Shown here one piece after another: positions 1 to 64,000 of a DNA stretch of 64,000 bases. Numbering within the stretch: position 1 is the first letter of the stretch; each line of letters starts with the position of its first letter. The DNA is taken from positions 4,504,235 through 4,568,234 of the forward strand of contig RQOL01000861.1 of assembly GCA_013076295.1 (NCBI GenBank). Direction: 5' to 3'. Below the pieces are notes generated by a model. The model did not search any database, was not told where the DNA came from, and worked only from the letters and a program-made list of their open reading frames with translations. Position numbers and translations under genes: made by a program. Source of the stretch: Sanderia malayensis. Lineage: Eukaryota > Cnidaria > Scyphozoa > Semaeostomeae > Pelagiidae.

Positions 1-188
1 GTCTTTCTGCGCAGTGATTGTCATCAATGAAAGAAGTATCTTTCTCAAATTGTCAAACTCATATACACACACTCCTGTTCATGACATGACTAGCTTTTAT
101 TGTTATTACGACTTTAATATTACTCTTAAAAATAAAACATCTACAGTTGACCATACATGCATGCAATAATTACTGCATTATTTTTCAG

Positions 189-762
189 TTAATCTTGGCT
201 AGTGTGTTGAATGCATTGTACGATGCTGTTAGTCAAATGCTGAAGAAGAATGTTGAGAAGCGGTTTCTTATGGATCATTTGGATGCCATTTACTTGGCAA
301 TTGACGAACTTGTTGATGGTGGTGTCATACTTGAGGCTGACTCAAATAGCATTGTTCAAAGGGTGGCAATGAAGGTATCTGTAAAAAGATTTTGGATTTC
401 TAAGATACAAAGTGGAATGAGGGTGCAGACTTTTGCATGCACCCTTCATACCCCTCCTCCCCCAAAGAATGTTGTCTCTAGAGAAAGACGTATACAATAA
501 TGACAAAACTCCACCTGTATTTTAACTTTTTATTTGATACAAAACTCCACCTGTATTTTATCTTTTCATTTGATAGATGGATGTTGAAGTGCCATTATCA
601 GAGCAAACAGTTGCACAGGTAACAACCATGTTCCTCTATCCCTAAAAACATTTGTACCCTCTTCACTGATATACACTTTGCTTTGCATATGCAATGTTAC
701 CTTTCATTTTTCAGGTCATTCAAACAGCAAAAGACCAACTTAAGTGGTCACTATTGAAGTAA
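189..762 (+). CDS. COPZ1: Coatomer subunit zeta (COPI), C-terminal part, three exons
   Basis: Zeta is the small subunit of the COPI coat, which drives Golgi-to-ER and intra-Golgi vesicle traffic. Three exons are visible: 189-374, 577-618 and 715-762 (stop TAA 760-762). All have AG/GT borders and phase-0 joins. The first exon reads LASVLNALYDAVSQMLKKNV and continues through DELVDGGVILEADSN, matching the longin-like core of animal zeta-COP. The second reads MDVEVPLSEQTVAQ, and the last reads VIQTAKDQLKWSLLK then stop, the expected C-terminus. The N-terminal roughly 90 residues lie left of the window, so this is a partial gene. It runs toward the minus-strand USP37 gene. A possible polyadenylation signal AATAAA lies near 1033. 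COPZ1 and COPZ2 cannot be told apart; invertebrates normally have one gene. Confidence 0.93.
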
Positions 763-1478
763 CTGCTTTAAATGTAGAACCTTGGTGTATTTCTGGTGAA
801 AAAACTACTTGTAAAGGACTTTAGTTGACAACAAGAAATACAGACACTCTTGCATTAACCAAATAATATACAAGAGTTAACATCGAAGAAATTAGTTTAA
901 ATGTGAAATTTATAAACAAATATTATCATTTTGTTCACATAGCTACTACGCCTGTATTGCAATATCTATTTGTCGGTTTACATATCTACAAAATGAAAGA
1001 TGATATTAGTTTTGTCTTCTTTTCAAAATGGAAAAAATAAAACGTTTGCTTAATGTTTTCTTGGAGAAAATATTCATCAAGCATGATCTTCAAAAAATGG
1101 TTCAAGATCAAAACTTTAATAGTTCCTATTACAGTAACTTCTATGTTAAATTATGATATGCTACTGTTATCAGAAAACTGTAAATGGTAAAAATATATAT
1201 ACGCATAGTGTTGAATGTTTCACTGATATTAACATCATCCTATTTGAAAGCTTTGAGACAATCCCTGCGAAAGGAAAAAAGATCAGAAAATAAGACCGGA
1301 AAACAAATAAAATGAAACTAAAAATATATAATCAATGAAATAAATCTTACTCATGAATATAAAAAAATATATATGCAGATTTTTTTCGGCCATATCTAAC
1401 TTCGTACTCTGTGACCTTAAAAGTATAAAAATATAAATAAAGGTAATTCGGTAGAATTGAAAAGGACGCAGAAAAATT

Positions 1479-1550
1479 GGGCCTGTCCGGGAGTTGAACC
1501 CGGGACCTCTCGCACCCTAAGCGAGAATCATACCACTAGACCAACAGGCC
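1479..1550 (-). tRNA. tRNA-Pro (anticodon AGG)
   Basis: On the minus strand a 72-nt cloverleaf can be read. The acceptor stem is GGCCTGT paired with ACAGGCC, with discriminator base C. The A box is TGGTCTAGTGGTATG. The anticodon loop CTTAGGG gives anticodon AGG, and the T arm is GGTTCAACTCC. No intron is present. A run of five T follows immediately (minus strand, 1476-1472), the usual RNA polymerase III terminator. The gene lies about 20 bp past the last readable USP37 codon on the same strand. Confidence 0.97.
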
Positions 1551-1566
1551 ATGCACAAATACATAG

Positions 1567-4500
1567 TTAATAGCTGGTTATAAATGATTGTACCTTCTTC
1601 ACAGCACTATCATTATAACTTTTCCAGATTTGTTCTTTGAAGTCAAACACATCGGAGATATAATGACCCGATTCCAAACTGTTTCCAATATGACTAATTA
1701 TGCCAATGAGTTTATAGTTTTTAGGTGGAGATACATCTGTATTTTGCAAGGTCTGAAAAAAATAAATCCAATCTGCCAAAAAGTAAAACAAATTAAACGA
1801 AATAAAAAAGGAATTAATATATTTAACGTTTGTGTTATATACCGCCGGTCTACTTTTCTTTACATTATCTGATCTATTTTCCTCTAGTTTACGTTTTCTT
1901 TGAGAATTTGCATCTTTTGAGGCAGAGAACTGGTTAAATTCTAAAATAAGATGTATTAATTTTGAAAACAACAGAATTCGATCAACATGAAATTAACTTC
2001 TTTCATAAACAGTAACGCCTGAGACTACAAGGGAAAAGAAGCTAAAAAAATATTCGAATTATGTCTACCTTGCAGGCTTATCTCTAATGCTTTAGACAAC
2101 TGATCTTCGTCGCTATCCTGAAATTCAACAAAAAATTTTCTGAGAACGTTAAGAAAAAAGAAATTCACACAATGTACTTCTGTTGCTTCAGGCATTGCAG
2201 CACAAGGTACTTCGGTTACAATACTTGACAAATACCTTCTATTGCTAAAAACAAAAGTTTAACTCCCAAATCCTTTGTCTTTCGCCTTTATCTATCTGTG
2301 TTAATAAGTTTAAGTATACGATGCAATTTATGCAATAACAAAAGACATACCACTATCAAAACTCGTGACTGTTTCGAATCACTGTCTTTTCGCAACGATA
2401 CATCCCTTTCTACCAACTTAACAGATTCAAATTCATTCTTCTCACTTGGCTGGTCTGTGTTTTTCTTAGTTCGCACAGAAGTGAAATTTGATTCCCCATC
2501 CGTCATAGTTGCATCTTCTCTTTGTCTGCCCTTCTGCGTTGAGGGGCTTTCGTCAAACAAGTCAGGGGGTAAATCAATTAAATCATCATCATTCCACGGC
2601 TGAATATCGTTTGTTTTTACACTCTCCATCAAAGCCAACTCAAATTGCTCTTCTTCTGTCATCGATTCCAGATTCATATTCTCCAGCGATAGCTTCTTTG
2701 CTTTCTCCATGTCCTCACTGAATCTATCCGTTTCATCAGCTTTGCTGGAAAATAAATTGGAATTTGAGTTCTTTTGGAAAGGGAAGGAACCCAGCTACAA
2801 AAAATCATCTCCACGCAAAATCGATAAACCGTCCTGGGTAAATAGTTTCCTCGGCCAGAGTAACTAAAACCATGAGTTGATATAGTTTGAGTAATGCTTT
2901 TATTAAGGGATAATGCCGGCTATTTTTAGCAGTGCGATCCATAAAACAACAAACAGATTCATGAAGAAGTAATCCTACCTTATTTGGGGCTTGGAAGTTA
3001 AACTCAGCTTTCTTCTAACTTTCAAACTCGATTGAAAATCTTCGATGTCATCTGCTGTTTCGTTTGACAGAATTCTCTTGGAAGAACTGAGAAAAACAAA
3101 GGGCAAACATTTTAGAGAATACATTTTAAATTGTGGACCACGTTTACCGTAAAGACTCTATTAAGCCCACCTCTCTATTAAGCCCACCTCTCTATTAAGC
3201 CCCCCCCCACGGAAACCTCGAAAATTAAATAAGCCCCCAGAACTGATAGAGCATTTAGGGTGCTTCAAAAATCGATCTTTTAGGGGTTAGAAGACAACAA
3301 CAGTATAATAAATAGGATGGAGGAGGTGAACATTTTACAGCTTAGTAAAAGCAAAAAAGCTAAGAAAAGGTAAGAAGTTGTTTTCCGAAAGTACCTGACT
3401 GCCCTCTGTTCAAACACTGCAGGATCTCCGGTCTTTTCTGTACATAATACACCTGCAAATAGAGCAATGAATCAATCAATTAATTAGCAAATCGATTAAT
3501 CACGAAATCAAATTAATCAGTCAAATCAATCGATACAACGCAGTGGGTTTGTCAACGTGTTGCTCGGCCTGGCTAAAGTTGAAGAAAATGTGTCGTAGTC
3601 TCACCTAGGTTTAAAACCTTCGGAACATCGACGGTATCTAGCTTTTTTTTACATTTGATGGAGTACCTTTTCAAGTGAAGGATGATAACTCTGGAAAATA
3701 TAAAGTAAATAGATTGTCGAAGAGGAAAGCAAAATAAAAGGAGAAAGAGCGCAAGGAGTGTAATAGGAAAAGAAGTAGCAGGCAGAAAAAGAAAAGGTAA
3801 GATATGGCAGGGGAAAGAGCATAGGAAATTTAGGGACAAAACGAGGGACAAAACGAGGGACCGCAACAAAAGCAAAAGAGAGTAGGAACGCGCACAGCAA
3901 TCGAGACAAGAGATGGAAAGAGAAAGAGAGCTAGCAGCAGGAAGAAATAGAGAAACAAGTCCTGAAAATGAACTGTATTTGTTGATGGTAATGCACGAAA
4001 TAAATGAAATTGCATACTGAAAAGACAGGGTGAAAAATTACCTTGGAAGCTTTTGAAAATGATGGATAAGTCTTGCGCTTTTGCAACTGCATGCCTCGCA
4101 GGTATAGTTAACGCTTTCGTTCTGAAAAAGAAGACGATATTGCACCATGAGAGAAGTATCTCTCAAAACGTCGCACTCGTGGCATGATAAGCTTTTGTTC
4201 TAATTACGACAATCGCAGAACAGAAAAACACGAGGGTATTCACGAGCACTCCGCGGCTTATTGGTGCACGGTTGTAAACCGATAAAGGAAAATCGGGTGA
4301 CTAAATTGCAACTGACTGGAAAGGACATTGGCTTTCATGACTCACTTTAAAATAATCTTCGAGCAGCTGCTGTAAATGCCTCTCCTCTGGATTCACATTT
4401 TCATCTCTGAAAAAAAACGAAGAAATTAAAGTATATATAGACAAACTCGTATACTGACAGGCACAGGTCCCTGTTGTCGCAGCAGCAACAAGGGTGATTA

Positions 4501-7500
4501 CTGGTCGGTTCTACGGTGTTCAGAGACTCGTGTAGTAAGCTTAACGAATGGGATGTACTACAAAGCTGATTTGGCAATGTAGACGGGTAGACATGAGCAT
4601 CAGCAATGAAAAGAAAAGAGTGAAATATATCTCACAAATCAGGAATGTCGAGGGAAACATCGTTAAAGTTTTCGTCCTTTGTTATTGTATTACCACAACT
4701 GTAAAAAAGAAGAGTGCAATTGAAGAACGGTGGAAATCAAAGAAGCGATCGTGTGGCAGTAAATATGCATGAAAATGTCGAATTCCCATGACAAAGATAC
4801 TTACTTTTTGCATTCGATAATGTGACTTATCACAAACTCGAAATTGCGGCCGACAGGACACGAAGAATGTGTTTCCTAAATAAAGCAAAATTGCAAAGTA
4901 AAGCAAGACTGTGCTTCCTGCAAAATTCAAAAAAGAATTCACTATGGTCAAACCAAACTCAACGAGACAGAGAGCCTCGCGTCTTCATAATTCGTAAACT
5001 AATGTAGAGTCGAGTATTGGATTGAACGATGGTACTCAAGGTTAGAAATCATAACAATATATTGAGCATACGGTTTCCTGGCCGCTTTTGCTTTCTCCAA
5101 CAGCCTCAATTTTCAACTGGTCCAAACATTGGCCAAGAAATTCGTGTGCATCCTGAAATAAATCGGCAATGAAAAATGCACAAATTGGAAGTTATTAATT
5201 AAAGGATAGACAGGTCAAGTTTTACTGCAAGGATAGAACGCCCAGCAGATCGGAAAAACATATAATTACAAAATAGTATATTATATTAAGGGCAAAGCTG
5301 GACATAACAGAGAAGAGGCAATGTGGTACAAATCATGGTAACATACATGCTGCATGTATCCAGAGAAATGCGTTGCCTGTCTTGAGATTGCCCGCTTGAT
5401 ATTCCGTAGTAGGTATTTCTTTTCCATGCCCTGGGCATCCAAAAGCCTGTACAACGATCTGAAAAACACAAAGGGTAATAAATTATAATATATTATAAAT
5501 GAAAAGGCAAGAGTTCACATGCATGGCACGATAATGGCTTAGTTGAAATGGTGTTCTATGTGGGGACCATTTTAGCGCACAAAGAGTTATTGAGTGAAGC
5601 AGCTTTTAGCTAGATCATATAATAAGATTAGTGAACAGTGAATAGTATAGTTTTTTATCAATATTGATGTTTAACTATCCAACATATGATAAGAAATCTG
5701 CAAAATAAATAGAAGGCTTCTCTTACCGGTATAAGCTTGTTTCTTCAACATTTCGTAAAATTTCCCGATCATCAAGATCTTGACTGAATGTTTTCACTCC
5801 CAAAAGACACTGCAGCACAGCATTCATGTAACAGGTATTTCCCAAGTTCGTAAACCTACAAGGATTTTAATTATATGTAGTTGCACATCTTTAATTGTAT
5901 TATACAGCATTACTGCATATACATTGTACCTTATTATGTAATAAGTATACAATAATGACATTGTTATTGGTTTACAGAGGAGCTTCCATAAACAGACAAC
6001 TCTATACAACAAACAACTCTGGACAATTGTATGTACAACAATTAATTGTATCTCTTTGCAAATACAACTTCGATACAACGAATACCTCTCTACAATGAAC
6101 ATTTGTTCCAATGGTCTCCATTATGTGGACACCACTGGGACAAATGTAGCACCAAGTTCCACTGCACTGTAGATCTTGCATCAGTACAGCATTATTGTAA
6201 TAAACGTAGCAAATTCAACAAACCCTGTAAAAGCAATTTGGCTTTTTGGACTCTCATCTGCTACCTCTGACAGTGGCTTGCTTGCAACCAGCTTTGAATT
6301 TGAGTCAGATGGTTGACTTCTGAAAGTGAAGGCAGGTTTACCAGATGTTGGGGAGTGGGTGAACAGCTTAGAGCTTGCTGTATTCCTTGAAGATGAGCTC
6401 AACAGCTTCGAACTCAGAGTCTTGGTCACTGGTGCATCTGAAGTGAAAGACAGCTGCTTTCTTTTGGGAGTGTTAGAAAGAGAAAGTGAATAATTGGAGC
6501 CTCTGTGAAGTGGTGTTGAGCTCAGTGGTGGCTTTTTGGAATTTTGCAACTTCATTCTACAGCACAAAAGAAAAGTCAGATGTAAAAAACGACTGAGAAG
6601 AGGGGTAAGAAGGGTTTGAAAATCCTCCCAAAAAATTCAGGCATGGCAAGCAGCTTTTATATGACAGAAATTCTGGGATAAATACAAACTTTTGCAAGAT
6701 CGATACCCACCTTGAAGCAAATGGGCTTGTTAGTGATGAGGATTTATACATAAGATTCGGTGGTCTGGCTGCAAACAAAATTGATTTTGGTAAGCTTGCA
6801 ATGATTTTACAGTGAGTCTAAAAAACAAAACACGAAATACAATCTTACTCAAAGGATTTGTAGATTTTTGAGGAGAGTTCTTCTTGTCTTTCATTTCAAT
6901 ATTCTAAAACCAAAAATATTTTCTGAATTTAATTATGATGATACATTACGTTTAGCAATTTATGCAGAAGCTACTGAGGAAGCAACCTACAATACACTAA
7001 TGACATATACAGCGGAAACTTGCCATCTTGAATGCCACCTTTCTCAAATACTTGCTGTCTCAAGCAAATTTCAAATTCCTCTTGCTTTGGTTTAGTATAG
7101 TTAGAACATGCATTATTTCAAACATTTGCTATCTCAAACAAACTTAAATTCCTTTGGGGACTTGAGATAACAAACTTTAACTGCATATATAAACAATGAA
7201 TTTGTTGTGTACTACATTTTTTAAGGATTCTCAAGGAATCATACCTCTTTAATATCATTGAAAATACCAAATGGATCAATGTCCTCTTCAGAAACAGCAC
7301 TTGAGATTAGCTTTGTAGATGCAGCTGTAAACAATAATTTATGGTACACATGAATTAAGTACACAACGCATCTGATAAGCAAATCTTGTCATTCTCTCGT
7401 GATTCTAAAACATATTACCTTTGGAAAGTCTGCCAAGTTTGATTTTTTCAAGACATTGTTGAAAGATCTTCACATCTTTAGATTGACAATCTTTTGCAAT

Positions 7501-8114
7501 AATCTAGAACACAAATCAGCAAATATTGCAAATCAGCCCTTCCATACCAATTTATAAAAAGTTATGCATGGCATATAATGTGCTGATATTAAGCTGCACA
7601 CTGTGAAAATATTATTTTGTCCAAAACACACCTGATAGCCATCATCTAGAACTAATGTTAGATTCCTTTCACTGGCCATAATCTGCTTTATATTATCATT
7701 CAACTGAGGAAAATAAAACATATCACACGATGCATGATTTAAAATGATTTATAATTGACGACAGAACAGAATGTTTTGTTTGTCTTCATTCTGCCCCATA
7801 TCTGTCAGGCCATGTTTAAGCAAAGGTAATAAACAAATAATACTTAATTTCTAACATCTAAAACGGTTTACCTTGAACTTTTTAGTTTGTCGCATGCTTA
7901 GCCTATTAGTTCCACGACAGTCAACAGAAATGAACCATTTGTCGGGGTTCGTGAGCTCCAATTTAAGGACTCCAGGTTGGAGAGAAGAGGTCGTTGGGTT
8001 CCGAAAGCTTGTAAACTTTACCTTCCCAGAAAGTTGAAAAACTCCACCAGATAAAGGAGAAACTACCGTTGCCATTTCCACTTTATAAATATAACTACCT
8101 TGATAATTCTCCAA
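1567..8114 (-). CDS. USP37: Ubiquitin carboxyl-terminal hydrolase, USP37-like (USP26/29/37 family)
   Basis: A multi-exon deubiquitinase. Exons, in transcript order: 8114-7872 (PH-like N-terminal domain, start MENYQGS or the downstream MATVV at 8075), 7703-7632, then about 7503-7424, 7326-7246, 6768-6710, 6556-6238 (Ser-rich), 5858-5727, 5460-5350, 5152-5075, 4875-4808, 4698-4646, 4408-4345, 4122-4042, 3696-3608, 3457-3397, 3089-2981, 2745-2352, 2119-2070, 1953-1842 and 1753-1567. The Cys box reads FTNLGNTCYMNAVLQCLL near 5855-5800, with catalytic Cys in NTCYMN. A zinc-ribbon-like CPVG...CKK region, VIILHLKRYS and the His box SLESGHYISDVF follow. UIM-like helices (EEEQFELALMESVK; DQLSKALEISLQ) sit in the insert between the boxes, as in USP37. 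The last exon stays open to a TAA after KKVQSFITSY. The usual terminal GYIFFY strand was not found, so the 3' end is uncertain. Family role: trims K11/K48 chains on cell-cycle substrates. Confidence 0.9.
3150..3260. repeat. Intronic AAGCCC-rich MITE-like fragment
   Basis: The motif CTATTAAGCCCACCTCT is repeated two to three times in tandem, then AAGCCCCCCCCCAC and a further AAGCCCCCAG. A related stretch (CTACTAAGCGCCC, TATTTAGCGCCC, ACAAGCCCC) lies at 58270-58375, and the full element at 60402-60597 starts with similar AATAAGCGCC sequence. It lies within a USP37 intron. Assignment to one MITE family is inference from these shared words. Confidence 0.5.
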
Positions 8115-10103
8115 ATCAAAAATTGCTGTGGTATATCATCAATTCTTGGGCCTAATTGCCTTGCTAAAAATGGCGGGAATTAATTAGTTAGTGTGGTGGG
8201 TATAATGCCGCTGCGCATGCTGACCACCTTACTCCTCCTTATGACGTAGAATAGGGGACAAAACCCACATTGTCAAACTTCGTTTGGGCAAAAGTTTGCA
8301 CTGGCAGAGAGTCAAATCAGATCAGGTAGTGACTTTGAAGACAGATTTTTCCTTGACAATATTGTGACCTTCAATAATTCATTACAAAATGAGTTAAATG
8401 AGCTTTTTTATTCATCATGCAACGGGCATTGGCATATTGATTTGCAGCCCATCCACATCAAAATTTGTATCATCCATCAAAATTTCACACCTTTGATGCA
8501 CTCTGGATCCTTGGTTTCCATGTCGCTTTCATAATATGGCTTGGTTGGTTACCTTCCTCTCCTTTAAAAATTACGCTTTCGCTCAAGTAAACATTTTTTG
8601 ATCGGAATGCAACTACCAGATCATTTGCATACCATACCATCAAGGTATTGCGATGTTGTCTATTAAGACTGATGTTGAGGTCACTGTTTCCAATATCACC
8701 TTTTTCTAAATACCATTACGTCGTGTATGCAAAGGCCAATGAAGCAAAAGCCCAGAAGCTAGAGATATGTTCCTGCACAGTCTATAGATTCTGTGTTCTA
8801 CTGTTGGAAGAGTGAAACTTGGTTTCGCTGTATCAAGTATTTTCAACTTTTTTATTTTCGTTTTGGAAAGTATACTAATTAGTGAAGTAAACTATAACTA
8901 TTACATTTTGTGTGCTATATGTACTTCATGTAAAATAGGACTTCGAATGGCTCAAACTCTTGTATCAAATCATAACCAACCCATGTTGGGCCTTTGAGAG
9001 TTGGTTGCCTTAAGTTGCGCAGACTCTTTGAATCCATTTAAACCCCTATTTCGAAGGCTTACTTAAATATGATATGAAAATCGGCCAGTGTATTTACATT
9101 TAAACTTTTTGTTGGCTTATTGACACGTGTTTGTGTGTGGATGCAGCACCCAGCTGGATTTGCGTTGTGGTTGGTGATTTTTCCTTCCCTGGAGAATCTT
9201 TTATCTGACCAAGTTCATTCATTCCTTGCTCATTTGTAAGGGCAACAAGCCTCCGATTGAGAATGAGGTCGAGGTGTTTTGTGTTCATTTCCCGGCTTTT
9301 ACTGCAAACAGGTGTGGTAATTAACTACGTATTGTCCTATTGTCTTGGCAAAATTGCTTGAAGATGCAGAAAGGTATGGTAAGAATTTGTGTGAAAGTCT
9401 ACAGTGTTTTACTGTATTTTCTGAGAGGGCTTGGGTAAGACTTATGGCCACACCAATATTCCTGACCTTTATCGTTATTACAGTGGAATAATCGGCCACA
9501 TTATCGTCTTTCTCTACAATTAAACCGAACATAAGGTTGCCCTTTCTTCCCCTATTTGGAAACAGGGGAAGAAAATCCTCTATTATAGATCCTATTCCGA
9601 ATAAACGAATGAATTAACCCTCAATTTATTCTCCATTCAATCTCAGACGTATATCCAGTTTCTTTATGTTGAGCACGTTCTTTGTATTTGGTATTGTGAC
9701 ACGGTATTTTTATGCATATATACATTAATTCATTTATTATACTTTTGAACAAAGATGCGATAATTCCCATATGGCAGGACACGTGAGACGAGAATAGAAT
9801 TAACTCGTGGCCTCGTTTAGTCTTTCCTTTGTTTGGTGACAGGTCCCAAGCGAAGGTCAGCCTGCTCGCAGAATAACGCTCTCTGATTGGTCAACTAACA
9901 ATGGGAATATAATTATTGGGAAATGATTGGCTGTTGCTGTGTGTTCTTGTGGCCTGGTCAAAACAATGGGAGACTTTTTCAAATTCGAGAAATGATCTTG
10001 TTGTTTTGGTCTATCCAGATCAGGTGTTCCAGAATAAAAGCCACTCCACATAAAAGACCACGATGCTACTTTGCCCAAGCAAGCTCGTAGACTAACATTC
10101 AGT
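8115..10103. other. Intergenic region between divergent USP37 and FBXO11
   Basis: About 2 kb with no exon-like reading frame that I can support. It must contain the promoters of both divergently transcribed genes. A fragment of the 131-bp satellite found at 41-43.7 kb is present at about 8208-8250 (CTGCGCATGCTGACCACCTT followed by CTCCTC and ATGACGTA), next to the USP37 start. Confidence 0.6.
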
Positions 10104-13100
10104 ATGCCTTCTCCACGACGAAGGAGAACAACAAATATCAATGAAAATAGCAGTGTTACTTCACCAAGTACGTATATTTTTATCTATTACTATTTCATTA
10201 ATTGACAACTATCAGCTGGCCTAGTCAGCCCTGTACATACTATAAATCACTTTATTGAAGCAGAAATGGACGTGTGAATTTGTTGTATTTTCTAATTAAT
10301 TCAAAATGAATATTTTATTAGAAATTATCTCTAATAATTTTGGAGAATATATATTTCTATTCATCAATGGAACACTGAACTTAAATTAAAGAATTAATTA
10401 TTCGATCGAGTAAAATGATGGATATGTGATAATTCTTACGAATAACAGTTGTAAATTATTCTCTCCAGGGGACAATATGATATGCAACGATAAATCAAGT
10501 CTTGTTGAAAGAAAAAGGCCAAGGATTGACATTAAAATGGTAGGATTTGCAACAAATTACCTCTTATAGGACTTCCTTATTAATTTTTTTTCCAATTATT
10601 TTATTTCTAGGAAGGCAACACAAACAAATTAAATCTAAATACATTTCTAAGATTTCGAAGATGAATTCAAAGCATTTCTTTGAAGGAATAGTTACAAGAA
10701 TAGCTTTTTATTTTTTACCATAACAAAATAATTTTCTTTCAGAGGAAAACAAATGAGACAACGAAAATAATATCAGCCAACTTGTGTACCAAAAGTATGT
10801 TTACATTAATTATTTTATATCACATATACTTATTTCTAATTACTTATTTTACCAATCTTTTTATCAATATTTCTTAAAATGAGTGCTGCTAGTACTTAAA
10901 ATGTGAAATGGTCGATCATATCCTTGGGTCACGCACATGGATCAATGAATCCTGAGACCAGTTTATCAGGTAGTATCATGTCAATAAATTTGAGCCCATG
11001 TGCACCCAGCACCCATGTCCAATGGCCATTGGCCTGTCCTCCTGTTAGCAGTACCAACAAAAGAGTATTACACAATTTATGACCTGTCCTTGTCGCACCT
11101 GTCAAAATTGGTTACCTGCAACTGTCCTTGCCTTCCAACCAAAACGAGGCTGTTGGCCATCGTGACGAATAAGCACCCGGCCCATTTTTTCAACCGGGTC
11201 TTTAGTGGTATCAATTTAGTCGTGCCCGGAATTTCAGACTCACCACCGGGAGCCTTTCAAATCACGAATGGCTCCCCTATGTTATTATCAACAAACTCAA
11301 TTACTCCTCGTCTCTTTAATTAGTTTGGCATGCGAACAATACCTTGTCCATTCAAACAGTTATTGGCGTATTAGATCCTCTTATCAGTGATGAAATAGAA
11401 AACCCAAAGGATTCCTGCGGACTAGCTCAGCTCTGCTATTGAAATTCTGCATGATAAAGTCGTGCAGCTCAGCCTATTAAAATCTCTGAAAATTAAAACA
11501 CAAGGCAGTGATAGATTTCCCCCAATCATTTCAAACGGTAACTGCCTTATGTTAATCAAAATCTAGCTTGCTCTAATGCCTTGCCGATGTCACTTAGCCA
11601 GCTTGAATATAATTTGTTCCTGAATAGCTTAATTAATTTCCTCGGATTTTTGTCTCCCACAAATTACCCAAGCATTATTTCTACCAAATTATGCTATAAA
11701 CGCGGTTGTTTTGCTGTACACATCATCCTATGCTTACGAGCAAACACCTTGTTGTATTTGTTTGGATTTCGTCCCTTTCCTCCTGTTTTCTTTGTACTCG
11801 ACATTCATTGTTCTCGTCGCATGTGTCATTAACTTAACGCTATTTATAAAGCGAATCGGTTTTTTACTGTTTAGACACAAGAAAGAAGCAGACTGCTTCT
11901 CTCGCCGTTGCAGTTGGCTATTTGCAGAAGATGTTGCCCGATGAAGTTTTATTGAAGCTGTGCTCGTATTGTGCCCCGTTGGAGCTGTGCAGACTGGCAG
12001 TTACTTGCAAGCGACTAAATGCACTGTGCAAAGACGATAGCTTATGGTGAGTAAAGCGAACTTGAAACACATATAATGAGCCTGTGTTGGGGCTGTGTTG
12101 TTGCATCTATAATAGCTCTGTTTTAGTTTCGATCCTAAATTTCAACACAACATCAGGTAAATTTAAATGATTTCATAAACACGTAAACATATAAAATTAC
12201 TAATGATGTCGGAGAGCAATCCAAAGGCGATTGGAGAACAGTGTAATATTTTTCTGGAAAATCAATTCGTTTCTTGTCGCAAATAAACATTGATTTGATG
12301 TTAATTGGATAATTCAATTCCATGGCAGAACATTTCGAATTTGTTAACAATGCATAGCACGTAAAGTTTTACCTTGCGTATGCCCAAGTATAATTAAATA
12401 CAGTTGCCGTTGTGTTGTATACACGTTTCAGCAGGGTCCTTTCATTTCAAAACTATTACAACTGCACCCTTGGCATCCCTGGTATTTTTAATTTAATTTA
12501 ACCATGCAATCTCTGTCGGATAAATGCAGGCCAATTTTTGATCTTATTCTCGTAAAGCTCTCGCTGGAATCCAAACAATGGCTAATGGTATGCTGAAATT
12601 CTCCCTTTCGACACTCCTGAAAAGATAACAGCAGTCAACATTAAATAATATGCTTATGGATTCGTTATCCACAAAAGGAATTAAGAATGTGTTTTCTATT
12701 CCACACAGCAAAGCAAAGGATCTGTTTCACAATTCGGTACGGCAAAACATGAACAAAAGTCAATTAGACACTGGCTGTTTTGTTGTGTGATTATCTCATA
12801 TGAGATGTAATGCGTGATCTAGTAGTAGAGATGAAAGTGCCTCTCCTATTCACTAGCAAATAAGGTGCTTCTTATTCATTTGATCGCTGCACACCATATT
12901 ATCCATACCATGTATGCATTGGCGTACAGGCAATGGACACCTCTCGAAGGACAGAGTGCGTGTAATAGAAACACAAGAAATCGTCATCATTATCGAATAG
13001 CTTTAGGTCAAATATGACAAGCAAGTTGACCCAGCAGTTATATCTCTTCTTTTCGGTGTACACTGCACTGCGCTGGTGCTAGAATATTCATACATGGAGT

Positions 13101-16100
13101 GTATTTGTGTTTTCAATCTCGCGACTCCAGCTATTCACTATGCAACCACATGATGATAATTGCGTGCCTGTGATTTCAACTGCAAGTAGCAGCATTACAC
13201 GCAGTATTGTACGCAACGAACACACAGTTAGCATACATAACCAACAACACACGATAGTATACTTAATTAACACACAGTAGTATGCACAACTAACCTGTGC
13301 ACTTTCCTTCGACACCATTACAGGAAAAGCTTATACGAGAGAGTATACAGATTTAAACTACCTATCCTGAAGGGAAGCAATCGTCTTTACGAGTCAGCAA
13401 ACAAGTCAGCGTCGTGTCTAGGCCTCACGTGGAAGGCGGCATTTCCTTTATTTGCCAAGGCTTACCACGTTACGAAGAACGACAAGGTCTTCAGGGATTT
13501 AACGTACATGCAAAGAAGGGTAAGGCATTGTTATCATGACTTAGTACACGTGTATTTCTGCTTGCGTTGATATTTATTTTTGTATCCAAGATTAAGTTTG
13601 TTTTATGTTTCGAATTGTTCGCATTTCAGTGTTTCAAGACAATAAAAGATGCCGTTTTGGAATGCCCCTCAGAAGGCACCATTCTAGTGCATCCTGGTAC
13701 CTACAAAGAGGAACTCACGCTGGAGAAGAGTATTTCTATTGTCGGCACTGGTGAGACCTTACTGTTTCAGATTTTTCATCTCTTCTTGTTGAGCTTTACC
13801 ATTCCCTGGGCGGTCCATGCATGCTATTGATGAACATTGCAATGTGGCAACGTGTATTTCTCATGCAGTTTATCCAGGGTTGAAAATGATTTTGTAATCA
13901 GAAGAGTTGATTGGCTTTTACAAAGTCTGCCCTTGTAAAGTGTATAGTTTCCAGAAGAGGCTATATCAGTCAAGCAAACATTGCTATTCATTGAACTGTT
14001 GATTCATTTGACTAATCTTTCGATACCTTTTACAGAAGATGCCATAACCAAAGAACTCCCAACAGTCACATGTTCAAATGGATCGATTTTTCGTTTGCGA
14101 CCAACAGCAACAGGATCTACTCTTGCCTATCTAAGACTGGAGGTAAATGACTTGGATTTGTTTCGTTCTTTCATTTTATTTTATGCTGCAATATTCTGCT
14201 ATGCATGGAGATGATAATGTCAGAGGCACCTGCTTTACTCTGCTACGTTCACGCTCTCGTTACTCTGTTCTAACATGCTGTATTTTCATCAAGGCGGCTG
14301 CTTCAGAGACTGGCAATCAAAGTCGAGGTCACTGCATAGAAATATGCAACGATTGTACGCCAATCATCCAGGATTGTTTCATTACCAGTAAAAATTCAAG
14401 TGAGTTTTTTCTCTTTTCTCTTCCACTCTATTTCGTCAATGAACGTATATTCGCCAATGCGCGGCACAAGGCTTTGCTTTCTCGTTTATTTGAAGTCTCT
14501 TGCTACCTGTCCCCAGAAGATTGAGCCCACTATTATACTGGTCAACTTAAGACTTCAATATCTAGCCACACCAAGTCATACTATTGACTTTGTGCATTGA
14601 TGTTATCACATGTTATCGCAGGCTCGTCTGCTGTGTTTGTGCATGGCGATGGCGCAAAGCCGAAGGTTGTGAGGTGCAAAATTGCGGACTGCGAGAACGT
14701 GGGAATATTCCTGACCGAAGGAGCCCAGGGAACGTACGAAGAGAACGAAGTGTGCAATAACCGACTTGCCGGCTTTTGGGTGAAAGGCAATGCCAACCCG
14801 GTTGTGCGCAGGAACGTCATACATCACGGTAGAGACGCTGGACTCTTCATATTCGATGGTGGACTAGTAAGTAACATCTAATCTTATCTCATCCTTTTTA
14901 CATTAGACCTTGCTTAAACAAGCTATTATCACTTTAGATTACTGCGTTAGATGGTTGACGTCTTAAGTACGTGTACAATGCCGTGGTTGATTTTTCCGCA
15001 TTTTATCTTGGTAATCCACTGCGTGTTTCAGTTGAGTTTGCTTAAATTTTATCAAGTTTGAATACATTCGTTTTTCAGGGATATTTTGAGGAGAACAACG
15101 TTCACAGTAACCGGATAGCTGGCTTTGAGATCAGATCCGGTGCCAACCCAACTGTCGTGAGATGTCAGATATACGGTGGGTCTACAGGAGGAGTATATGT
15201 TCATGATGATGTAAGCATAACGTGACTAATTGTTTTACCAATTGTGCTATTATTCAATACCTTACCGCCAAGGGACTTTATCCCCTTTTTCACTGGTTCT
15301 GTTTTCTCCTTTTTGTTCCTTGTTCTCTTCCTCTCTGCCTTCATTATGTTCTTTCCTCTTCTGTTTCTTCCAGTGCGTTTTAACGTATCTAAAACGACGC
15401 TTGTTCTGAACTCGATACTTGTTTGGTGACTCTGGTTAATATTTGCATTCATTCACCTTGCAGGGTCGTGGAGAGTTTATAGGCAATAAGATTCATTCAA
15501 ACACTTTTGCTGGTGTTTGGATAACATCAGGCAGCAATCCAACGATAAAGTACGCATTTCAAATGAGTAATTCAACTTTTACTTCTAAAGCCAAAGCTCT
15601 GCTTTCATTTGAATCTTGTCGCCATGGTTTTGTCGCCCTGGGCGTTTATTTAAACCAATTTGTATAGCATGTGCCATTGAATTTTCGCAAGGGGTACATT
15701 TCAGTTTTAAGTTAAGAACACGGTCAACAAAGATCATTGCTTTTCAATAGCAGTTTGGCACATTGAGAAACTCTGACGATTAACATGCAGGTTGACTTTT
15801 CATTGTTTGCATACTGTATGTTGTGTTGTGATGGGAGATTCGTCTTTTTGCAGAGACAATGAGATTTACCATGGTCAACAAGGAGGTATTTACGTGTTTG
15901 GAGATGGCCGGGGGCTAATTGAAAACAACGACATACACGGCAACGCGCTTGCAGGCATCCAAATCAGGTCGAACAGCAATCCAATTGTGAGACGGAATCG
16001 CATTCACCATGGTCTGCATGGAGGAATATACATTGTAAGCTTGAACATATTCAAATTGTTGCCAAGTACTTTGTGCAAATGAAAATAACATGAAATTTCA

Positions 16101-19100
16101 AGAGTACTCAATAAGTTAGAGTACAACAAGTTAAAAGCTGGCGGCTCACCTGCATCAATCGCTGCGAATGTTATGAACGTTTTTGGAATTTTTTTCAGCA
16201 CGAAGGAGGTCTCGGTCTCATCGAAGACAATGAAATCTACTCCAATACTTTAGCAGGAATTTGGATAACTACAGGTACGTCTCAAGACAAATATTCAAAT
16301 TTGTATTTCATCATTATCATCATCATCATCATCGTCATCATCATCATCATCATCATTATTGTGATTGTAAAGTAATTGTTGAGGCAGGTTGAGTCAGCCC
16401 ACGGGGCTGGTGTGGGTAGAGCTCGATGTTTATTGTATTGTTTTTATTTGTCAGGCAGCTCTCCAATTCTGAGGCACAACAGGATACACAGTGGCAAACA
16501 GGTGAGTGTTGTTGTTGTTGTTTTTCATTAGAAGCTCGTACAAGTGTTGATGTAGTCCGAGCTAGTTGTGCATGCAACTGGTATTACATGCAACAATGTG
16601 CTGTGTATGTCAACCTGTGTATGTCAGCATTAGAAAACGATGAATGCAATGATGCATTGCATACCAGGCGCATTCCCGTTGCAAATAAAGTCAATGAAAA
16701 TACTCTACCTTCTACAGAGATTCAATTTCGTATTTTTGACAATATAATATAAAGGTTCAAAATTTAAAGTTTAACTATTTTCATTCATAGGTCGGCGTTT
16801 ATTTCTACGATAAAGGGTGCGGCACTCTCGAAGACAATGAGATTTACAATCATAAATACTCTGGCATCCAAATAAGGTAACGGGAATATATTTATTTCTT
16901 TTTTACTATTTTATAAGAAAGCAAGACACATCTTGAGTTGAGTTGAGACTACAACAGACGACAAAATTCCTGGGAGCTATTGCAGCCTTCGAAAATTTCG
17001 CATCCATCTTTCATCCCCTTCCTCCCCCCCCCAAGCAATGTTGTCTCTAGAGCCAAATTTGTGCACTATCGACATAGCTCCATTTGCACGATGATTACAG
17101 GGGTCTGATCGAGAGAGCAACCTTGTTTTAGGGGGAGTGGGGTGTTGAGTATCAGAAGCTGGGTTGATAGTATGAATTTTTATCCGATATAGGCCTGTTA
17201 GACTCCATAAATAAAGCCATACAGCCATAAATTTTAGCAATTCAACGAGTTTAATTGACATTATTGCTGTACGTATGAGTTGATTAAAAATGTCAAAATT
17301 CTTTTGCAGGAGTGGAAGCAACCCAGTGATACGAAAGAATAAAATTTGGGGTGGCAAAAATGGAGGTGTGCTTATTTACAATGGAGGACTTGGCATCATT
17401 GAGGATAATGAGATCTTCGACAATGCTATGGCCGGCGTGTGGATAAAAACGGAGAGTAACCCGATCCTTAGGAGAAATAAAATTCACGATGGCCACGAAG
17501 GAGGAGTTTGCATATTCAATAACGGAAAGGGTATGTTCTTCCAATTCATCTATGCGGATAGTAATGTCAGATCAGTGTCGTTTCGGCTCGGGTGTAAAGT
17601 ATTTGAATGTGAGGTTGGAGATTGTAGCTTCCCAGGTTGCATGGATTCTGATTTTGTGGGCTTTTGTCTTGCCAGGACTGTTGGAGGAGAACGACATCTT
17701 TCGAAACGCACTGACCGGTGTCCTGATAAGCACGTCGAGTTTTCCAGTTCTGAGAAAGAATCGAATTTTCGAAGGCGGGGCAGCTGGAATAGAGATCACT
17801 AACAGTGCAGGTAAATACATTGATTATTGATTGATTGATTAAATGGTGCCCGGCCAAAAATGTAACTGTCTTTCAAGTGAGAGTAATGCTCGAATTACTG
17901 AAGGCAACAGACCAATAAGGCCTGTTGTTTCGTACTTAATGAGATAGCAAGATATATCAAGATATACCGAAATAGGATGTGGTTGAATTAAAATTAAACG
18001 AACTGGTCAATATTGACTGTGAGGCTGAACAGAAGACCGATCTTGGTAACATGTAGCATGATGATAATGTCAGGCTCCTTGACAACAAAGGGTGGATGTT
18101 AAGAATAGTGATAGTGTAATAGACTTGATTGGTTTGATGATTGAACACGCTGTCCATTGTTTATGCAGGTGGAGTGCTAGAGAAGAATGAAATATTCAAC
18201 AATCGGTTTGATGGTGTGAGCTTGGCAACCGGAGTGTCTCCAAAAATGTTAGGTAAGCAGCTTACCAAGCTATTATTGTTTTCTTGCCGGCGATTACTGC
18301 TGTATTCATTGCCACGTCATAAACCCGTTTAACAATTTTATGCAATTCTTTTCTTTGCTTGCATTCTACCTGATGTAGCCACATTTGATATGTAGATTTT
18401 CCTTTGCTGCTATCTTTAATCTTGTCCTCTCTTTTATTGCCGCTTCTTTCTGCGAATATTGCCTTATTGAAGCAGTAGCATTTACTTTATTTAAGACTTT
18501 TTCAACATTTTTCAGATAATTTCTGTCACGATAACAAGAAGGTTCTCACGGAGGCAGTGAATGCTGGCAAATGTTTATTCCAAGTATCAGGAAACCTTTG
18601 TTATCCAATGCACGACTTTTACAAGTACGTATACGTAAATATGAAATACCACACTATGTTTGTTTGATTTTGGTGTCCGTCACACTGGGAAATTTGATGC
18701 AACCATCCATTCTGCATCTGAGCTGCAATATCATGCAATATATGTATATCACATCAATCAAAATCGATACAGTAAAATACCGATAACTCGAACTTTCAAG
18801 GGACCGATGGACATGGCTCGAGTTAAGGAATGCTCGAGTTTTCAAGGATTAGAAAGTACTAGCAAAGTTTTCAAGGGGAATGAACATTGGTTCGAGCTAT
18901 GGAGGAGGGTTCGAGTTATCGGGATGTTACTGTATTTTATCATTACTGTCAATCATCGTGTAGATAGGAAGTTAAAACGTCGAGTTACTATTTTTTTGCA
19001 TTTTAATTCTGCTTTCTCTAGTGATAAATGCCATTTATCACCAGAAATGTCCTTTATCAGTTACTAATGCTGTTTTCTAACGAGAATCGTGTATGTTTTT

Positions 19101-19748
19101 GTAGATGTAAGACTTGTGCCTCTACAGAAAACCTGGCAATATGCGTCAACTGCATACGAACGTGCCACCAGGGGCACGATGTTCAATTCGTCAGACACGA
19201 CAGGTAAACGTTGATGAACGCTCTGCTCAGTACAGTAAAAACCCGCATATAAAACCTGTAAACTTCCACCCAGCCTATTGTTGCAAGACAATAGGCTATT
19301 GTTTCTTCTATTGTTTTGAGCAGAATATCACTCTGAAGGTTCTTGATCCATTGGTTCTTATATGCGGGATTTTACTGTATAGGAGTCCTATACTGAGCTT
19401 AGGAAATTGTCACAATTTTGTATTGACCCCTCCAAGGAACTAAGGAAATTCCAAAGTGGAACTCGTATTATGTTTCAATGCAAAAATATGGAAATTCAAT
19501 TTATGCAACATTTTTCGTTCAGGTTTTTTTGCGATTGCGGAGCTGGCACAACAACCACGACATGTCGCCTGGCCAATCTGAAGCCAGCTGTATCGTCTTC
19601 TGCGAAGGCGCGCTCAACAAGGTCGCCGAAGACACTCAGGTCAAGACAGAAGCGTAGTGCTGGTCGCTGTCTAAGAAGCGGACGCAGTAAAGCGACTCCA
19701 AATGTCAATCTATCCGATACTATACCACCTGAAACGATGGTCAGGTAA
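10104..19748 (+). CDS. FBXO11: F-box only protein 11-like: F-box, beta-helix repeats, UBR-box
   Basis: Substrate receptor of an SCF (SKP1-CUL1-F-box) ubiquitin ligase. Exons: 10104-10167 ([10 protein letters not shown] start), 10469-10539 (basic RKRPRI), 10743-10794, 11875-12045, 13323-13518, 13630-13751, 14035-14142, about 14293-14399, 14622-14866, 15079-15209, 15465-15549, 15854-16033, 16200-16274, 16455-16500, 16791-16877, 17310-17529, 17675-17811, 18168-18253, 18515-18625, 19105-19203, 19523-19748. The first three joins keep frame. The F-box is in the 11875 exon ([14 protein letters not shown]...[15 protein letters not shown]...DSLW). Next come about 18 right-handed beta-helix (CASH/PbH1) repeats of the form G(G/A)xxI.NNxIxxN. 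The two final exons carry the UBR-type zinc finger ([16 protein letters not shown]...CHQGHDVQF...FFCDCGAGT). The whole order matches vertebrate FBXO11, known to target BCL6 and CDT2. An AATAAA at 19935-19940 is a likely polyadenylation signal. Confidence 0.95.
16312..16358. repeat. (CAT)n microsatellite in FBXO11 intron
   Basis: Roughly fifteen CAT/ATC trinucleotides with one CGT and a few CATT interruptions, lying in the intron just after the 16200-16274 exon. Confidence 0.9.
18768..18934. mobile_element. 167-bp MITE with TACAGT ends in FBXO11 intron
   Basis: The left end TACAGTAAAATACCGATAAC and the right end (reverse complement TACAGTAACATCCCGATAAC) are imperfect inverted repeats of about 26 bp that continue into CTCGAAC. 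Internal copies of CTCGAGTT and TTCGAG are frequent. The TA at each outer edge suits a TA target duplication, as in the Tc1/mariner/pogo superfamily; the family name is inference. It is too short to encode a transposase. Confidence 0.8.
19231..19379. mobile_element. 149-bp MITE with TACAGTAAAA ends in last FBXO11 intron
   Basis: The left end TACAGTAAAAACCCGCATAT and the right end (reverse complement TACAGTAAAATCCCGCATAT) form a 21-bp nearly perfect inverted repeat. The interior has CAGCCTATTGTTGCAAGACA and CTTCTATTGTTTT. It begins 28 bp after the splice donor of the exon encoding the first half of the UBR box. A degraded relative lies at about 20930-21080. Confidence 0.85.
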
Positions 19749-21187
19749 CGAATTTAATTTGGTCACATCAATGTGGATTGCAAATGAAATCATATATTGG
19801 TTCTGGTTAACCATCCCTAATGTGGACATGGTCTGATTAAGTGTGACCATTTCTGGAAGGCGCAATTAAACAACGGACATCGGATGATTAAGCTGTAGTG
19901 ATCATAAAGAGATTCCCCTTTGAGGGGAAGGCGAAATAAAATTACTATTTTATTGTATTCACTTCACGAAAAATCTAGATGTGGTCACATAAAGAGAGGT
20001 TCCACGGAACAGAGTTGTTAGCTAATAATACATAGCAATTATAGTTATTATATACATCTATTCTACATACGTTCAATTAAATGACAGTGAAGATATTTGA
20101 CATCTTTCCAAATTTTTACGCAGTTTAGATTTCGGAAGGTACAGCTTCAGATAACTTTATACGCAGGGGAATGGTTTCTTAGTTTTCCAGATCAATATTG
20201 ACAATAATGCCCACAGTTTTTAATTTTCATGTATACGTGTTTTCTAATAAATAACAATCTGATAATCTCGCTTTACCCCAGTAGTATTGTGTCCATAAAT
20301 TTACAATTAATAAGTGCTTCTTTGTAGCAATTAAGAGTTATATATGTAATATAAAACAAATAAATATATTTATTTACATTGTATTTATGAGTAGTCAAAT
20401 GCTATCACATTGAATTGAAAAAATAACTTAACAAAACTTTTAGTTTTTACTTTGTTGCTTCGCCACGATATTTTACTTGGGGTTGTCTAGCCTCGTGTTC
20501 GTTTAATGAGAGGAACGGAAAGAGGCCAAGCGGCCTGAATTTAAAAATGGCACGAAACACGAGCTCATGAAACTTTGAGATTGAATGATTCAAGTTGATA
20601 TTACGAAGATTTATGTGTCCAGGCCATCTATTCATGCTCAGGAAATTCCTTAAGAATGCTAATTTGATAAATGGTAAGATGGGAGTTTTTGGTAAGTCCG
20701 TAAACTTTGTAAATAATTTGGAATCAGAAATATAATTTGGATTAGAACTGTGCTGTAACGAAAACGAGAAGGAGCCAGTCTCCAGAGTGCCTCACTTCTC
20801 ACCAAATCAAGTAAAAACTGTTCACATATGCAAATGCAAAAGTTTTATTTTGCAGAAGTTGATTGACAAAAACAGAATTAGAATTAGATTAGTTAGGTCG
20901 ACACGTAAGATTAGAATGACCTTTTGCTACCCAGTAAGCAAACGCATTAACAATCTTTTACATTTGCATCCAGCCTATTGTTCAAATACAATAGACTCTC
21001 ATCTCTTCTATTGTTTTCATCAGAAATGTTAGGATCAAAGTTTGTTGATCTGCTCGTTCTTTTTTACGGGCGTTTTCTGCAGTCCGTCAAGATTTAAATG
21101 AAAGGCATGAAAACAATTAGTATGTTTCCCTGTAAAAAATTGCTCAAATTTCTTTTCAACTTCCAAAGGACAGACTTGTCGAGTTGA
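19749..21187. other. FBXO11 3' region and intergenic DNA with a degraded MITE
   Basis: No exon can be supported here. The first 200 bp probably form the FBXO11 3' UTR (AATAAA at 19935). At about 20930-21080 a decayed copy of the 19231-19379 MITE is recognisable: it shares ATCCAGCCTATTGTT, an ACAATAGACT-like centre and TCTTCTATTGTTTTCATCAG. Confidence 0.55.
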
Positions 21188-22064
21188 TTAGTTTGCTGGA
21201 TGAATGCTGGTGCTTCTGCTCCGACTTCTGATGTGTCGGAAAACCTCTTGTTTGAACACATCACGCCGATAGAAGTAGATAAACGGATTGAGAGCGCTGT
21301 TCGCGAATATCAACATTGCCGTCCAACGGAACAAGTGATATCGTATCTCCGGATTCGTGACTACAAGCACAGATGCTCTCGGCGCAAACATTACGATAAA
21401 CACCAAAGAAATCATTGCGTAAGTATTCGATGTTTTTTTGCTTTGCTTTGAGATGATCTTGACAATGTGACCCCCATTTTCGACAAGTTTTCTTCTCTTG
21501 CTTTCAACCTGGCGAATATCGTTATATAGCAACAAGCCACGAGAACTATGATGAATAATATAATAATAATAATAATATAATAATAATAATATTGAACACT
21601 AATATTTTTCGCAGAATTGCTATCTTCACGACCTGTGACGTGTAAAAGCCGACCAGAATTATAGTGTAGATCCACTCAAAGGCAATCGCCAGCTTGAAGA
21701 TGGATTTTAGTGGCCACAATTTGCTTTTAATCGGGTAGACGACTTTTACGTATCGATGAATGGCAATGAGACCAATCGTCAGGCCGGAAACTCCGCTAAG
21801 AACATGAGCGCAGGTTTTGATAGAGACCTCAAGGAAGCAATTGTATTTATTCAGCAGGTCCAGTATGCGAAGCACGATGTTTGCAGGCATCACAGCCACG
21901 CCGTTGAGCAGATCTGTTACTGCCATATTTGTGAGCAAGATATCCTGTGTCGTCTTGTACATTTTGCCTCTATACATGATATATAGCATGATTGAATTGC
22001 CAAGAACTGCGCCAAATGCTATTGTTGTGCAGATACACGATGTGAAAATTGCGGAAAATGCCAC
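21188..22064 (-). pseudogene. Class A (rhodopsin-like) GPCR, intronless, with two frameshifts
   Basis: Seven-helix receptor reading in three frames. Frame 1 (22064 to about 21600) holds TM1 (GAVLGNSIMLYIMY), TM2 (NMAVTDLLNGVAVMP), a TM3 with IGLIAIHRYVKVVYP (HRY in place of DRY), and TM4. TM5 and the third loop continue in a second frame (IVLVACCYITIFARLKARE) after an AAT/TAA-rich tract at about 21550-21592. TM6 and TM7 (SLVFIVMFAPRAS; NSALNPFIYFYRRDVFKQ, the NPxxY-type motif) are in a third frame after a seven-A run (plus strand T run at about 21431-21437). The C-tail ends HPAN and stop. Both breaks fall in low-complexity tracts, so either a young pseudogene or sequencing indels would explain them. 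The ligand cannot be guessed; many cnidarian class A receptors are orphans of this kind. Confidence 0.82.
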
Positions 22065-23376
22065 CAGATCTTTGTTAATACTGTCAGTCAGTATGATTCG
22101 CTAAATTCAGAAGCAAATGTCCATTGCAGTTTGTCATGATTAGGCTTTGCTTGTCACGATATTCGCTTCTTTTTCTTGTTTCGCTCTGGATCGCTTTCCT
22201 CTGGTCATATGCTCTTCAATGTCATGTCAGTGTTGATATTTTTTTCAAATTTTGACTTCCCGAGCTTGCAGAACACACCTGCAACATACACATTTATTAA
22301 AGTAAATGATCATTTGTAAATTTTTGTGTCTAAGCTATTGTGTCCAGTCTTTTTGTTAGAACCATCTGCCTGGTCAGATTAATTTATACTCTCCAACGAA
22401 ATTATTCAACAATATCGATGCCTGGCAAAACGTTGGACACCATGAACCTTTTTTAGCCCCTAGCTTTGTTGCGTCAGCTCTTGCTTCCATGTGTGTGTCA
22501 GTAAGTATTGCAGGGTCAAGGCCAAGACGTTCCATCTCGCGTCGCGTTCTAACTCCCATTTTGCTTCTCTAGCAATGATGTCGTCAGGAAACAGACTGAG
22601 GTGCATGTTTTTCTACGTTCTCGTATTTCGGAAGAATCGAAAATCGGAAAAATCTCGATTTTACGATTATTGAGACATGTGACAACTGGGCTCTTCAGTC
22701 TTGGGTAACTTGCAAAGTTTATTATTTGTGGCGATTTATATTTGATATTTGCAACAAATTCATGAAAGTCTTTCAGAATTATTCTAAACTAATCTTTTGC
22801 AGAGTTTTAAAGTTTACAATGATACAAATTGTTTTAAAGTTCTTGGAAATAGCTTAAAGAATTTAACGCTCTTCTTGAAATTTGATGGGTTAATAATTCT
22901 TAATACTTAATACTGAGTTCAATAAGTTAAGAAACATTTATTTCTCAAACGTGGTTTGCTTTGATAAACATCTCTAGTTTATCTTACCATATTTTTTATG
23001 CATAGGAGAAAAATTGTTTACCGATGTATCAAGATGTTTTCCACATAACATAAATACTTTCGGCTGAACCAGCCAACGTTATTTTTGTTGAAAGACTGTT
23101 TTTAAGACAGTTTTTAAATCTTATACAATTTTAGATGAAACATATCAACTTAAGTTTGAATAGAAAATAACTCCCCCGAAGTAGAGGAATAATGGTTTTA
23201 TATGTTATTAACCATAGATGTATTATTAATTCAACAGAGTAATCATTATAACAATAATAATAATTATTATTATTATTTAATGCGATATCACACCACTTCA
23301 CAAGCTTGGTGGCTCGGCTAAAGCTACAAAGTACTAGCACAACAGTAAAACAGTAAAACAGTAAAAAGAAGAGAAC

Positions 23377-23423
23377 AAGTTTAAATAACAGCAATATTAT
23401 TAATATTGCTGTTATTTAAACTT
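23377..23423. repeat. Perfect palindrome, 23-bp arms, 1-nt spacer
   Basis: The left arm 23377-23399 (starting AAGTTTAAATAACAGC) is exactly the reverse complement of 23401-23423, separated by one T. It abuts the next palindrome directly. Confidence 0.97.
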
Positions 23424-23478
23424 AAACTCCAAAGTTTTTGTTGTTAATATTATATTAACAACAAAAACTTTGGAGTTT
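23424..23478. repeat. Perfect palindrome, 27-bp arms, 1-nt spacer
   Basis: The left arm 23424-23450 (starting AAACTCCAAAGTTTTTG) is exactly the reverse complement of 23452-23478, around a single T. Its first base follows the last base of the preceding palindrome. Confidence 0.97.
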
Positions 23479-24272
23479 GGATTATCCGTTTATATTTTGG
23501 CTTGTGTTATGGTGTGCAATAAATTTAGACAGGGCGCAGACCACCAATGCATCTGTCTTTGAAATTATCTATTTTTTTCGTAGACTGGACAGGTACAAAG
23601 TAAAGGTATCTCGTCCTGAATTTCATTAAAGTAACACATTTAGCATTCTCGTTTATTTTATGAGATATTTTGCAAATATCTGAACTCTGACCACGTGTGC
23701 AGCCCAAGACATCTTTTAAATAAGTGTATGTATATGCAATTTCCATCTCTCCCACGAGATCACTCAAGATAAACTCCTGCTTTCCAAAAAAACACTGAAA
23801 CATCTGCTACGTCGCGCTTATAATGTCTTTGAATAAATTATTATTCGAAGGGCAAAGTGCACCAATGCACTTGACTGAAAAGACTGAATTTCGTTTTTTT
23901 GATTCTTGCAAATTATGCATGGACTAATCTCCGTTTACAGTGTTTTAAATAGTTTTTCTGTTGACTATGGTTTACCCATGGGCAGTTTGTTTGGGGCAAT
24001 GCTTGTGATCCCAGGTTGTTGGTTATCATCCAGCGATGGTTAGGTTATGCAGATTTCTTGTCTAGATCAGTGGACGTGACCTTGCCTGGTGCCCATGTGG
24101 TTGTTTGCTTGTTGTTGGCATTGTCATGTGAAGCTCTTTGTTTTTTTTTGATGGGCGTACTTGAAGCTTGACAGTTTGACGACATTATTCGTGTTGCTTT
24201 GCCGAAGCTGTTGTCTTATTTGTTTGTCAGTCAACCGGCGTTCTTGAGGAGGACAACAAAAACGCAAAGATG

Positions 24273-27200
24273 GCCAATTCAGAACCAGGTTAATTTAAAT
24301 AAACGTTATTTAATCTTGTAGCGAGTATTTTTTGACGTAAGCTCTTCTTGTATAGAATTTTACCACGCTAATTTCATTTTGTTTTGGCTAATCAGAATGG
24401 CCTAATTTATTTATGCAAGCCACCGAGAATAATTGTCCCCCTAGTGCCGCGCCCACCATTGCGCTATTTCCAAAGCATTCCGGTTTTACTATTAAGTTTC
24501 ATTAGGTATTGAGTGAGATTAAATTATATTTTTGTTTTTATCATCCATGGTCAGATCATTCAAGGGGTTATTTTGTTATAAACATTTGTTTGGCATTCAG
24601 TACTACACTTAGCTGCAATAAGTATGGAAACGCCTGATGAAAAATGGCGTCTAGAAGTGGCCCTAGGCCTGAGAAAGAAAATTTACATAACAATATAAAA
24701 CTTCCAAACCGGTTTCAATAGCGAATATATTTAGCATAAATATACTCAAAATTTCATACATTTTCAAATGAAAATATAATTTAAACTATATCATAGTGTT
24801 TTGCAATAATATTAAAAGAAAACTGCGAAGAGGTCCCTTAAAAAATGCTTACGAAAATTTATCGAAGTGGAGTAATCAAAGCGCCAATAATTATAATTTC
24901 TTTCACTCAAAGCCACGCAGATTCTCTGTCATTTAAAAGAGAATGTTTTCAAATTTTGAAAAATATAAGAATTATCTAGGTAACTGTCTTGACCCTTTAC
25001 AATTCACGGTTGAAGTCTTTGTTTACAACTTGAGAAGCACATGTTTTGTTTTTAAAATTTCCAATTGGGTTTTAATTTTTTTAAATTTTCGTTCATTTCA
25101 GAAAATGTTAAGCCCTTAAAAATTATATCAAATTATAATATTTGAAACAAACTATAGGAATATCCATGTCTGATTTTTTGTTATGGCGCTTAACCTTCTT
25201 TTTTTACTCTGGAAAAAAATTACGGAAAAATGGGTCTTGTCCAATCACATTCTTAAAATGATAAACAAAGACTTCAACCGTGAATTGTAAAGGGTCAAGA
25301 CAGTTACCTAGATAATTCTTATATTTTTCAAAATGTTAAAACATTCTCTTTTAAATGACAAAGAATTTGCGTGGCTTTGAGTGAAAGAAATTATAATTAT
25401 TGGCGCTTTGATTACTCCACTTCGATAAATTTTCGTAAACATTTTTTAAGGGACCTCTTCGCAGTTTTCTTTTAATATTATTGCAAAACACTATGATATA
25501 GTTTAAATTATATTTTCATTTGAAAATGTATGAAATTTTGAGTATATTTATGCTAAATATATTCGCTATTGAAACCGGTTTGGTAGTTTTATATTGTTAT
25601 GTAAATTTTCTTTCTCAGGCCTAGGGCCACTTCTAGACGCCATTTTTCATCAGGCGTTTCCATACTTATTGGAGCTAAGTGTAGATATGTACTTTCGTTT
25701 TTTATAAGAAAGTTGTGCAGCTCGGTACTTCTTCAAAAAGTCAAGAAAGTTCAGTCCTCGATTTTAAGACAGTTGAAAAATTTAGAGGCTAAAATTTTTA
25801 AAGAGATTATCTTGGAAAAGCGAAATGTTTGGCTTTTGTGACTATAATGTTTAGGAAATCACCAAAGTGTGAAGGAATGTGGAGTGTCTGCATAGAAACT
25901 GTTACACCTCTGCAATTGCATGCTCAATGAGGTGAAACCTTTCAATTTTCGCCAGGAAAGTTATAATATTAAAATTAGGAAATACCTAAGAAGTTTGAGA
26001 TGCTGGGTTTGAAAAACATTTTCTTATAAAAAAAGTGTAATGTGACAGTAGAACAGAATTTAATATATTGTTGTGTTAGAAACTTTCTACTATCATTACA
26101 GGGAAAGAAGAATATGAATTGGATAAAAGCAGTAGTGATATAATTGGTATTGACCCAAGACTATTGGCGAAGGCAGATGAAGACTTTATGATATACTCAC
26201 CCAAAAGGAGCCAATATGTGTTCATGTCCAAAGACCCTGCAATTACACACAAGTTGCACACAAAAGTTGAAACTAGAGAAGATCGCAACTCACGCAGGAC
26301 CATGTTCAAGCTCATAAAAGTTGAAGACAAGGATTGTTACTACATGTACAACATGAAAACTGAGAAGTATGTCCACCTGTCTGGAGATGACGTCTTGGGT
26401 GCCACCGGAAAGCCCGAGGAACATGGAGATGTGAGCCATTTTCAACTCACATTTGAGCAGGTTGGAAAAACTGGCTGCTACAGGATCAAGTGTAATGGGT
26501 CGCATTTTTATGTGTCAAGCTCCACTGCTGGTTTTCCTCCAAATTTCGTCATGCATGCAAGTACTGATGACCAAGAGGGTATGGAGGTGTTTCAGTTTGT
26601 CCTTGGAAAGGTATTTGTTCATTACTCTTTAACACATTATTAGTGATTATTTTCATCTAAATGAGCATTGATCAGGGTACCTCTCCAGAGCCAAAGTGGT
26701 ATAATGTCTGCTTGCGATACAATGATCTGTTGTTCAGCTTAGTTGTCCCAAAGCATGAATAAGCAGCATTTTAAGTGGTGCCACATAGTCATTGCACTTA
26801 TTTTGTAATAATAATGATAATTTGTGCGATATTTTAGAGTTTGCAGCCCATAAATTGATCTAAATTTTTAACCAATCGAATTAACTAACTGATAGGGTTT
26901 GCCGAAGTTGAAGCCCCTACCAAATTTATTTCAATAAATAATTTAAAAGATGAACTCAGGTGACTTGACATGGCATTGTGTGTTGTATATTTATTGCATG
27001 CTCAGCAATTTTTGTTTTTTATACAGAAAGCTAAGGAGGCAAAAATTGAGTATGAACTTGAAAAGACTGAAAAGCAGACCAAATTCCTTGCTGATATTGT
27101 GAAAGAAATTGAAAACAAGTCCGATGAAGAATCACCGGGAGATTTCCAATTTAAAGAAGAATATCCAAAGGAAGAAGGATTCGAGTTTTATGGATTCAGT

Positions 27201-27842
27201 TATGTTGGTAATTACCTGGGAGGTAAGTGCTCCATTTTGACTACACTGCACCATTTCAAAGTCAGTGGGGGCACCTCATAAAGAAAACAGGGGTATCGTA
27301 ATTAGGTTTCTAAAACAATGGTACTCACAATTTCAGACCATTCTGCTCTTGGCCAAGCACTGCTCAATAGAATAGAATGCAATTATGTTCAATGTCATGG
27401 TTTACATCTGTTGTTTCAACTTCCCGTTATCTTGAACATTTGCTTTTTTGAACGATTTTCCATTTCTCTTTATTTCGTACAATATTGTTGGGACATCAGT
27501 TATTTTTGAATTTTCCCTGATACAGGTGTTGCTTTTTAGGCATCAGCTTTTGCATTGCTTAATGAAGCAAATCGTTCCATCAGCTAATAAATAAATTTTT
27601 ATACCTTGAAATTTAGTTAATGACAAGGTTCATGGTTCCATCATTGTTTTTGATGTTTTGCCTGGTATCATCATGTGGGATCATTCATTTGTATTTGCAT
27701 TTAAATATTAGGCAAGAAATAGTCGATAGTGACATTTTTTTGTATTCATTCATTCATTTGTACAGCAAGCCAGCTAAGTCAGCTGAACGTGGTATGGTAC
27801 TATTTGGAGAGACGACACAACCCCATTACTTGCACCATCTAA
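24273..27842 (+). CDS. Unrecognised protein with probable beta-trefoil core and acidic C-terminal part
   Basis: I do not recognise this gene. Exon 1 is short (MANSEPG start at 24273, donor after 24288). Exon 2 is 26101-26610 and joins in frame. Exon 3 is about 27028-27221. A final exon from about 27769 in the matching phase would end at 27842, but this last step is weak. Exon 2 shows repeated blocks of the kind FKLIKVEDKDCYYMYN...KYVHLSGD, FQLTFEQVGKTGCYRIKC...SHFYVSSS and VFQFVLGK. These resemble the three lobes of a beta-trefoil (fascin/ricin/IL-1-like fold); that is inference from hydrophobic and aromatic spacing. Exon 3 is Lys/Glu-rich and probably helical (KAKEAKIEYELEKTEKQTK), then acidic with EEGFEFYGFSYVGNYLGG. 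There is no signal peptide or membrane segment, so it is probably cytosolic. Intron 1 contains the 1.08 kb palindromic transposon. Confidence 0.6.
24604..25683. mobile_element. 1.08-kb near-perfect foldback (palindromic) DNA transposon
   Basis: The arm 24606-25025 is the reverse complement of 25262-25681. In the outer 115 bp I count two mismatches. The outer sequence begins CACTTAGCTGCAATAAGTAT and is flanked by TA on both sides (24604-24605, 25682-25683), fitting a TA target duplication. The central spacer of about 236 bp has no coding potential. The end segment ATGGCGTCTAGAAGTGGCCC recurs at 44328, next to a Tc1-like end. It lies in intron 1 of the gene starting at 24273. Confidence 0.92.
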
Positions 27843-28756
27843 CGACAAGCACCAGATAAATGCCAGCTCAAGCTGGAAGATCCCAGGTGGCAAGACATCA
27901 GTGTACTCGTACAAATGCCAGCAGGTGTACTTCTGCACTCCGTGAAAAAATCCAAGTGACTTTAGCCAGTGGAAAATCTTGCAAGAAGAGGGCATTATAA
28001 AGGTGGAGCTACATAGATTCTGCAGCACCCATTGCTATAAAGGTGAGGAAAAAGAAACACCTAATGAAGAAGAAACACCTAATGAAGAGAAACACCAATG
28101 AAGAAGAAACACCTAATGAAGAGAGGTGCTGTTAAAGAAGAAGTGCCAGCAAGAATAAGCACAGCCAATGAACTGGAAGTGAAAAGGGAATAAGCAAAAT
28201 TCTTCATATATCATAACATATTGATTTGTATTTTATTGGACAATTGGGGGGGGATGTTTTTAGATCTTCTGTATTAAATATAACTGCATTTATTAATTAT
28301 AACTATTTGCACTTTCTTATGTTACAGATATAATACACAAGTTTGTATACAATTATTTAAACCTGGGAGGAGGGAGGGAGGGTGCTAAATGCCTTCCTCT
28401 CTAGTTTACTTTTTTATTTCAACATGCTATTTAGTTAATAGAAATAATACTAAAAAACACAATGATGAGAACTTTGAACGTTGCTAAATTTCTGCTCTGT
28501 TTTGTTTTGACTGGTGTGGCTGTGTTTTACTCCACTCCACACGACACGAACACGACATGATGCATTACATTCATCGATGACGTCATCGCGTGATTTTGGC
28601 ACATGTTAAATCGGGGAAACCAAGTGTGCCCCCCAGTCTTCTCCACCTGTTCTTTTTTTTTGTTGATTTGAATTTCATCTCTTTCTTTCTTCCTTCTTCG
28701 TTTGTTTTGCATTTGGATTTTGGAATGGTGTCTTTGTTTCATATTTTCAATTGACA
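27843..28756. other. Region between the beta-trefoil-like gene and LIN52
   Basis: From 27780 to 28030 the codon pattern looks partly coding in broken frames (for example SYKCQQVYFCTP then stop), perhaps a decayed exon or transposon remnant. At 28045-28125 a degenerate 15-21 bp repeat based on GAAGAAACACCTAAT occurs about four times. A G-rich run GGGAGGAGGGAGGGAGGG lies near 28365. No gene can be supported. Confidence 0.45.
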
Positions 28757-30712
28757 AATGGCATCGCCATCGAAAACCAGGTCTCCAAGCGAGCAATAAG
28801 CTCAAGAACGCCACTAAGCGAGGAACACCCGACAAGAAGATACAAGACATGAGAGTAATGTATTTCCAACTGGTAAGGCCATTTCAACAACATGTGTTTA
28901 TTTATCTTCTTAACTCGCGACCATGCAGAAAACGCCCATTTTGAAAATACACCTTCAGCCTGCGTGACCGTGTTGGCATTTTTTTAGCAGAACACTTGGT
29001 CTGTTTTGATTTATTTTGCTTTTGATGCTGTAATTTATTTCTTCATGTTTCATTTTGTATACGTTTCCAATTTAATTTGCAGATTTGGACTGCAAACAAC
29101 AAGAAGCCTTGTGCAGCAAAGAAATACTGAGGTCATCACCCGAGCTTTGGCCTGAGAAAAGTATGCCTGATATTTTTGTATTTTTCCTCTCAATTTCAAG
29201 CCACACACACTTGATGAGGCAGAGTATGCTGTGACTTATACTGGTTTAATTTTCTTTCACAGTTCCTGGAGTTGGAGAGTTTGCATCGCATTTTGGAACA
29301 AGCGTAAGTTCCGTATACCACTGCATTGTAATGCATCATTTATAAATGTCACCAACACCATTTGTTCAGGAAATACCAATTAGAGAAGAGTATCTGAAGA
29401 ATTTCTTTTTCATTCCTTAGGCTGTGCTGTCAAAAAGTGAAGCAGTTGCATCTTCTCTGGACTCAGCCCTCGAGAAAGATGATCGTGACATGTTACAAGG
29501 TAAAACATATCTTAAATATTAAGAATATAGGACCTGGGACAATGAAAATATATGGGATATTATCTCAAGTGATTAAATTATATTGTTTTATTAGTTATAA
29601 GTAATTATATTGCTTTATTTTGAGTACCTATTGCCAAATTATTATTGCTAGGCAGGTTGCATTGCTGATGCCCGTACCATATGGATGTAGGGGTGGATTG
29701 TGGGGGTAGAACACTCTTAATATTTGAATTATGGGACTTGTTGGTAGTACCTTAGAATGAGATGCGTTATATTTATCCTCATTTTGTTCACCATGGTCTC
29801 AACAGCACCAACACCTTCTTCAACAATTTTTCATTTCATAAAGTGATTCATGGCCGATTCATCACTGTATATTATAAGTGTATTTTTTTCCTTTGTAAAA
29901 TTTGATGAAATATTTTCCATGTAGAGTTTGGAAGCCTCACAACATCACAGCTTATGGATAAAGTCAAAGCATTGCAAAACCTTGCCTATCAGCTCGGTCT
30001 TGAAGAAGGTAAGTGATTTATTTTTATCTTTTGTTGAAAAATGCAAGTCTGGAGATTTTCATCAATGGTATATGAAGCCAACTAAATGTTAGCAGTAGCA
30101 GTTAACATGGGCAGCATCTAAACTGTCATTAAAAGGAACTTTGACATTCATTTGAGTACAGATGTTGAGCTTGTAATGAAATAGGCAATTGGCTCAGTTA
30201 CTAAGTTAAGTTTTTGCCAGACTTAAATGTGCAATGCCATCAGCCCACTTCAATCATTTGGTACCAAATTCCCTTATTTTTTCATTTTCTTTAATATTTT
30301 TGGAGTTCTTCCCCAATTTTAAATACTCCCTTCTGTTTTAATCAATATTTATGCCATTGTACAAGATGACGTAAGGCTATTCACACTGAGTTTTATTTTT
30401 TCAAAAGTACAAAGGGGAACAAAGCTCAAAAATACAATGAAAAAGGGTTGGGAGACTGCCCTTTTTCTTACAAAATGTCTGAAACAGAGCATGAGTGAGG
30501 CTGGTGGAATGCTTGGCAGCCTGGGTAGGTGGAAGGGAGACAGAAAAGATGAAAGATAATCCAATCCATTGATCCAATCAGCTATGAATGAAGAGAGAAT
30601 GAATGACAGGCAAGAGTTTTGTGGTGATTGTCACGTGTTTTTCTTCACAGCTCGTGAAATGACTCGTGGCAAGTTCCTGAATATTCTTGGGAAATCTGAT
30701 TTCCGTAGATGA
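28757..30712 (+). CDS. LIN52: LIN52 homolog, subunit of the DREAM/MuvB complex
   Basis: LIN52 is a small core subunit of MuvB (LIN9, LIN37, LIN52, LIN54, RBBP4), which represses or activates cell-cycle genes with p130/E2F or B-MYB. Secure exons: 29093-29160, 29263-29303, 29421-29499, 29925-30008 and 30651-30712, all with AG/GT borders in compatible phase. The protein reads SSPELWPEKIPGVGEFASHFG, then EKDDRDMLQEFGSLTTSQLM, KVKALQNLAYQLGLEEA and REMTRGKFLNILGK, nearly the vertebrate sequence. The LxSxE-like region that binds p107/p130 pockets would be the LCSKE segment in the 29093 exon: LCSKE has Ser followed by Lys and Glu, close to the LxSxExL motif. The start is unsettled: an ATG at 28757 (MASPSKT) resembles the vertebrate MASP start, but the donor after it is poor. 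Confidence 0.88.
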
Positions 30713-31208
30713 TTGAAACAAAGACAGAGGGGTTTTTAGTACAACTGCAACACTATCACCCAAAAACATTGGCAGTCACGTGTACCACTATATCAATACA
30801 CGTGTATACTCTTTGTAATCTACGCATGCACATTCCCACGTCACTGTTTTGCTAACCAATTGAGAATGTTAACATAGTGGGAAGTTTCTGTGTGATAGCG
30901 AGCGACAAAGAGCGTTTTTTGCTGTTTGTGCATTGCCAAACCATGCAGAAGGTTAATTTGGTTGTCATTGCTCAGTTATTATAGCTTATTGTATATATAA
31001 GTATATATATATTACGAATCGCAATCATCTTACGTTAATAGCAACATTGTCTGCGAGCAAATTACAAATTGCAGTTCATATAGAGTGCAATTTTCTGCTG
31101 ACTAGCATAGTATTGCCTTCTTTGCCTTGTCTATACCAGATACTATAGATTCGTAGTTAGTCAAGGTGTATTCTGTATTCAAAGGCAAATGTTATTACAA
31201 TAAAACAA

Positions 31209-33646
31209 CTAGATAACGCACAAGAGTGGTCCCACTGTATAATACATCCGTTCGCTTGAATGACCCGTATCGCCAATGGCAATTTTAGTTATCGGCAAAG
31301 CATCTTTCTTCACGATCAACCCTTCATCCGTTCTCCACACTTGGTCATTGGCGTGGCAGTTGCATTTATAGCCCGGACTTGTGCATGTGTCTGTTATTCC
31401 GCATGCGCAACCTTGCCCATCGCTCGGCCCCCCTCCCCAGAACGCCAACTTCTGACCCCGCCCACCATTGAGCCAACTGTATTCGATATTAGTGTTGTAA
31501 CAGTAGTACTTCGTGTACTGTTGGCATTGATGAGATTGATTCACAATTGTGGCAATGATGCTTGAATCGAAGTTGTATTGGAAATTGAATTGGTAAGAAC
31601 CTGTTGCTTCGTAACCACTGACGTATGTTTGCTGCTCGTTGTTGTGATGAAACACTGCCATGTATTTGCTGTTTTTTTTCGTGCACTCGATTTTAATGCT
31701 CCATCTCGAGTTTGGGGGCTGAATCTCGTAGACAGCTGATAAAAAGTTGTTCGATTTTAGTGCTTCTTTGCATGACGCGTACATTGGTTTTCCTGAAGAA
31801 GAATTGTAATTTATCGTGAGTCGTGCATTGGAAGATAAAATCATGCACTCTTTTTGTAAGAATACACGTTTTTCTATAAGAAACCTGGCTCAAGGCCTAG
31901 TAGTAAAGATTTCTTAATTTTTAGCCACATTTTAGTTCTAAAAGCTTCTTAAAAGTCTCTTAATTTAATGAAAAAAGTTTCAGTGAAAATGAAAAAAACC
32001 TGGATGCTGCAAGATATTAGTATTATAGGAAAAACGTGTTTCCGAAATTTCTAATGTTTCTTAAATATTTCCTTGTAGTTCTAAAAGTTTCTTAAATTTT
32101 AGGGTGTCTAGATCTAGGTTTCTTATAAACCAGTTTCTTATAAAAAAACGTGTAGAATTATAAAAACAGCGAGGCTCAAAATTGTTGAAATGTTTCACAG
32201 TTTCGCTTTTTATCCACAGAGTTTTTTGAGTCAACAAAACTGTCGTCAATATGTTTGCCTGTTCCGTGATTTTCCTGATGATGTTGAGAACAGTATTTTT
32301 CGAAACGTCGCCCTATAAACACTCTGCCTCATGACACGATAAAATTTTATTTTTATCATAAAAATTGCGTTGGTATACACAAACAAACTTTGTTATAAAT
32401 GGCTCGCTGCTCGAATCTCCATGGCAATGCATATGTTTATGCTCAGTCGTGTGTTATACTTATGTTATCATACTTGCCATGAATGGTTATTTTCATTTTA
32501 AGTTATTTTTTGATAAGATTCGCTGTTGATGTCCTAACAGATTTGTGATTTTGCCATGTCTTGTTTAAAAGCGTACTTTGTGACGTCATAATTTTGTATC
32601 TGACTTGTTTTTCCCGACCAGTCGACTATGGGTCTCTTATTCCCAGAGGGGCACTCGGTACATAGACATACGGGGGGGTCAGTCCGAGAATTTCACAAGA
32701 AAACCAAAAATATCAATTTTTTAATAACTTGCACCCAAAAATATTAAAAATTGTAATCAAGGATAAAGTGAGAGAGAAATTTGGCCGACTTGAAATATGC
32801 AACTGCCATTACAGGACCTAAAAATATTGTTTGCTAATTTGATATGCCAAAAAATATCAGAATAGCCTCGACTATTTTTTAGCACCCAAAAATATCATTT
32901 TGGACAAAGTTGTCACCCAAAAATATCATTTTTGGCAAAAGTCTTACCCAAAAATATCAGACTGACCCCCCGTATGCCTATGTACTGAGTGCCCCCCTGA
33001 ACACTTATTAAGTAATTTCGCGGTGAACAATCTTTGCGAAATCTGTAATATTACAAGTTCGAAATGAATTCTACTTACGACAACATTTGTGCTCAACTTT
33101 CTTCCCAATGCTGTACACACGGATGCAGTTTTCCTTGCAAATGCTTCCCGGGACGGTATTGCAAAGATTAGTTTCCTAAAACAGCGACAGATGTATCACC
33201 ACAGCTAGAGCGAAGCAAAGTGTGGCAATTAGTAAATAGTGAACTACCTTCGCAAAACGAACCTGTTTGCATTGTTGGATCTTCTTTCTTAAAACCCCGC
33301 CCCTGTTGCTATTGCTTTCATGCTCCTTGGCAGCGGCAATCTTTTGCATCAAATGGCATTTCTGTGATGCGCTGTCGTATTTCTGATAGTTGCAATTTTC
33401 TTGGTGAAGGCATTTTTGAGAGCATGCTAACTCGCTTGGCAGTGTATGCGTGGCAAGCGAAATTTCTTTTTGCATATCATTCTTGTCTTCTTCAAATTGT
33501 TCGCCAGTCCTGAAAACAGCTCTTCTGATGGTTTGTGATGTGGTAGCATGTATCGATTGAACACCGATTGCTGTAAACAGTGCAACAATTACCATTGCAT
33601 GTTGAATCGCTTGAAGTGGGTTGCGATGCTGGTTGAACCCTTGCAT
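31209..33646 (-). CDS. Secreted or type II membrane protein with PAN/Apple-like and fibrinogen-like (CNTNAP-type) domains
   Basis: Three exons with consistent phases: 33646-33248, 33175-33079, 31792-31209. The start chosen is MQGFNQHRNPLQAIQ, followed by a hydrophobic segment (AMVIVALFTAIGVQSIHA) that serves as signal peptide or anchor. Next is a short Cys-rich module, SELACSQKCLHQENCNYQKY...QKCHLM, of the PAN/Apple kind. The small second exon is Cys-rich (SICKENCIRVYSIG). The last exon has WSIKIEC, YSWLNGGRGQKLAFWGG, CACGITDTC...CNCHANDQVWRTDEGLI and a terminal ITKIAIGDTGHSSERMYYTVGPLLC. This end pattern is the fibrinogen-like region also seen in contactin-associated proteins and many cnidarian extracellular proteins. 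A role in adhesion or recognition is inference. A MITE lies in the last intron at 31861-32155 and another at 32644-32999. Confidence 0.72.
31861..32155. mobile_element. About 295-bp MITE with TACACGTTTTT ends
   Basis: The left end ACACGTTTTTCTATAAGAAA and the right end (reverse complement TACACGTTTTTTTATAAGAA) are inverted repeats of about 25 bp. The interior is rich in AAAGTTTCTTAA and TTTCTTAAAT. A diverged copy with the same ends and GGTTTCTTAT words lies at about 37209-37546. Confidence 0.75.
32644..32999. mobile_element. 356-bp MITE with long GC-rich terminal inverted repeats
   Basis: The left end CAGAGGGGCACTCGGTACAT continues AGACATACGGGGGGGTCAGTC. The right end is its imperfect reverse complement (GACTGACCCCCCGTATGCC through GAGTGCCCCCCTG), giving arms of about 40 bp. 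The interior repeats CCCAAAAATATCA about five times. Confidence 0.88.
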
Positions 33647-34218
33647 ATTTTTTCGTCTTGCTTGGCAGTTATCTTGGCCACAAATGCTTTCACAGTTCAA
33701 TCTTTTTATTATTATTATTAAATTGCACTGAATGCACAATGGCTGACTTTTAATTTGGTCCCAAAATAGTTAAATCAAGCAAACTTCTGCCTTTTCAACA
33801 CTTGCCGCTTTTTTCCCATTCCGATTTTTAAGTCAACATTTTTAAGACAGATGTTTTTTTAGATATGATTTTGCAATGGTTCCTTTCATGGTGTATACAC
33901 TGGATTTTCTAAAGAAGTACTGTTTAATTCAAAGCAAAGTTTTTGTAAAGAGTGTTTTGTAAACATAGATACAAACATTATAACTACAATTGTGTTTCAT
34001 TATAATGCTTCTTCCTCACTCTCGTATCTCCATGGAAGTACATAGAAGTACTTATATTTACTGAAAAGTAGAATGTAGTAGTGGTACAGTAAGACCGGGC
34101 AATTACGAAACAGGTTTTTCAGATTGAGCTCCAATTGTTTACAAAGGTATCCTATTGTTTTCCTATTGTTATTTTGGAAATATCGAATTGGTTCCTTATT
34201 TGCGGGGTCTCGCTTCGC

Positions 34219-34280
34219 TGTAGTAGTAGTAGTATAGCATAGTAGTATCAGTAGTATAGCATAATAGTAGTGGTATAGCA

Positions 34281-34316
<36 letters not shown>

Positions 34317-34373
34317 CAGTAGTAGTATAGCATAGTAGTATCAGTAGTATAGCATAATAGTAGTGGTATAGCA

Positions 34374-34423
<50 letters not shown>

Positions 34424-34425
34424 TG
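34219..34425. repeat. (TAG)n microsatellite with internal 100-bp duplication, next to assembly gap
   Basis: Long TAG runs are interrupted by TAGTATCAGTAGTATAGCAT and TAGTAGTGGTATAGCATAG, a block that occurs twice (about 34229-34280 and 34325-34376). It ends 16 bp before the run of N. Confidence 0.93.
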
Positions 34426-34440
34426 AAAAGGTTTCACTGT

Positions 34441-34540
34441 NNNNNNNNNNNNNNNNNNNNNNNNNNNNNNNNNNNNNNNNNNNNNNNNNNNNNNNNNNNN
34501 NNNNNNNNNNNNNNNNNNNNNNNNNNNNNNNNNNNNNNNN
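34441..34540. other. Assembly gap, 100 N
   Basis: Exactly 100 N, a conventional placeholder for a gap of unknown size. It directly follows the TAG microsatellite and falls where the rest of DNA ligase IV should be. Confidence 0.99.
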
Positions 34541-34604
34541 AAACGTACGTGAACACACTTGCATTAGATCATTATATTAAATGAATGAAGAACGAAAAAC
34601 TTAC

Positions 34605-35843
34605 GATCCTTTTTCTGTTTGGCATCGGTCTTTGAGTATGACATAAGCAACTGCTGCAAAATCACCAGCATCCTAGCAGAAAAGAAATTAATCAACTCAT
34701 AAAGTTTACAATAATTGTCTAAACAAATTTTGGAAATTCTTATCAAACAACATCTCATGCAACACCCACTCGTCTTGCTGAAGCAGGTGCCTTGTAGTTC
34801 AAAAGTTTTTTCGCATCTGCACTCTCCTTTGCAATACCCAGAGCATCTATGTAATATTTTGCAAGAACAACCTGCAGAAATTAGAACAAAAGAGGAATTG
34901 AAATTGGTATTGTACTCTAGCAGTTGACCTACAATGATCATCGTGCATAGTTCCTAAACTGGCAAATGAGCCCTACCAGTGTAGCCAAGTGGTAAATGTG
35001 TTAGATCTCGCATCCTTGAAGGCTCACATTCATAGGTTCAGATCAACAAATAGTCAGAATCAAAAACTACAAGCTGTTAGCCAACTCAACCGTCTGCCCT
35101 TCTGAGGTTGATAAATGAATGCACAGTATATTTGTTCTGGAACATCATTCAAAGGGCACAAGCCATGAGCAAGCATTAACTATATGGCTGTTTGAGCCCT
35201 CAGCCTTCAGCCCTAGAACTCAGATTTGGACCCCTCTGGTCTCGTGTGCAGATATTATACATATGCAGCACGGCAAAGGAGTTAGCAACCTAAGCTTCAG
35301 AGCGGTAATCAGGTTAACAAAGGCAAAAGCAATGAGAAAATAGATCATAAAATACTAAAACCAAACCTCTTTCATTCCATAAGATGGTCTGTCTTTGTCC
35401 AAAGCTGGCAAGAACATTCTCATTGCAGGAAAAAATGTGTCATCCTGAAATTGGAGACAGACATTTAATGGTAATAATGTTCAATTAAAATGTAGTTCAG
35501 CTTCATTTAAAAAGATTATTTGCTTCACACCTCAACCATGGGTCAGAGGGGGGTTATACCCCCAATTGGTCTTCATGTCCTGCGAAAAGGCGTGTCGTAC
35601 ACAGAGCGTGTGTACCTAAAAATGCTACCCTCACTTCCCATCATTTTATTGATATACCAACCAACCACCTACCTCGACCCTGTTTTCTCCAGGCAGCTTT
35701 GAGTAGGCCTGCCTCCAACGTTCCAGAAATTTCCTGAAGATACCTTTTTTCTTTTCTGTGCCTTGTGTATCGTTTATTTTTTGCATAACCATGCACAGGT
35801 CGAAGAAAGGAACGTTGCCTGCAACTACCACGGCGCTCGCCAT
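34605..35843 (-). CDS. LIG4: DNA ligase IV, first four exons only (gene cut at assembly gap)
   Basis: ATP-dependent DNA ligase of non-homologous end joining, partner of XRCC4. Exons with phase-consistent joins: 35843-35673 (MASAVVVAGNVPFFDLC start), 35445-35368 (DDTFFPAMRMFLPALDKDR), 34871-34770 (LAKYYIDALGIAKES, KKLLNYKAP) and 34672-34605 (DAGDFAAVAYVILKDRC). These match the N-terminal DNA-binding domain of LIG4 along its first 110 or so residues. The rest (remaining DNA-binding, nucleotidyltransferase with the KxDGxR lysine, OB fold, tandem BRCT domains, about 800 residues) does not appear anywhere between the gap at 34441-34540 and the next gene. The fourth exon lies 65 bp from the gap. 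Either the missing part lies within the gap or the scaffold is misjoined there. Confidence 0.9.
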
Positions 35844-36329
35844 CTTGCAAGCTCGCGGTCCGGTCAGGTCATCAAAAGAAGAAGGGAAAGGTATTAGGTA
35901 AGGTGCAGTGCATTATATCAAAAGTTAAAAGTGGGGAGGAACTGGGGTGGGCGGGGTCAGAGTGTAGAGATAGGACTTGTTGCATGCGTCACCACCAAGT
36001 CCCATGTGTTCCTAGTGTTCCAGGGTTGAAGATCTGGCCAAAAGAAGAGTGCGAATAATAAAAAAACAGTTAAATAAGGAGATGTTATTTCAAATATTAA
36101 AATGCATTATTAATTGTACGAATTTAAAATTATTGATTTATAAAATGGTGTTTATAGTAAATTGATATATACGTGTATATGTGATATATAGTGTTTATAT
36201 ATGTGGTACAATAGACATCCGCCATCTCAAACTCTTCAGAGAAATCGAAATTTGTTCCAGATATCAGGGGATATATATAATAACTTGGCCTCGGCATGGT
36301 CAAGTAAGAGTAGCATACAATGGCCCGAG
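35844..36329. other. Spacer between LIG4 start and roadblock gene, likely LIG4 promoter
   Basis: About 490 bp with no exon. It contains GGGGTGGGCGGGGTCAG at about 35943-35959, a GC-box-like stretch upstream of the LIG4 start, then AT-rich (ATATA) sequence that probably belongs to the 3' UTR of the neighbouring gene. Confidence 0.4.
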
Positions 36330-36663
36330 TTATGTACCTCTTGTATCGGTGTGAGGAGCATCACGTGGCCCGGCTTGGATAGTGATGATAGTATACCCGT
36401 GGTCTGGGGCGATAACAATTTCATTCTTTTTGCTGCGAATTCTTAAGAACGTCAGGTCGTTTGTCGGGTCCACATCCCTGACGGTGTGGCGAGCGAGTTG
36501 TGACAGTTGTCTGCAATGTTCTGTGTACAATTGCGTCGTCTGGTTGTCCAGGGTTGTCTTGACGGGAATGTCATCCTTGTTTACTACTATAACACCCAGT
36601 ACACCAGTGTGTGTCTTTATTCTTGACAAACAAGCCTCCACATCAGGACATGTCTTTGGTGCT
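36330..36663 (-). CDS. DYNLRB1: Dynein light chain roadblock-type (main exon)
   Basis: The Roadblock/LC7 light chain is a dimeric subunit bound to the cytoplasmic dynein intermediate chain. The exon starts after an AG acceptor at 36664. It reads PDVEACLSRIKTHTGVLGV, IVVNKDDIPVKTTLDN, HTVRDVDPTNDLTFLRIRSK and KNEIVIAPDHGYTIITIQ, which covers the whole family domain. It has a longer tail than usual (AGPRDAPHTDTRGT). The short 5' exon with the initiator Met was not located; it should lie at higher coordinates (possibly up to about 37.9 kb). Strand and family are secure; DYNLRB1 versus DYNLRB2 cannot be resolved. Confidence 0.92.
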
Positions 36664-37208
36664 CTGAAGAAACAAAGATTAATCAAATCACGAAATCTAC
36701 CTTCCCTTCTCCTTCGCCCGTCCTTCCCCTCTTATTCGCCCGCCCTTCCCCCCTTATTCGCCCCTTCCTCCCTCCATTGGGCATCCCAAGACAAATGCAA
36801 ATATTTGGCGCTAAGTTCAAGTGCAAATATTGATAAATTAATTATAATAGCGATAAATCATTATATTTTCATGCGTGATATATTGTTTTCATTTCGTTCC
36901 TAGAAATATTTGCAAAAACTCTTTCGACTCACATAGCTCCCCTCCAGCAAAAGATAATTAATTAAATCTTGATTCCACCCCCGTCCAATGCAGTAGGGCG
37001 CCTGGGCTAAGCCATTTTTGACTCCAGAGAAGCCGCTCAAAATCTTTGCAGAAGCGCACAATTGGCATGGCTTCATAAAAATAATGCGCCAATCAACTGC
37101 CTGCATTTTGCGATCACAAGTTTTCATAAGCGGGGGTAACTCGGACTCGGGTAAATCGCTTATCTACCTGATAATCCCGTTTGCAACAGACGAACTTCTT
37201 GCCACACA

Positions 37209-37546
37209 AAACACGTTTTTACAGGATGAACTCATTTATATAATGCGTACTCATTTAAAATTCAAGAACTTTGCAAGATTATGCACACATTTTTCATGTA
37301 CCAGTAACTTTAAACATGATCTTTATGTTCATGGTCAAACCCCCGGAAATGCCAAGTGCTCTATCCATCAAAGGCAGTTTTGCGCTGTGAAATAAACATC
37401 ACAAAGAAAGAAGACAGGTTTCTTGCCAAAGCTGGCGAAGAAATTTTTAAAGTTGTCAATCATTTCTTTGTAATTTTAAAAGTTTCTTGGGGTGTCTATT
37501 ACATATGGTTTCTTATGAACGTGCTTGTTATAAAAAACGTGTAATT
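37209..37546. mobile_element. Diverged copy of the TACACGTTTTT-ended MITE
   Basis: The left end AACACGTTTTTACAGGA and the right end TTATAAAAAACGTGTA match the ends of the element at 31861-32155. The right part also shares AAAAGTTTCTTGGGGTGTCT. The middle is degraded. Confidence 0.55.
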
Positions 37547-38699
37547 TTTATGATAATTTTTATTTTCACACAAAATGACACATGTTTGCCTGTCAAAAGA
37601 TTTGAATGGGGGCAAATGGCCAATTGGATCAAAACGTATTTCACAAAATTGTGTATGTACATGTCAGATATACCTGTGTAATATGTGAAAAAGTTACACA
37701 AGAAATTAAATGCAAATAAGAAATAAAAGTTGACCCATAATGACACGCATAAGCCATCACACACCACACACACACAAACAGGTATTTCCATCTCAACGAA
37801 AAATTCTCGTGGACTGTTGTGTATTGAGGCAGAGAAGAGAAACGAAATAAAATGCATTTTCATGCACACCTTGAAAATAGTGATAAGTTCTCTTCAGTTG
37901 ATTGTTGTTTTCCAAAACGTCGATAAGGCATAACTGATCGAATCCTTGGAGACAGAAACTATTTTACTGTCTGTTCTGTTGATGCTTGGTGATTGAAGCT
38001 GTGTATTTTATAAACATTAGGTTGATGACACGAAAACCAAGCTTAATTACGAAACAGCGTAGCGTTGCATTGTTCACGAGAGTGCGGGGGTTACACGAGA
38101 GTTGTAACTTTCAATTTGTGAATATGTTCCACAAATAAACATGTATTTTCTCGCTGTCAGAGAACATCGTAAGGGATCTCCAGATTCCCAAAGATTATGT
38201 GATCGTTTTGCAAGACTTTTTACCTTCTCCTAGGACAAGACAGGACAAGAATTAAGGATCAAACCTGGATGGGGAACAAGCAACCCTCCGTTTTCAAAAC
38301 AATAAGCAAACAACTCTCACAGTTTTGCAATGTCTGGAATGGCGAAAATAATTCAATGCTGGGCCTTTCTCAATGACACTCTATTCAACTGATTTTATTC
38401 AATACAACAATAACACAGCGGAATGAAATTAAATCCGAATTTGTATCTGCAGAAAATATGAAAATACGCACGCGCGAAACGAAGAAATATAAGTCCATTG
38501 GTCCTTGTATAGAAAGAAATGCTGAGTCCCGAAAAGTAATTTTGGCACCCATTCCCATGTATATGGAACCCCTCTGTATAAATCCAAGTGTTCCGAAACA
38601 AAACTATGGCTTCCTATTTTATTTCCATCTGCGAGAAGATGTTGCAATATCGTGCACTTTTCTACTATTACTCTAAGTAAAAGATTAGTAAAAAATGTT

Positions 38700-39270
38700 G
38701 TGAAAACAATTCAAAGTAACAACTTTTTCAAAGCAATCAATCAAGGCTACAAGAATTTCCAAAAAAATAAAATAGAGAAAACAAATTTAAAAAAATTGCC
38801 GCTCACACTCCTTTGTATATACGCTTGGATTCCCACCCTTAGCATCACCCTAGACTCTTCGGTGTTACCCTGCCTTGAGCTCTTGGGAGTACATATTAGA
38901 TGAAATCTAACTCTGGAGCATCAGGGCGGAGCCGCTGAAACCCATTCAAGGTTTTGTTTGCCCAAAGGCTGGTCTCTCACACCAGCGCGTCCAACATGAA
39001 GTACTGCCGTCGCAACATATTGACCGGGCCAGTGACTGGGTGGGACTCGAAGCCACGACCTTCGGCTTGCCACGCCGAAGCCCACATTTCTCCTCCGCAT
39101 GACGTAACCCTTACCCCAACGCTAACCCTAACCCTAAGGCCAATGCATCCACCAGCGTCACGCAATGATATAAAGCGCCGTAGGCGCTCGATACCCGACT
39201 CCCAATAATTCGTGCAGACAATAGTGATGTCATTGGGCGGCCATTTAGAGATGAACAAATAGCTTTTGTA
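38700..39270. repeat. Composite repeat with satellite fragment, left flank of the satellite island
   Basis: The segment 38800-38945 (CACACTCCTTTGTATATACG, CCACCCTTAGCATCA, GAGTACATATTAGATGAA) is repeated at 43705-43855 on the other side of the satellite, including a preceding TTTTTCAAAGCAATCAATCA region related to 44135-44170. From 39087 to 39165 it carries one partial satellite unit (CTCCTCCGCATGACGTAACC, CTAACCCTAACCCTAAGGCC). Confidence 0.75.
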
Positions 39271-39903
39271 AATCAATGAGTGCAAAAGTTAAATGCTCGC
39301 TTTGGAGGAAAATAATGATAGTAATAATGATGACAAGGTTGACATAGGATTACTGTTGCAGGGCATATAGCATGAGGATACTAGTAAAATTTCGATAATG
39401 ACAAAAAACGTTTCAGATTTCGGTATTTTGTTTATTTTTTTACGGAACGATGCAACAGGCCTTAATTAATCGAATGACCAAAACAGTTGTTGAATTAAAA
39501 ATCGTGGATGTACTAGATATAATATGTGAGCTCTAATTAAAGGTAAGTGACAGGGTTTTGATATCCTAAAAGCTTACTGAAATATTAGCCAATACAACAT
39601 TTCTCCAATTCGAAAGGAAACGCAGTAGAGTAAATGGCAGATCACTATAATTATACCTATACCAATCCCTTATATAAGTGAATAAATTCAAAGAATTGTA
39701 GCGGTCTGATATTCCGTTACATATTTAAAGTCACTTAGGCTGAAATTAATTGATTTTCTTCGTTGTGGAACCTTCAGCAAGCAAAACCGTGTGGTGTTAC
39801 ATAAGTTAAAACTTCAGATTTTGGTAACGTTCTGGAATACTTCAGTAAAATCCCGTGTCGCATCAGCTAATATTTCAGTAAGCTTGTGGGATGTCAAAAC
39901 CAT

Positions 39904-41029
39904 GTCACCAGGGGCGGATCCAGGATTTAATCTGACCGGTGCTCAATTGTATAACCACACCCATTTTAGCTACCCTTAATTTTGCCACACCCAAAAAATA
40001 AAACAAAACAAGAGGACTTCAAGCCATGCGAGTTGAGCAATAGCTTTGAAAGAAAGTCTGCAGCCTATCAAGTTAATTCTCAATACCAACTGTTTAAAAT
40101 ATCAACAAGTAATTGCCTTGGAAGTACAAGCGTGCAGAAATATATAGCATTTCTCGCTGTCAAGATGAATATGATAATGAAAATAACAAAAACATGTCAA
40201 TATGTAAACAAACAGGGGAAAAAATAATGAATTAATCAATAATTCATTATAATAAATCAAGCACAAATTGCACAATTTACATTGTTCAACTTGACATTTA
40301 GCATAGACTACCTTATTGGTTTTAGGCCATCCGCTGAAATTTTATCCATAAAAGATAATTTAAGTTCCGCAAAACTGTCTATTCTGCTTCCTTTACACAG
40401 TTCTGTTCTTTTTCTGTATAATTCTCGTACAGTTAAAAATTTCATTCTGTTGATTTTTAATGTGGCAGGATTATTTGTCAAAATACATCAGCCATGTTTT
40501 TATAATGTCAGGCCTCCACTTGCTACATGCACACATGTGCTTTTCTGAAGGACTAACCCCCGTTATTTTGTGAGAATGGACCCCCGTACCATTCTGACCG
40601 GTGCTCTGGTGACGTTGAGCACCCCTCACGATGACGTTGAGCACCGGTCAAGATGTAGCTGATTGGCCAATTCTCCATTTGACATGGGTAATTTACTCCC
40701 CGACCGGTGCTCGGAATATAGCGGCAGCGCCTAATTTCATTGGCCCTTGCAATTCTCAAGTCGAATACTGATTGGCTCATACCTCAATTGTCCGGAATAG
40801 TCTATTCCGATAAATACACGGCAACAGCGCACAAAAGAAAGGATACTACCGTGAAAGACGAGCGTAGAATTAATGGAGCTCACAATTCGATAACACCCAA
40901 AGATTACTTCCACACTGAAGTGATTATTATCAGTTCTTTTATACGTATGAACTGGTCCTAAGAAGTTATCAAAAAATCTGACCGGTGCTCAAGCACCCTT
41001 CGCACCCCTCTGGATCCGCCCCTGGTCAC
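39904..41029. mobile_element. 1.1-kb non-autonomous DNA transposon with CAGGGGCGGATCC ends and GTCAC target duplication
   Basis: The left end CAGGGGCGGATCCAG starts at 39909; the right end CTGGATCCGCCCCTG stops at 41024. GTCAC occurs directly outside both ends (39904-39908 and 41025-41029). Subterminal GACCGGTGCTC words recur near both ends and in the 40590-40720 section. No transposase frame is seen. The superfamily is not assigned: the 5-bp duplication does not fit the 8-bp hAT rule. Confidence 0.9.
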
Positions 41030-41663
41030 TTACCTTAAATTTGAGCATACATATCATCCAGTAGATCCAAAAGTATTAAATTTTATAACGTTTTTTGTAA
41101 TTCAATAAATTTAGGCCGGGTCCATCGCTCCGAAATAAACCATCAACCAGCGGCACGTCATATATGCTCCTGCGCAGTAACTATATATATGCTGCTGCGC
41201 ATACTGACAACCTTTCTCCTCCGCATGACGTGACCCTAACGCTAACCCTAACCCTAAGGCCAATGCATCAACCAGCGTCACGTGATATAGGCTCCTGCGC
41301 AGTACCTATACATATGCTACTGCGCATGCTGACCACCTTTCTCCTCCGCATGACGTAACCTTTATCCTAACGCTAACACTAACCCTAAGACCAATACATT
41401 CATCGGCGTCACGTCACATGTGCTCCTGCGCAGTACCAAAATATATGCTGCTGCGCATACTGACCACCTTTCTCCTCCGCATGACGTGACCCTAACCCTA
41501 ACGCTAACCCTAACCCTAAGGCCAATACATCAACCAGCGTCACGTCATATAGGCTCCTGCGCAGTACCTATACATATGCTACTGCGCATGCTGACCACCT
41601 TTCTCCCCTGCATGACGTAACCCTTACCCTAACGCTAACCCTAACCCTAAGGCCAATGCATCA

Positions 41664-42260
41664 GGCCTTAGGGTTAGGGTTCCAGGATTCTGAATCCAGT
41701 TTTGAGGGCTTACTTGAAAAGGATAAATCCATAACTGTGCATCAGAAAAACTTACAATTTTTGATGACCGAAATGTACAAGACTAAAAATGATTTAAATC
41801 CAGTGTTTATGAAAGAGATCTTTTGTGAAAATGACAATCACTATAATCTGAGAAATGGGAATGAATTTTCTGCTCCCAGAATTAGAACAGTAAAATATGG
41901 CTCGGAATCAATTCGTTTTAGAGGCCCACAAGCTTGGGCTACTGTTCCTCAGATTATTAAATGTTCCAGAACTTTAAAAGAATTCAAAAACCAAATAAAA
42001 TTTTGGTCTGGTGAAACCTGCCACTGCCGACTGTGCCAAATTTTTGTTCAAAATCTAGGCTTCATTTAAAATCACATTAACATTTGTAACATTTGCATCT
42101 AATCTCTTATTAACATTTGTGTAAATTGAATCTTTTTATTTGTAATTTGAATTTTGTATTGTGAAATCTTAAATATCAGTAGTTGGCCTAAATTAGCTTT
42201 AGTATAGCTATATATCCAGCCAACTTTAAATAAATTAGTAATAATAATAATAATAATAAT
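41664..42260 (+). mobile_element. 5'-truncated non-LTR retrotransposon (LINE) inserted in the satellite
   Basis: A frame ending at 42069 encodes the C-terminal tail of a LINE reverse-transcriptase protein: HYNLRNGNEFSAPRIRTVKY, GSESIRFRGPQAWATVPQII and LKEFKNQIKFW. An untranslated tail and a (TAA)n run (about 42237-42260) follow. The satellite unit is broken at GCATCA/ACCAGCG, and ATCA is present at both borders. The first 18 bp (41664-41681) are an inverted copy of the satellite's own telomere-like block. Confidence 0.88.
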
Positions 42261-42624
42261 CAACCAGCGTCACGTCATATAGGCTCCTGCGCAGTACCTT
42301 TACATATGCTACTGCGCATGCTGACGACTTTCTCGTCTGCATGACGTACCCCTTACCCTAACGCTAACCCTAACCCTAAGGCCAATGCATCAACCAGCGT
42401 CACGTCATATAGGCTCCTGCGCAGTACCTATACATATGCTACTGCGCATGCTGACCACCTTTCTCCCCTGCATGACGTAACCCTTACCCTAACGCTAACC
42501 CTAACCCTATGGCCAATGCATCAACCAGCGTCACGTCATATAGGCTCCTGCGCAGTACCTTTACATATGCTACTGCGCATGCTGACGACTTTCTCGTCTG
42601 CATGACGTACCCCTTACCCTAACG

Positions 42625-42940
42625 CTATCCTCACTGTGATATATTCTGACACGTGACCAGGATAAGATAATTTATGCATTTTTACTAGTAATATCCGGGA
42701 TATTTCTATCTCCCAGAGGGGAATAAGGGTATATATATTGGTTCCTCGTGGTTATCACAGTTCTCTAACAAATACGCACCAAGTCAGAGAATTTGGTGGT
42801 CTAAGTTTCGACGACCCACCCACCTCCCGCAGCGACGGAAGCCAAATTCCCCCTTCTCCTTTCAAATAGCGAAGCCTCCTTCGCACTTTCCACATCTTAT
42901 CCATATTTGAAAGGAGAAGAATAGAGAACAGTGAGGATAG
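42625..42940. mobile_element. 316-bp MITE with 13-bp perfect inverted ends inside the satellite
   Basis: The ends CTATCCTCACTGT and ACAGTGAGGATAG are exact reverse complements. An inner inverted repeat pairs CTTCTCCTTTCAAATA (about 42853) with TATTTGAAAGGAGAAG (about 42904). Both flanks are satellite sequence, so it inserted after the array formed. Confidence 0.85.
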
Positions 42941-43680
42941 AGTACTAACCCTAACCCTAAGGCCAATGCATCAACCAGCGTCACGTCATATAGGCTCCTG
43001 CGCAGTACCTATACACATGCTACTGCGCATGCTGACCACCTTTCTCCCCCGCATGACGTAACCCTTACCCTAACGCTAACCCTAACCCTAAGGCCGATGC
43101 ATCAACCAGCGTCACGTCATATAGGCTCCTGCGCAGTACCTTTACATATGCTACTGCGCATGCTGACGACTTTCTCGTCTGCATGACGTACCCCTTACCC
43201 TAACGCTAACCCTAACCCTAAGGCCAATGCATCAACCAGCGTCACGTCATATAGGCTCCTGCGCAGTACCTTTACATATGCTACTGCGCATGCTGACCAC
43301 CTTTCTCCCCTGCATGACGTAACCCTTACCCTAACGCTAACCCTAACCCTAAGGCCAATGCATCAACCAGCGTCACGTGATATAGGCTCCTGCGCAGTAC
43401 CTATACATATGCTACTGCGCATGCTGACCAACTTTCTCCCCTGCATGACGTAACCTTATCCCTAACCCCAACACTAACCCTAAGACCAATACATCCATCA
43501 GCGTCACGTCACATGTGCTCCTGCGCAGTACCAATATATATGCTGCTGCGCATACTGACAACTTTTCTCCTCCGCATGACGTACCCTTTACCCTAACGCT
43601 AACACTAACCCTAAGACCAATGCATCCACCAGCGCACGTCATATATACTCCTGCGCAGTGCCTATATATATGCTGTAAAA

Positions 43681-44400
43681 AGATAACAAAAAATAAATAA
43701 AAATTTGTGCTCACACACCCTTGTTTGTATGCTTGGATTTCCACCCTTAGCATCATGATCATCCCAGACTTTTGGGTGTTGCACCACGATGAGCTCTTGC
43801 GAGTACATATTAGATGAAGTCTAACTCTCGAGCATCATGGCGGAGTCCTTGAAATCCATCGGATTTGCAGTTTATGGACCACGCCCAAATAGGGTAAATT
43901 ATATATCAATCGATAGCCACTGACCTGCTGAGCTCTCTAGTCATCTGAATTGCTTTGGTTCTTTGTCCATATGCAGTGTATATGTTCTTAGCCTTTAAAA
44001 TAAACTATAATTCTTTTACTTTTTTACCTTCACCATTCTATTTATTATTTTATTTCTATCCACGAGGAAATGTTTATATTTTGTACTTTTTTATTACCCT
44101 AATAATAATTATTATTTTGCAGAAAAATTTAAATAAAAATTTTTTCAATGCAACCAATCAAAGCTACAATAATCCAAAAAATAAAAAATGAAAACAGTAA
44201 GATTAAATTCCCTAAGATTAAAATGATATAACGCAACACATAGAAGTAATTTAAAGTTTATGGCAATGCAAACTATAACCATTTCAACTACACTTGGTGA
44301 GCAAAAGTATTGCACCACCGGATAAAAAATGGCGTCTAGAAGTGGCCCTAGGCCTGAGCAACAACACACACTGCATGGGAAAGATACGCATGACATAAAA
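43681..44400. repeat. Right flank repeats of the satellite and Tc1-like remnant
   Basis: 43705-43855 repeats the 38800-38945 segment. At 44291-44357 the sequence CACTTGGTGAGCAAAAGTAT...CACCACCGG followed by ATGGCGTCTAGAAGTGGCCC resembles one end of a Tc1/mariner element and shares its inner part with the big palindrome at 24604-25683. In the third gene copy (49360) the same place lacks this insertion, so it arrived after or during the duplication. Confidence 0.65.
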
Positions 44401-44622
44401 TATATGCTGATATGCTCCTTTGCTAATAGAATACAATACATAGAATACAAAGACAGCAATCAGACAATCAACATCTTTCATATTTGCATATAGAACATCT
44501 TTATAATCTCACAAAACTAACAAACATAAATCACCGATAAACTATCACTTGCAGTTCACAATCAATTTAAATAAAAAGCTTAACAAGAAAAAACGAAAGA
44601 TAAAAATGAGGACACTTCATTA

Positions 44623-45483
44623 TTAAAGAAGCAAGAAAATAAAAGCAGAAACAAGGCTGCTTGAAAACAAGACATGGGTGGCAAAAATAAAATGCATTTT
44701 ACAAGCATTGTCAGGTCGAACTGGTGTAGGTGGAAATGGAAATGGATCATCAACAACAATTTTTTTACAGTTGGGGCATGCTCGAAGAAACTGACAGGAC
44801 TTGCCTTTGGCACATGTTAAAGTGCAGTTCTCCTTGCAGGATAAAGTCCCAGAGGTTACTTTGCTGAATTTGACGTCACACCCTCCTTGATCACAAGCTG
44901 CTTCACAGTGAGGCGACTTACAGTGAATTGTGCAATTCTTACCAAAGCATCTTGGATAGCACTGTGGCGGACGCTGTGGATCACCACCTTTGCCTGTACA
45001 GCTAAGTTTGCAATTATCTTCCTGGCAAGTTGGATAGCATAAATGTGCCATGCAGTTCATGTCTGGGCAATCCTTTTTACATGTCAGAGAACAGATCGAA
45101 GTCGAAGGCTGCAGATTATGAAACAGAAGTATGACATCTCCTGAACATTTAAAGTTTATCAGTCAGTTTCAGATTTCAATATCAATTTAGTTAGATTAGT
45201 TAATTAGTTATTAACCAGAGCTTACCGTATTTTTGTCTTTGATTGGGACATCACATGCCATTTTAGTACAATTACCCGATAAACATTTGGCCTCACAGCC
45301 AGCGGTTGACTGGCAAGACGTTTTGCAAGGACTTGCTGAACAAAATTGTTTGCATGTTGCAGCTGTATTTTGGCATGTTTTGAGGTCACAAGGTGAAGAT
45401 GTACAATTTTTAATTTCGCAACTGACACCGTCTAAGGACATACCAAACAAAACAAACAAGCAAGCAACAATTCGTAACTCCAT
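44623..45483 (-). CDS. Cysteine-rich secreted, probably GPI-anchored protein, tandem copy A
   Basis: I do not recognise this family. Exon 1 (45483-45226) starts MELRIVACLFVLFGMSLDGV, a clear signal peptide, then a Cys-rich part (CTSSPCDLKTCQ, CSASPCKTSCQ, GCEAKCLSGNCTKMAC). Exon 2 (45108-44623) joins in phase 0: SICSLTCKKDCPDMNC, CYPTCQEDNCKLSCTGKGG, NCTIHCKSPHCEAACDQGGC, then ENCTLTCAKGKSCQFLRACP. A Pro-rich linker follows (FPFPPTPVRP). It ends in a hydrophobic tail without a cytoplasmic part (FSSSLVSAFIFLLL), which suits a GPI signal. The protein is about 247 residues with short C-x3-C and C-x4-C spacings and several NCT glycosylation sites. A 5' non-coding exon may end near 45829 (donor on the minus strand at TTCTTACC). 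The start was chosen because the signal peptide begins there, although the frame stays open further upstream. Confidence 0.82.
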
Positions 45484-45549
45484 GATCTGAGGAATTGAAA
45501 ACAAATATTTCATGACTCCACGAAATGCAAATGACAAAGGATTAGGCAT

Positions 45550-46620
45550 TAATTCAATAGGCCTACTTTTTTATGAGTCATCATTTTCGAAGTGTGACTT
45601 TCGGGTTTCTAACTTGCTTGTGTCTTAAGAACGATACCTTTTGATTGCAAAATAAAGCATATGACTTAAATCATATCTATTATTCAACAAATAACGACAT
45701 AAGATAGCAACAGAAAAGTTCAACAATCTGCTTCTTGCCTTGAATGGCGTGGTTTTTCTGCATCAGGTCTGTTCGATAATATAAAAGTATAGTAATAATT
45801 CAGCTACTATTCGTAAAACACTCTTCTTACCTTTATGAACATTGTTTCATGTATATATATCCAAGTAAGTACATATATATATGTAGTTATTTATCTAGGA
45901 GGAGATGAAACTGAAACTTCGGAAGAAGGAACCAACAATTCTTTGGAACCAACCGACCCAACCCAAGTGATGAGATTTCCCATTCCCTCACCTTGGTGGG
46001 TGGGGCGAAGTGAAGTTGGGCAACTTGTTCAAGACTCTTGACGTCATTACATTGGAAACCATAAGAAAGAGAATATAAAGAACGAATATAAAGGGAGAAA
46101 GAGAATTGGCAATTCCATTTGAATAACTCAAAATATTATCTCTGACAAATACTGGAAATCTAACCTCTTGTGGAAGACAACGATTTGTATTCTCTCGTAG
46201 ATCAGTTGCGGTGGCAAAAAAACGCTAAAAAATTAAGTTGCTCAAACAATGTACCCCTTGAGCTTGATTGGCCTGTGATTTATATGGTGATGAACATGAG
46301 GATGAAGAAGACGAAAATGCTCAAAATGTCAAAATAAATGGGAAAAGCGCGAAATTATATGCGTACATGATTAACTTTGATGAACATTGACCATTTCTGT
46401 GTGTATTTCTGTCTTCCGAAAAAACAAACTTTCGGGTGAATAAAACTTTCGGACAGCAAGTACTTTCGGATAATTAAATTTGCGGACACAATTTTGTCCG
46501 AATGGTTCACAATATAAGTGAAGTGAATTATGTTAAACAGTAACATAACAGCAATAGCTAATAATATATAAAATTAATATATAAAATTAATTAGGATCAA
46601 GTAAAAGAAGAATATTAAAC
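45550..46620. promoter_or_regulatory. Duplicated upstream region of copy A
   Basis: This region is repeated upstream of copies B and C: TCGAAGTGTGACTTTCGG, ATAAAGCATATGACTTAAAT, the GCGTGGTTTTTCTGCAT block, AATTCAGCTACTATT, a CTTCTTACCTTTATGAAC splice donor-like site (minus strand) and TATATATATCCA. It therefore probably holds the promoter and first non-coding exon. AGAGAATTGGCAATTCCATT at about 46100 recurs at 51230 upstream of copy C. No coding frame is seen. Confidence 0.6.
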
Positions 46621-46779
46621 TTAGCATAATTATAACAATTTGACAGAATAAGGCTGAGAATCAAGATAATTGCTAGTTTATTATTCAAAAATTAAAATAA
46701 AATTAAAATAAGGATTAAATTTGAAATAAATAAGAATCAATTAAAAAAACAAAATACAAATTCAAATTGAAAGAGGATT

Positions 46780-47338
46780 CAAATACGATTATTTATTATG
46801 ATTATTTACAAATGAAAATCAACTGGTCAAGCTTTGTTTGTAATAAGCCATGCTTTATAATGCTTTGCGAAAGTGCTTTATTTTTTAACTGCCGTAAATC
46901 AAAAGGAATACTATTCCAGATTTTGACTCCATTATTTATGACGCTTTGGTGCTACGTATTGGTTCTTATCGCAGGTTGTGCAAACAAACCAGAGGTTGAT
47001 TGTCTCGTTAATTTATCATGTCTACTCTTTATTAACTGAAAAAGGCAGCAAAAGCTTTTATCGGGATTGTTATTACTAATTTCATGCATAAATTTAGCAC
47101 ATTCCATTTTGTAGAAATCATTGAGGCATAGAAGTTTTAATTCGTCAAATAGAGGTTGACTGTTAGCTGTTTTGGACCGAAAAGTGATTAACCTTACAGC
47201 ATGTTTCATGCTTTTTCTTAAAGGGTCCAGATTAGTATTGTATCCGATTTATAATACCATAATTAACGGGTGGCTGAATGAATGCATTGTAAATATTAAC
47301 AAGTATATTTCTTGGGGCAAGGTGCCATTCAATGTAAA
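46780..47338 (-). mobile_element. Decayed LINE fragment (reverse transcriptase C-terminal part)
   Basis: On the minus strand from about 47300 the reading contains NAFIQPPVNYGIIN, then a stop, KHAVRLITFRSKTANSQPLF, DELKLLCLNDFYKMECAKFM and further down GVKIWNSIPFDLRQLKNK. This is the usual end of a LINE-encoded protein, with in-frame stops. It starts where copy B loses similarity to copies A and C, so it sits in or replaced the 3' flank of copy B. It differs from the LINE at 41664-42260. Confidence 0.8.
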
Positions 47339-47388
47339 CAAAAGCTTTACAAGAAAACATGAAAGATAAAAATGAGAACACTTCATTA

Positions 47389-48247
47389 TTAAAGAAGCAA
47401 GAAAATAAAAGCAGAAATGAAGCTGCTTGAAAAAAAGACATGGGTGGTAAGAAGAAAATGCCTTTTACAAGCATTGTTAGGTCGAACTGGATTGGTAGGT
47501 GGGAATGGATCATCAACAACAAATGTTTTACAGTTGGGGCATGCTCGAATAAACCGACAGTTCTTGCCTTTGGCGCATGTTAAAGTGCAGTTCTCCTTGC
47601 AGGATACAGTTCCAAAGGTTACCTTACTGAATTTGATGTCGCACCCTCCTTGATTACAAGCTGCTTCACAGTAAAGCGACTTACAGTGAATTGTGCAATT
47701 CTTACCAAGGCATCTTGGATAACAATCTGTTGGATTCCGTGGATCACCACCTTTGCCTGTACAGCTAAGTTTGCAATTATCTTCCTGGCAAGTTGGATAG
47801 CATGAATGTGCAGTGCACTTCATGTCTGGGCAATCCTTTTTACATGTCAGATGACAGATCGAAGTCCGAGGCTGCAGATTATGAAACAGAAGTATGACAT
47901 CTCCTGAACATTTAAAGCTTTATCAGTCAGTTTCAGATTTCAATATCAATTTAGTTGGATTAGTTATTTAGTTATTAACCAGAGCTTACCGTATTTTTGT
48001 CTTTGATTGGGACATCACATGCCATTTTAGTACAATTACCCGATAAACATTTGGCCTCACAGCCAGCGGTTGACTGGCAAGACGTTTTGCAAGGACTTGC
48101 TGAACAAAACTGTTTGCATGTTGCAGCTGTATTTTGGCATGTTTTGAGGTCACAAGGTGAAGATGTACAATTTTTAATTTCGCAACTGACACCGTCTAAG
48201 GACATACCAAACAAAACAAACAAGCAAGCAACAATTCGTAACTCCAT
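47389..48247 (-). CDS. Cysteine-rich secreted, probably GPI-anchored protein, tandem copy B
   Basis: Same two-coding-exon plan as copy A. Exon 1 is 48247-47990; its signal peptide and first Cys-rich part are identical to copy A in translation. Exon 2 is 47871-47389: SICHLTCKKDCPDMKC, then the same Cys framework with NCTIHCKSLYCEAACNQGGC and NCRFIRACPNCKTFV. A shorter Pro linker (FPPTNPVRPNN) and the hydrophobic tail (FSSSFISAFIFLLL) follow. The protein is about 246 residues. Exon 1 is far more conserved between copies than exon 2, which carries most of the replacements. Its downstream flank is replaced by a LINE fragment. Confidence 0.82.
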
Positions 48248-48313
48248 GATCTGAGGAATTGAAAACAAATATTTCATGACTCCACGAAATGCAAATGACA
48301 AAGGATTAGGCAT

Positions 48314-49680
48314 TAATTCAATAGGCCTACTTTTTTATGAGTCATCATTTTCGAAGAGTGACTTTCGGCCTTGTAACTTGCTTGTGTATTAAGAACAATA
48401 CCTTCTGATTGCAGAATAAAGCATATGACTTAAATCATATTATTCGACAAATAACTACATTTGAATTAGATAACAACAGAAAGAGTTCAAAAATCTGCTT
48501 CATGCCTTGTTGATGGGCGTGGTTTTTTCTGCATCGACAAGCAAGGTCTTTTCGATAGCATAAAAGTAGTAATGATTCAACTACTATTTGAAAAACAATC
48601 TTCTTACCTTTATGAACGTTGTTCCTTCCACGTATATATATCCACGTGTATATATATATATATATATGTACTTATTTATCTACGAGGAAATGACACTGAA
48701 AGTTCGGGAAGGAACCAACCGACCCAGATTACCCGCAAGCCCAGGGTTTGTAGTAGCTTGTTCAAGACTCTTGACGTCATACATTAGAAACAATATAATA
48801 CAGTCAAATCTGCATAGTTCGAGCTCGTGTAATTCAAACTCTATCTAATTCGAACGAAATTTTCCGTCCCTTCAAGGATCACTAATGAACCAATTCTTAT
48901 AAAAAAAAACCCTCTATAATTGGAACTTTTTGTAATCCGAACATTTTCACGCTTCCCCAGGGTGTTCGAATTAGACGGAGTTGACTGTAGTAAGAAAGAG
49001 AATATAAGAAAATAACAAAGAACTGCATTCAATTATGTGACAATAAGTCAATAAAATACAATGCTGCTGTGCAAAATACCACAATCAGGGGGCACTGCCG
49101 GGGTGTAGATGGGGGTGTGACACCACCCCCGTAGCACCCAAAATCATGCTGTGCGAATACACTTCAGAGAAATGAAATTATAGGCACGCACTTTGCAATT
49201 AATCCATGCATGGAAGATTCAACGGAGTATTTGCAGAGTGGAGTGTCCGTGAAGGAAAAAGATTTATTCTTGAAAATTGTAGCAGATTAAGAATAGTTAA
49301 TACTTCGTACATGGAAGTTCTTTAAAGTTTACGGCAATGTATAACTATAACCATTTCAACTATACTTAGTAAAGTTGAAATGGTAAACCACTGCACTGCA
49401 CACCCACTGCACAGTAAAGATGCGCATGACATCAAATATATGCTTACATGCTCCTTCGCCCATAGAATACAATACATAGAAGACAAAAACAGCAATCATC
49501 AGACGATCAACATTTTTAATACTTGTATATAGAGCATCTTTATAATCTCACAAAACTAACAAACATAAATCACTGATAAACTATTACTTGCAGTTCACAA
49601 TCAATTTAAATAAAAAGCTTAACAAGAAAAAAATAAATATGATAATGAAATATAATAAGATAAAAATGATAACACTTCAT
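48314..49680. promoter_or_regulatory. Duplicated upstream region of copy B, with MITE, and downstream flank of copy C
   Basis: 48314-48780 repeats the upstream block of copies A and C (including CTTCTTACCTTTATGAACG and the ATATATAT run). A MITE follows at 48799-48989. From 49005 the sequence AACTGCATTCAATTATGTGA begins a block that recurs at 51388, marking one edge of the duplicated unit. 49310-49680 matches the downstream flank of copy A (44200-44620). No gene lies in between. Confidence 0.6.
48799..48989. mobile_element. 191-bp MITE, TACAGTC ends, TTCGAG/GAATTAG interior
   Basis: The left end TACAGTCAAATCTGCATAGT and the right end (reverse complement TACAGTCAACTCCGTCTAAT) are inverted repeats that run on into TTCGA. 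TACAGT ends and TTCGAG words link it loosely to the element at 18768-18934. It lies upstream of copy B and is absent from the corresponding places of A and C. Confidence 0.75.
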
Positions 49681-49682
49681 TA

Positions 49683-50571
49683 TTAAAGAAGCAAGAAAAT
49701 AAAAGCAGAAATGAAGCTGCTTGAAAACAAGACATGGGTGGTAAGAAGAAAATGCATTTTACCAGCATTGTTAGGTCGAACTGGTAATGTGTTATTGGTA
49801 GGTGGTAATGTGTTATTGGTAGGTGGGAATGGATCATCAACAACAAATGTTTTACAGTTGGGGCATGCTCGAATAAACCGACAGTTCTTGCCTTTGGCGC
49901 ATGTTAAAGTGCAGTTCTCCTTGCAGGATACAGTTCCAAAGGTTACTTTGCTGAATTTGATGTCACACCCTCCTTGCTCACAAGCTGCTTCACAGTAAAG
50001 CGACTTACAGTGAATTGTGCATTTCTTACCAAGGCATCTTGGATAGCACTCTGCTGGATTCTGTGAATCACCACCTCTGCCTGTACAGCTAAGTTTGCAA
50101 TTATCTTCCTGGCAATCTGGATAGCATAAATGTGCTGTGCAGCTCATATCTGGGCAATCCTTTTTACATGTCAGATGACAGATCGAAGTCCAAGGCTGCA
50201 GATTATGAAACAGAAGTATGACATCTCCTGAACATTTAAAGCTTTATCAGTCAGTTTCAGATTTCAATATCAATTTAGTTAGATTAGTTATTTAGTTATT
50301 AACCAGAGCTTACCGTATTTTTGTCTTTGATTGGGACATCGCATGCCATTTTAGTACAATTACCCGATAAACAATTGGCTTCACAGCCAGCAGTTGACTG
50401 GCAAGACGTTTTGCAAGGACTTGCTGAACAAAATTGTTTGCATTTCGCAGCTGTATTTTGGCATGTTTTGAGGTCACAAGGTGAAGATGTACAATTTTTA
50501 ATTTCGCAACTGACACCGTCTAAGGACATGCCAAACAAAACAAACAAGCAAACAACAATTCGTAACTCCAT
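49683..50571 (-). CDS. Cysteine-rich secreted, probably GPI-anchored protein, tandem copy C
   Basis: Exon 1 is 50571-50314 (MELRIVVCLFVLFGM signal peptide; GCEANCLSGNC instead of GCEAKCLSGNC). Exon 2 is 50195-49683: SICHLTCKKDCPDMSC, CYPDCQEDNCKLSCTGRGG, KCTIHCKSLYCEAACEQGGC, NCRFIRACP. The Pro-rich linker is longer than in A and B through a duplicated PPTNNTL unit, which adds NNT glycosylation sites. It ends in the same hydrophobic tail (FSSSFISAFIFLLL) after NNAGKM. The protein is about 256 residues. One NCT site of A and B is lost here (KCTIHC). This is the most upstream copy of the array. Confidence 0.82.
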
Positions 50572-50625
50572 GATCTGAGGAATTGAAAACAAATATTTCA
50601 TGACTCCACGAAATGCAAATGACAA

Positions 50626-51690
50626 AGGTTAGGCATTAATTCAATAGGCCTACTTTTTTTATGAGTCATCATTTTCGAAGTGTGACTTTCGGGTTTGTAA
50701 CTTGCTTGTGTATTAAGAACGATACCTTCTGATTGCAGAATAAAGAATATGAGTTAAATCTTATTATTTAACAAATAACTACATAAGATAACAACAGAAA
50801 GAGTTCAACAATCTGCTTCTTTCCTAAGCCTTGATGGGCGTGGTTTTTCTGCATGTGCATCCACACGAAGGTCTTTTCGATAGTATAAAAGTAGTATAAG
50901 TAATAATTCAGCTACTATTGGTACTGATTGGTACCACTCTTCTTACCTTTATGAACGTTGTTCCACGCATATATATCCACGTAGGTATATATATATATGT
51001 ACTAATTTATCTACGAGGAAATGAAACTGAAACTTCGGTTTGTGTAGTCAACCAACAAAGCAGACCCCGTAAGTATGGAGCCTTCCTCTTGTTTATCAAC
51101 AAAGCGCCTACGTAGTTACATAAATTTCTGTGTCGAAAATAAAAATCGCGCAGCTACCAACAGAGCCAATGTTTCCAAATTGTGAGTGTTTAGGATTCGT
51201 TACTGCGCGACGAATATAAAGGAAGAAAGAGAATTGGCAATTCCATTTGAATAACTCAATATATTATCCAAGATAAGAAAAATTGGATAACAGCAAGTGA
51301 AAAGACATATCAGCAAAGTTCAAGGCAAACCAAAAGGTGATTGTAGAAACGTTTTGCCATTGTTCAACTCCTGGAAGAAAATAACAAAGAACTGCATTCA
51401 ATTATGTGACAATAAATCAATAAAATACAATGCTGCTGTGTAAGACACCACAATCAAGGGGCACTACATGGGTATAGGTGGGGTGTGACACCACCCCCTC
51501 CCCCAAGAGACAAGAATCAGCATTGTACTGGCCAAAATTGGCACTTTATACTGCTCACTCCGCAAACCTGGTGGTAGTCAGCATAAATTAAGCAATCAAT
51601 GATTATGGGTAGCTATTTCGAAACTCGACAACCAGGCACCATAACCCTCCCAATAAATTTTTCTTGCACCGCCCTTGACAACAATAGAAC
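50626..51690. promoter_or_regulatory. Upstream region of copy C and edge of the duplicated unit
   Basis: 50626-51020 carries the same upstream block as copies A and B. AGAGAATTGGCAATTCCATT at about 51227 matches the region upstream of copy A. 51385-51500 (AACTGCATTCAATTATGTGA, CTGCTGTG, GTGTGACACCACCCCC) matches 49010-49130. The unit length between copies B and C is therefore about 2.3-2.4 kb. Confidence 0.55.
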
Positions 51691-51699
51691 ACTACGAAC

Positions 51700-52900
51700 C
51701 TGTCTTCTTTGATAATGGACACAAGACAAAAAGCCAGACACACACCAAATGCCATCCACCTGCAATGAAAAATAATACTAATCAATAACCCATGCTAACA
51801 ATTCAATTGACATTGACCTGAGCACCTGACCAGAATCTTTTACCAACAACTGACCTTAAATTCTCCTCATTTATAGTAATGCAGAATCGTTGCAGGACAT
51901 CTGTGTTCGGTTGATGGCTGCTGTTGCGAATGATGCTCCGAATACGTCTACTCATTTCTTTGTCGAGTTCCAAATTGACCCGACTTGGTTGCCCTGGACC
52001 AGTCGATGCAACGAACGTGATGCTGCCACGAGAATAGAAACCTTGACACTTCTCTGGATCTATGTCGATGTCCCCTTTGATAAACGATGGTCTCTTCAGC
52101 TGTCCTCGGCTCACTTTCGTCGATGACGATGAAGAGCTGAAAATAGCTGGGCAAACGGTTGCGACAACATTGACAGCAGGGCGACCAGTGGTGGATGCGA
52201 CTTTTTTATCCACACGACTGTTTTCCGCAACTGTTTTTTCAGTGCGACATTCTCCTTCTCCAGAGGGCAGAGCAGATGCAAGGTGTTTCGCATTTCCATC
52301 GTGCTTCGGTTGTGAAAAAACACGACATGTTCCATCATCTTTACCTGCGAGAATCCTCGGCCTGGTTTTCGGCTTGTTTTTCTCCCGAGGTCTGCTTTTC
52401 TTTGCAACATTGCTCGCCTCGCCGTCAACTTCAGCCGTTGACTTCGCCTCGAACGAAGGGCGATCAGCGTAGACGCCTTTTTTAGGAGGATGCGCCGACG
52501 GCCTGTGCTTCATGTGGGAATGACGATCTTTCTTTACTCGTCGTCTGGATATTCTCTCACTGGTACGAGTAAGGCTATGGAATCGAGGTTATTAATTTGA
52601 TATATCAATGCATTACGCCTTTCATAAAAGACTACACAGCGTACATCTTATGTATATGTAGTATTGCCATATAAATATGACAATGCTGTTAAAGACGTCC
52701 AGAAAACGTCACATACTACGTCATGCATACCTGATCAGCCAGTCCAGGACATAAGCTATGCATCTTGCAGCTGTGAGTGCAACAGTTATCAAAATCAATG
52801 CTTGTGGCCAAGAGCAGCTGTCAGAGTTCGAACCATACCAAAACATAACTTGAAACAACAAGTCACTGATGAAACTAATACCTGAGAAGGAAGAGAAGAT
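51700..52900 (-). CDS. Unrecognised two-membrane-segment protein with a basic Ser-rich middle
   Basis: I do not recognise this gene. Three exons are likely. About 52884-52731 ends in a hydrophobic segment (ALILITVALTAARCIAYVLD). About 52562-51858 is a long hydrophilic exon. About 51760-51700 reads MAFGVCLAFCLVSIIKED, a second membrane segment. The middle exon begins SERISRRRVKKDRHSH, is rich in Lys, Arg and Ser, includes KKSRPREKNKPKTRPRI and a run of six Ser, and ends in NLELDKEMSRRIRSIIRN and RFCITINEENLR, which looks folded. A long loop between two helices is inferred. The 5' and 3' ends are not fixed. It lies head-to-tail between the Cys-rich array and TRAK, all on the minus strand. Confidence 0.5.
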
Positions 52901-52930
52901 ATACTTGAAATCGTGATGTAACAGGGTCAA

Positions 52931-54338
52931 GCCACCCCTGGGGTATTCAATCGATCAGTTACTTGCAATAGAAGGTAAAGATATTTAGGGGGTAAGTACA
53001 TGAAAATCTCTTGAGTGTGAAGGCAATAGGTTTTCAATATTTACAAAGAATAAGGAGCTCGACTTTGAGAAAATCTCAATCGATGAAAATAATGAATATA
53101 GTTGAAAATTAAATCACCAAGAGCTGAACTTACTCGTAAATTAATTAGCAATCAGGCCTGAAATATCCAAGAAACCATTTTGAAACTGAAAGATAACACA
53201 ATTTATATTACATGATGACAACAGTATACTATATTTTATACATTTGAACGAGAATTATCGAAGTAAACCGAAAGATAAGCGCATAAATAAGCATTAATTA
53301 TTGATTGTGACGTCAAATTTGAACCATGTGAAAAGAGGGTATGATTGGTCGATCATCTGATTGATTGATGATAACATTGCATATATTATGCAATGGTAGT
53401 TGAGAGGGGTACCTGAGATGGCCAAGAAAAGGGAGTTCCTGTCCTTGGGTCATCGGGTTCGTGGAAACAGAATAGCAGGAGCAGTGATGGAAGGAGTAAT
53501 AGAGGGAAAACGCAGAAACGGCCTTACCTTAATTTATGATGAATATGCTTTTATGCCATGAGCTTTGAACTGCGGTAACCCTTTTGAGTACTTCGAAGCC
53601 CTGGGAGGCCAAAGCGCTAAGGAGAAAAATGCAGCACGGCTCCGAAATCAATCCAAATTGTCATCCATTTTGTATTTCAAGATTGGTTACTTACATTCAA
53701 AACTAACACCACACAAAATAAAACAGGTTTTCATTTCACAACCCAGTTTTTCCTATTTATCCTAAAAACCCATCAACCTCGTACATTTTCCATTAATAAA
53801 AACAGGACTAATAAATAACAATCTTGAGCATCAAAACAAAATTACACGCTGCTCTTATAAGCCATACACTTCTGGGAGCATTGGGCCTGTTTTAAAGACT
53901 ACAGGACGGGATATAATTCCTAGAAATCTAAAATCCTCAAAAATCCATCAAATACACAATTATTTGAGGATGGATGAAGGAAGAATTAATATCAAATGTT
54001 GGCCTAAAAACGATGCACTTGGTACACGCTGTTGGTGGTACAGATAAATATTTGGCACACACAATGATGAACTGAAATGTTAGATGACAGAATTTTGTAC
54101 ATATGTCAACAAGCCAAATCGTCCTAAACCAAAATATCAAATGTGAACCAAATTAGATGCCACAGCACAAAGTTCTGTTTTATGCCATCCGTGAATGCAA
54201 CATTCTGCCAGAAGTGATTTGTCAGAAGCGTGACAATCCTCCAAAAGCAGAACTTCTATTTGTTGTCCAGAAAAAAAACGATTATACAATTCAAACAATA
54301 CCAGATATGATCAGGATTAAGATTTGTCACACAGATTA
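52931..54338. other. TRAK 3' region and intergenic DNA
   Basis: No exon can be supported. Short open frames here have no conserved pattern. The part just below 54339 is probably the TRAK 3' UTR. Confidence 0.4.
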
Positions 54339-57300
54339 CTACGATCCATCACTGGATTGCTTTGATCCACCAAAGTAAGACATGAATCCAAAACCAAATC
54401 CACTGAATCCATCTTGAGCCAGAGCTTTGCCAAACCGATTCATTCCACTTTCAACGGATGCAGAAGAGCCTGCGCCAATCGACGATCCAAGATTTGGTAC
54501 TTCGTGTACGCTTGATGGTCGCTTTGTCACTGCTGGCTTCTCCAATGATGTAGATGATGATGATGATGATCCAAGAAAGAGACTGCGCAGAAAGCCAGGT
54601 TTCGCAGTTGTTGCTGCAGTTGTTGAAGCTGTTGATGTTGTTGTTACCGCAGACCCCGAAGATGCACTGTAGTCTCGTGTTGAGAAATCATCCATACCAT
54701 AACTGTCGAAGCTGACAAAAGCGGCGTTAGTTGGAGGCGAGGCTGAGAGGGGTTTCAATTCGGCTTGTTTTACGAGGTCGGTGAGACTGGCGCTACTGTT
54801 TGAGCGACGATGCAACCCGGGTTTCACCGGGCTATCGATCCCAAGCGAAGACAACACCGGAGCATCACCATTCGATGCAGCACCGTTGTTTGTATCGACG
54901 AAGTTCAGACGAGAAATGTTGTTCTTGTTGAAATTCTTCAAATCGCCACTGCTCCATGAACGCGTTAAAAGTGGCCTAGCAGGGGTGGACTTTGCATTTG
55001 TCTGTTCAGCTGTGGATGACAACACGCTTGATAGCAACGAAGAGCTAGTACCCTCGTTTGTATTCGTATGAAGTATGTTCCCTAAAATCCCTGTGGTCGT
55101 TCTCATATTCCCCGGTCCGCGTAATAGAGCCGGCAGAACGAGATCAGGTTTCTGCTCCTCCACTTGTGAAACTTGTGTGTGACGTGTGTCTTTACTTTGC
55201 GCCAACACACTTTCCTCCTCCTCCGCAGTTTCTTGCACAATTTTCGGAACCTGTAAAGAAGCCGCTTTCTCTATCAGCATCTTCAATGCTGGCTCAACAG
55301 CGTCAAGATCGACTTTACCGGACTTGTTATTCGATGCAAGTCTGTCTAATACCTTATTCAACTTTGGCATATCAGAAAATCCCTTGCTGGTAATAGAAGA
55401 CGCTGTGGAAGAAGATGCACGACGAGCTTTCGCCTTACTGTCGTTCATACTTTCCAAGATTCTCTGCCCGGTTTTCGCCTCAATATTCGCCTTGCTCATC
55501 GCGTTCGCCAGAATGTCAATCGCGTCTGCGCGCGATTTTCTGGTACTATCACCTCCTTTCAGGTTCAACATGGCTCTACCCTCCCGTAACGATGCCAAAA
55601 CAGAGGAATTTCTTGTGATGATAGAACGATCAGGCATCGATGGCCTAGATGTGCCTGCATGAGCATCAAACCCGCCCTGTCCCGGTTGCATATTTTGCCG
55701 CATCGAATGGTCATGTCGAGGTATGGTCTGATTCGGTGTTGACTGTTTTTTTCCTTCACTCACTTTCTCATCCGATTTTGATTTGTTTTTAGTTTGAAAT
55801 ATGATTCCGACATCGTCATCATCACTATCACTAGCCTCGTTATCGGAATCACGCGACCTCTTAATGGATACATCAGTCCCGGCTTCCTCCAGCGTTGATG
55901 CATAATCTGTAAGGGAGTTTTGTGACAAATTTCCTACCAAGTCTGGTGAGTCTTGCTCCTTTTGAGGCGTCAGCACGTTTCCAACATTTAGGCCGGCAAC
56001 AACATTGGCAGAAGCAAGATGGTGCCATTTATGCAACGTCACGGAACCTGTAAATCAAAATGGCACTGAATTCACATTTCCATTAACACGTCTACCTATA
56101 TCAATGCATTTGAACTTCGTTGAAGTATCTATATTACCGCGGAAAATTATTACGCAGTGGGGTAAGGAGGAGGGGTAACCTAACCCTCCTCCTTCCTCCT
56201 CCTAATCAATGTAAATGCAATCTGCTCTGACTTTCTGTAAAAGAATAAAGATAAACCAGCTGTGATCATCTACCTTCCATTGGCTTTACGATCTGCAACT
56301 TCTCGGCAGGAATATATCCCTTTCTTCGTCGGGAATCTACAATAGAACAAAACATTGATATCGATATTGACAAATGAATCTTAGGGCGTCTTCGCATCGT
56401 TTAGAGGAAAGGATTTTAGCATGTTTCAAAAAAGCAAGCCTCGTTCCTGGATGGTTGAAGGTTGAACGTTTCGTTGAGACTCAACAGGTGGAGCAAGAAA
56501 TTTATACGAGTTAACAAGAATTCGACTTTCGAGGTTCAAAATTGAAGTATGCATAACGTAATTCAAAACCAGGGGAGATATTTGACGCATGGAGCTATTC
56601 AACTTAAGCGATTGACAGCGTACGAAGTTTAACTGTAAAAAATGGTCAATGAAAGAGAGACAGCATATAGTTACGTACCATCACAGTCCATGCTGCTTGC
56701 CCAAGATCTCGCGAATGAGCTGACAGAGTTATTGTCCGAATCGATGCTGCTTTGCGATTTGAAAGAAGCAGCCGAAGAAATGTTCCCAGGAGTCGATGGT
56801 GAATAGTTGCTGCCAGGAGACAGGAACCTGTTGGCTTTTCTCACAGTGTCCAGGACTCGAGCTGTTTTGTCTTGGCTGAAAGAGAAACGAACCAACGCTA
56901 ATACAATGCTGGTAGGCGATAAATCGGGAAGCAGCAAGCCATCCTGCCATCACTACAGACGCTAGTTATGGCAGGGTGGTTATGTGAGTTCTGTTGTCAA
57001 TGTTATCGATTTTGCACCAATAATTGTAAAACCTCCAACACAAGACAATGATGAAAGATACAATAATCATGCATTACGAACAAACAAAAGGAATTCGATT
57101 ATAAAAATGTACGTACTTTCTATCAAAAGCTGTCAGCTCTCGCTTCACGCATTCTTCGATTTCTAATGCCAAGGAGTCATGCTGAAAATAAGTCATAATA
57201 TTATTTCAGTTATGTCCCAGATATGCTATTGAATAACTCCTCAAGCATATGATGCAGTTAAACTACACAATTCAAATGGTTTGTTGTATCTCAGCCAGCC

Positions 57301-60300
57301 CCCCGTGTGCTAGGCTGAAATTCGCTTAGTTTCAACAGTAAACTATGATAATACCGGGTGTAGTAATTGCAATACCTGAGATATACTGCGAGGGGACGCA
57401 TGATCTTCTGCCACCAAAGCCTCACGCTCGGCATATCTATAAAAATAGTTCGGTTGTGAATTATCATGCAGGTAAGAACAAGTCTTCTGCTCACCTCATT
57501 CAAAATTCAAATTAAAAAAACTAGAGCCGCATACATCGAAGATCGTGGAATTTCATGCGAAAGAATAGTAAACTTCAGTTTTCAACTTACTCGATTTGCT
57601 CGCGAAGGACTCTCACCTCAACCTGCAAGAAACACACCGATAGATCATAAAACAATGCTTCAACTTTATCACACATCATAGATCGTAAGCAAACAAACGT
57701 ATATGTCATTGAATATATAATATATATATCACCTGATTTTGGTCCAGCAGTTCGCAACATTCTCGGTATCTGTTTTCAAGAGCTATCACCTGCAGACGGA
57801 AACCCGTCTCAATTATACTTGTAAAATTGTCACAAAATAATATATACAAATTATACTTGCCAATCATCACATTACAGATTACAGAATAAAGAAGGTTACA
57901 AAACACAGAAGGAGATTACAGAATAAAAAAGAATATTACAGAATAAAGAAAAAGATTATAGAATAAAGAAAAATATTACAGAATTATAAAGAATGTTACA
58001 ACATACAGAAGAAGATTACAGACTAAAGAAAAATAATACAGAATTAAGAAGAATGTTACAGAATACAGCAGACGATTACAGAATAAAAAATAATATTATA
58101 AAATAAATATTACAGAATAAAGAAGAATATTACAGAATAAAAAAGAATCTCCAACGAACCTGAGATCGCAGATATTCTTGATTCTCCTGAGAATTCTCAA
58201 GCTGGTACGTCAAATCATCATTTTCAGTTGCCAGCTACAACAAAGACGATTGCAATCTTAAAAGCACTATTAAGAGGCCCCTTCTCTACTAAGCGCCCCC
58301 TTCTCTATTTAGCGCCCCTCTCCAACAAGCCCCGCTTTCGAGACAAGTTTTTGAATTAAGCCCCCTTCCAGGCAAAATAAATACATACATTAAAAATACA
58401 TTCTGATTCTATTATCAATGCTTTCTAATGGGTATGCCATTGTTTCAAAAAAGAATCTAAGTCTCAGTGCCAACCAACCTGTTTTTGTTTCCTCTGAAGT
58501 TCCACGACGGTTGATATAAGTTCTGTTATTTCCTCCTAAAAGTACAAAAAACAGAGATATTTCCATTTACATTACTGCATACATCTCAAAGAACGCTGCA
58601 CACAGTGCACGCCACTAGACATTTCATATAATGCTAACATCAGCACTAGTCAATTCAGAGCAACCCTATAAATAACCCCATTATCATAAAATACAACTTC
58701 ATCGCATAAACGTGCATTGCGACCGATGCCCGGTAAGCATATAGACATTCAATGCCAGATGCCAGGCAACAAAAAGTCATAAACACCGCTAATGATAACG
58801 CCCATTGCTCAACTGTATGTAAGCTTCCATAAGCTGCTTTGCTGCTTACCTGTTGTGCTACATTGTCTTCGAACTTCAATGCAATCTCATCGGTCAAGTG
58901 TGTGATCTGATCTTTAGCGTAGGCTGCGATGAAGTTAAAGATACAAAGATAAATAAATCGCAGACTGATGAGAATTAACAGCAGCATCATGCAGTGATGC
59001 AGTGATACATTAATGCAGTGCAGGCACAACTAAACGCATGTCGTACAGCATTGCAATTCTACAGGAGCGCATTGAGAGAGAGAAGCAATGATGATGCAAT
59101 GAGCTTTACAGCATTGCGATTCTACAGGGACACATTTAGAGATGATGATGCAATGGAAACTCACTCAAGTGCTGCATCGCATTGAGAAAGAGAAGCAATG
59201 ATGATGCAATGAGCTTTACAGCATTGCAATTCTACAGGGATACATTGAGAGATGATGACGCAATGGAAACTTACTCAAGTGCTGCATCGCATTGAGAAAG
59301 AGAAGCAATGATGATGCAATGAGCTTTACAGCATTGCAATTCTACAGGGATACATTTAGAGATGATGATGCAATGGAAACTCACTCAAGTGCTGCATCGC
59401 ATTGAGGAAGAGAAGCAATGATGATGCAATGAGCTTTACAGCATTGCAATTCTACAGGGATACATTGAGAGATGATGACGCAATGGAAACTTACTCAAGT
59501 GCTGCATGCAATCGACAACAAGGTCCTGTTCAAGTTCCTCAGCCTCGCTTGCCATGTCTTTCAGATTGATTGCCTGCAAGAGAAAGCCATGTGAGCAGAA
59601 TATCCTTACTACAAAACGCCATAGACGACAATGAATTACAATATAGTCACATAACATTGACAGAGCAATCATCATATACATATGCAATCAGTTAGTCCAT
59701 ATGCAACTAGATAGTCTGTCTATGAGTGCAACAACATGAAACTCGGAGTGACAGAGATTTCGTCTATTTTCTAGTCTTCCTTCTATTTTATTATTTTATT
59801 TATATATTATTTTATTATTATATTATTTTCTAGCATATCAGAGTAGGCAATACGCATCTATAGATACATATGCAACTACATATCTGAATCAACAATCGAC
59901 ATTGACCATATGCCGTTATGAGTAGACATGCCATAAAATACCACCCCTCTCCTCTTGATCTTTCAAATCTCACGCATACAATTACTACCTCGTTGCAGCT
60001 TAATTAAAGTCAGGAAAAATAAAACATTCAAAATTTAGAGTAAGCATACCTCATTCAGAAGATCATGGTTCTGTAATTCGAGGTTTCTGCATTTCTGCTC
60101 AAGCAAGGTAATAGACTCGTCCCTGCATCCTTTATCTGCACTGCTGGAAGAGAAAATTAGAGAGCACTTCGCAAAACTGTAAAACAGGTAGCAAAACTAA
60201 CTGAATACTGCGTGAAATGTACGAAGAGTATCACCTGTAGCCATATTCAGAATCAGACGATTGGCTATACAGATCGATATCTTCCTCTTCTCGAAGCATG

Positions 60301-62222
60301 CGCTTTAGCTGGTCATTCTTTCTGGATATATCATGACGTAGCTGGTGCTCCTGAAAATGCAAGAAGTGAATGCATGAATGCATGACTGGATGACCAAGTA
60401 CATATACTGTATTTCCTCTAATAAGCGCCCGGGCGCTTATTAAATATTTTGCAAAATTAGAAAAATATTTTGCAAAATTATTTGAACAAAACAGTGAAAT
60501 GTAAGAATTATTTCACACTTTTTGATTTTAGGGTGGGCGTTATTGGAGGGGGGGCGGTTAAAAGAGGGTGGCCGCTAATTCGAGGAAATACGGTATAGAT
60601 GTAGAAAACCGAAATACCCGGTAGATGAAAGAGTGGTGGATGGAAATATGAATGAGTGAATGATCAAATGAAGGAATAATATAAAGAACGATGAATGAAA
60701 GATGAATCAACAGACACATAGTTAAACGATTGAAGAACTGGCTAGAATGACTGGATGAGCAAGTTCATATAAAATATACAGATAAAAATACACGAAATAG
60801 CTGGGTAAATGAAGGATGGGTGAAAATATGGTCGATGGAAAAATGAATGAATAATCAAATGAATGAGTGATATAAAAGACGAATGAGTGAAAGATGCAAT
60901 TGATGAATAAATGAATAGATGCATAGATAAACAAATGAATGGATAATTGAATGAGTGAATCAACAGTAAGTTTATTCGCTTTTAACAAAACTCACCCGTT
61001 CAGATACTGAATTCATATAATCCTCCATTGCTTCGACTTTCACCAACAATTGTTTATTTCTTTGCAGCAGCGACTGAAAAATAAAGATCATTATTAACTG
61101 GTGCCTCCAAATTCTTCAGCAATAGATCATTAACATATGCAAATAAAAGTAACGTCTATAATTTTTGTAAATGAAACAAAACCAGCTGCATACCTGTCCA
61201 ATACGAGCAGCCATCTCTAGATCTTTCTCTTTCTGCAATTACAAAAAAGAATTCTCTATTTCATTTACTTATTTATTGAGAAAAAGTAATGAAATAGTAG
61301 CGAAGTAGCAAAGTAGCTGGTAACTTAGTAGCGGAATAGCCAGGAAAACAGTATTCAACACCAAGTCTATTACAGCAAGCATGAATGCAATGGCTGCCAT
61401 AACATAGATGGCATTACATAAGCTTGGTTGAGAATATACCTCTTGCAGTAGATTTGAAATCACGTCCAAATCGTCATAGTGTGTTTTTGTCAGCATGTTG
61501 GCCCTTTCTGAGGTTGAAGCTATAAGAAATAAGTTTAGACTGTCATTATTAACAAGAATACGGGGAATATACCAACATCTAAGAAAACATTATGACTATG
61601 TGATGATAAGCCAATAGCATGATACAGTGTTGCATAGTTAAAAGTTGAAAATGCCTTTGGGAAATGAGCACAACTCGTAAGCAATTACAAAAACATCCAT
61701 AATGGTCAATATGATAGCAACAGCGTTATAAACGACTTCCTTTACATACACAGCTCTCTGTGGCTATTAATAGATATGCTGTGAGATTCATAATAGGCTA
61801 TTAGTAGACATGCCGTCAATAGACCATGGTAATTAGTATACTTAAATCGTAGAGTTTGCAAGTTTAATTATACAGCATTTAAGTAGCAAAGGATAAAGCT
61901 AAGAAACGAGACAACTAAAAGAATACACAGTAATAAACACAAGCCCTGGAGAGCAAACGAATAGAGTACGTTTGGTTCAACGATATCAAATCGTACACTA
62001 TATCAGCAGATTTTATTGGTTGGAAGCTAGCACTGAGCTATATAACCAAAGAAATGAGACTTGAATAGGCCATTCAGTTTCAGTCCATGTCTCACCTATG
62101 GTGAATACCATTTCTAACAGCTGCCTCAAGGCGACCTCGTTTGAATCATCGAACAACAAAGAAGCGTTTAAGCAGATCTCTTCGAATGACTCCTCCCAAA
62201 TTTCAAAGTCATGATAGTCCAT
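54339..62222 (-). CDS. TRAK: Trafficking kinesin-binding protein (TRAK/Milton)
   Basis: Adaptor that links kinesin-1 and dynein/dynactin to Miro on mitochondria. Seventeen coding exons read in order: 62222-62094 (MDYHDFEIWEESFEEIC start), 61522-61441, 61234-61196, 61075-60997, 60352-60239, 60145-60051, 59574-59493, 58922-58851, 58535-58481, 58236-58162, 57790-57733, 57624-57591, 57437-57377, 57182-57117, 56880-56680, 56338-56273 and 56047-54339; borders are good to a few bases. The N-terminal HAP1/Milton coiled coil includes KEKDLEMAARIGQ, the CC1-box-like AARIG motif, and ITELISTVVELQRKQ. VIALENRYRECCELLDQNQ continues it. GYIPAEKLQIVKPMEG and SVTLHKWHHLA form the start of the Milton C-terminal domain. 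The last exon (about 567 codons) is Ser/Thr-rich and disordered, with TKRSWSSGD-like patches. It ends FGGSKQSSDGS. Whether one gene stands for TRAK1 and TRAK2 cannot be seen. Confidence 0.93.
57885..58150. repeat. Degenerate short tandem repeat in TRAK intron
   Basis: About fourteen imperfect copies of a unit like ATTACAGAATAAAGAAGAAT (17-25 bp). They fill the intron between the exons at 58162 and 57790 and end 12 bp before the upstream exon border. Confidence 0.88.
59069..59510. repeat. 110-bp tandem repeat, four copies, spanning a TRAK splice donor
   Basis: The unit starts (CGCATTGAG) at 59068, 59178, 59288 and 59398, and the joint GTGCTGCAT is at 59170, 59280, 59390 and 59500, giving an exact 110-bp period. 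Units differ at few sites (GATGATGACG versus GATGATGATG). The last copy ends in the exon 59574-59493, so each unit carries the sequence of the exon end and its GT donor. Confidence 0.95.
60402..60597. mobile_element. About 195-bp MITE with TACTGTATTTCCTC ends in TRAK intron
   Basis: The ends TACTGTATTTCCTC and GAGGAAATACGGTA are inverted with one mismatch, flanked by TA. The interior has AATAAGCGCCCGGGCGCTTATT, itself a palindrome, and GTGGGCGTTATTGGAGG. Words of this family also occur at 3150-3260 and 58270-58375. Confidence 0.88.
60600..60965. repeat. ATGAATG-rich low-complexity intron sequence
   Basis: Purine-rich repeats such as GAATGAGTGA, GATGAATGA and AATGAATGAATAA without a fixed period, in the TRAK intron between 60996 and 60352. 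Confidence 0.6.
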
Positions 62223-63830
62223 GATCCAGTATTCCTCGCTACTTGTGCTAAAACTCCGCTGTAAGTAGTTGTATATTCTCTACCTTAAAAATACTTCAGT
62301 TGAACAGTTATTGAGCTATGCTTTCTCGCGAAAATCGCTTTTGAAAAACATGAACTGTACAGCGAACGAAGTATTTCATATCAGCAAAGCAGGTCATTTG
62401 ATTGGTACTATCACAGTACAATTGCAATGCGAACCGGCGTGATAGATTATGTAAAATTGCCGAAAAACGTTCAACTGATGTGAGATAAAACAGGATCTCT
62501 TCAATTTTAAATTACATCACAAAACTGCTCATACAATAATTTAAACAGATCTGCTCTACTTCACAAAGAGATTCGAGGAAAACACTTCAATGTCAGCGCT
62601 TACTTCAGTCATAAGCGTTAAAATAAGGAAACGTTTTACTTTGATGGTGTCATTAGTTGGAAAAGATTAGATTTCACTGCACCACACAACCAGGATCTTT
62701 AATTATCATCATATTAAATATTCGATAACCACGTTTCGTTCGTGTTTCTGGGCCATTAATAATCATTAATTGAGCATTGTAGCACAAATTGTTTAATTGT
62801 AAACCAAAACACAGGAGTCCCAATAGAAATTTGATGGATGCAGTGGAGTGGATTAGATCTCGATGCTAAAGTGTTTATGGATTGCGCATGCGTGTTTCGA
62901 AATCACGGCTTTTTGCATTTTTATGAGCAGTTTGAAGATATGAGTATCGAGTCAATTAAGTTCCTAGAATGGTTGTAAAATCACACACACAAGAAAGCAT
63001 GAAAGAAACTTGGTGGGTTCAGCCGGAGCAAATTGGGCCATGTTGTTAGCCGTAATAATCTTCAGAAAAATGTTCATGTAAAATAACTTTTATGAGCTCT
63101 TATGGTGTAATCAATCGCAATTGCATCATTGGTTACAAATTGAAAACATAAGAGGGGACTTAATTCAAATATTTAAACAAAGGTTTAATAAAAGGGAGAA
63201 CTTGCACTGTATTGACGAATTTGTTCACATGGTTGATAATCATGAATGTTGGCTCAATTCTGTGCATATCACAACAATTCAGAGATCCCTTGATAATTGA
63301 CCAATCACAGAATCACAAATACACACAGCCTTAAAATATAACAAGGGGGGTTATAGGGTGCAGCACCTATGAAATTTGGTCATGGTCCATCGTTTCCCAC
63401 CTACATTATTTGCTATTAGATAAAGTAAACCCAGTGATTCGAAACAATCTAAAAATTATGATTGAAAAGGGAGACTCTCTCCTCTGCACCCACTAGAAAT
63501 CACCCGTTACCCCCTTCTATGTTCTTCTATTGTTCTTCTATTGTTCTATTGTCCAACTCTAATGTGTGGTACTGGTACACCTATTACACTACATTGTGTG
63601 GGTACTTACGTACGTACGTAACAAACCGAACCGGTGCATACCAAAATGTGCCTATAGGTCCTGCTACTTGACACATGTTACTGTTTTATAGTACTCTAAT
63701 TTTGTTGGGCCTATATGCCATGCTATTATGATAGAAGCAGTGTATTGTAAATGCAGATGCACCACCATATGGCGTTGTCATAAAATTCAGCTGAACAAAA
63801 ATTACACTGAACTATGTATATAAATACTCA
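62223..63830. other. TRAK upstream region
   Basis: About 1.6 kb with no supported exon. It should contain the TRAK promoter and perhaps 5' UTR. A short ACGTACGTACGTAC run lies near 63610. Confidence 0.45.
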
Positions 63831-64000
63831 CTAAATATTGCAATGTTGCCATTGCTTGTTCAGCAGTAATATCAAATTCTACATTCTCAGTTGTATCGCG
63901 GTAGATCCAGTCATTTACATCAGTCCAACGCCACTTCTGCATCGTAATCTCGTCATTTTGAAGGAAAGACGCCGTATTATGTAATTCGCATTCTCCTTCG
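63831..64000 (-). CDS. Single exon of an unidentified gene, cut by the window edge
   Basis: Open on the minus strand from the window edge to a donor (GTGAG) at about 63832. It reads HNTASFLQNDEITMQKWRWT, DVNDWIYRDTTENVEFDITA and EQAMATLQYL. The composition and the donor site indicate a true coding exon. I do not recognise the family; the acceptor and remaining exons lie outside the window or were not found downstream. Confidence 0.55.

Follow-up and report, generated by a model that had tools for sequence, protein, structure and literature searches.

Several cysteine-rich protein families are recognized by the spacing of their cysteines: C-x-C motifs are the hallmark of metallothioneins, CC-rich repeats that of keratin-associated proteins, and the minicollagen-type Cys-rich domain (CRD) follows the motif C-x3-C-x3-C-x3-C-x3-CC beside a collagen stretch. 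The avian eggshell membrane protein CREMP is described, in the accessible part of its report, as having the spacing C-x4-C-x5-C-x8-C-x6 (PMC3068167). As far as that part goes, CREMP resembles the proteins presented here in being a secreted structural protein whose Cys modules recur, but its spacing is not C-x3-C-x4 (PMC3068167); the jellyfish family is best described as a disulfide-laddered beta-solenoid variant in a probable GPI-anchored surface protein.

The window, i.e., the whole 64,000-nucleotide stretch of Sanderia malayensis DNA that was analysed, contains three tandem genes of two coding exons each (copies A, B, and C), all on the minus strand and located at exactly 44623-50571, with the following features:

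50314..50571, minus strand: copy A coding exon 1, encoding the signal peptide and lattice Cys 1-11; donor GTAAGC, phase 0
50196..50313, minus strand: copy A intron, 118 bp
49683..50195, minus strand: copy A coding exon 2, with 21 Cys, an NCT sequon, PPTNNTL stalk repeats, a GPI-like tail and the stop; the part modelled as a beta-solenoid
49782..49831, minus strand: 21-bp repeat coding for the copy A stalk, 2.4 copies
47990..48247, minus strand: copy B coding exon 1
47872..47989, minus strand: copy B intron, 118 bp
47389..47871, minus strand: copy B coding exon 2
45226..45483, minus strand: copy C coding exon 1
45109..45225, minus strand: copy C intron, 117 bp
44623..45108, minus strand: copy C coding exon 2

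These coordinates, together with the phase-0 GT..AG introns of 118, 118, and 117 bp, bear out the tandem array of three minus-strand copies with two shared coding exons that the earlier note had proposed. Repeat families D1 and D2, at 89-98% identity, span the coding parts of the array and confirm that its copies arose by recent duplication. The encoded proteins (256 aa in A, 246 aa in B, and 247 aa in C) start with a hydrophobic N-terminus, carry five (A) or four (B and C) N-glycosylation sequons, and end in 20 hydrophobic residues without charge, upstream of which each copy has a Pro-rich stalk of varying length. The tail context, with N-A-G/C upstream and an uncharged end, fits a GPI signal, and by sequence rules all three copies combine a signal peptide, small omega residues, and a hydrophobic tail without a cytoplasmic end. 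The same note's inventory of a signal peptide, dense Cys, N-glycosylation sites, a Pro-rich stalk, and a tail without a cytoplasmic end held for A-C, and its suggestion of a secreted and probably GPI-anchored protein gains support from the N-terminus and C-terminal tail; judged by these rules, the A-C proteins are probably GPI-anchored.

Cysteines account for 34-35 of the 246-256 residues, and their pattern is far from chance: the gap from one Cys to the next is 3 or 4 residues in 24 of 33 cases in A and 24 of 34 in both B and C, whereas 2000 shuffles per copy averaged 5.4-5.8 such gaps and never exceeded 14-15 (5.4 and 14 for A). Gaps of 3 and 4 mostly alternate, forming a C-x3-C-x4 lattice that is interrupted by a few larger loops, and in all three copies the commonest Cys-Cys distance by autocorrelation is 9; the "irregular order" of C-x3-C and C-x4-C reported previously was therefore not borne out. 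Copies A-C contain 0 CC pairs and 0 C-x-C motifs (lag 2 count). This composition bears on whether the proteins are cnidocyte products, either a disulfide-cross-linked protein of the capsule wall or tubule or a surface protein of the stinging cell. The host is a jellyfish, and nematocyst minicollagens contain Cys-rich domains according to the accessible portion of one source (PMC12549020), but the A-C translations have neither CC pairs nor a collagen repeat, do not correspond to a minicollagen-type CRD, and end in a GPI-like tail that would be unexpected in a capsule protein, such that we regard a cnidocyte product as quite unlikely. The available text of a venom proteome shows no sign of the family; that paper reports toxin classes, and hence provides no test (PMC7766711).

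Searches of Pfam, NCBIfam, and PDB sequences returned no match of weight (chance-level rows had E-values of 0.65, 0.37, and 0.48), so that the match to a described domain named in the earlier note as the finding that would speak against an unknown family was not encountered. For both copy A exons and seven members of the protein profile A1, Pfam yielded no family at E up to 10; in another search of seven proteins, one gave an SPRR2 row (E 9.6), which is below that family's cut-off. EGF, ShK, and Ly6/uPAR domains were rejected on the lack of a Pfam match to the copy A exons and the seven A1 members, a metallothionein on the lack of C-x-C in A-C and of a Pfam match, and a keratin-associated protein on the lack of a Pfam match (seven A1 members, P0007) and of CC pairs in A-C. 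In a literature search of titles and abstract beginnings, with few subscription papers, none apparently described the family, which is no proof of absence.

Matches in the protein database numbered 3 with copy A as the query, 11 with profile A1, and 9 with profile A2, query members included. The sole relative with a species name is P0007 from Rhopilema esculentum, auto-named "keratin-associated protein 4-9-like". It is 45% identical to copy A over 84% of A, and has the same Cys lattice, a signal-like start, the VDDPF junction, and a hydrophobic tail, but has lost lattice Cys 141/146 (P0003 numbering), gained one Cys, and has an Arg in the tail. Vertebrate keratin-associated proteins share the high Cys content, and the name was transferred by annotation, whereas A-C have a signal peptide and no CC pairs. 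P0003 contains both exons in one frame, and P0015 has an identical exon-1 part but diverges after VSPVK, a contrast that would be expected if P0003, but not P0015, derives from a spliced transcript; this would be indirect evidence for transcription, and for a relative alone. Over its final 130 residues, P0003 shows no family likeness by eye and scores low in the structure model.

More distant relatives include the unnamed three-unit proteins P0009-P0012 and P0014 (~490 aa), which we would guess to be coral-like. They differ from A-C in having three units, and P0012 is without the hydrophobic C-terminal tail. In P0009, P0011, P0012, and P0013, Cys occupies 27 of the 32 lattice columns of P0003 (Cys before residue 205), the other five being columns 36, 43, 96 (where the Cys is one column off), 190, and 193, and the jellyfish profile matches the three-unit profile at a probability of 96.9% (E 1.5e-10, 131 columns). 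As a control for likeness due to the Cys pattern itself, nine pairs were compared with 300 shuffles in which every Cys was fixed: C809 (a distant paralogue, below) versus P0009, P0011, and P0012, P0007 versus P0012, and P0003 versus P0011 scored above all 300 shuffles (z 4.4-5.0), while 4 of the 300 shuffles reached the score of A versus P0012 (z 2.8) and as many that of P0008 versus P0012 (z 2.5); for the other seven pairs none did.

The multi-unit proteins raise a further possibility, which could stand beside our best reading, namely that tandem genes are also spliced together, with removal of the GPI tail and the next signal peptide, to give multi-unit proteins. Three-unit proteins exist; P0006, from EukProt, joins A exon 2 (..VRPNNA) to B exon 1 past the signal peptide (DGVSCEIK..); a donor-like GTAAAA site lies at this junction point in all three copies; and in P0008, from a different source, the unit that follows the first has no signal peptide. 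However, the EukProt gene models P0004 and P0006 include parts of the array locus and extend into a PF03259 (roadblock-type) gene at 36.3 kb, and P0006 runs into a wrong frame before doing so, which resembles an over-merged gene model and leaves splicing between genes improbable.

Family members were also sought in the genome, which has 184,004,477 bases on 918 contigs. A distant paralogue at C809:1839272-1840169, 38% identical to A, matches the gene structure of the array (two exons, phase 0), with an intron of 229 bp. Searching with the three-unit P0012 recovered exon 1 of this paralogue (E 2.0e-5) and C781:3075540-3076703 (E 4.6e-5), an intronless 388-aa frame whose Cys-rich part comes with a stretch rich in Ser and Thr and a hydrophobic end. 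BLASTP with P0012 and P0014 backs the latter (E 1e-9 and 6e-10), and its lattice is looser, with 18 of 32 gaps of 3 or 4 and a commonest distance other than 9. Because a genome search with the C781 frame returns itself alone at E 0.1 or better, and because the likeness rests much on Cys, we consider it only a probable intronless member of the family. An exon-1-like match on C894 (E 0.73) was discarded, as no overlapping frame there met the Cys-rich filter. With relatives in Rhopilema, at two other loci of the same genome, and among the three-unit proteins, the earlier note's suggestion of a possibly "lineage-specific" family is not supported in the narrow sense. A broader extension, possible but rather doubtful, is an undescribed cnidarian-wide superfamily with a core of cystine-ladder beta-solenoid in place of hydrophobic side chains, whose jellyfish members would be single-unit and GPI-anchored and whose members elsewhere would be three-unit and secreted, with neighbouring single-unit genes possibly spliced into multi-unit proteins.

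Structurally, the AlphaFold model of copy A exon 2 shows successive parallel strands in stacked coils, i.e., a beta-solenoid (block pLDDT of 89-97 for residues 1-120), and places 17 of the 21 exon 2 Cys on predicted strands; on this model, a beta-solenoid is the likely fold of the ectodomain. Three solved beta-helices, the CARP domain of cyclase-associated protein, the AlgE6 R module, and the bacterial self-associating protein 4kh3, superpose on it with an rmsd of 2.1-3.1 A across 94-111 residues and are arranged alike overall, but at 4-8% identity to the jellyfish model they share the fold alone, with no sign of common descent. To our knowledge, these beta-helices are without such a Cys lattice. 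Foldseek against the PDB gave no match at E 0.001 or better with either model, nor did a viral fold library at that threshold; weak Foldseek rows raised the possibility of a DUF3494-type ice-binding protein but gave it no clear support, and ice binding was set aside.

Residues i and i+4 of a beta-strand point to the same side. Each C-x3-C could therefore form one strand with both Cys (i and i+4) on its inward face, and each x4 a tight turn, such that one coil would comprise two strands and ~18 residues. Disulfides would then link Cys facing each other across a turn, with cystines taking the place of the usual hydrophobic core. Several of the lost Cys are neighbours across a turn (141/146 in P0007 and P0005; in the three-unit proteins, 36/43 and 190/193), and this paired loss suggests that cystines close the turns. 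Not everything fits: P0007 has its additional Cys, the Cys at 96 is displaced, and C809 has shifts at 36 and 106/110. On balance, pairing across turns is somewhat favoured. This arrangement also bears on whether the family comprises metal-binding or thiol-buffering proteins, metallothionein-like, with the "keratin-associated protein" name reflecting Cys content alone. That content is high, as such a function would have it, but there is no C-x-C in A-C, the signal peptide would send the protein along the oxidising secretory route, and the Cys sit on predicted solenoid strands and are partly lost as across-turn pairs, making metal binding very improbable. Our best explanation, to which we give roughly even credence, is instead that the genes encode GPI-anchored, disulfide-cored beta-solenoid rods for a surface coat or adhesion. 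The protein of ~250 aa would be secreted and GPI-anchored at the outer cell surface via a short Pro/Thr/Asn stalk as a short, rigid, protease-resistant rod. Its most likely use, which we propose only tentatively, would be in the coat of the epithelial surface (glycocalyx or mucus interface), where it would recur as a structural or adhesive element.

Evolutionarily, three copies are the state of this assembled haplotype, with a second haplotype apparently holding two genes (H2a and H2b). C834 carries a complete gene along with an exon 2 interrupted by a gap, and at C815:4593622 a gap comes after an exon 1. Three pieces, at 98.9, 93.5, and 98.3% identity, make up a second occurrence of C815:4555277-4578776 at 4594641-4617900, and C834 matches the window at 99.3-99.97% (three pieces) left of its N gap and at 90.6-94.4% (three pieces) in the region between the array and 4538775. 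Within copy A, position 4554397 is the end of the C815:4593474 piece, and position 4554396 the start of the C834:53610 piece; since they abut there, the partial copies appear to be a single second-haplotype gene split by scaffolding. Beyond 62869, ~20 kb of C834 have no match of at least 400 bp in the stretch compared, and the joins at gaps are uncertain because of this. The accessible part of the source mentions haplotype merging for the Rhopilema assembly, and not for that of Sanderia malayensis (PMC7305137).

Within haplotypes, exon 1 is identical at 257 of 258 positions in B-C, 254 in H2a-H2b, 249 in A-B, and 250 in A-C; between haplotypes the counts are 248 (A-H2a and C-H2a), 247 (B-H2a and A-H2b), 246 (C-H2b), and 245 (B-H2b), so that A-B and A-C are no closer than some between-haplotype pairs. 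Exon 2 pairs differently, B with H2a (440/450) and C with H2b (432/462), and in five pairs the intron is 98.3-100% identical versus 89.0-95.2% for exon 2 (Fisher p ≤0.0015 in four, 0.06 in A-B). A simple reading of these identities would be gene conversion in the 5' half, in B-C and H2a-H2b only.

The divergence of exon 2 invites comparison with diversifying recognition or defence receptors, in which a constant fold would present exposed residues that vary by copy or haplotype to bind microbes or other individuals. Omega is indeed higher in exon 2 (0.40-1.28 in ten pairs; 0.59-1.47 for its ectodomain in six pairs) than in exon 1 (0-0.51 in six pairs), gene number seems to differ by haplotype (2 vs 3), exon 2 is 89.0-97.8% identical against 98-99.97% for the longer flank pieces, and stalks are of unequal length. 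Between copies, no Cys is lost through exon 2 variation. Yet omega exceeds 1 in only one of the ten exon 2 pairs (A with C), on 7.5 synonymous changes, variable sites are not concentrated in loops (17 of 51 non-Cys strand sites versus 12 of 48 loop sites, p 0.39), only a handful of genes were found, and the protein has no cytoplasmic part; we therefore consider a receptor unlikely.

These genes represent a Cys-rich family of at least two jellyfish, with relatives elsewhere, for which the searched domain libraries contain no model and which is hidden behind names like "keratin-associated protein-like". Should the fold prediction prove right, the C-x3-C-x4 lattice would be a simple, sequence-readable code by which disulfide-cored solenoids could be recognized in cnidarian genomes. 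The fold would also be interesting as a scaffold of high stability and for understanding how the surface coats of animals are built.

The surroundings of the array of three tandem Cys-rich genes (copies A, B and C) contain neighbouring reading frames, repeats and a scaffold join, listed here by window position.

Features of the window around the gene array
21546-22100: rhodopsin-type GPCR frame (PF00001, E 3.5e-12)
34441-34540: scaffold join of 100 N
36330-36731: frame fused to the array genes by two EukProt models (PF03259)
41141-41663, 42259-42627 and 42945-43674: tandem minisatellite, 131-bp unit, with embedded CCCTAA telomere-like runs
41485-42069 and 46952-47248: open frames

At the assembly level, 9.7 kb are present twice in the scaffold C815 with 99.2% identity (window 11023-20715 and C815:4494235-4503896). 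An N gap shortly before the window's left edge separates the two copies, and this doubling is probably an unmerged haplotype. Contig C834, which looks like the second haplotype of the array region, runs ~20 kb past the point corresponding to the 100-N join, and since this continuation has no match of at least 400 bp in the compared stretch of C815, adjacency across the join is uncertain. The fusion in the EukProt models P0004 and P0006 probably reflects annotation merging. Directly downstream of the array, the minisatellite belongs to a repeat with at least 299 matches across the genome, spread over many contigs. The two open frames, one of them (46952-47248) between copies B and C, resemble LINE reverse-transcriptase fragments by eye.

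Elsewhere in the genome, contig C781 carries a probable further member of the array protein family with a different architecture, combining a Cys-rich part, a Ser/Thr-rich stretch and a hydrophobic end.

L046 (a stretch of C781) 3541-4704, equal to C781:3075540-3076703: 388-aa frame without intron

Among copies A-C, likeness is higher in the intron (50196-50313, 47872-47989 and 45109-45225, respectively) than in exon 2, and the introns of all three have an upstream AG in common. Splicing at this AG would yield exon 1 plus EMSYFCFIICSLGLRSVI (in copy C, EMSYFCFIICSLRLRSVL instead), followed by a stop, a possible short form without the anchor.
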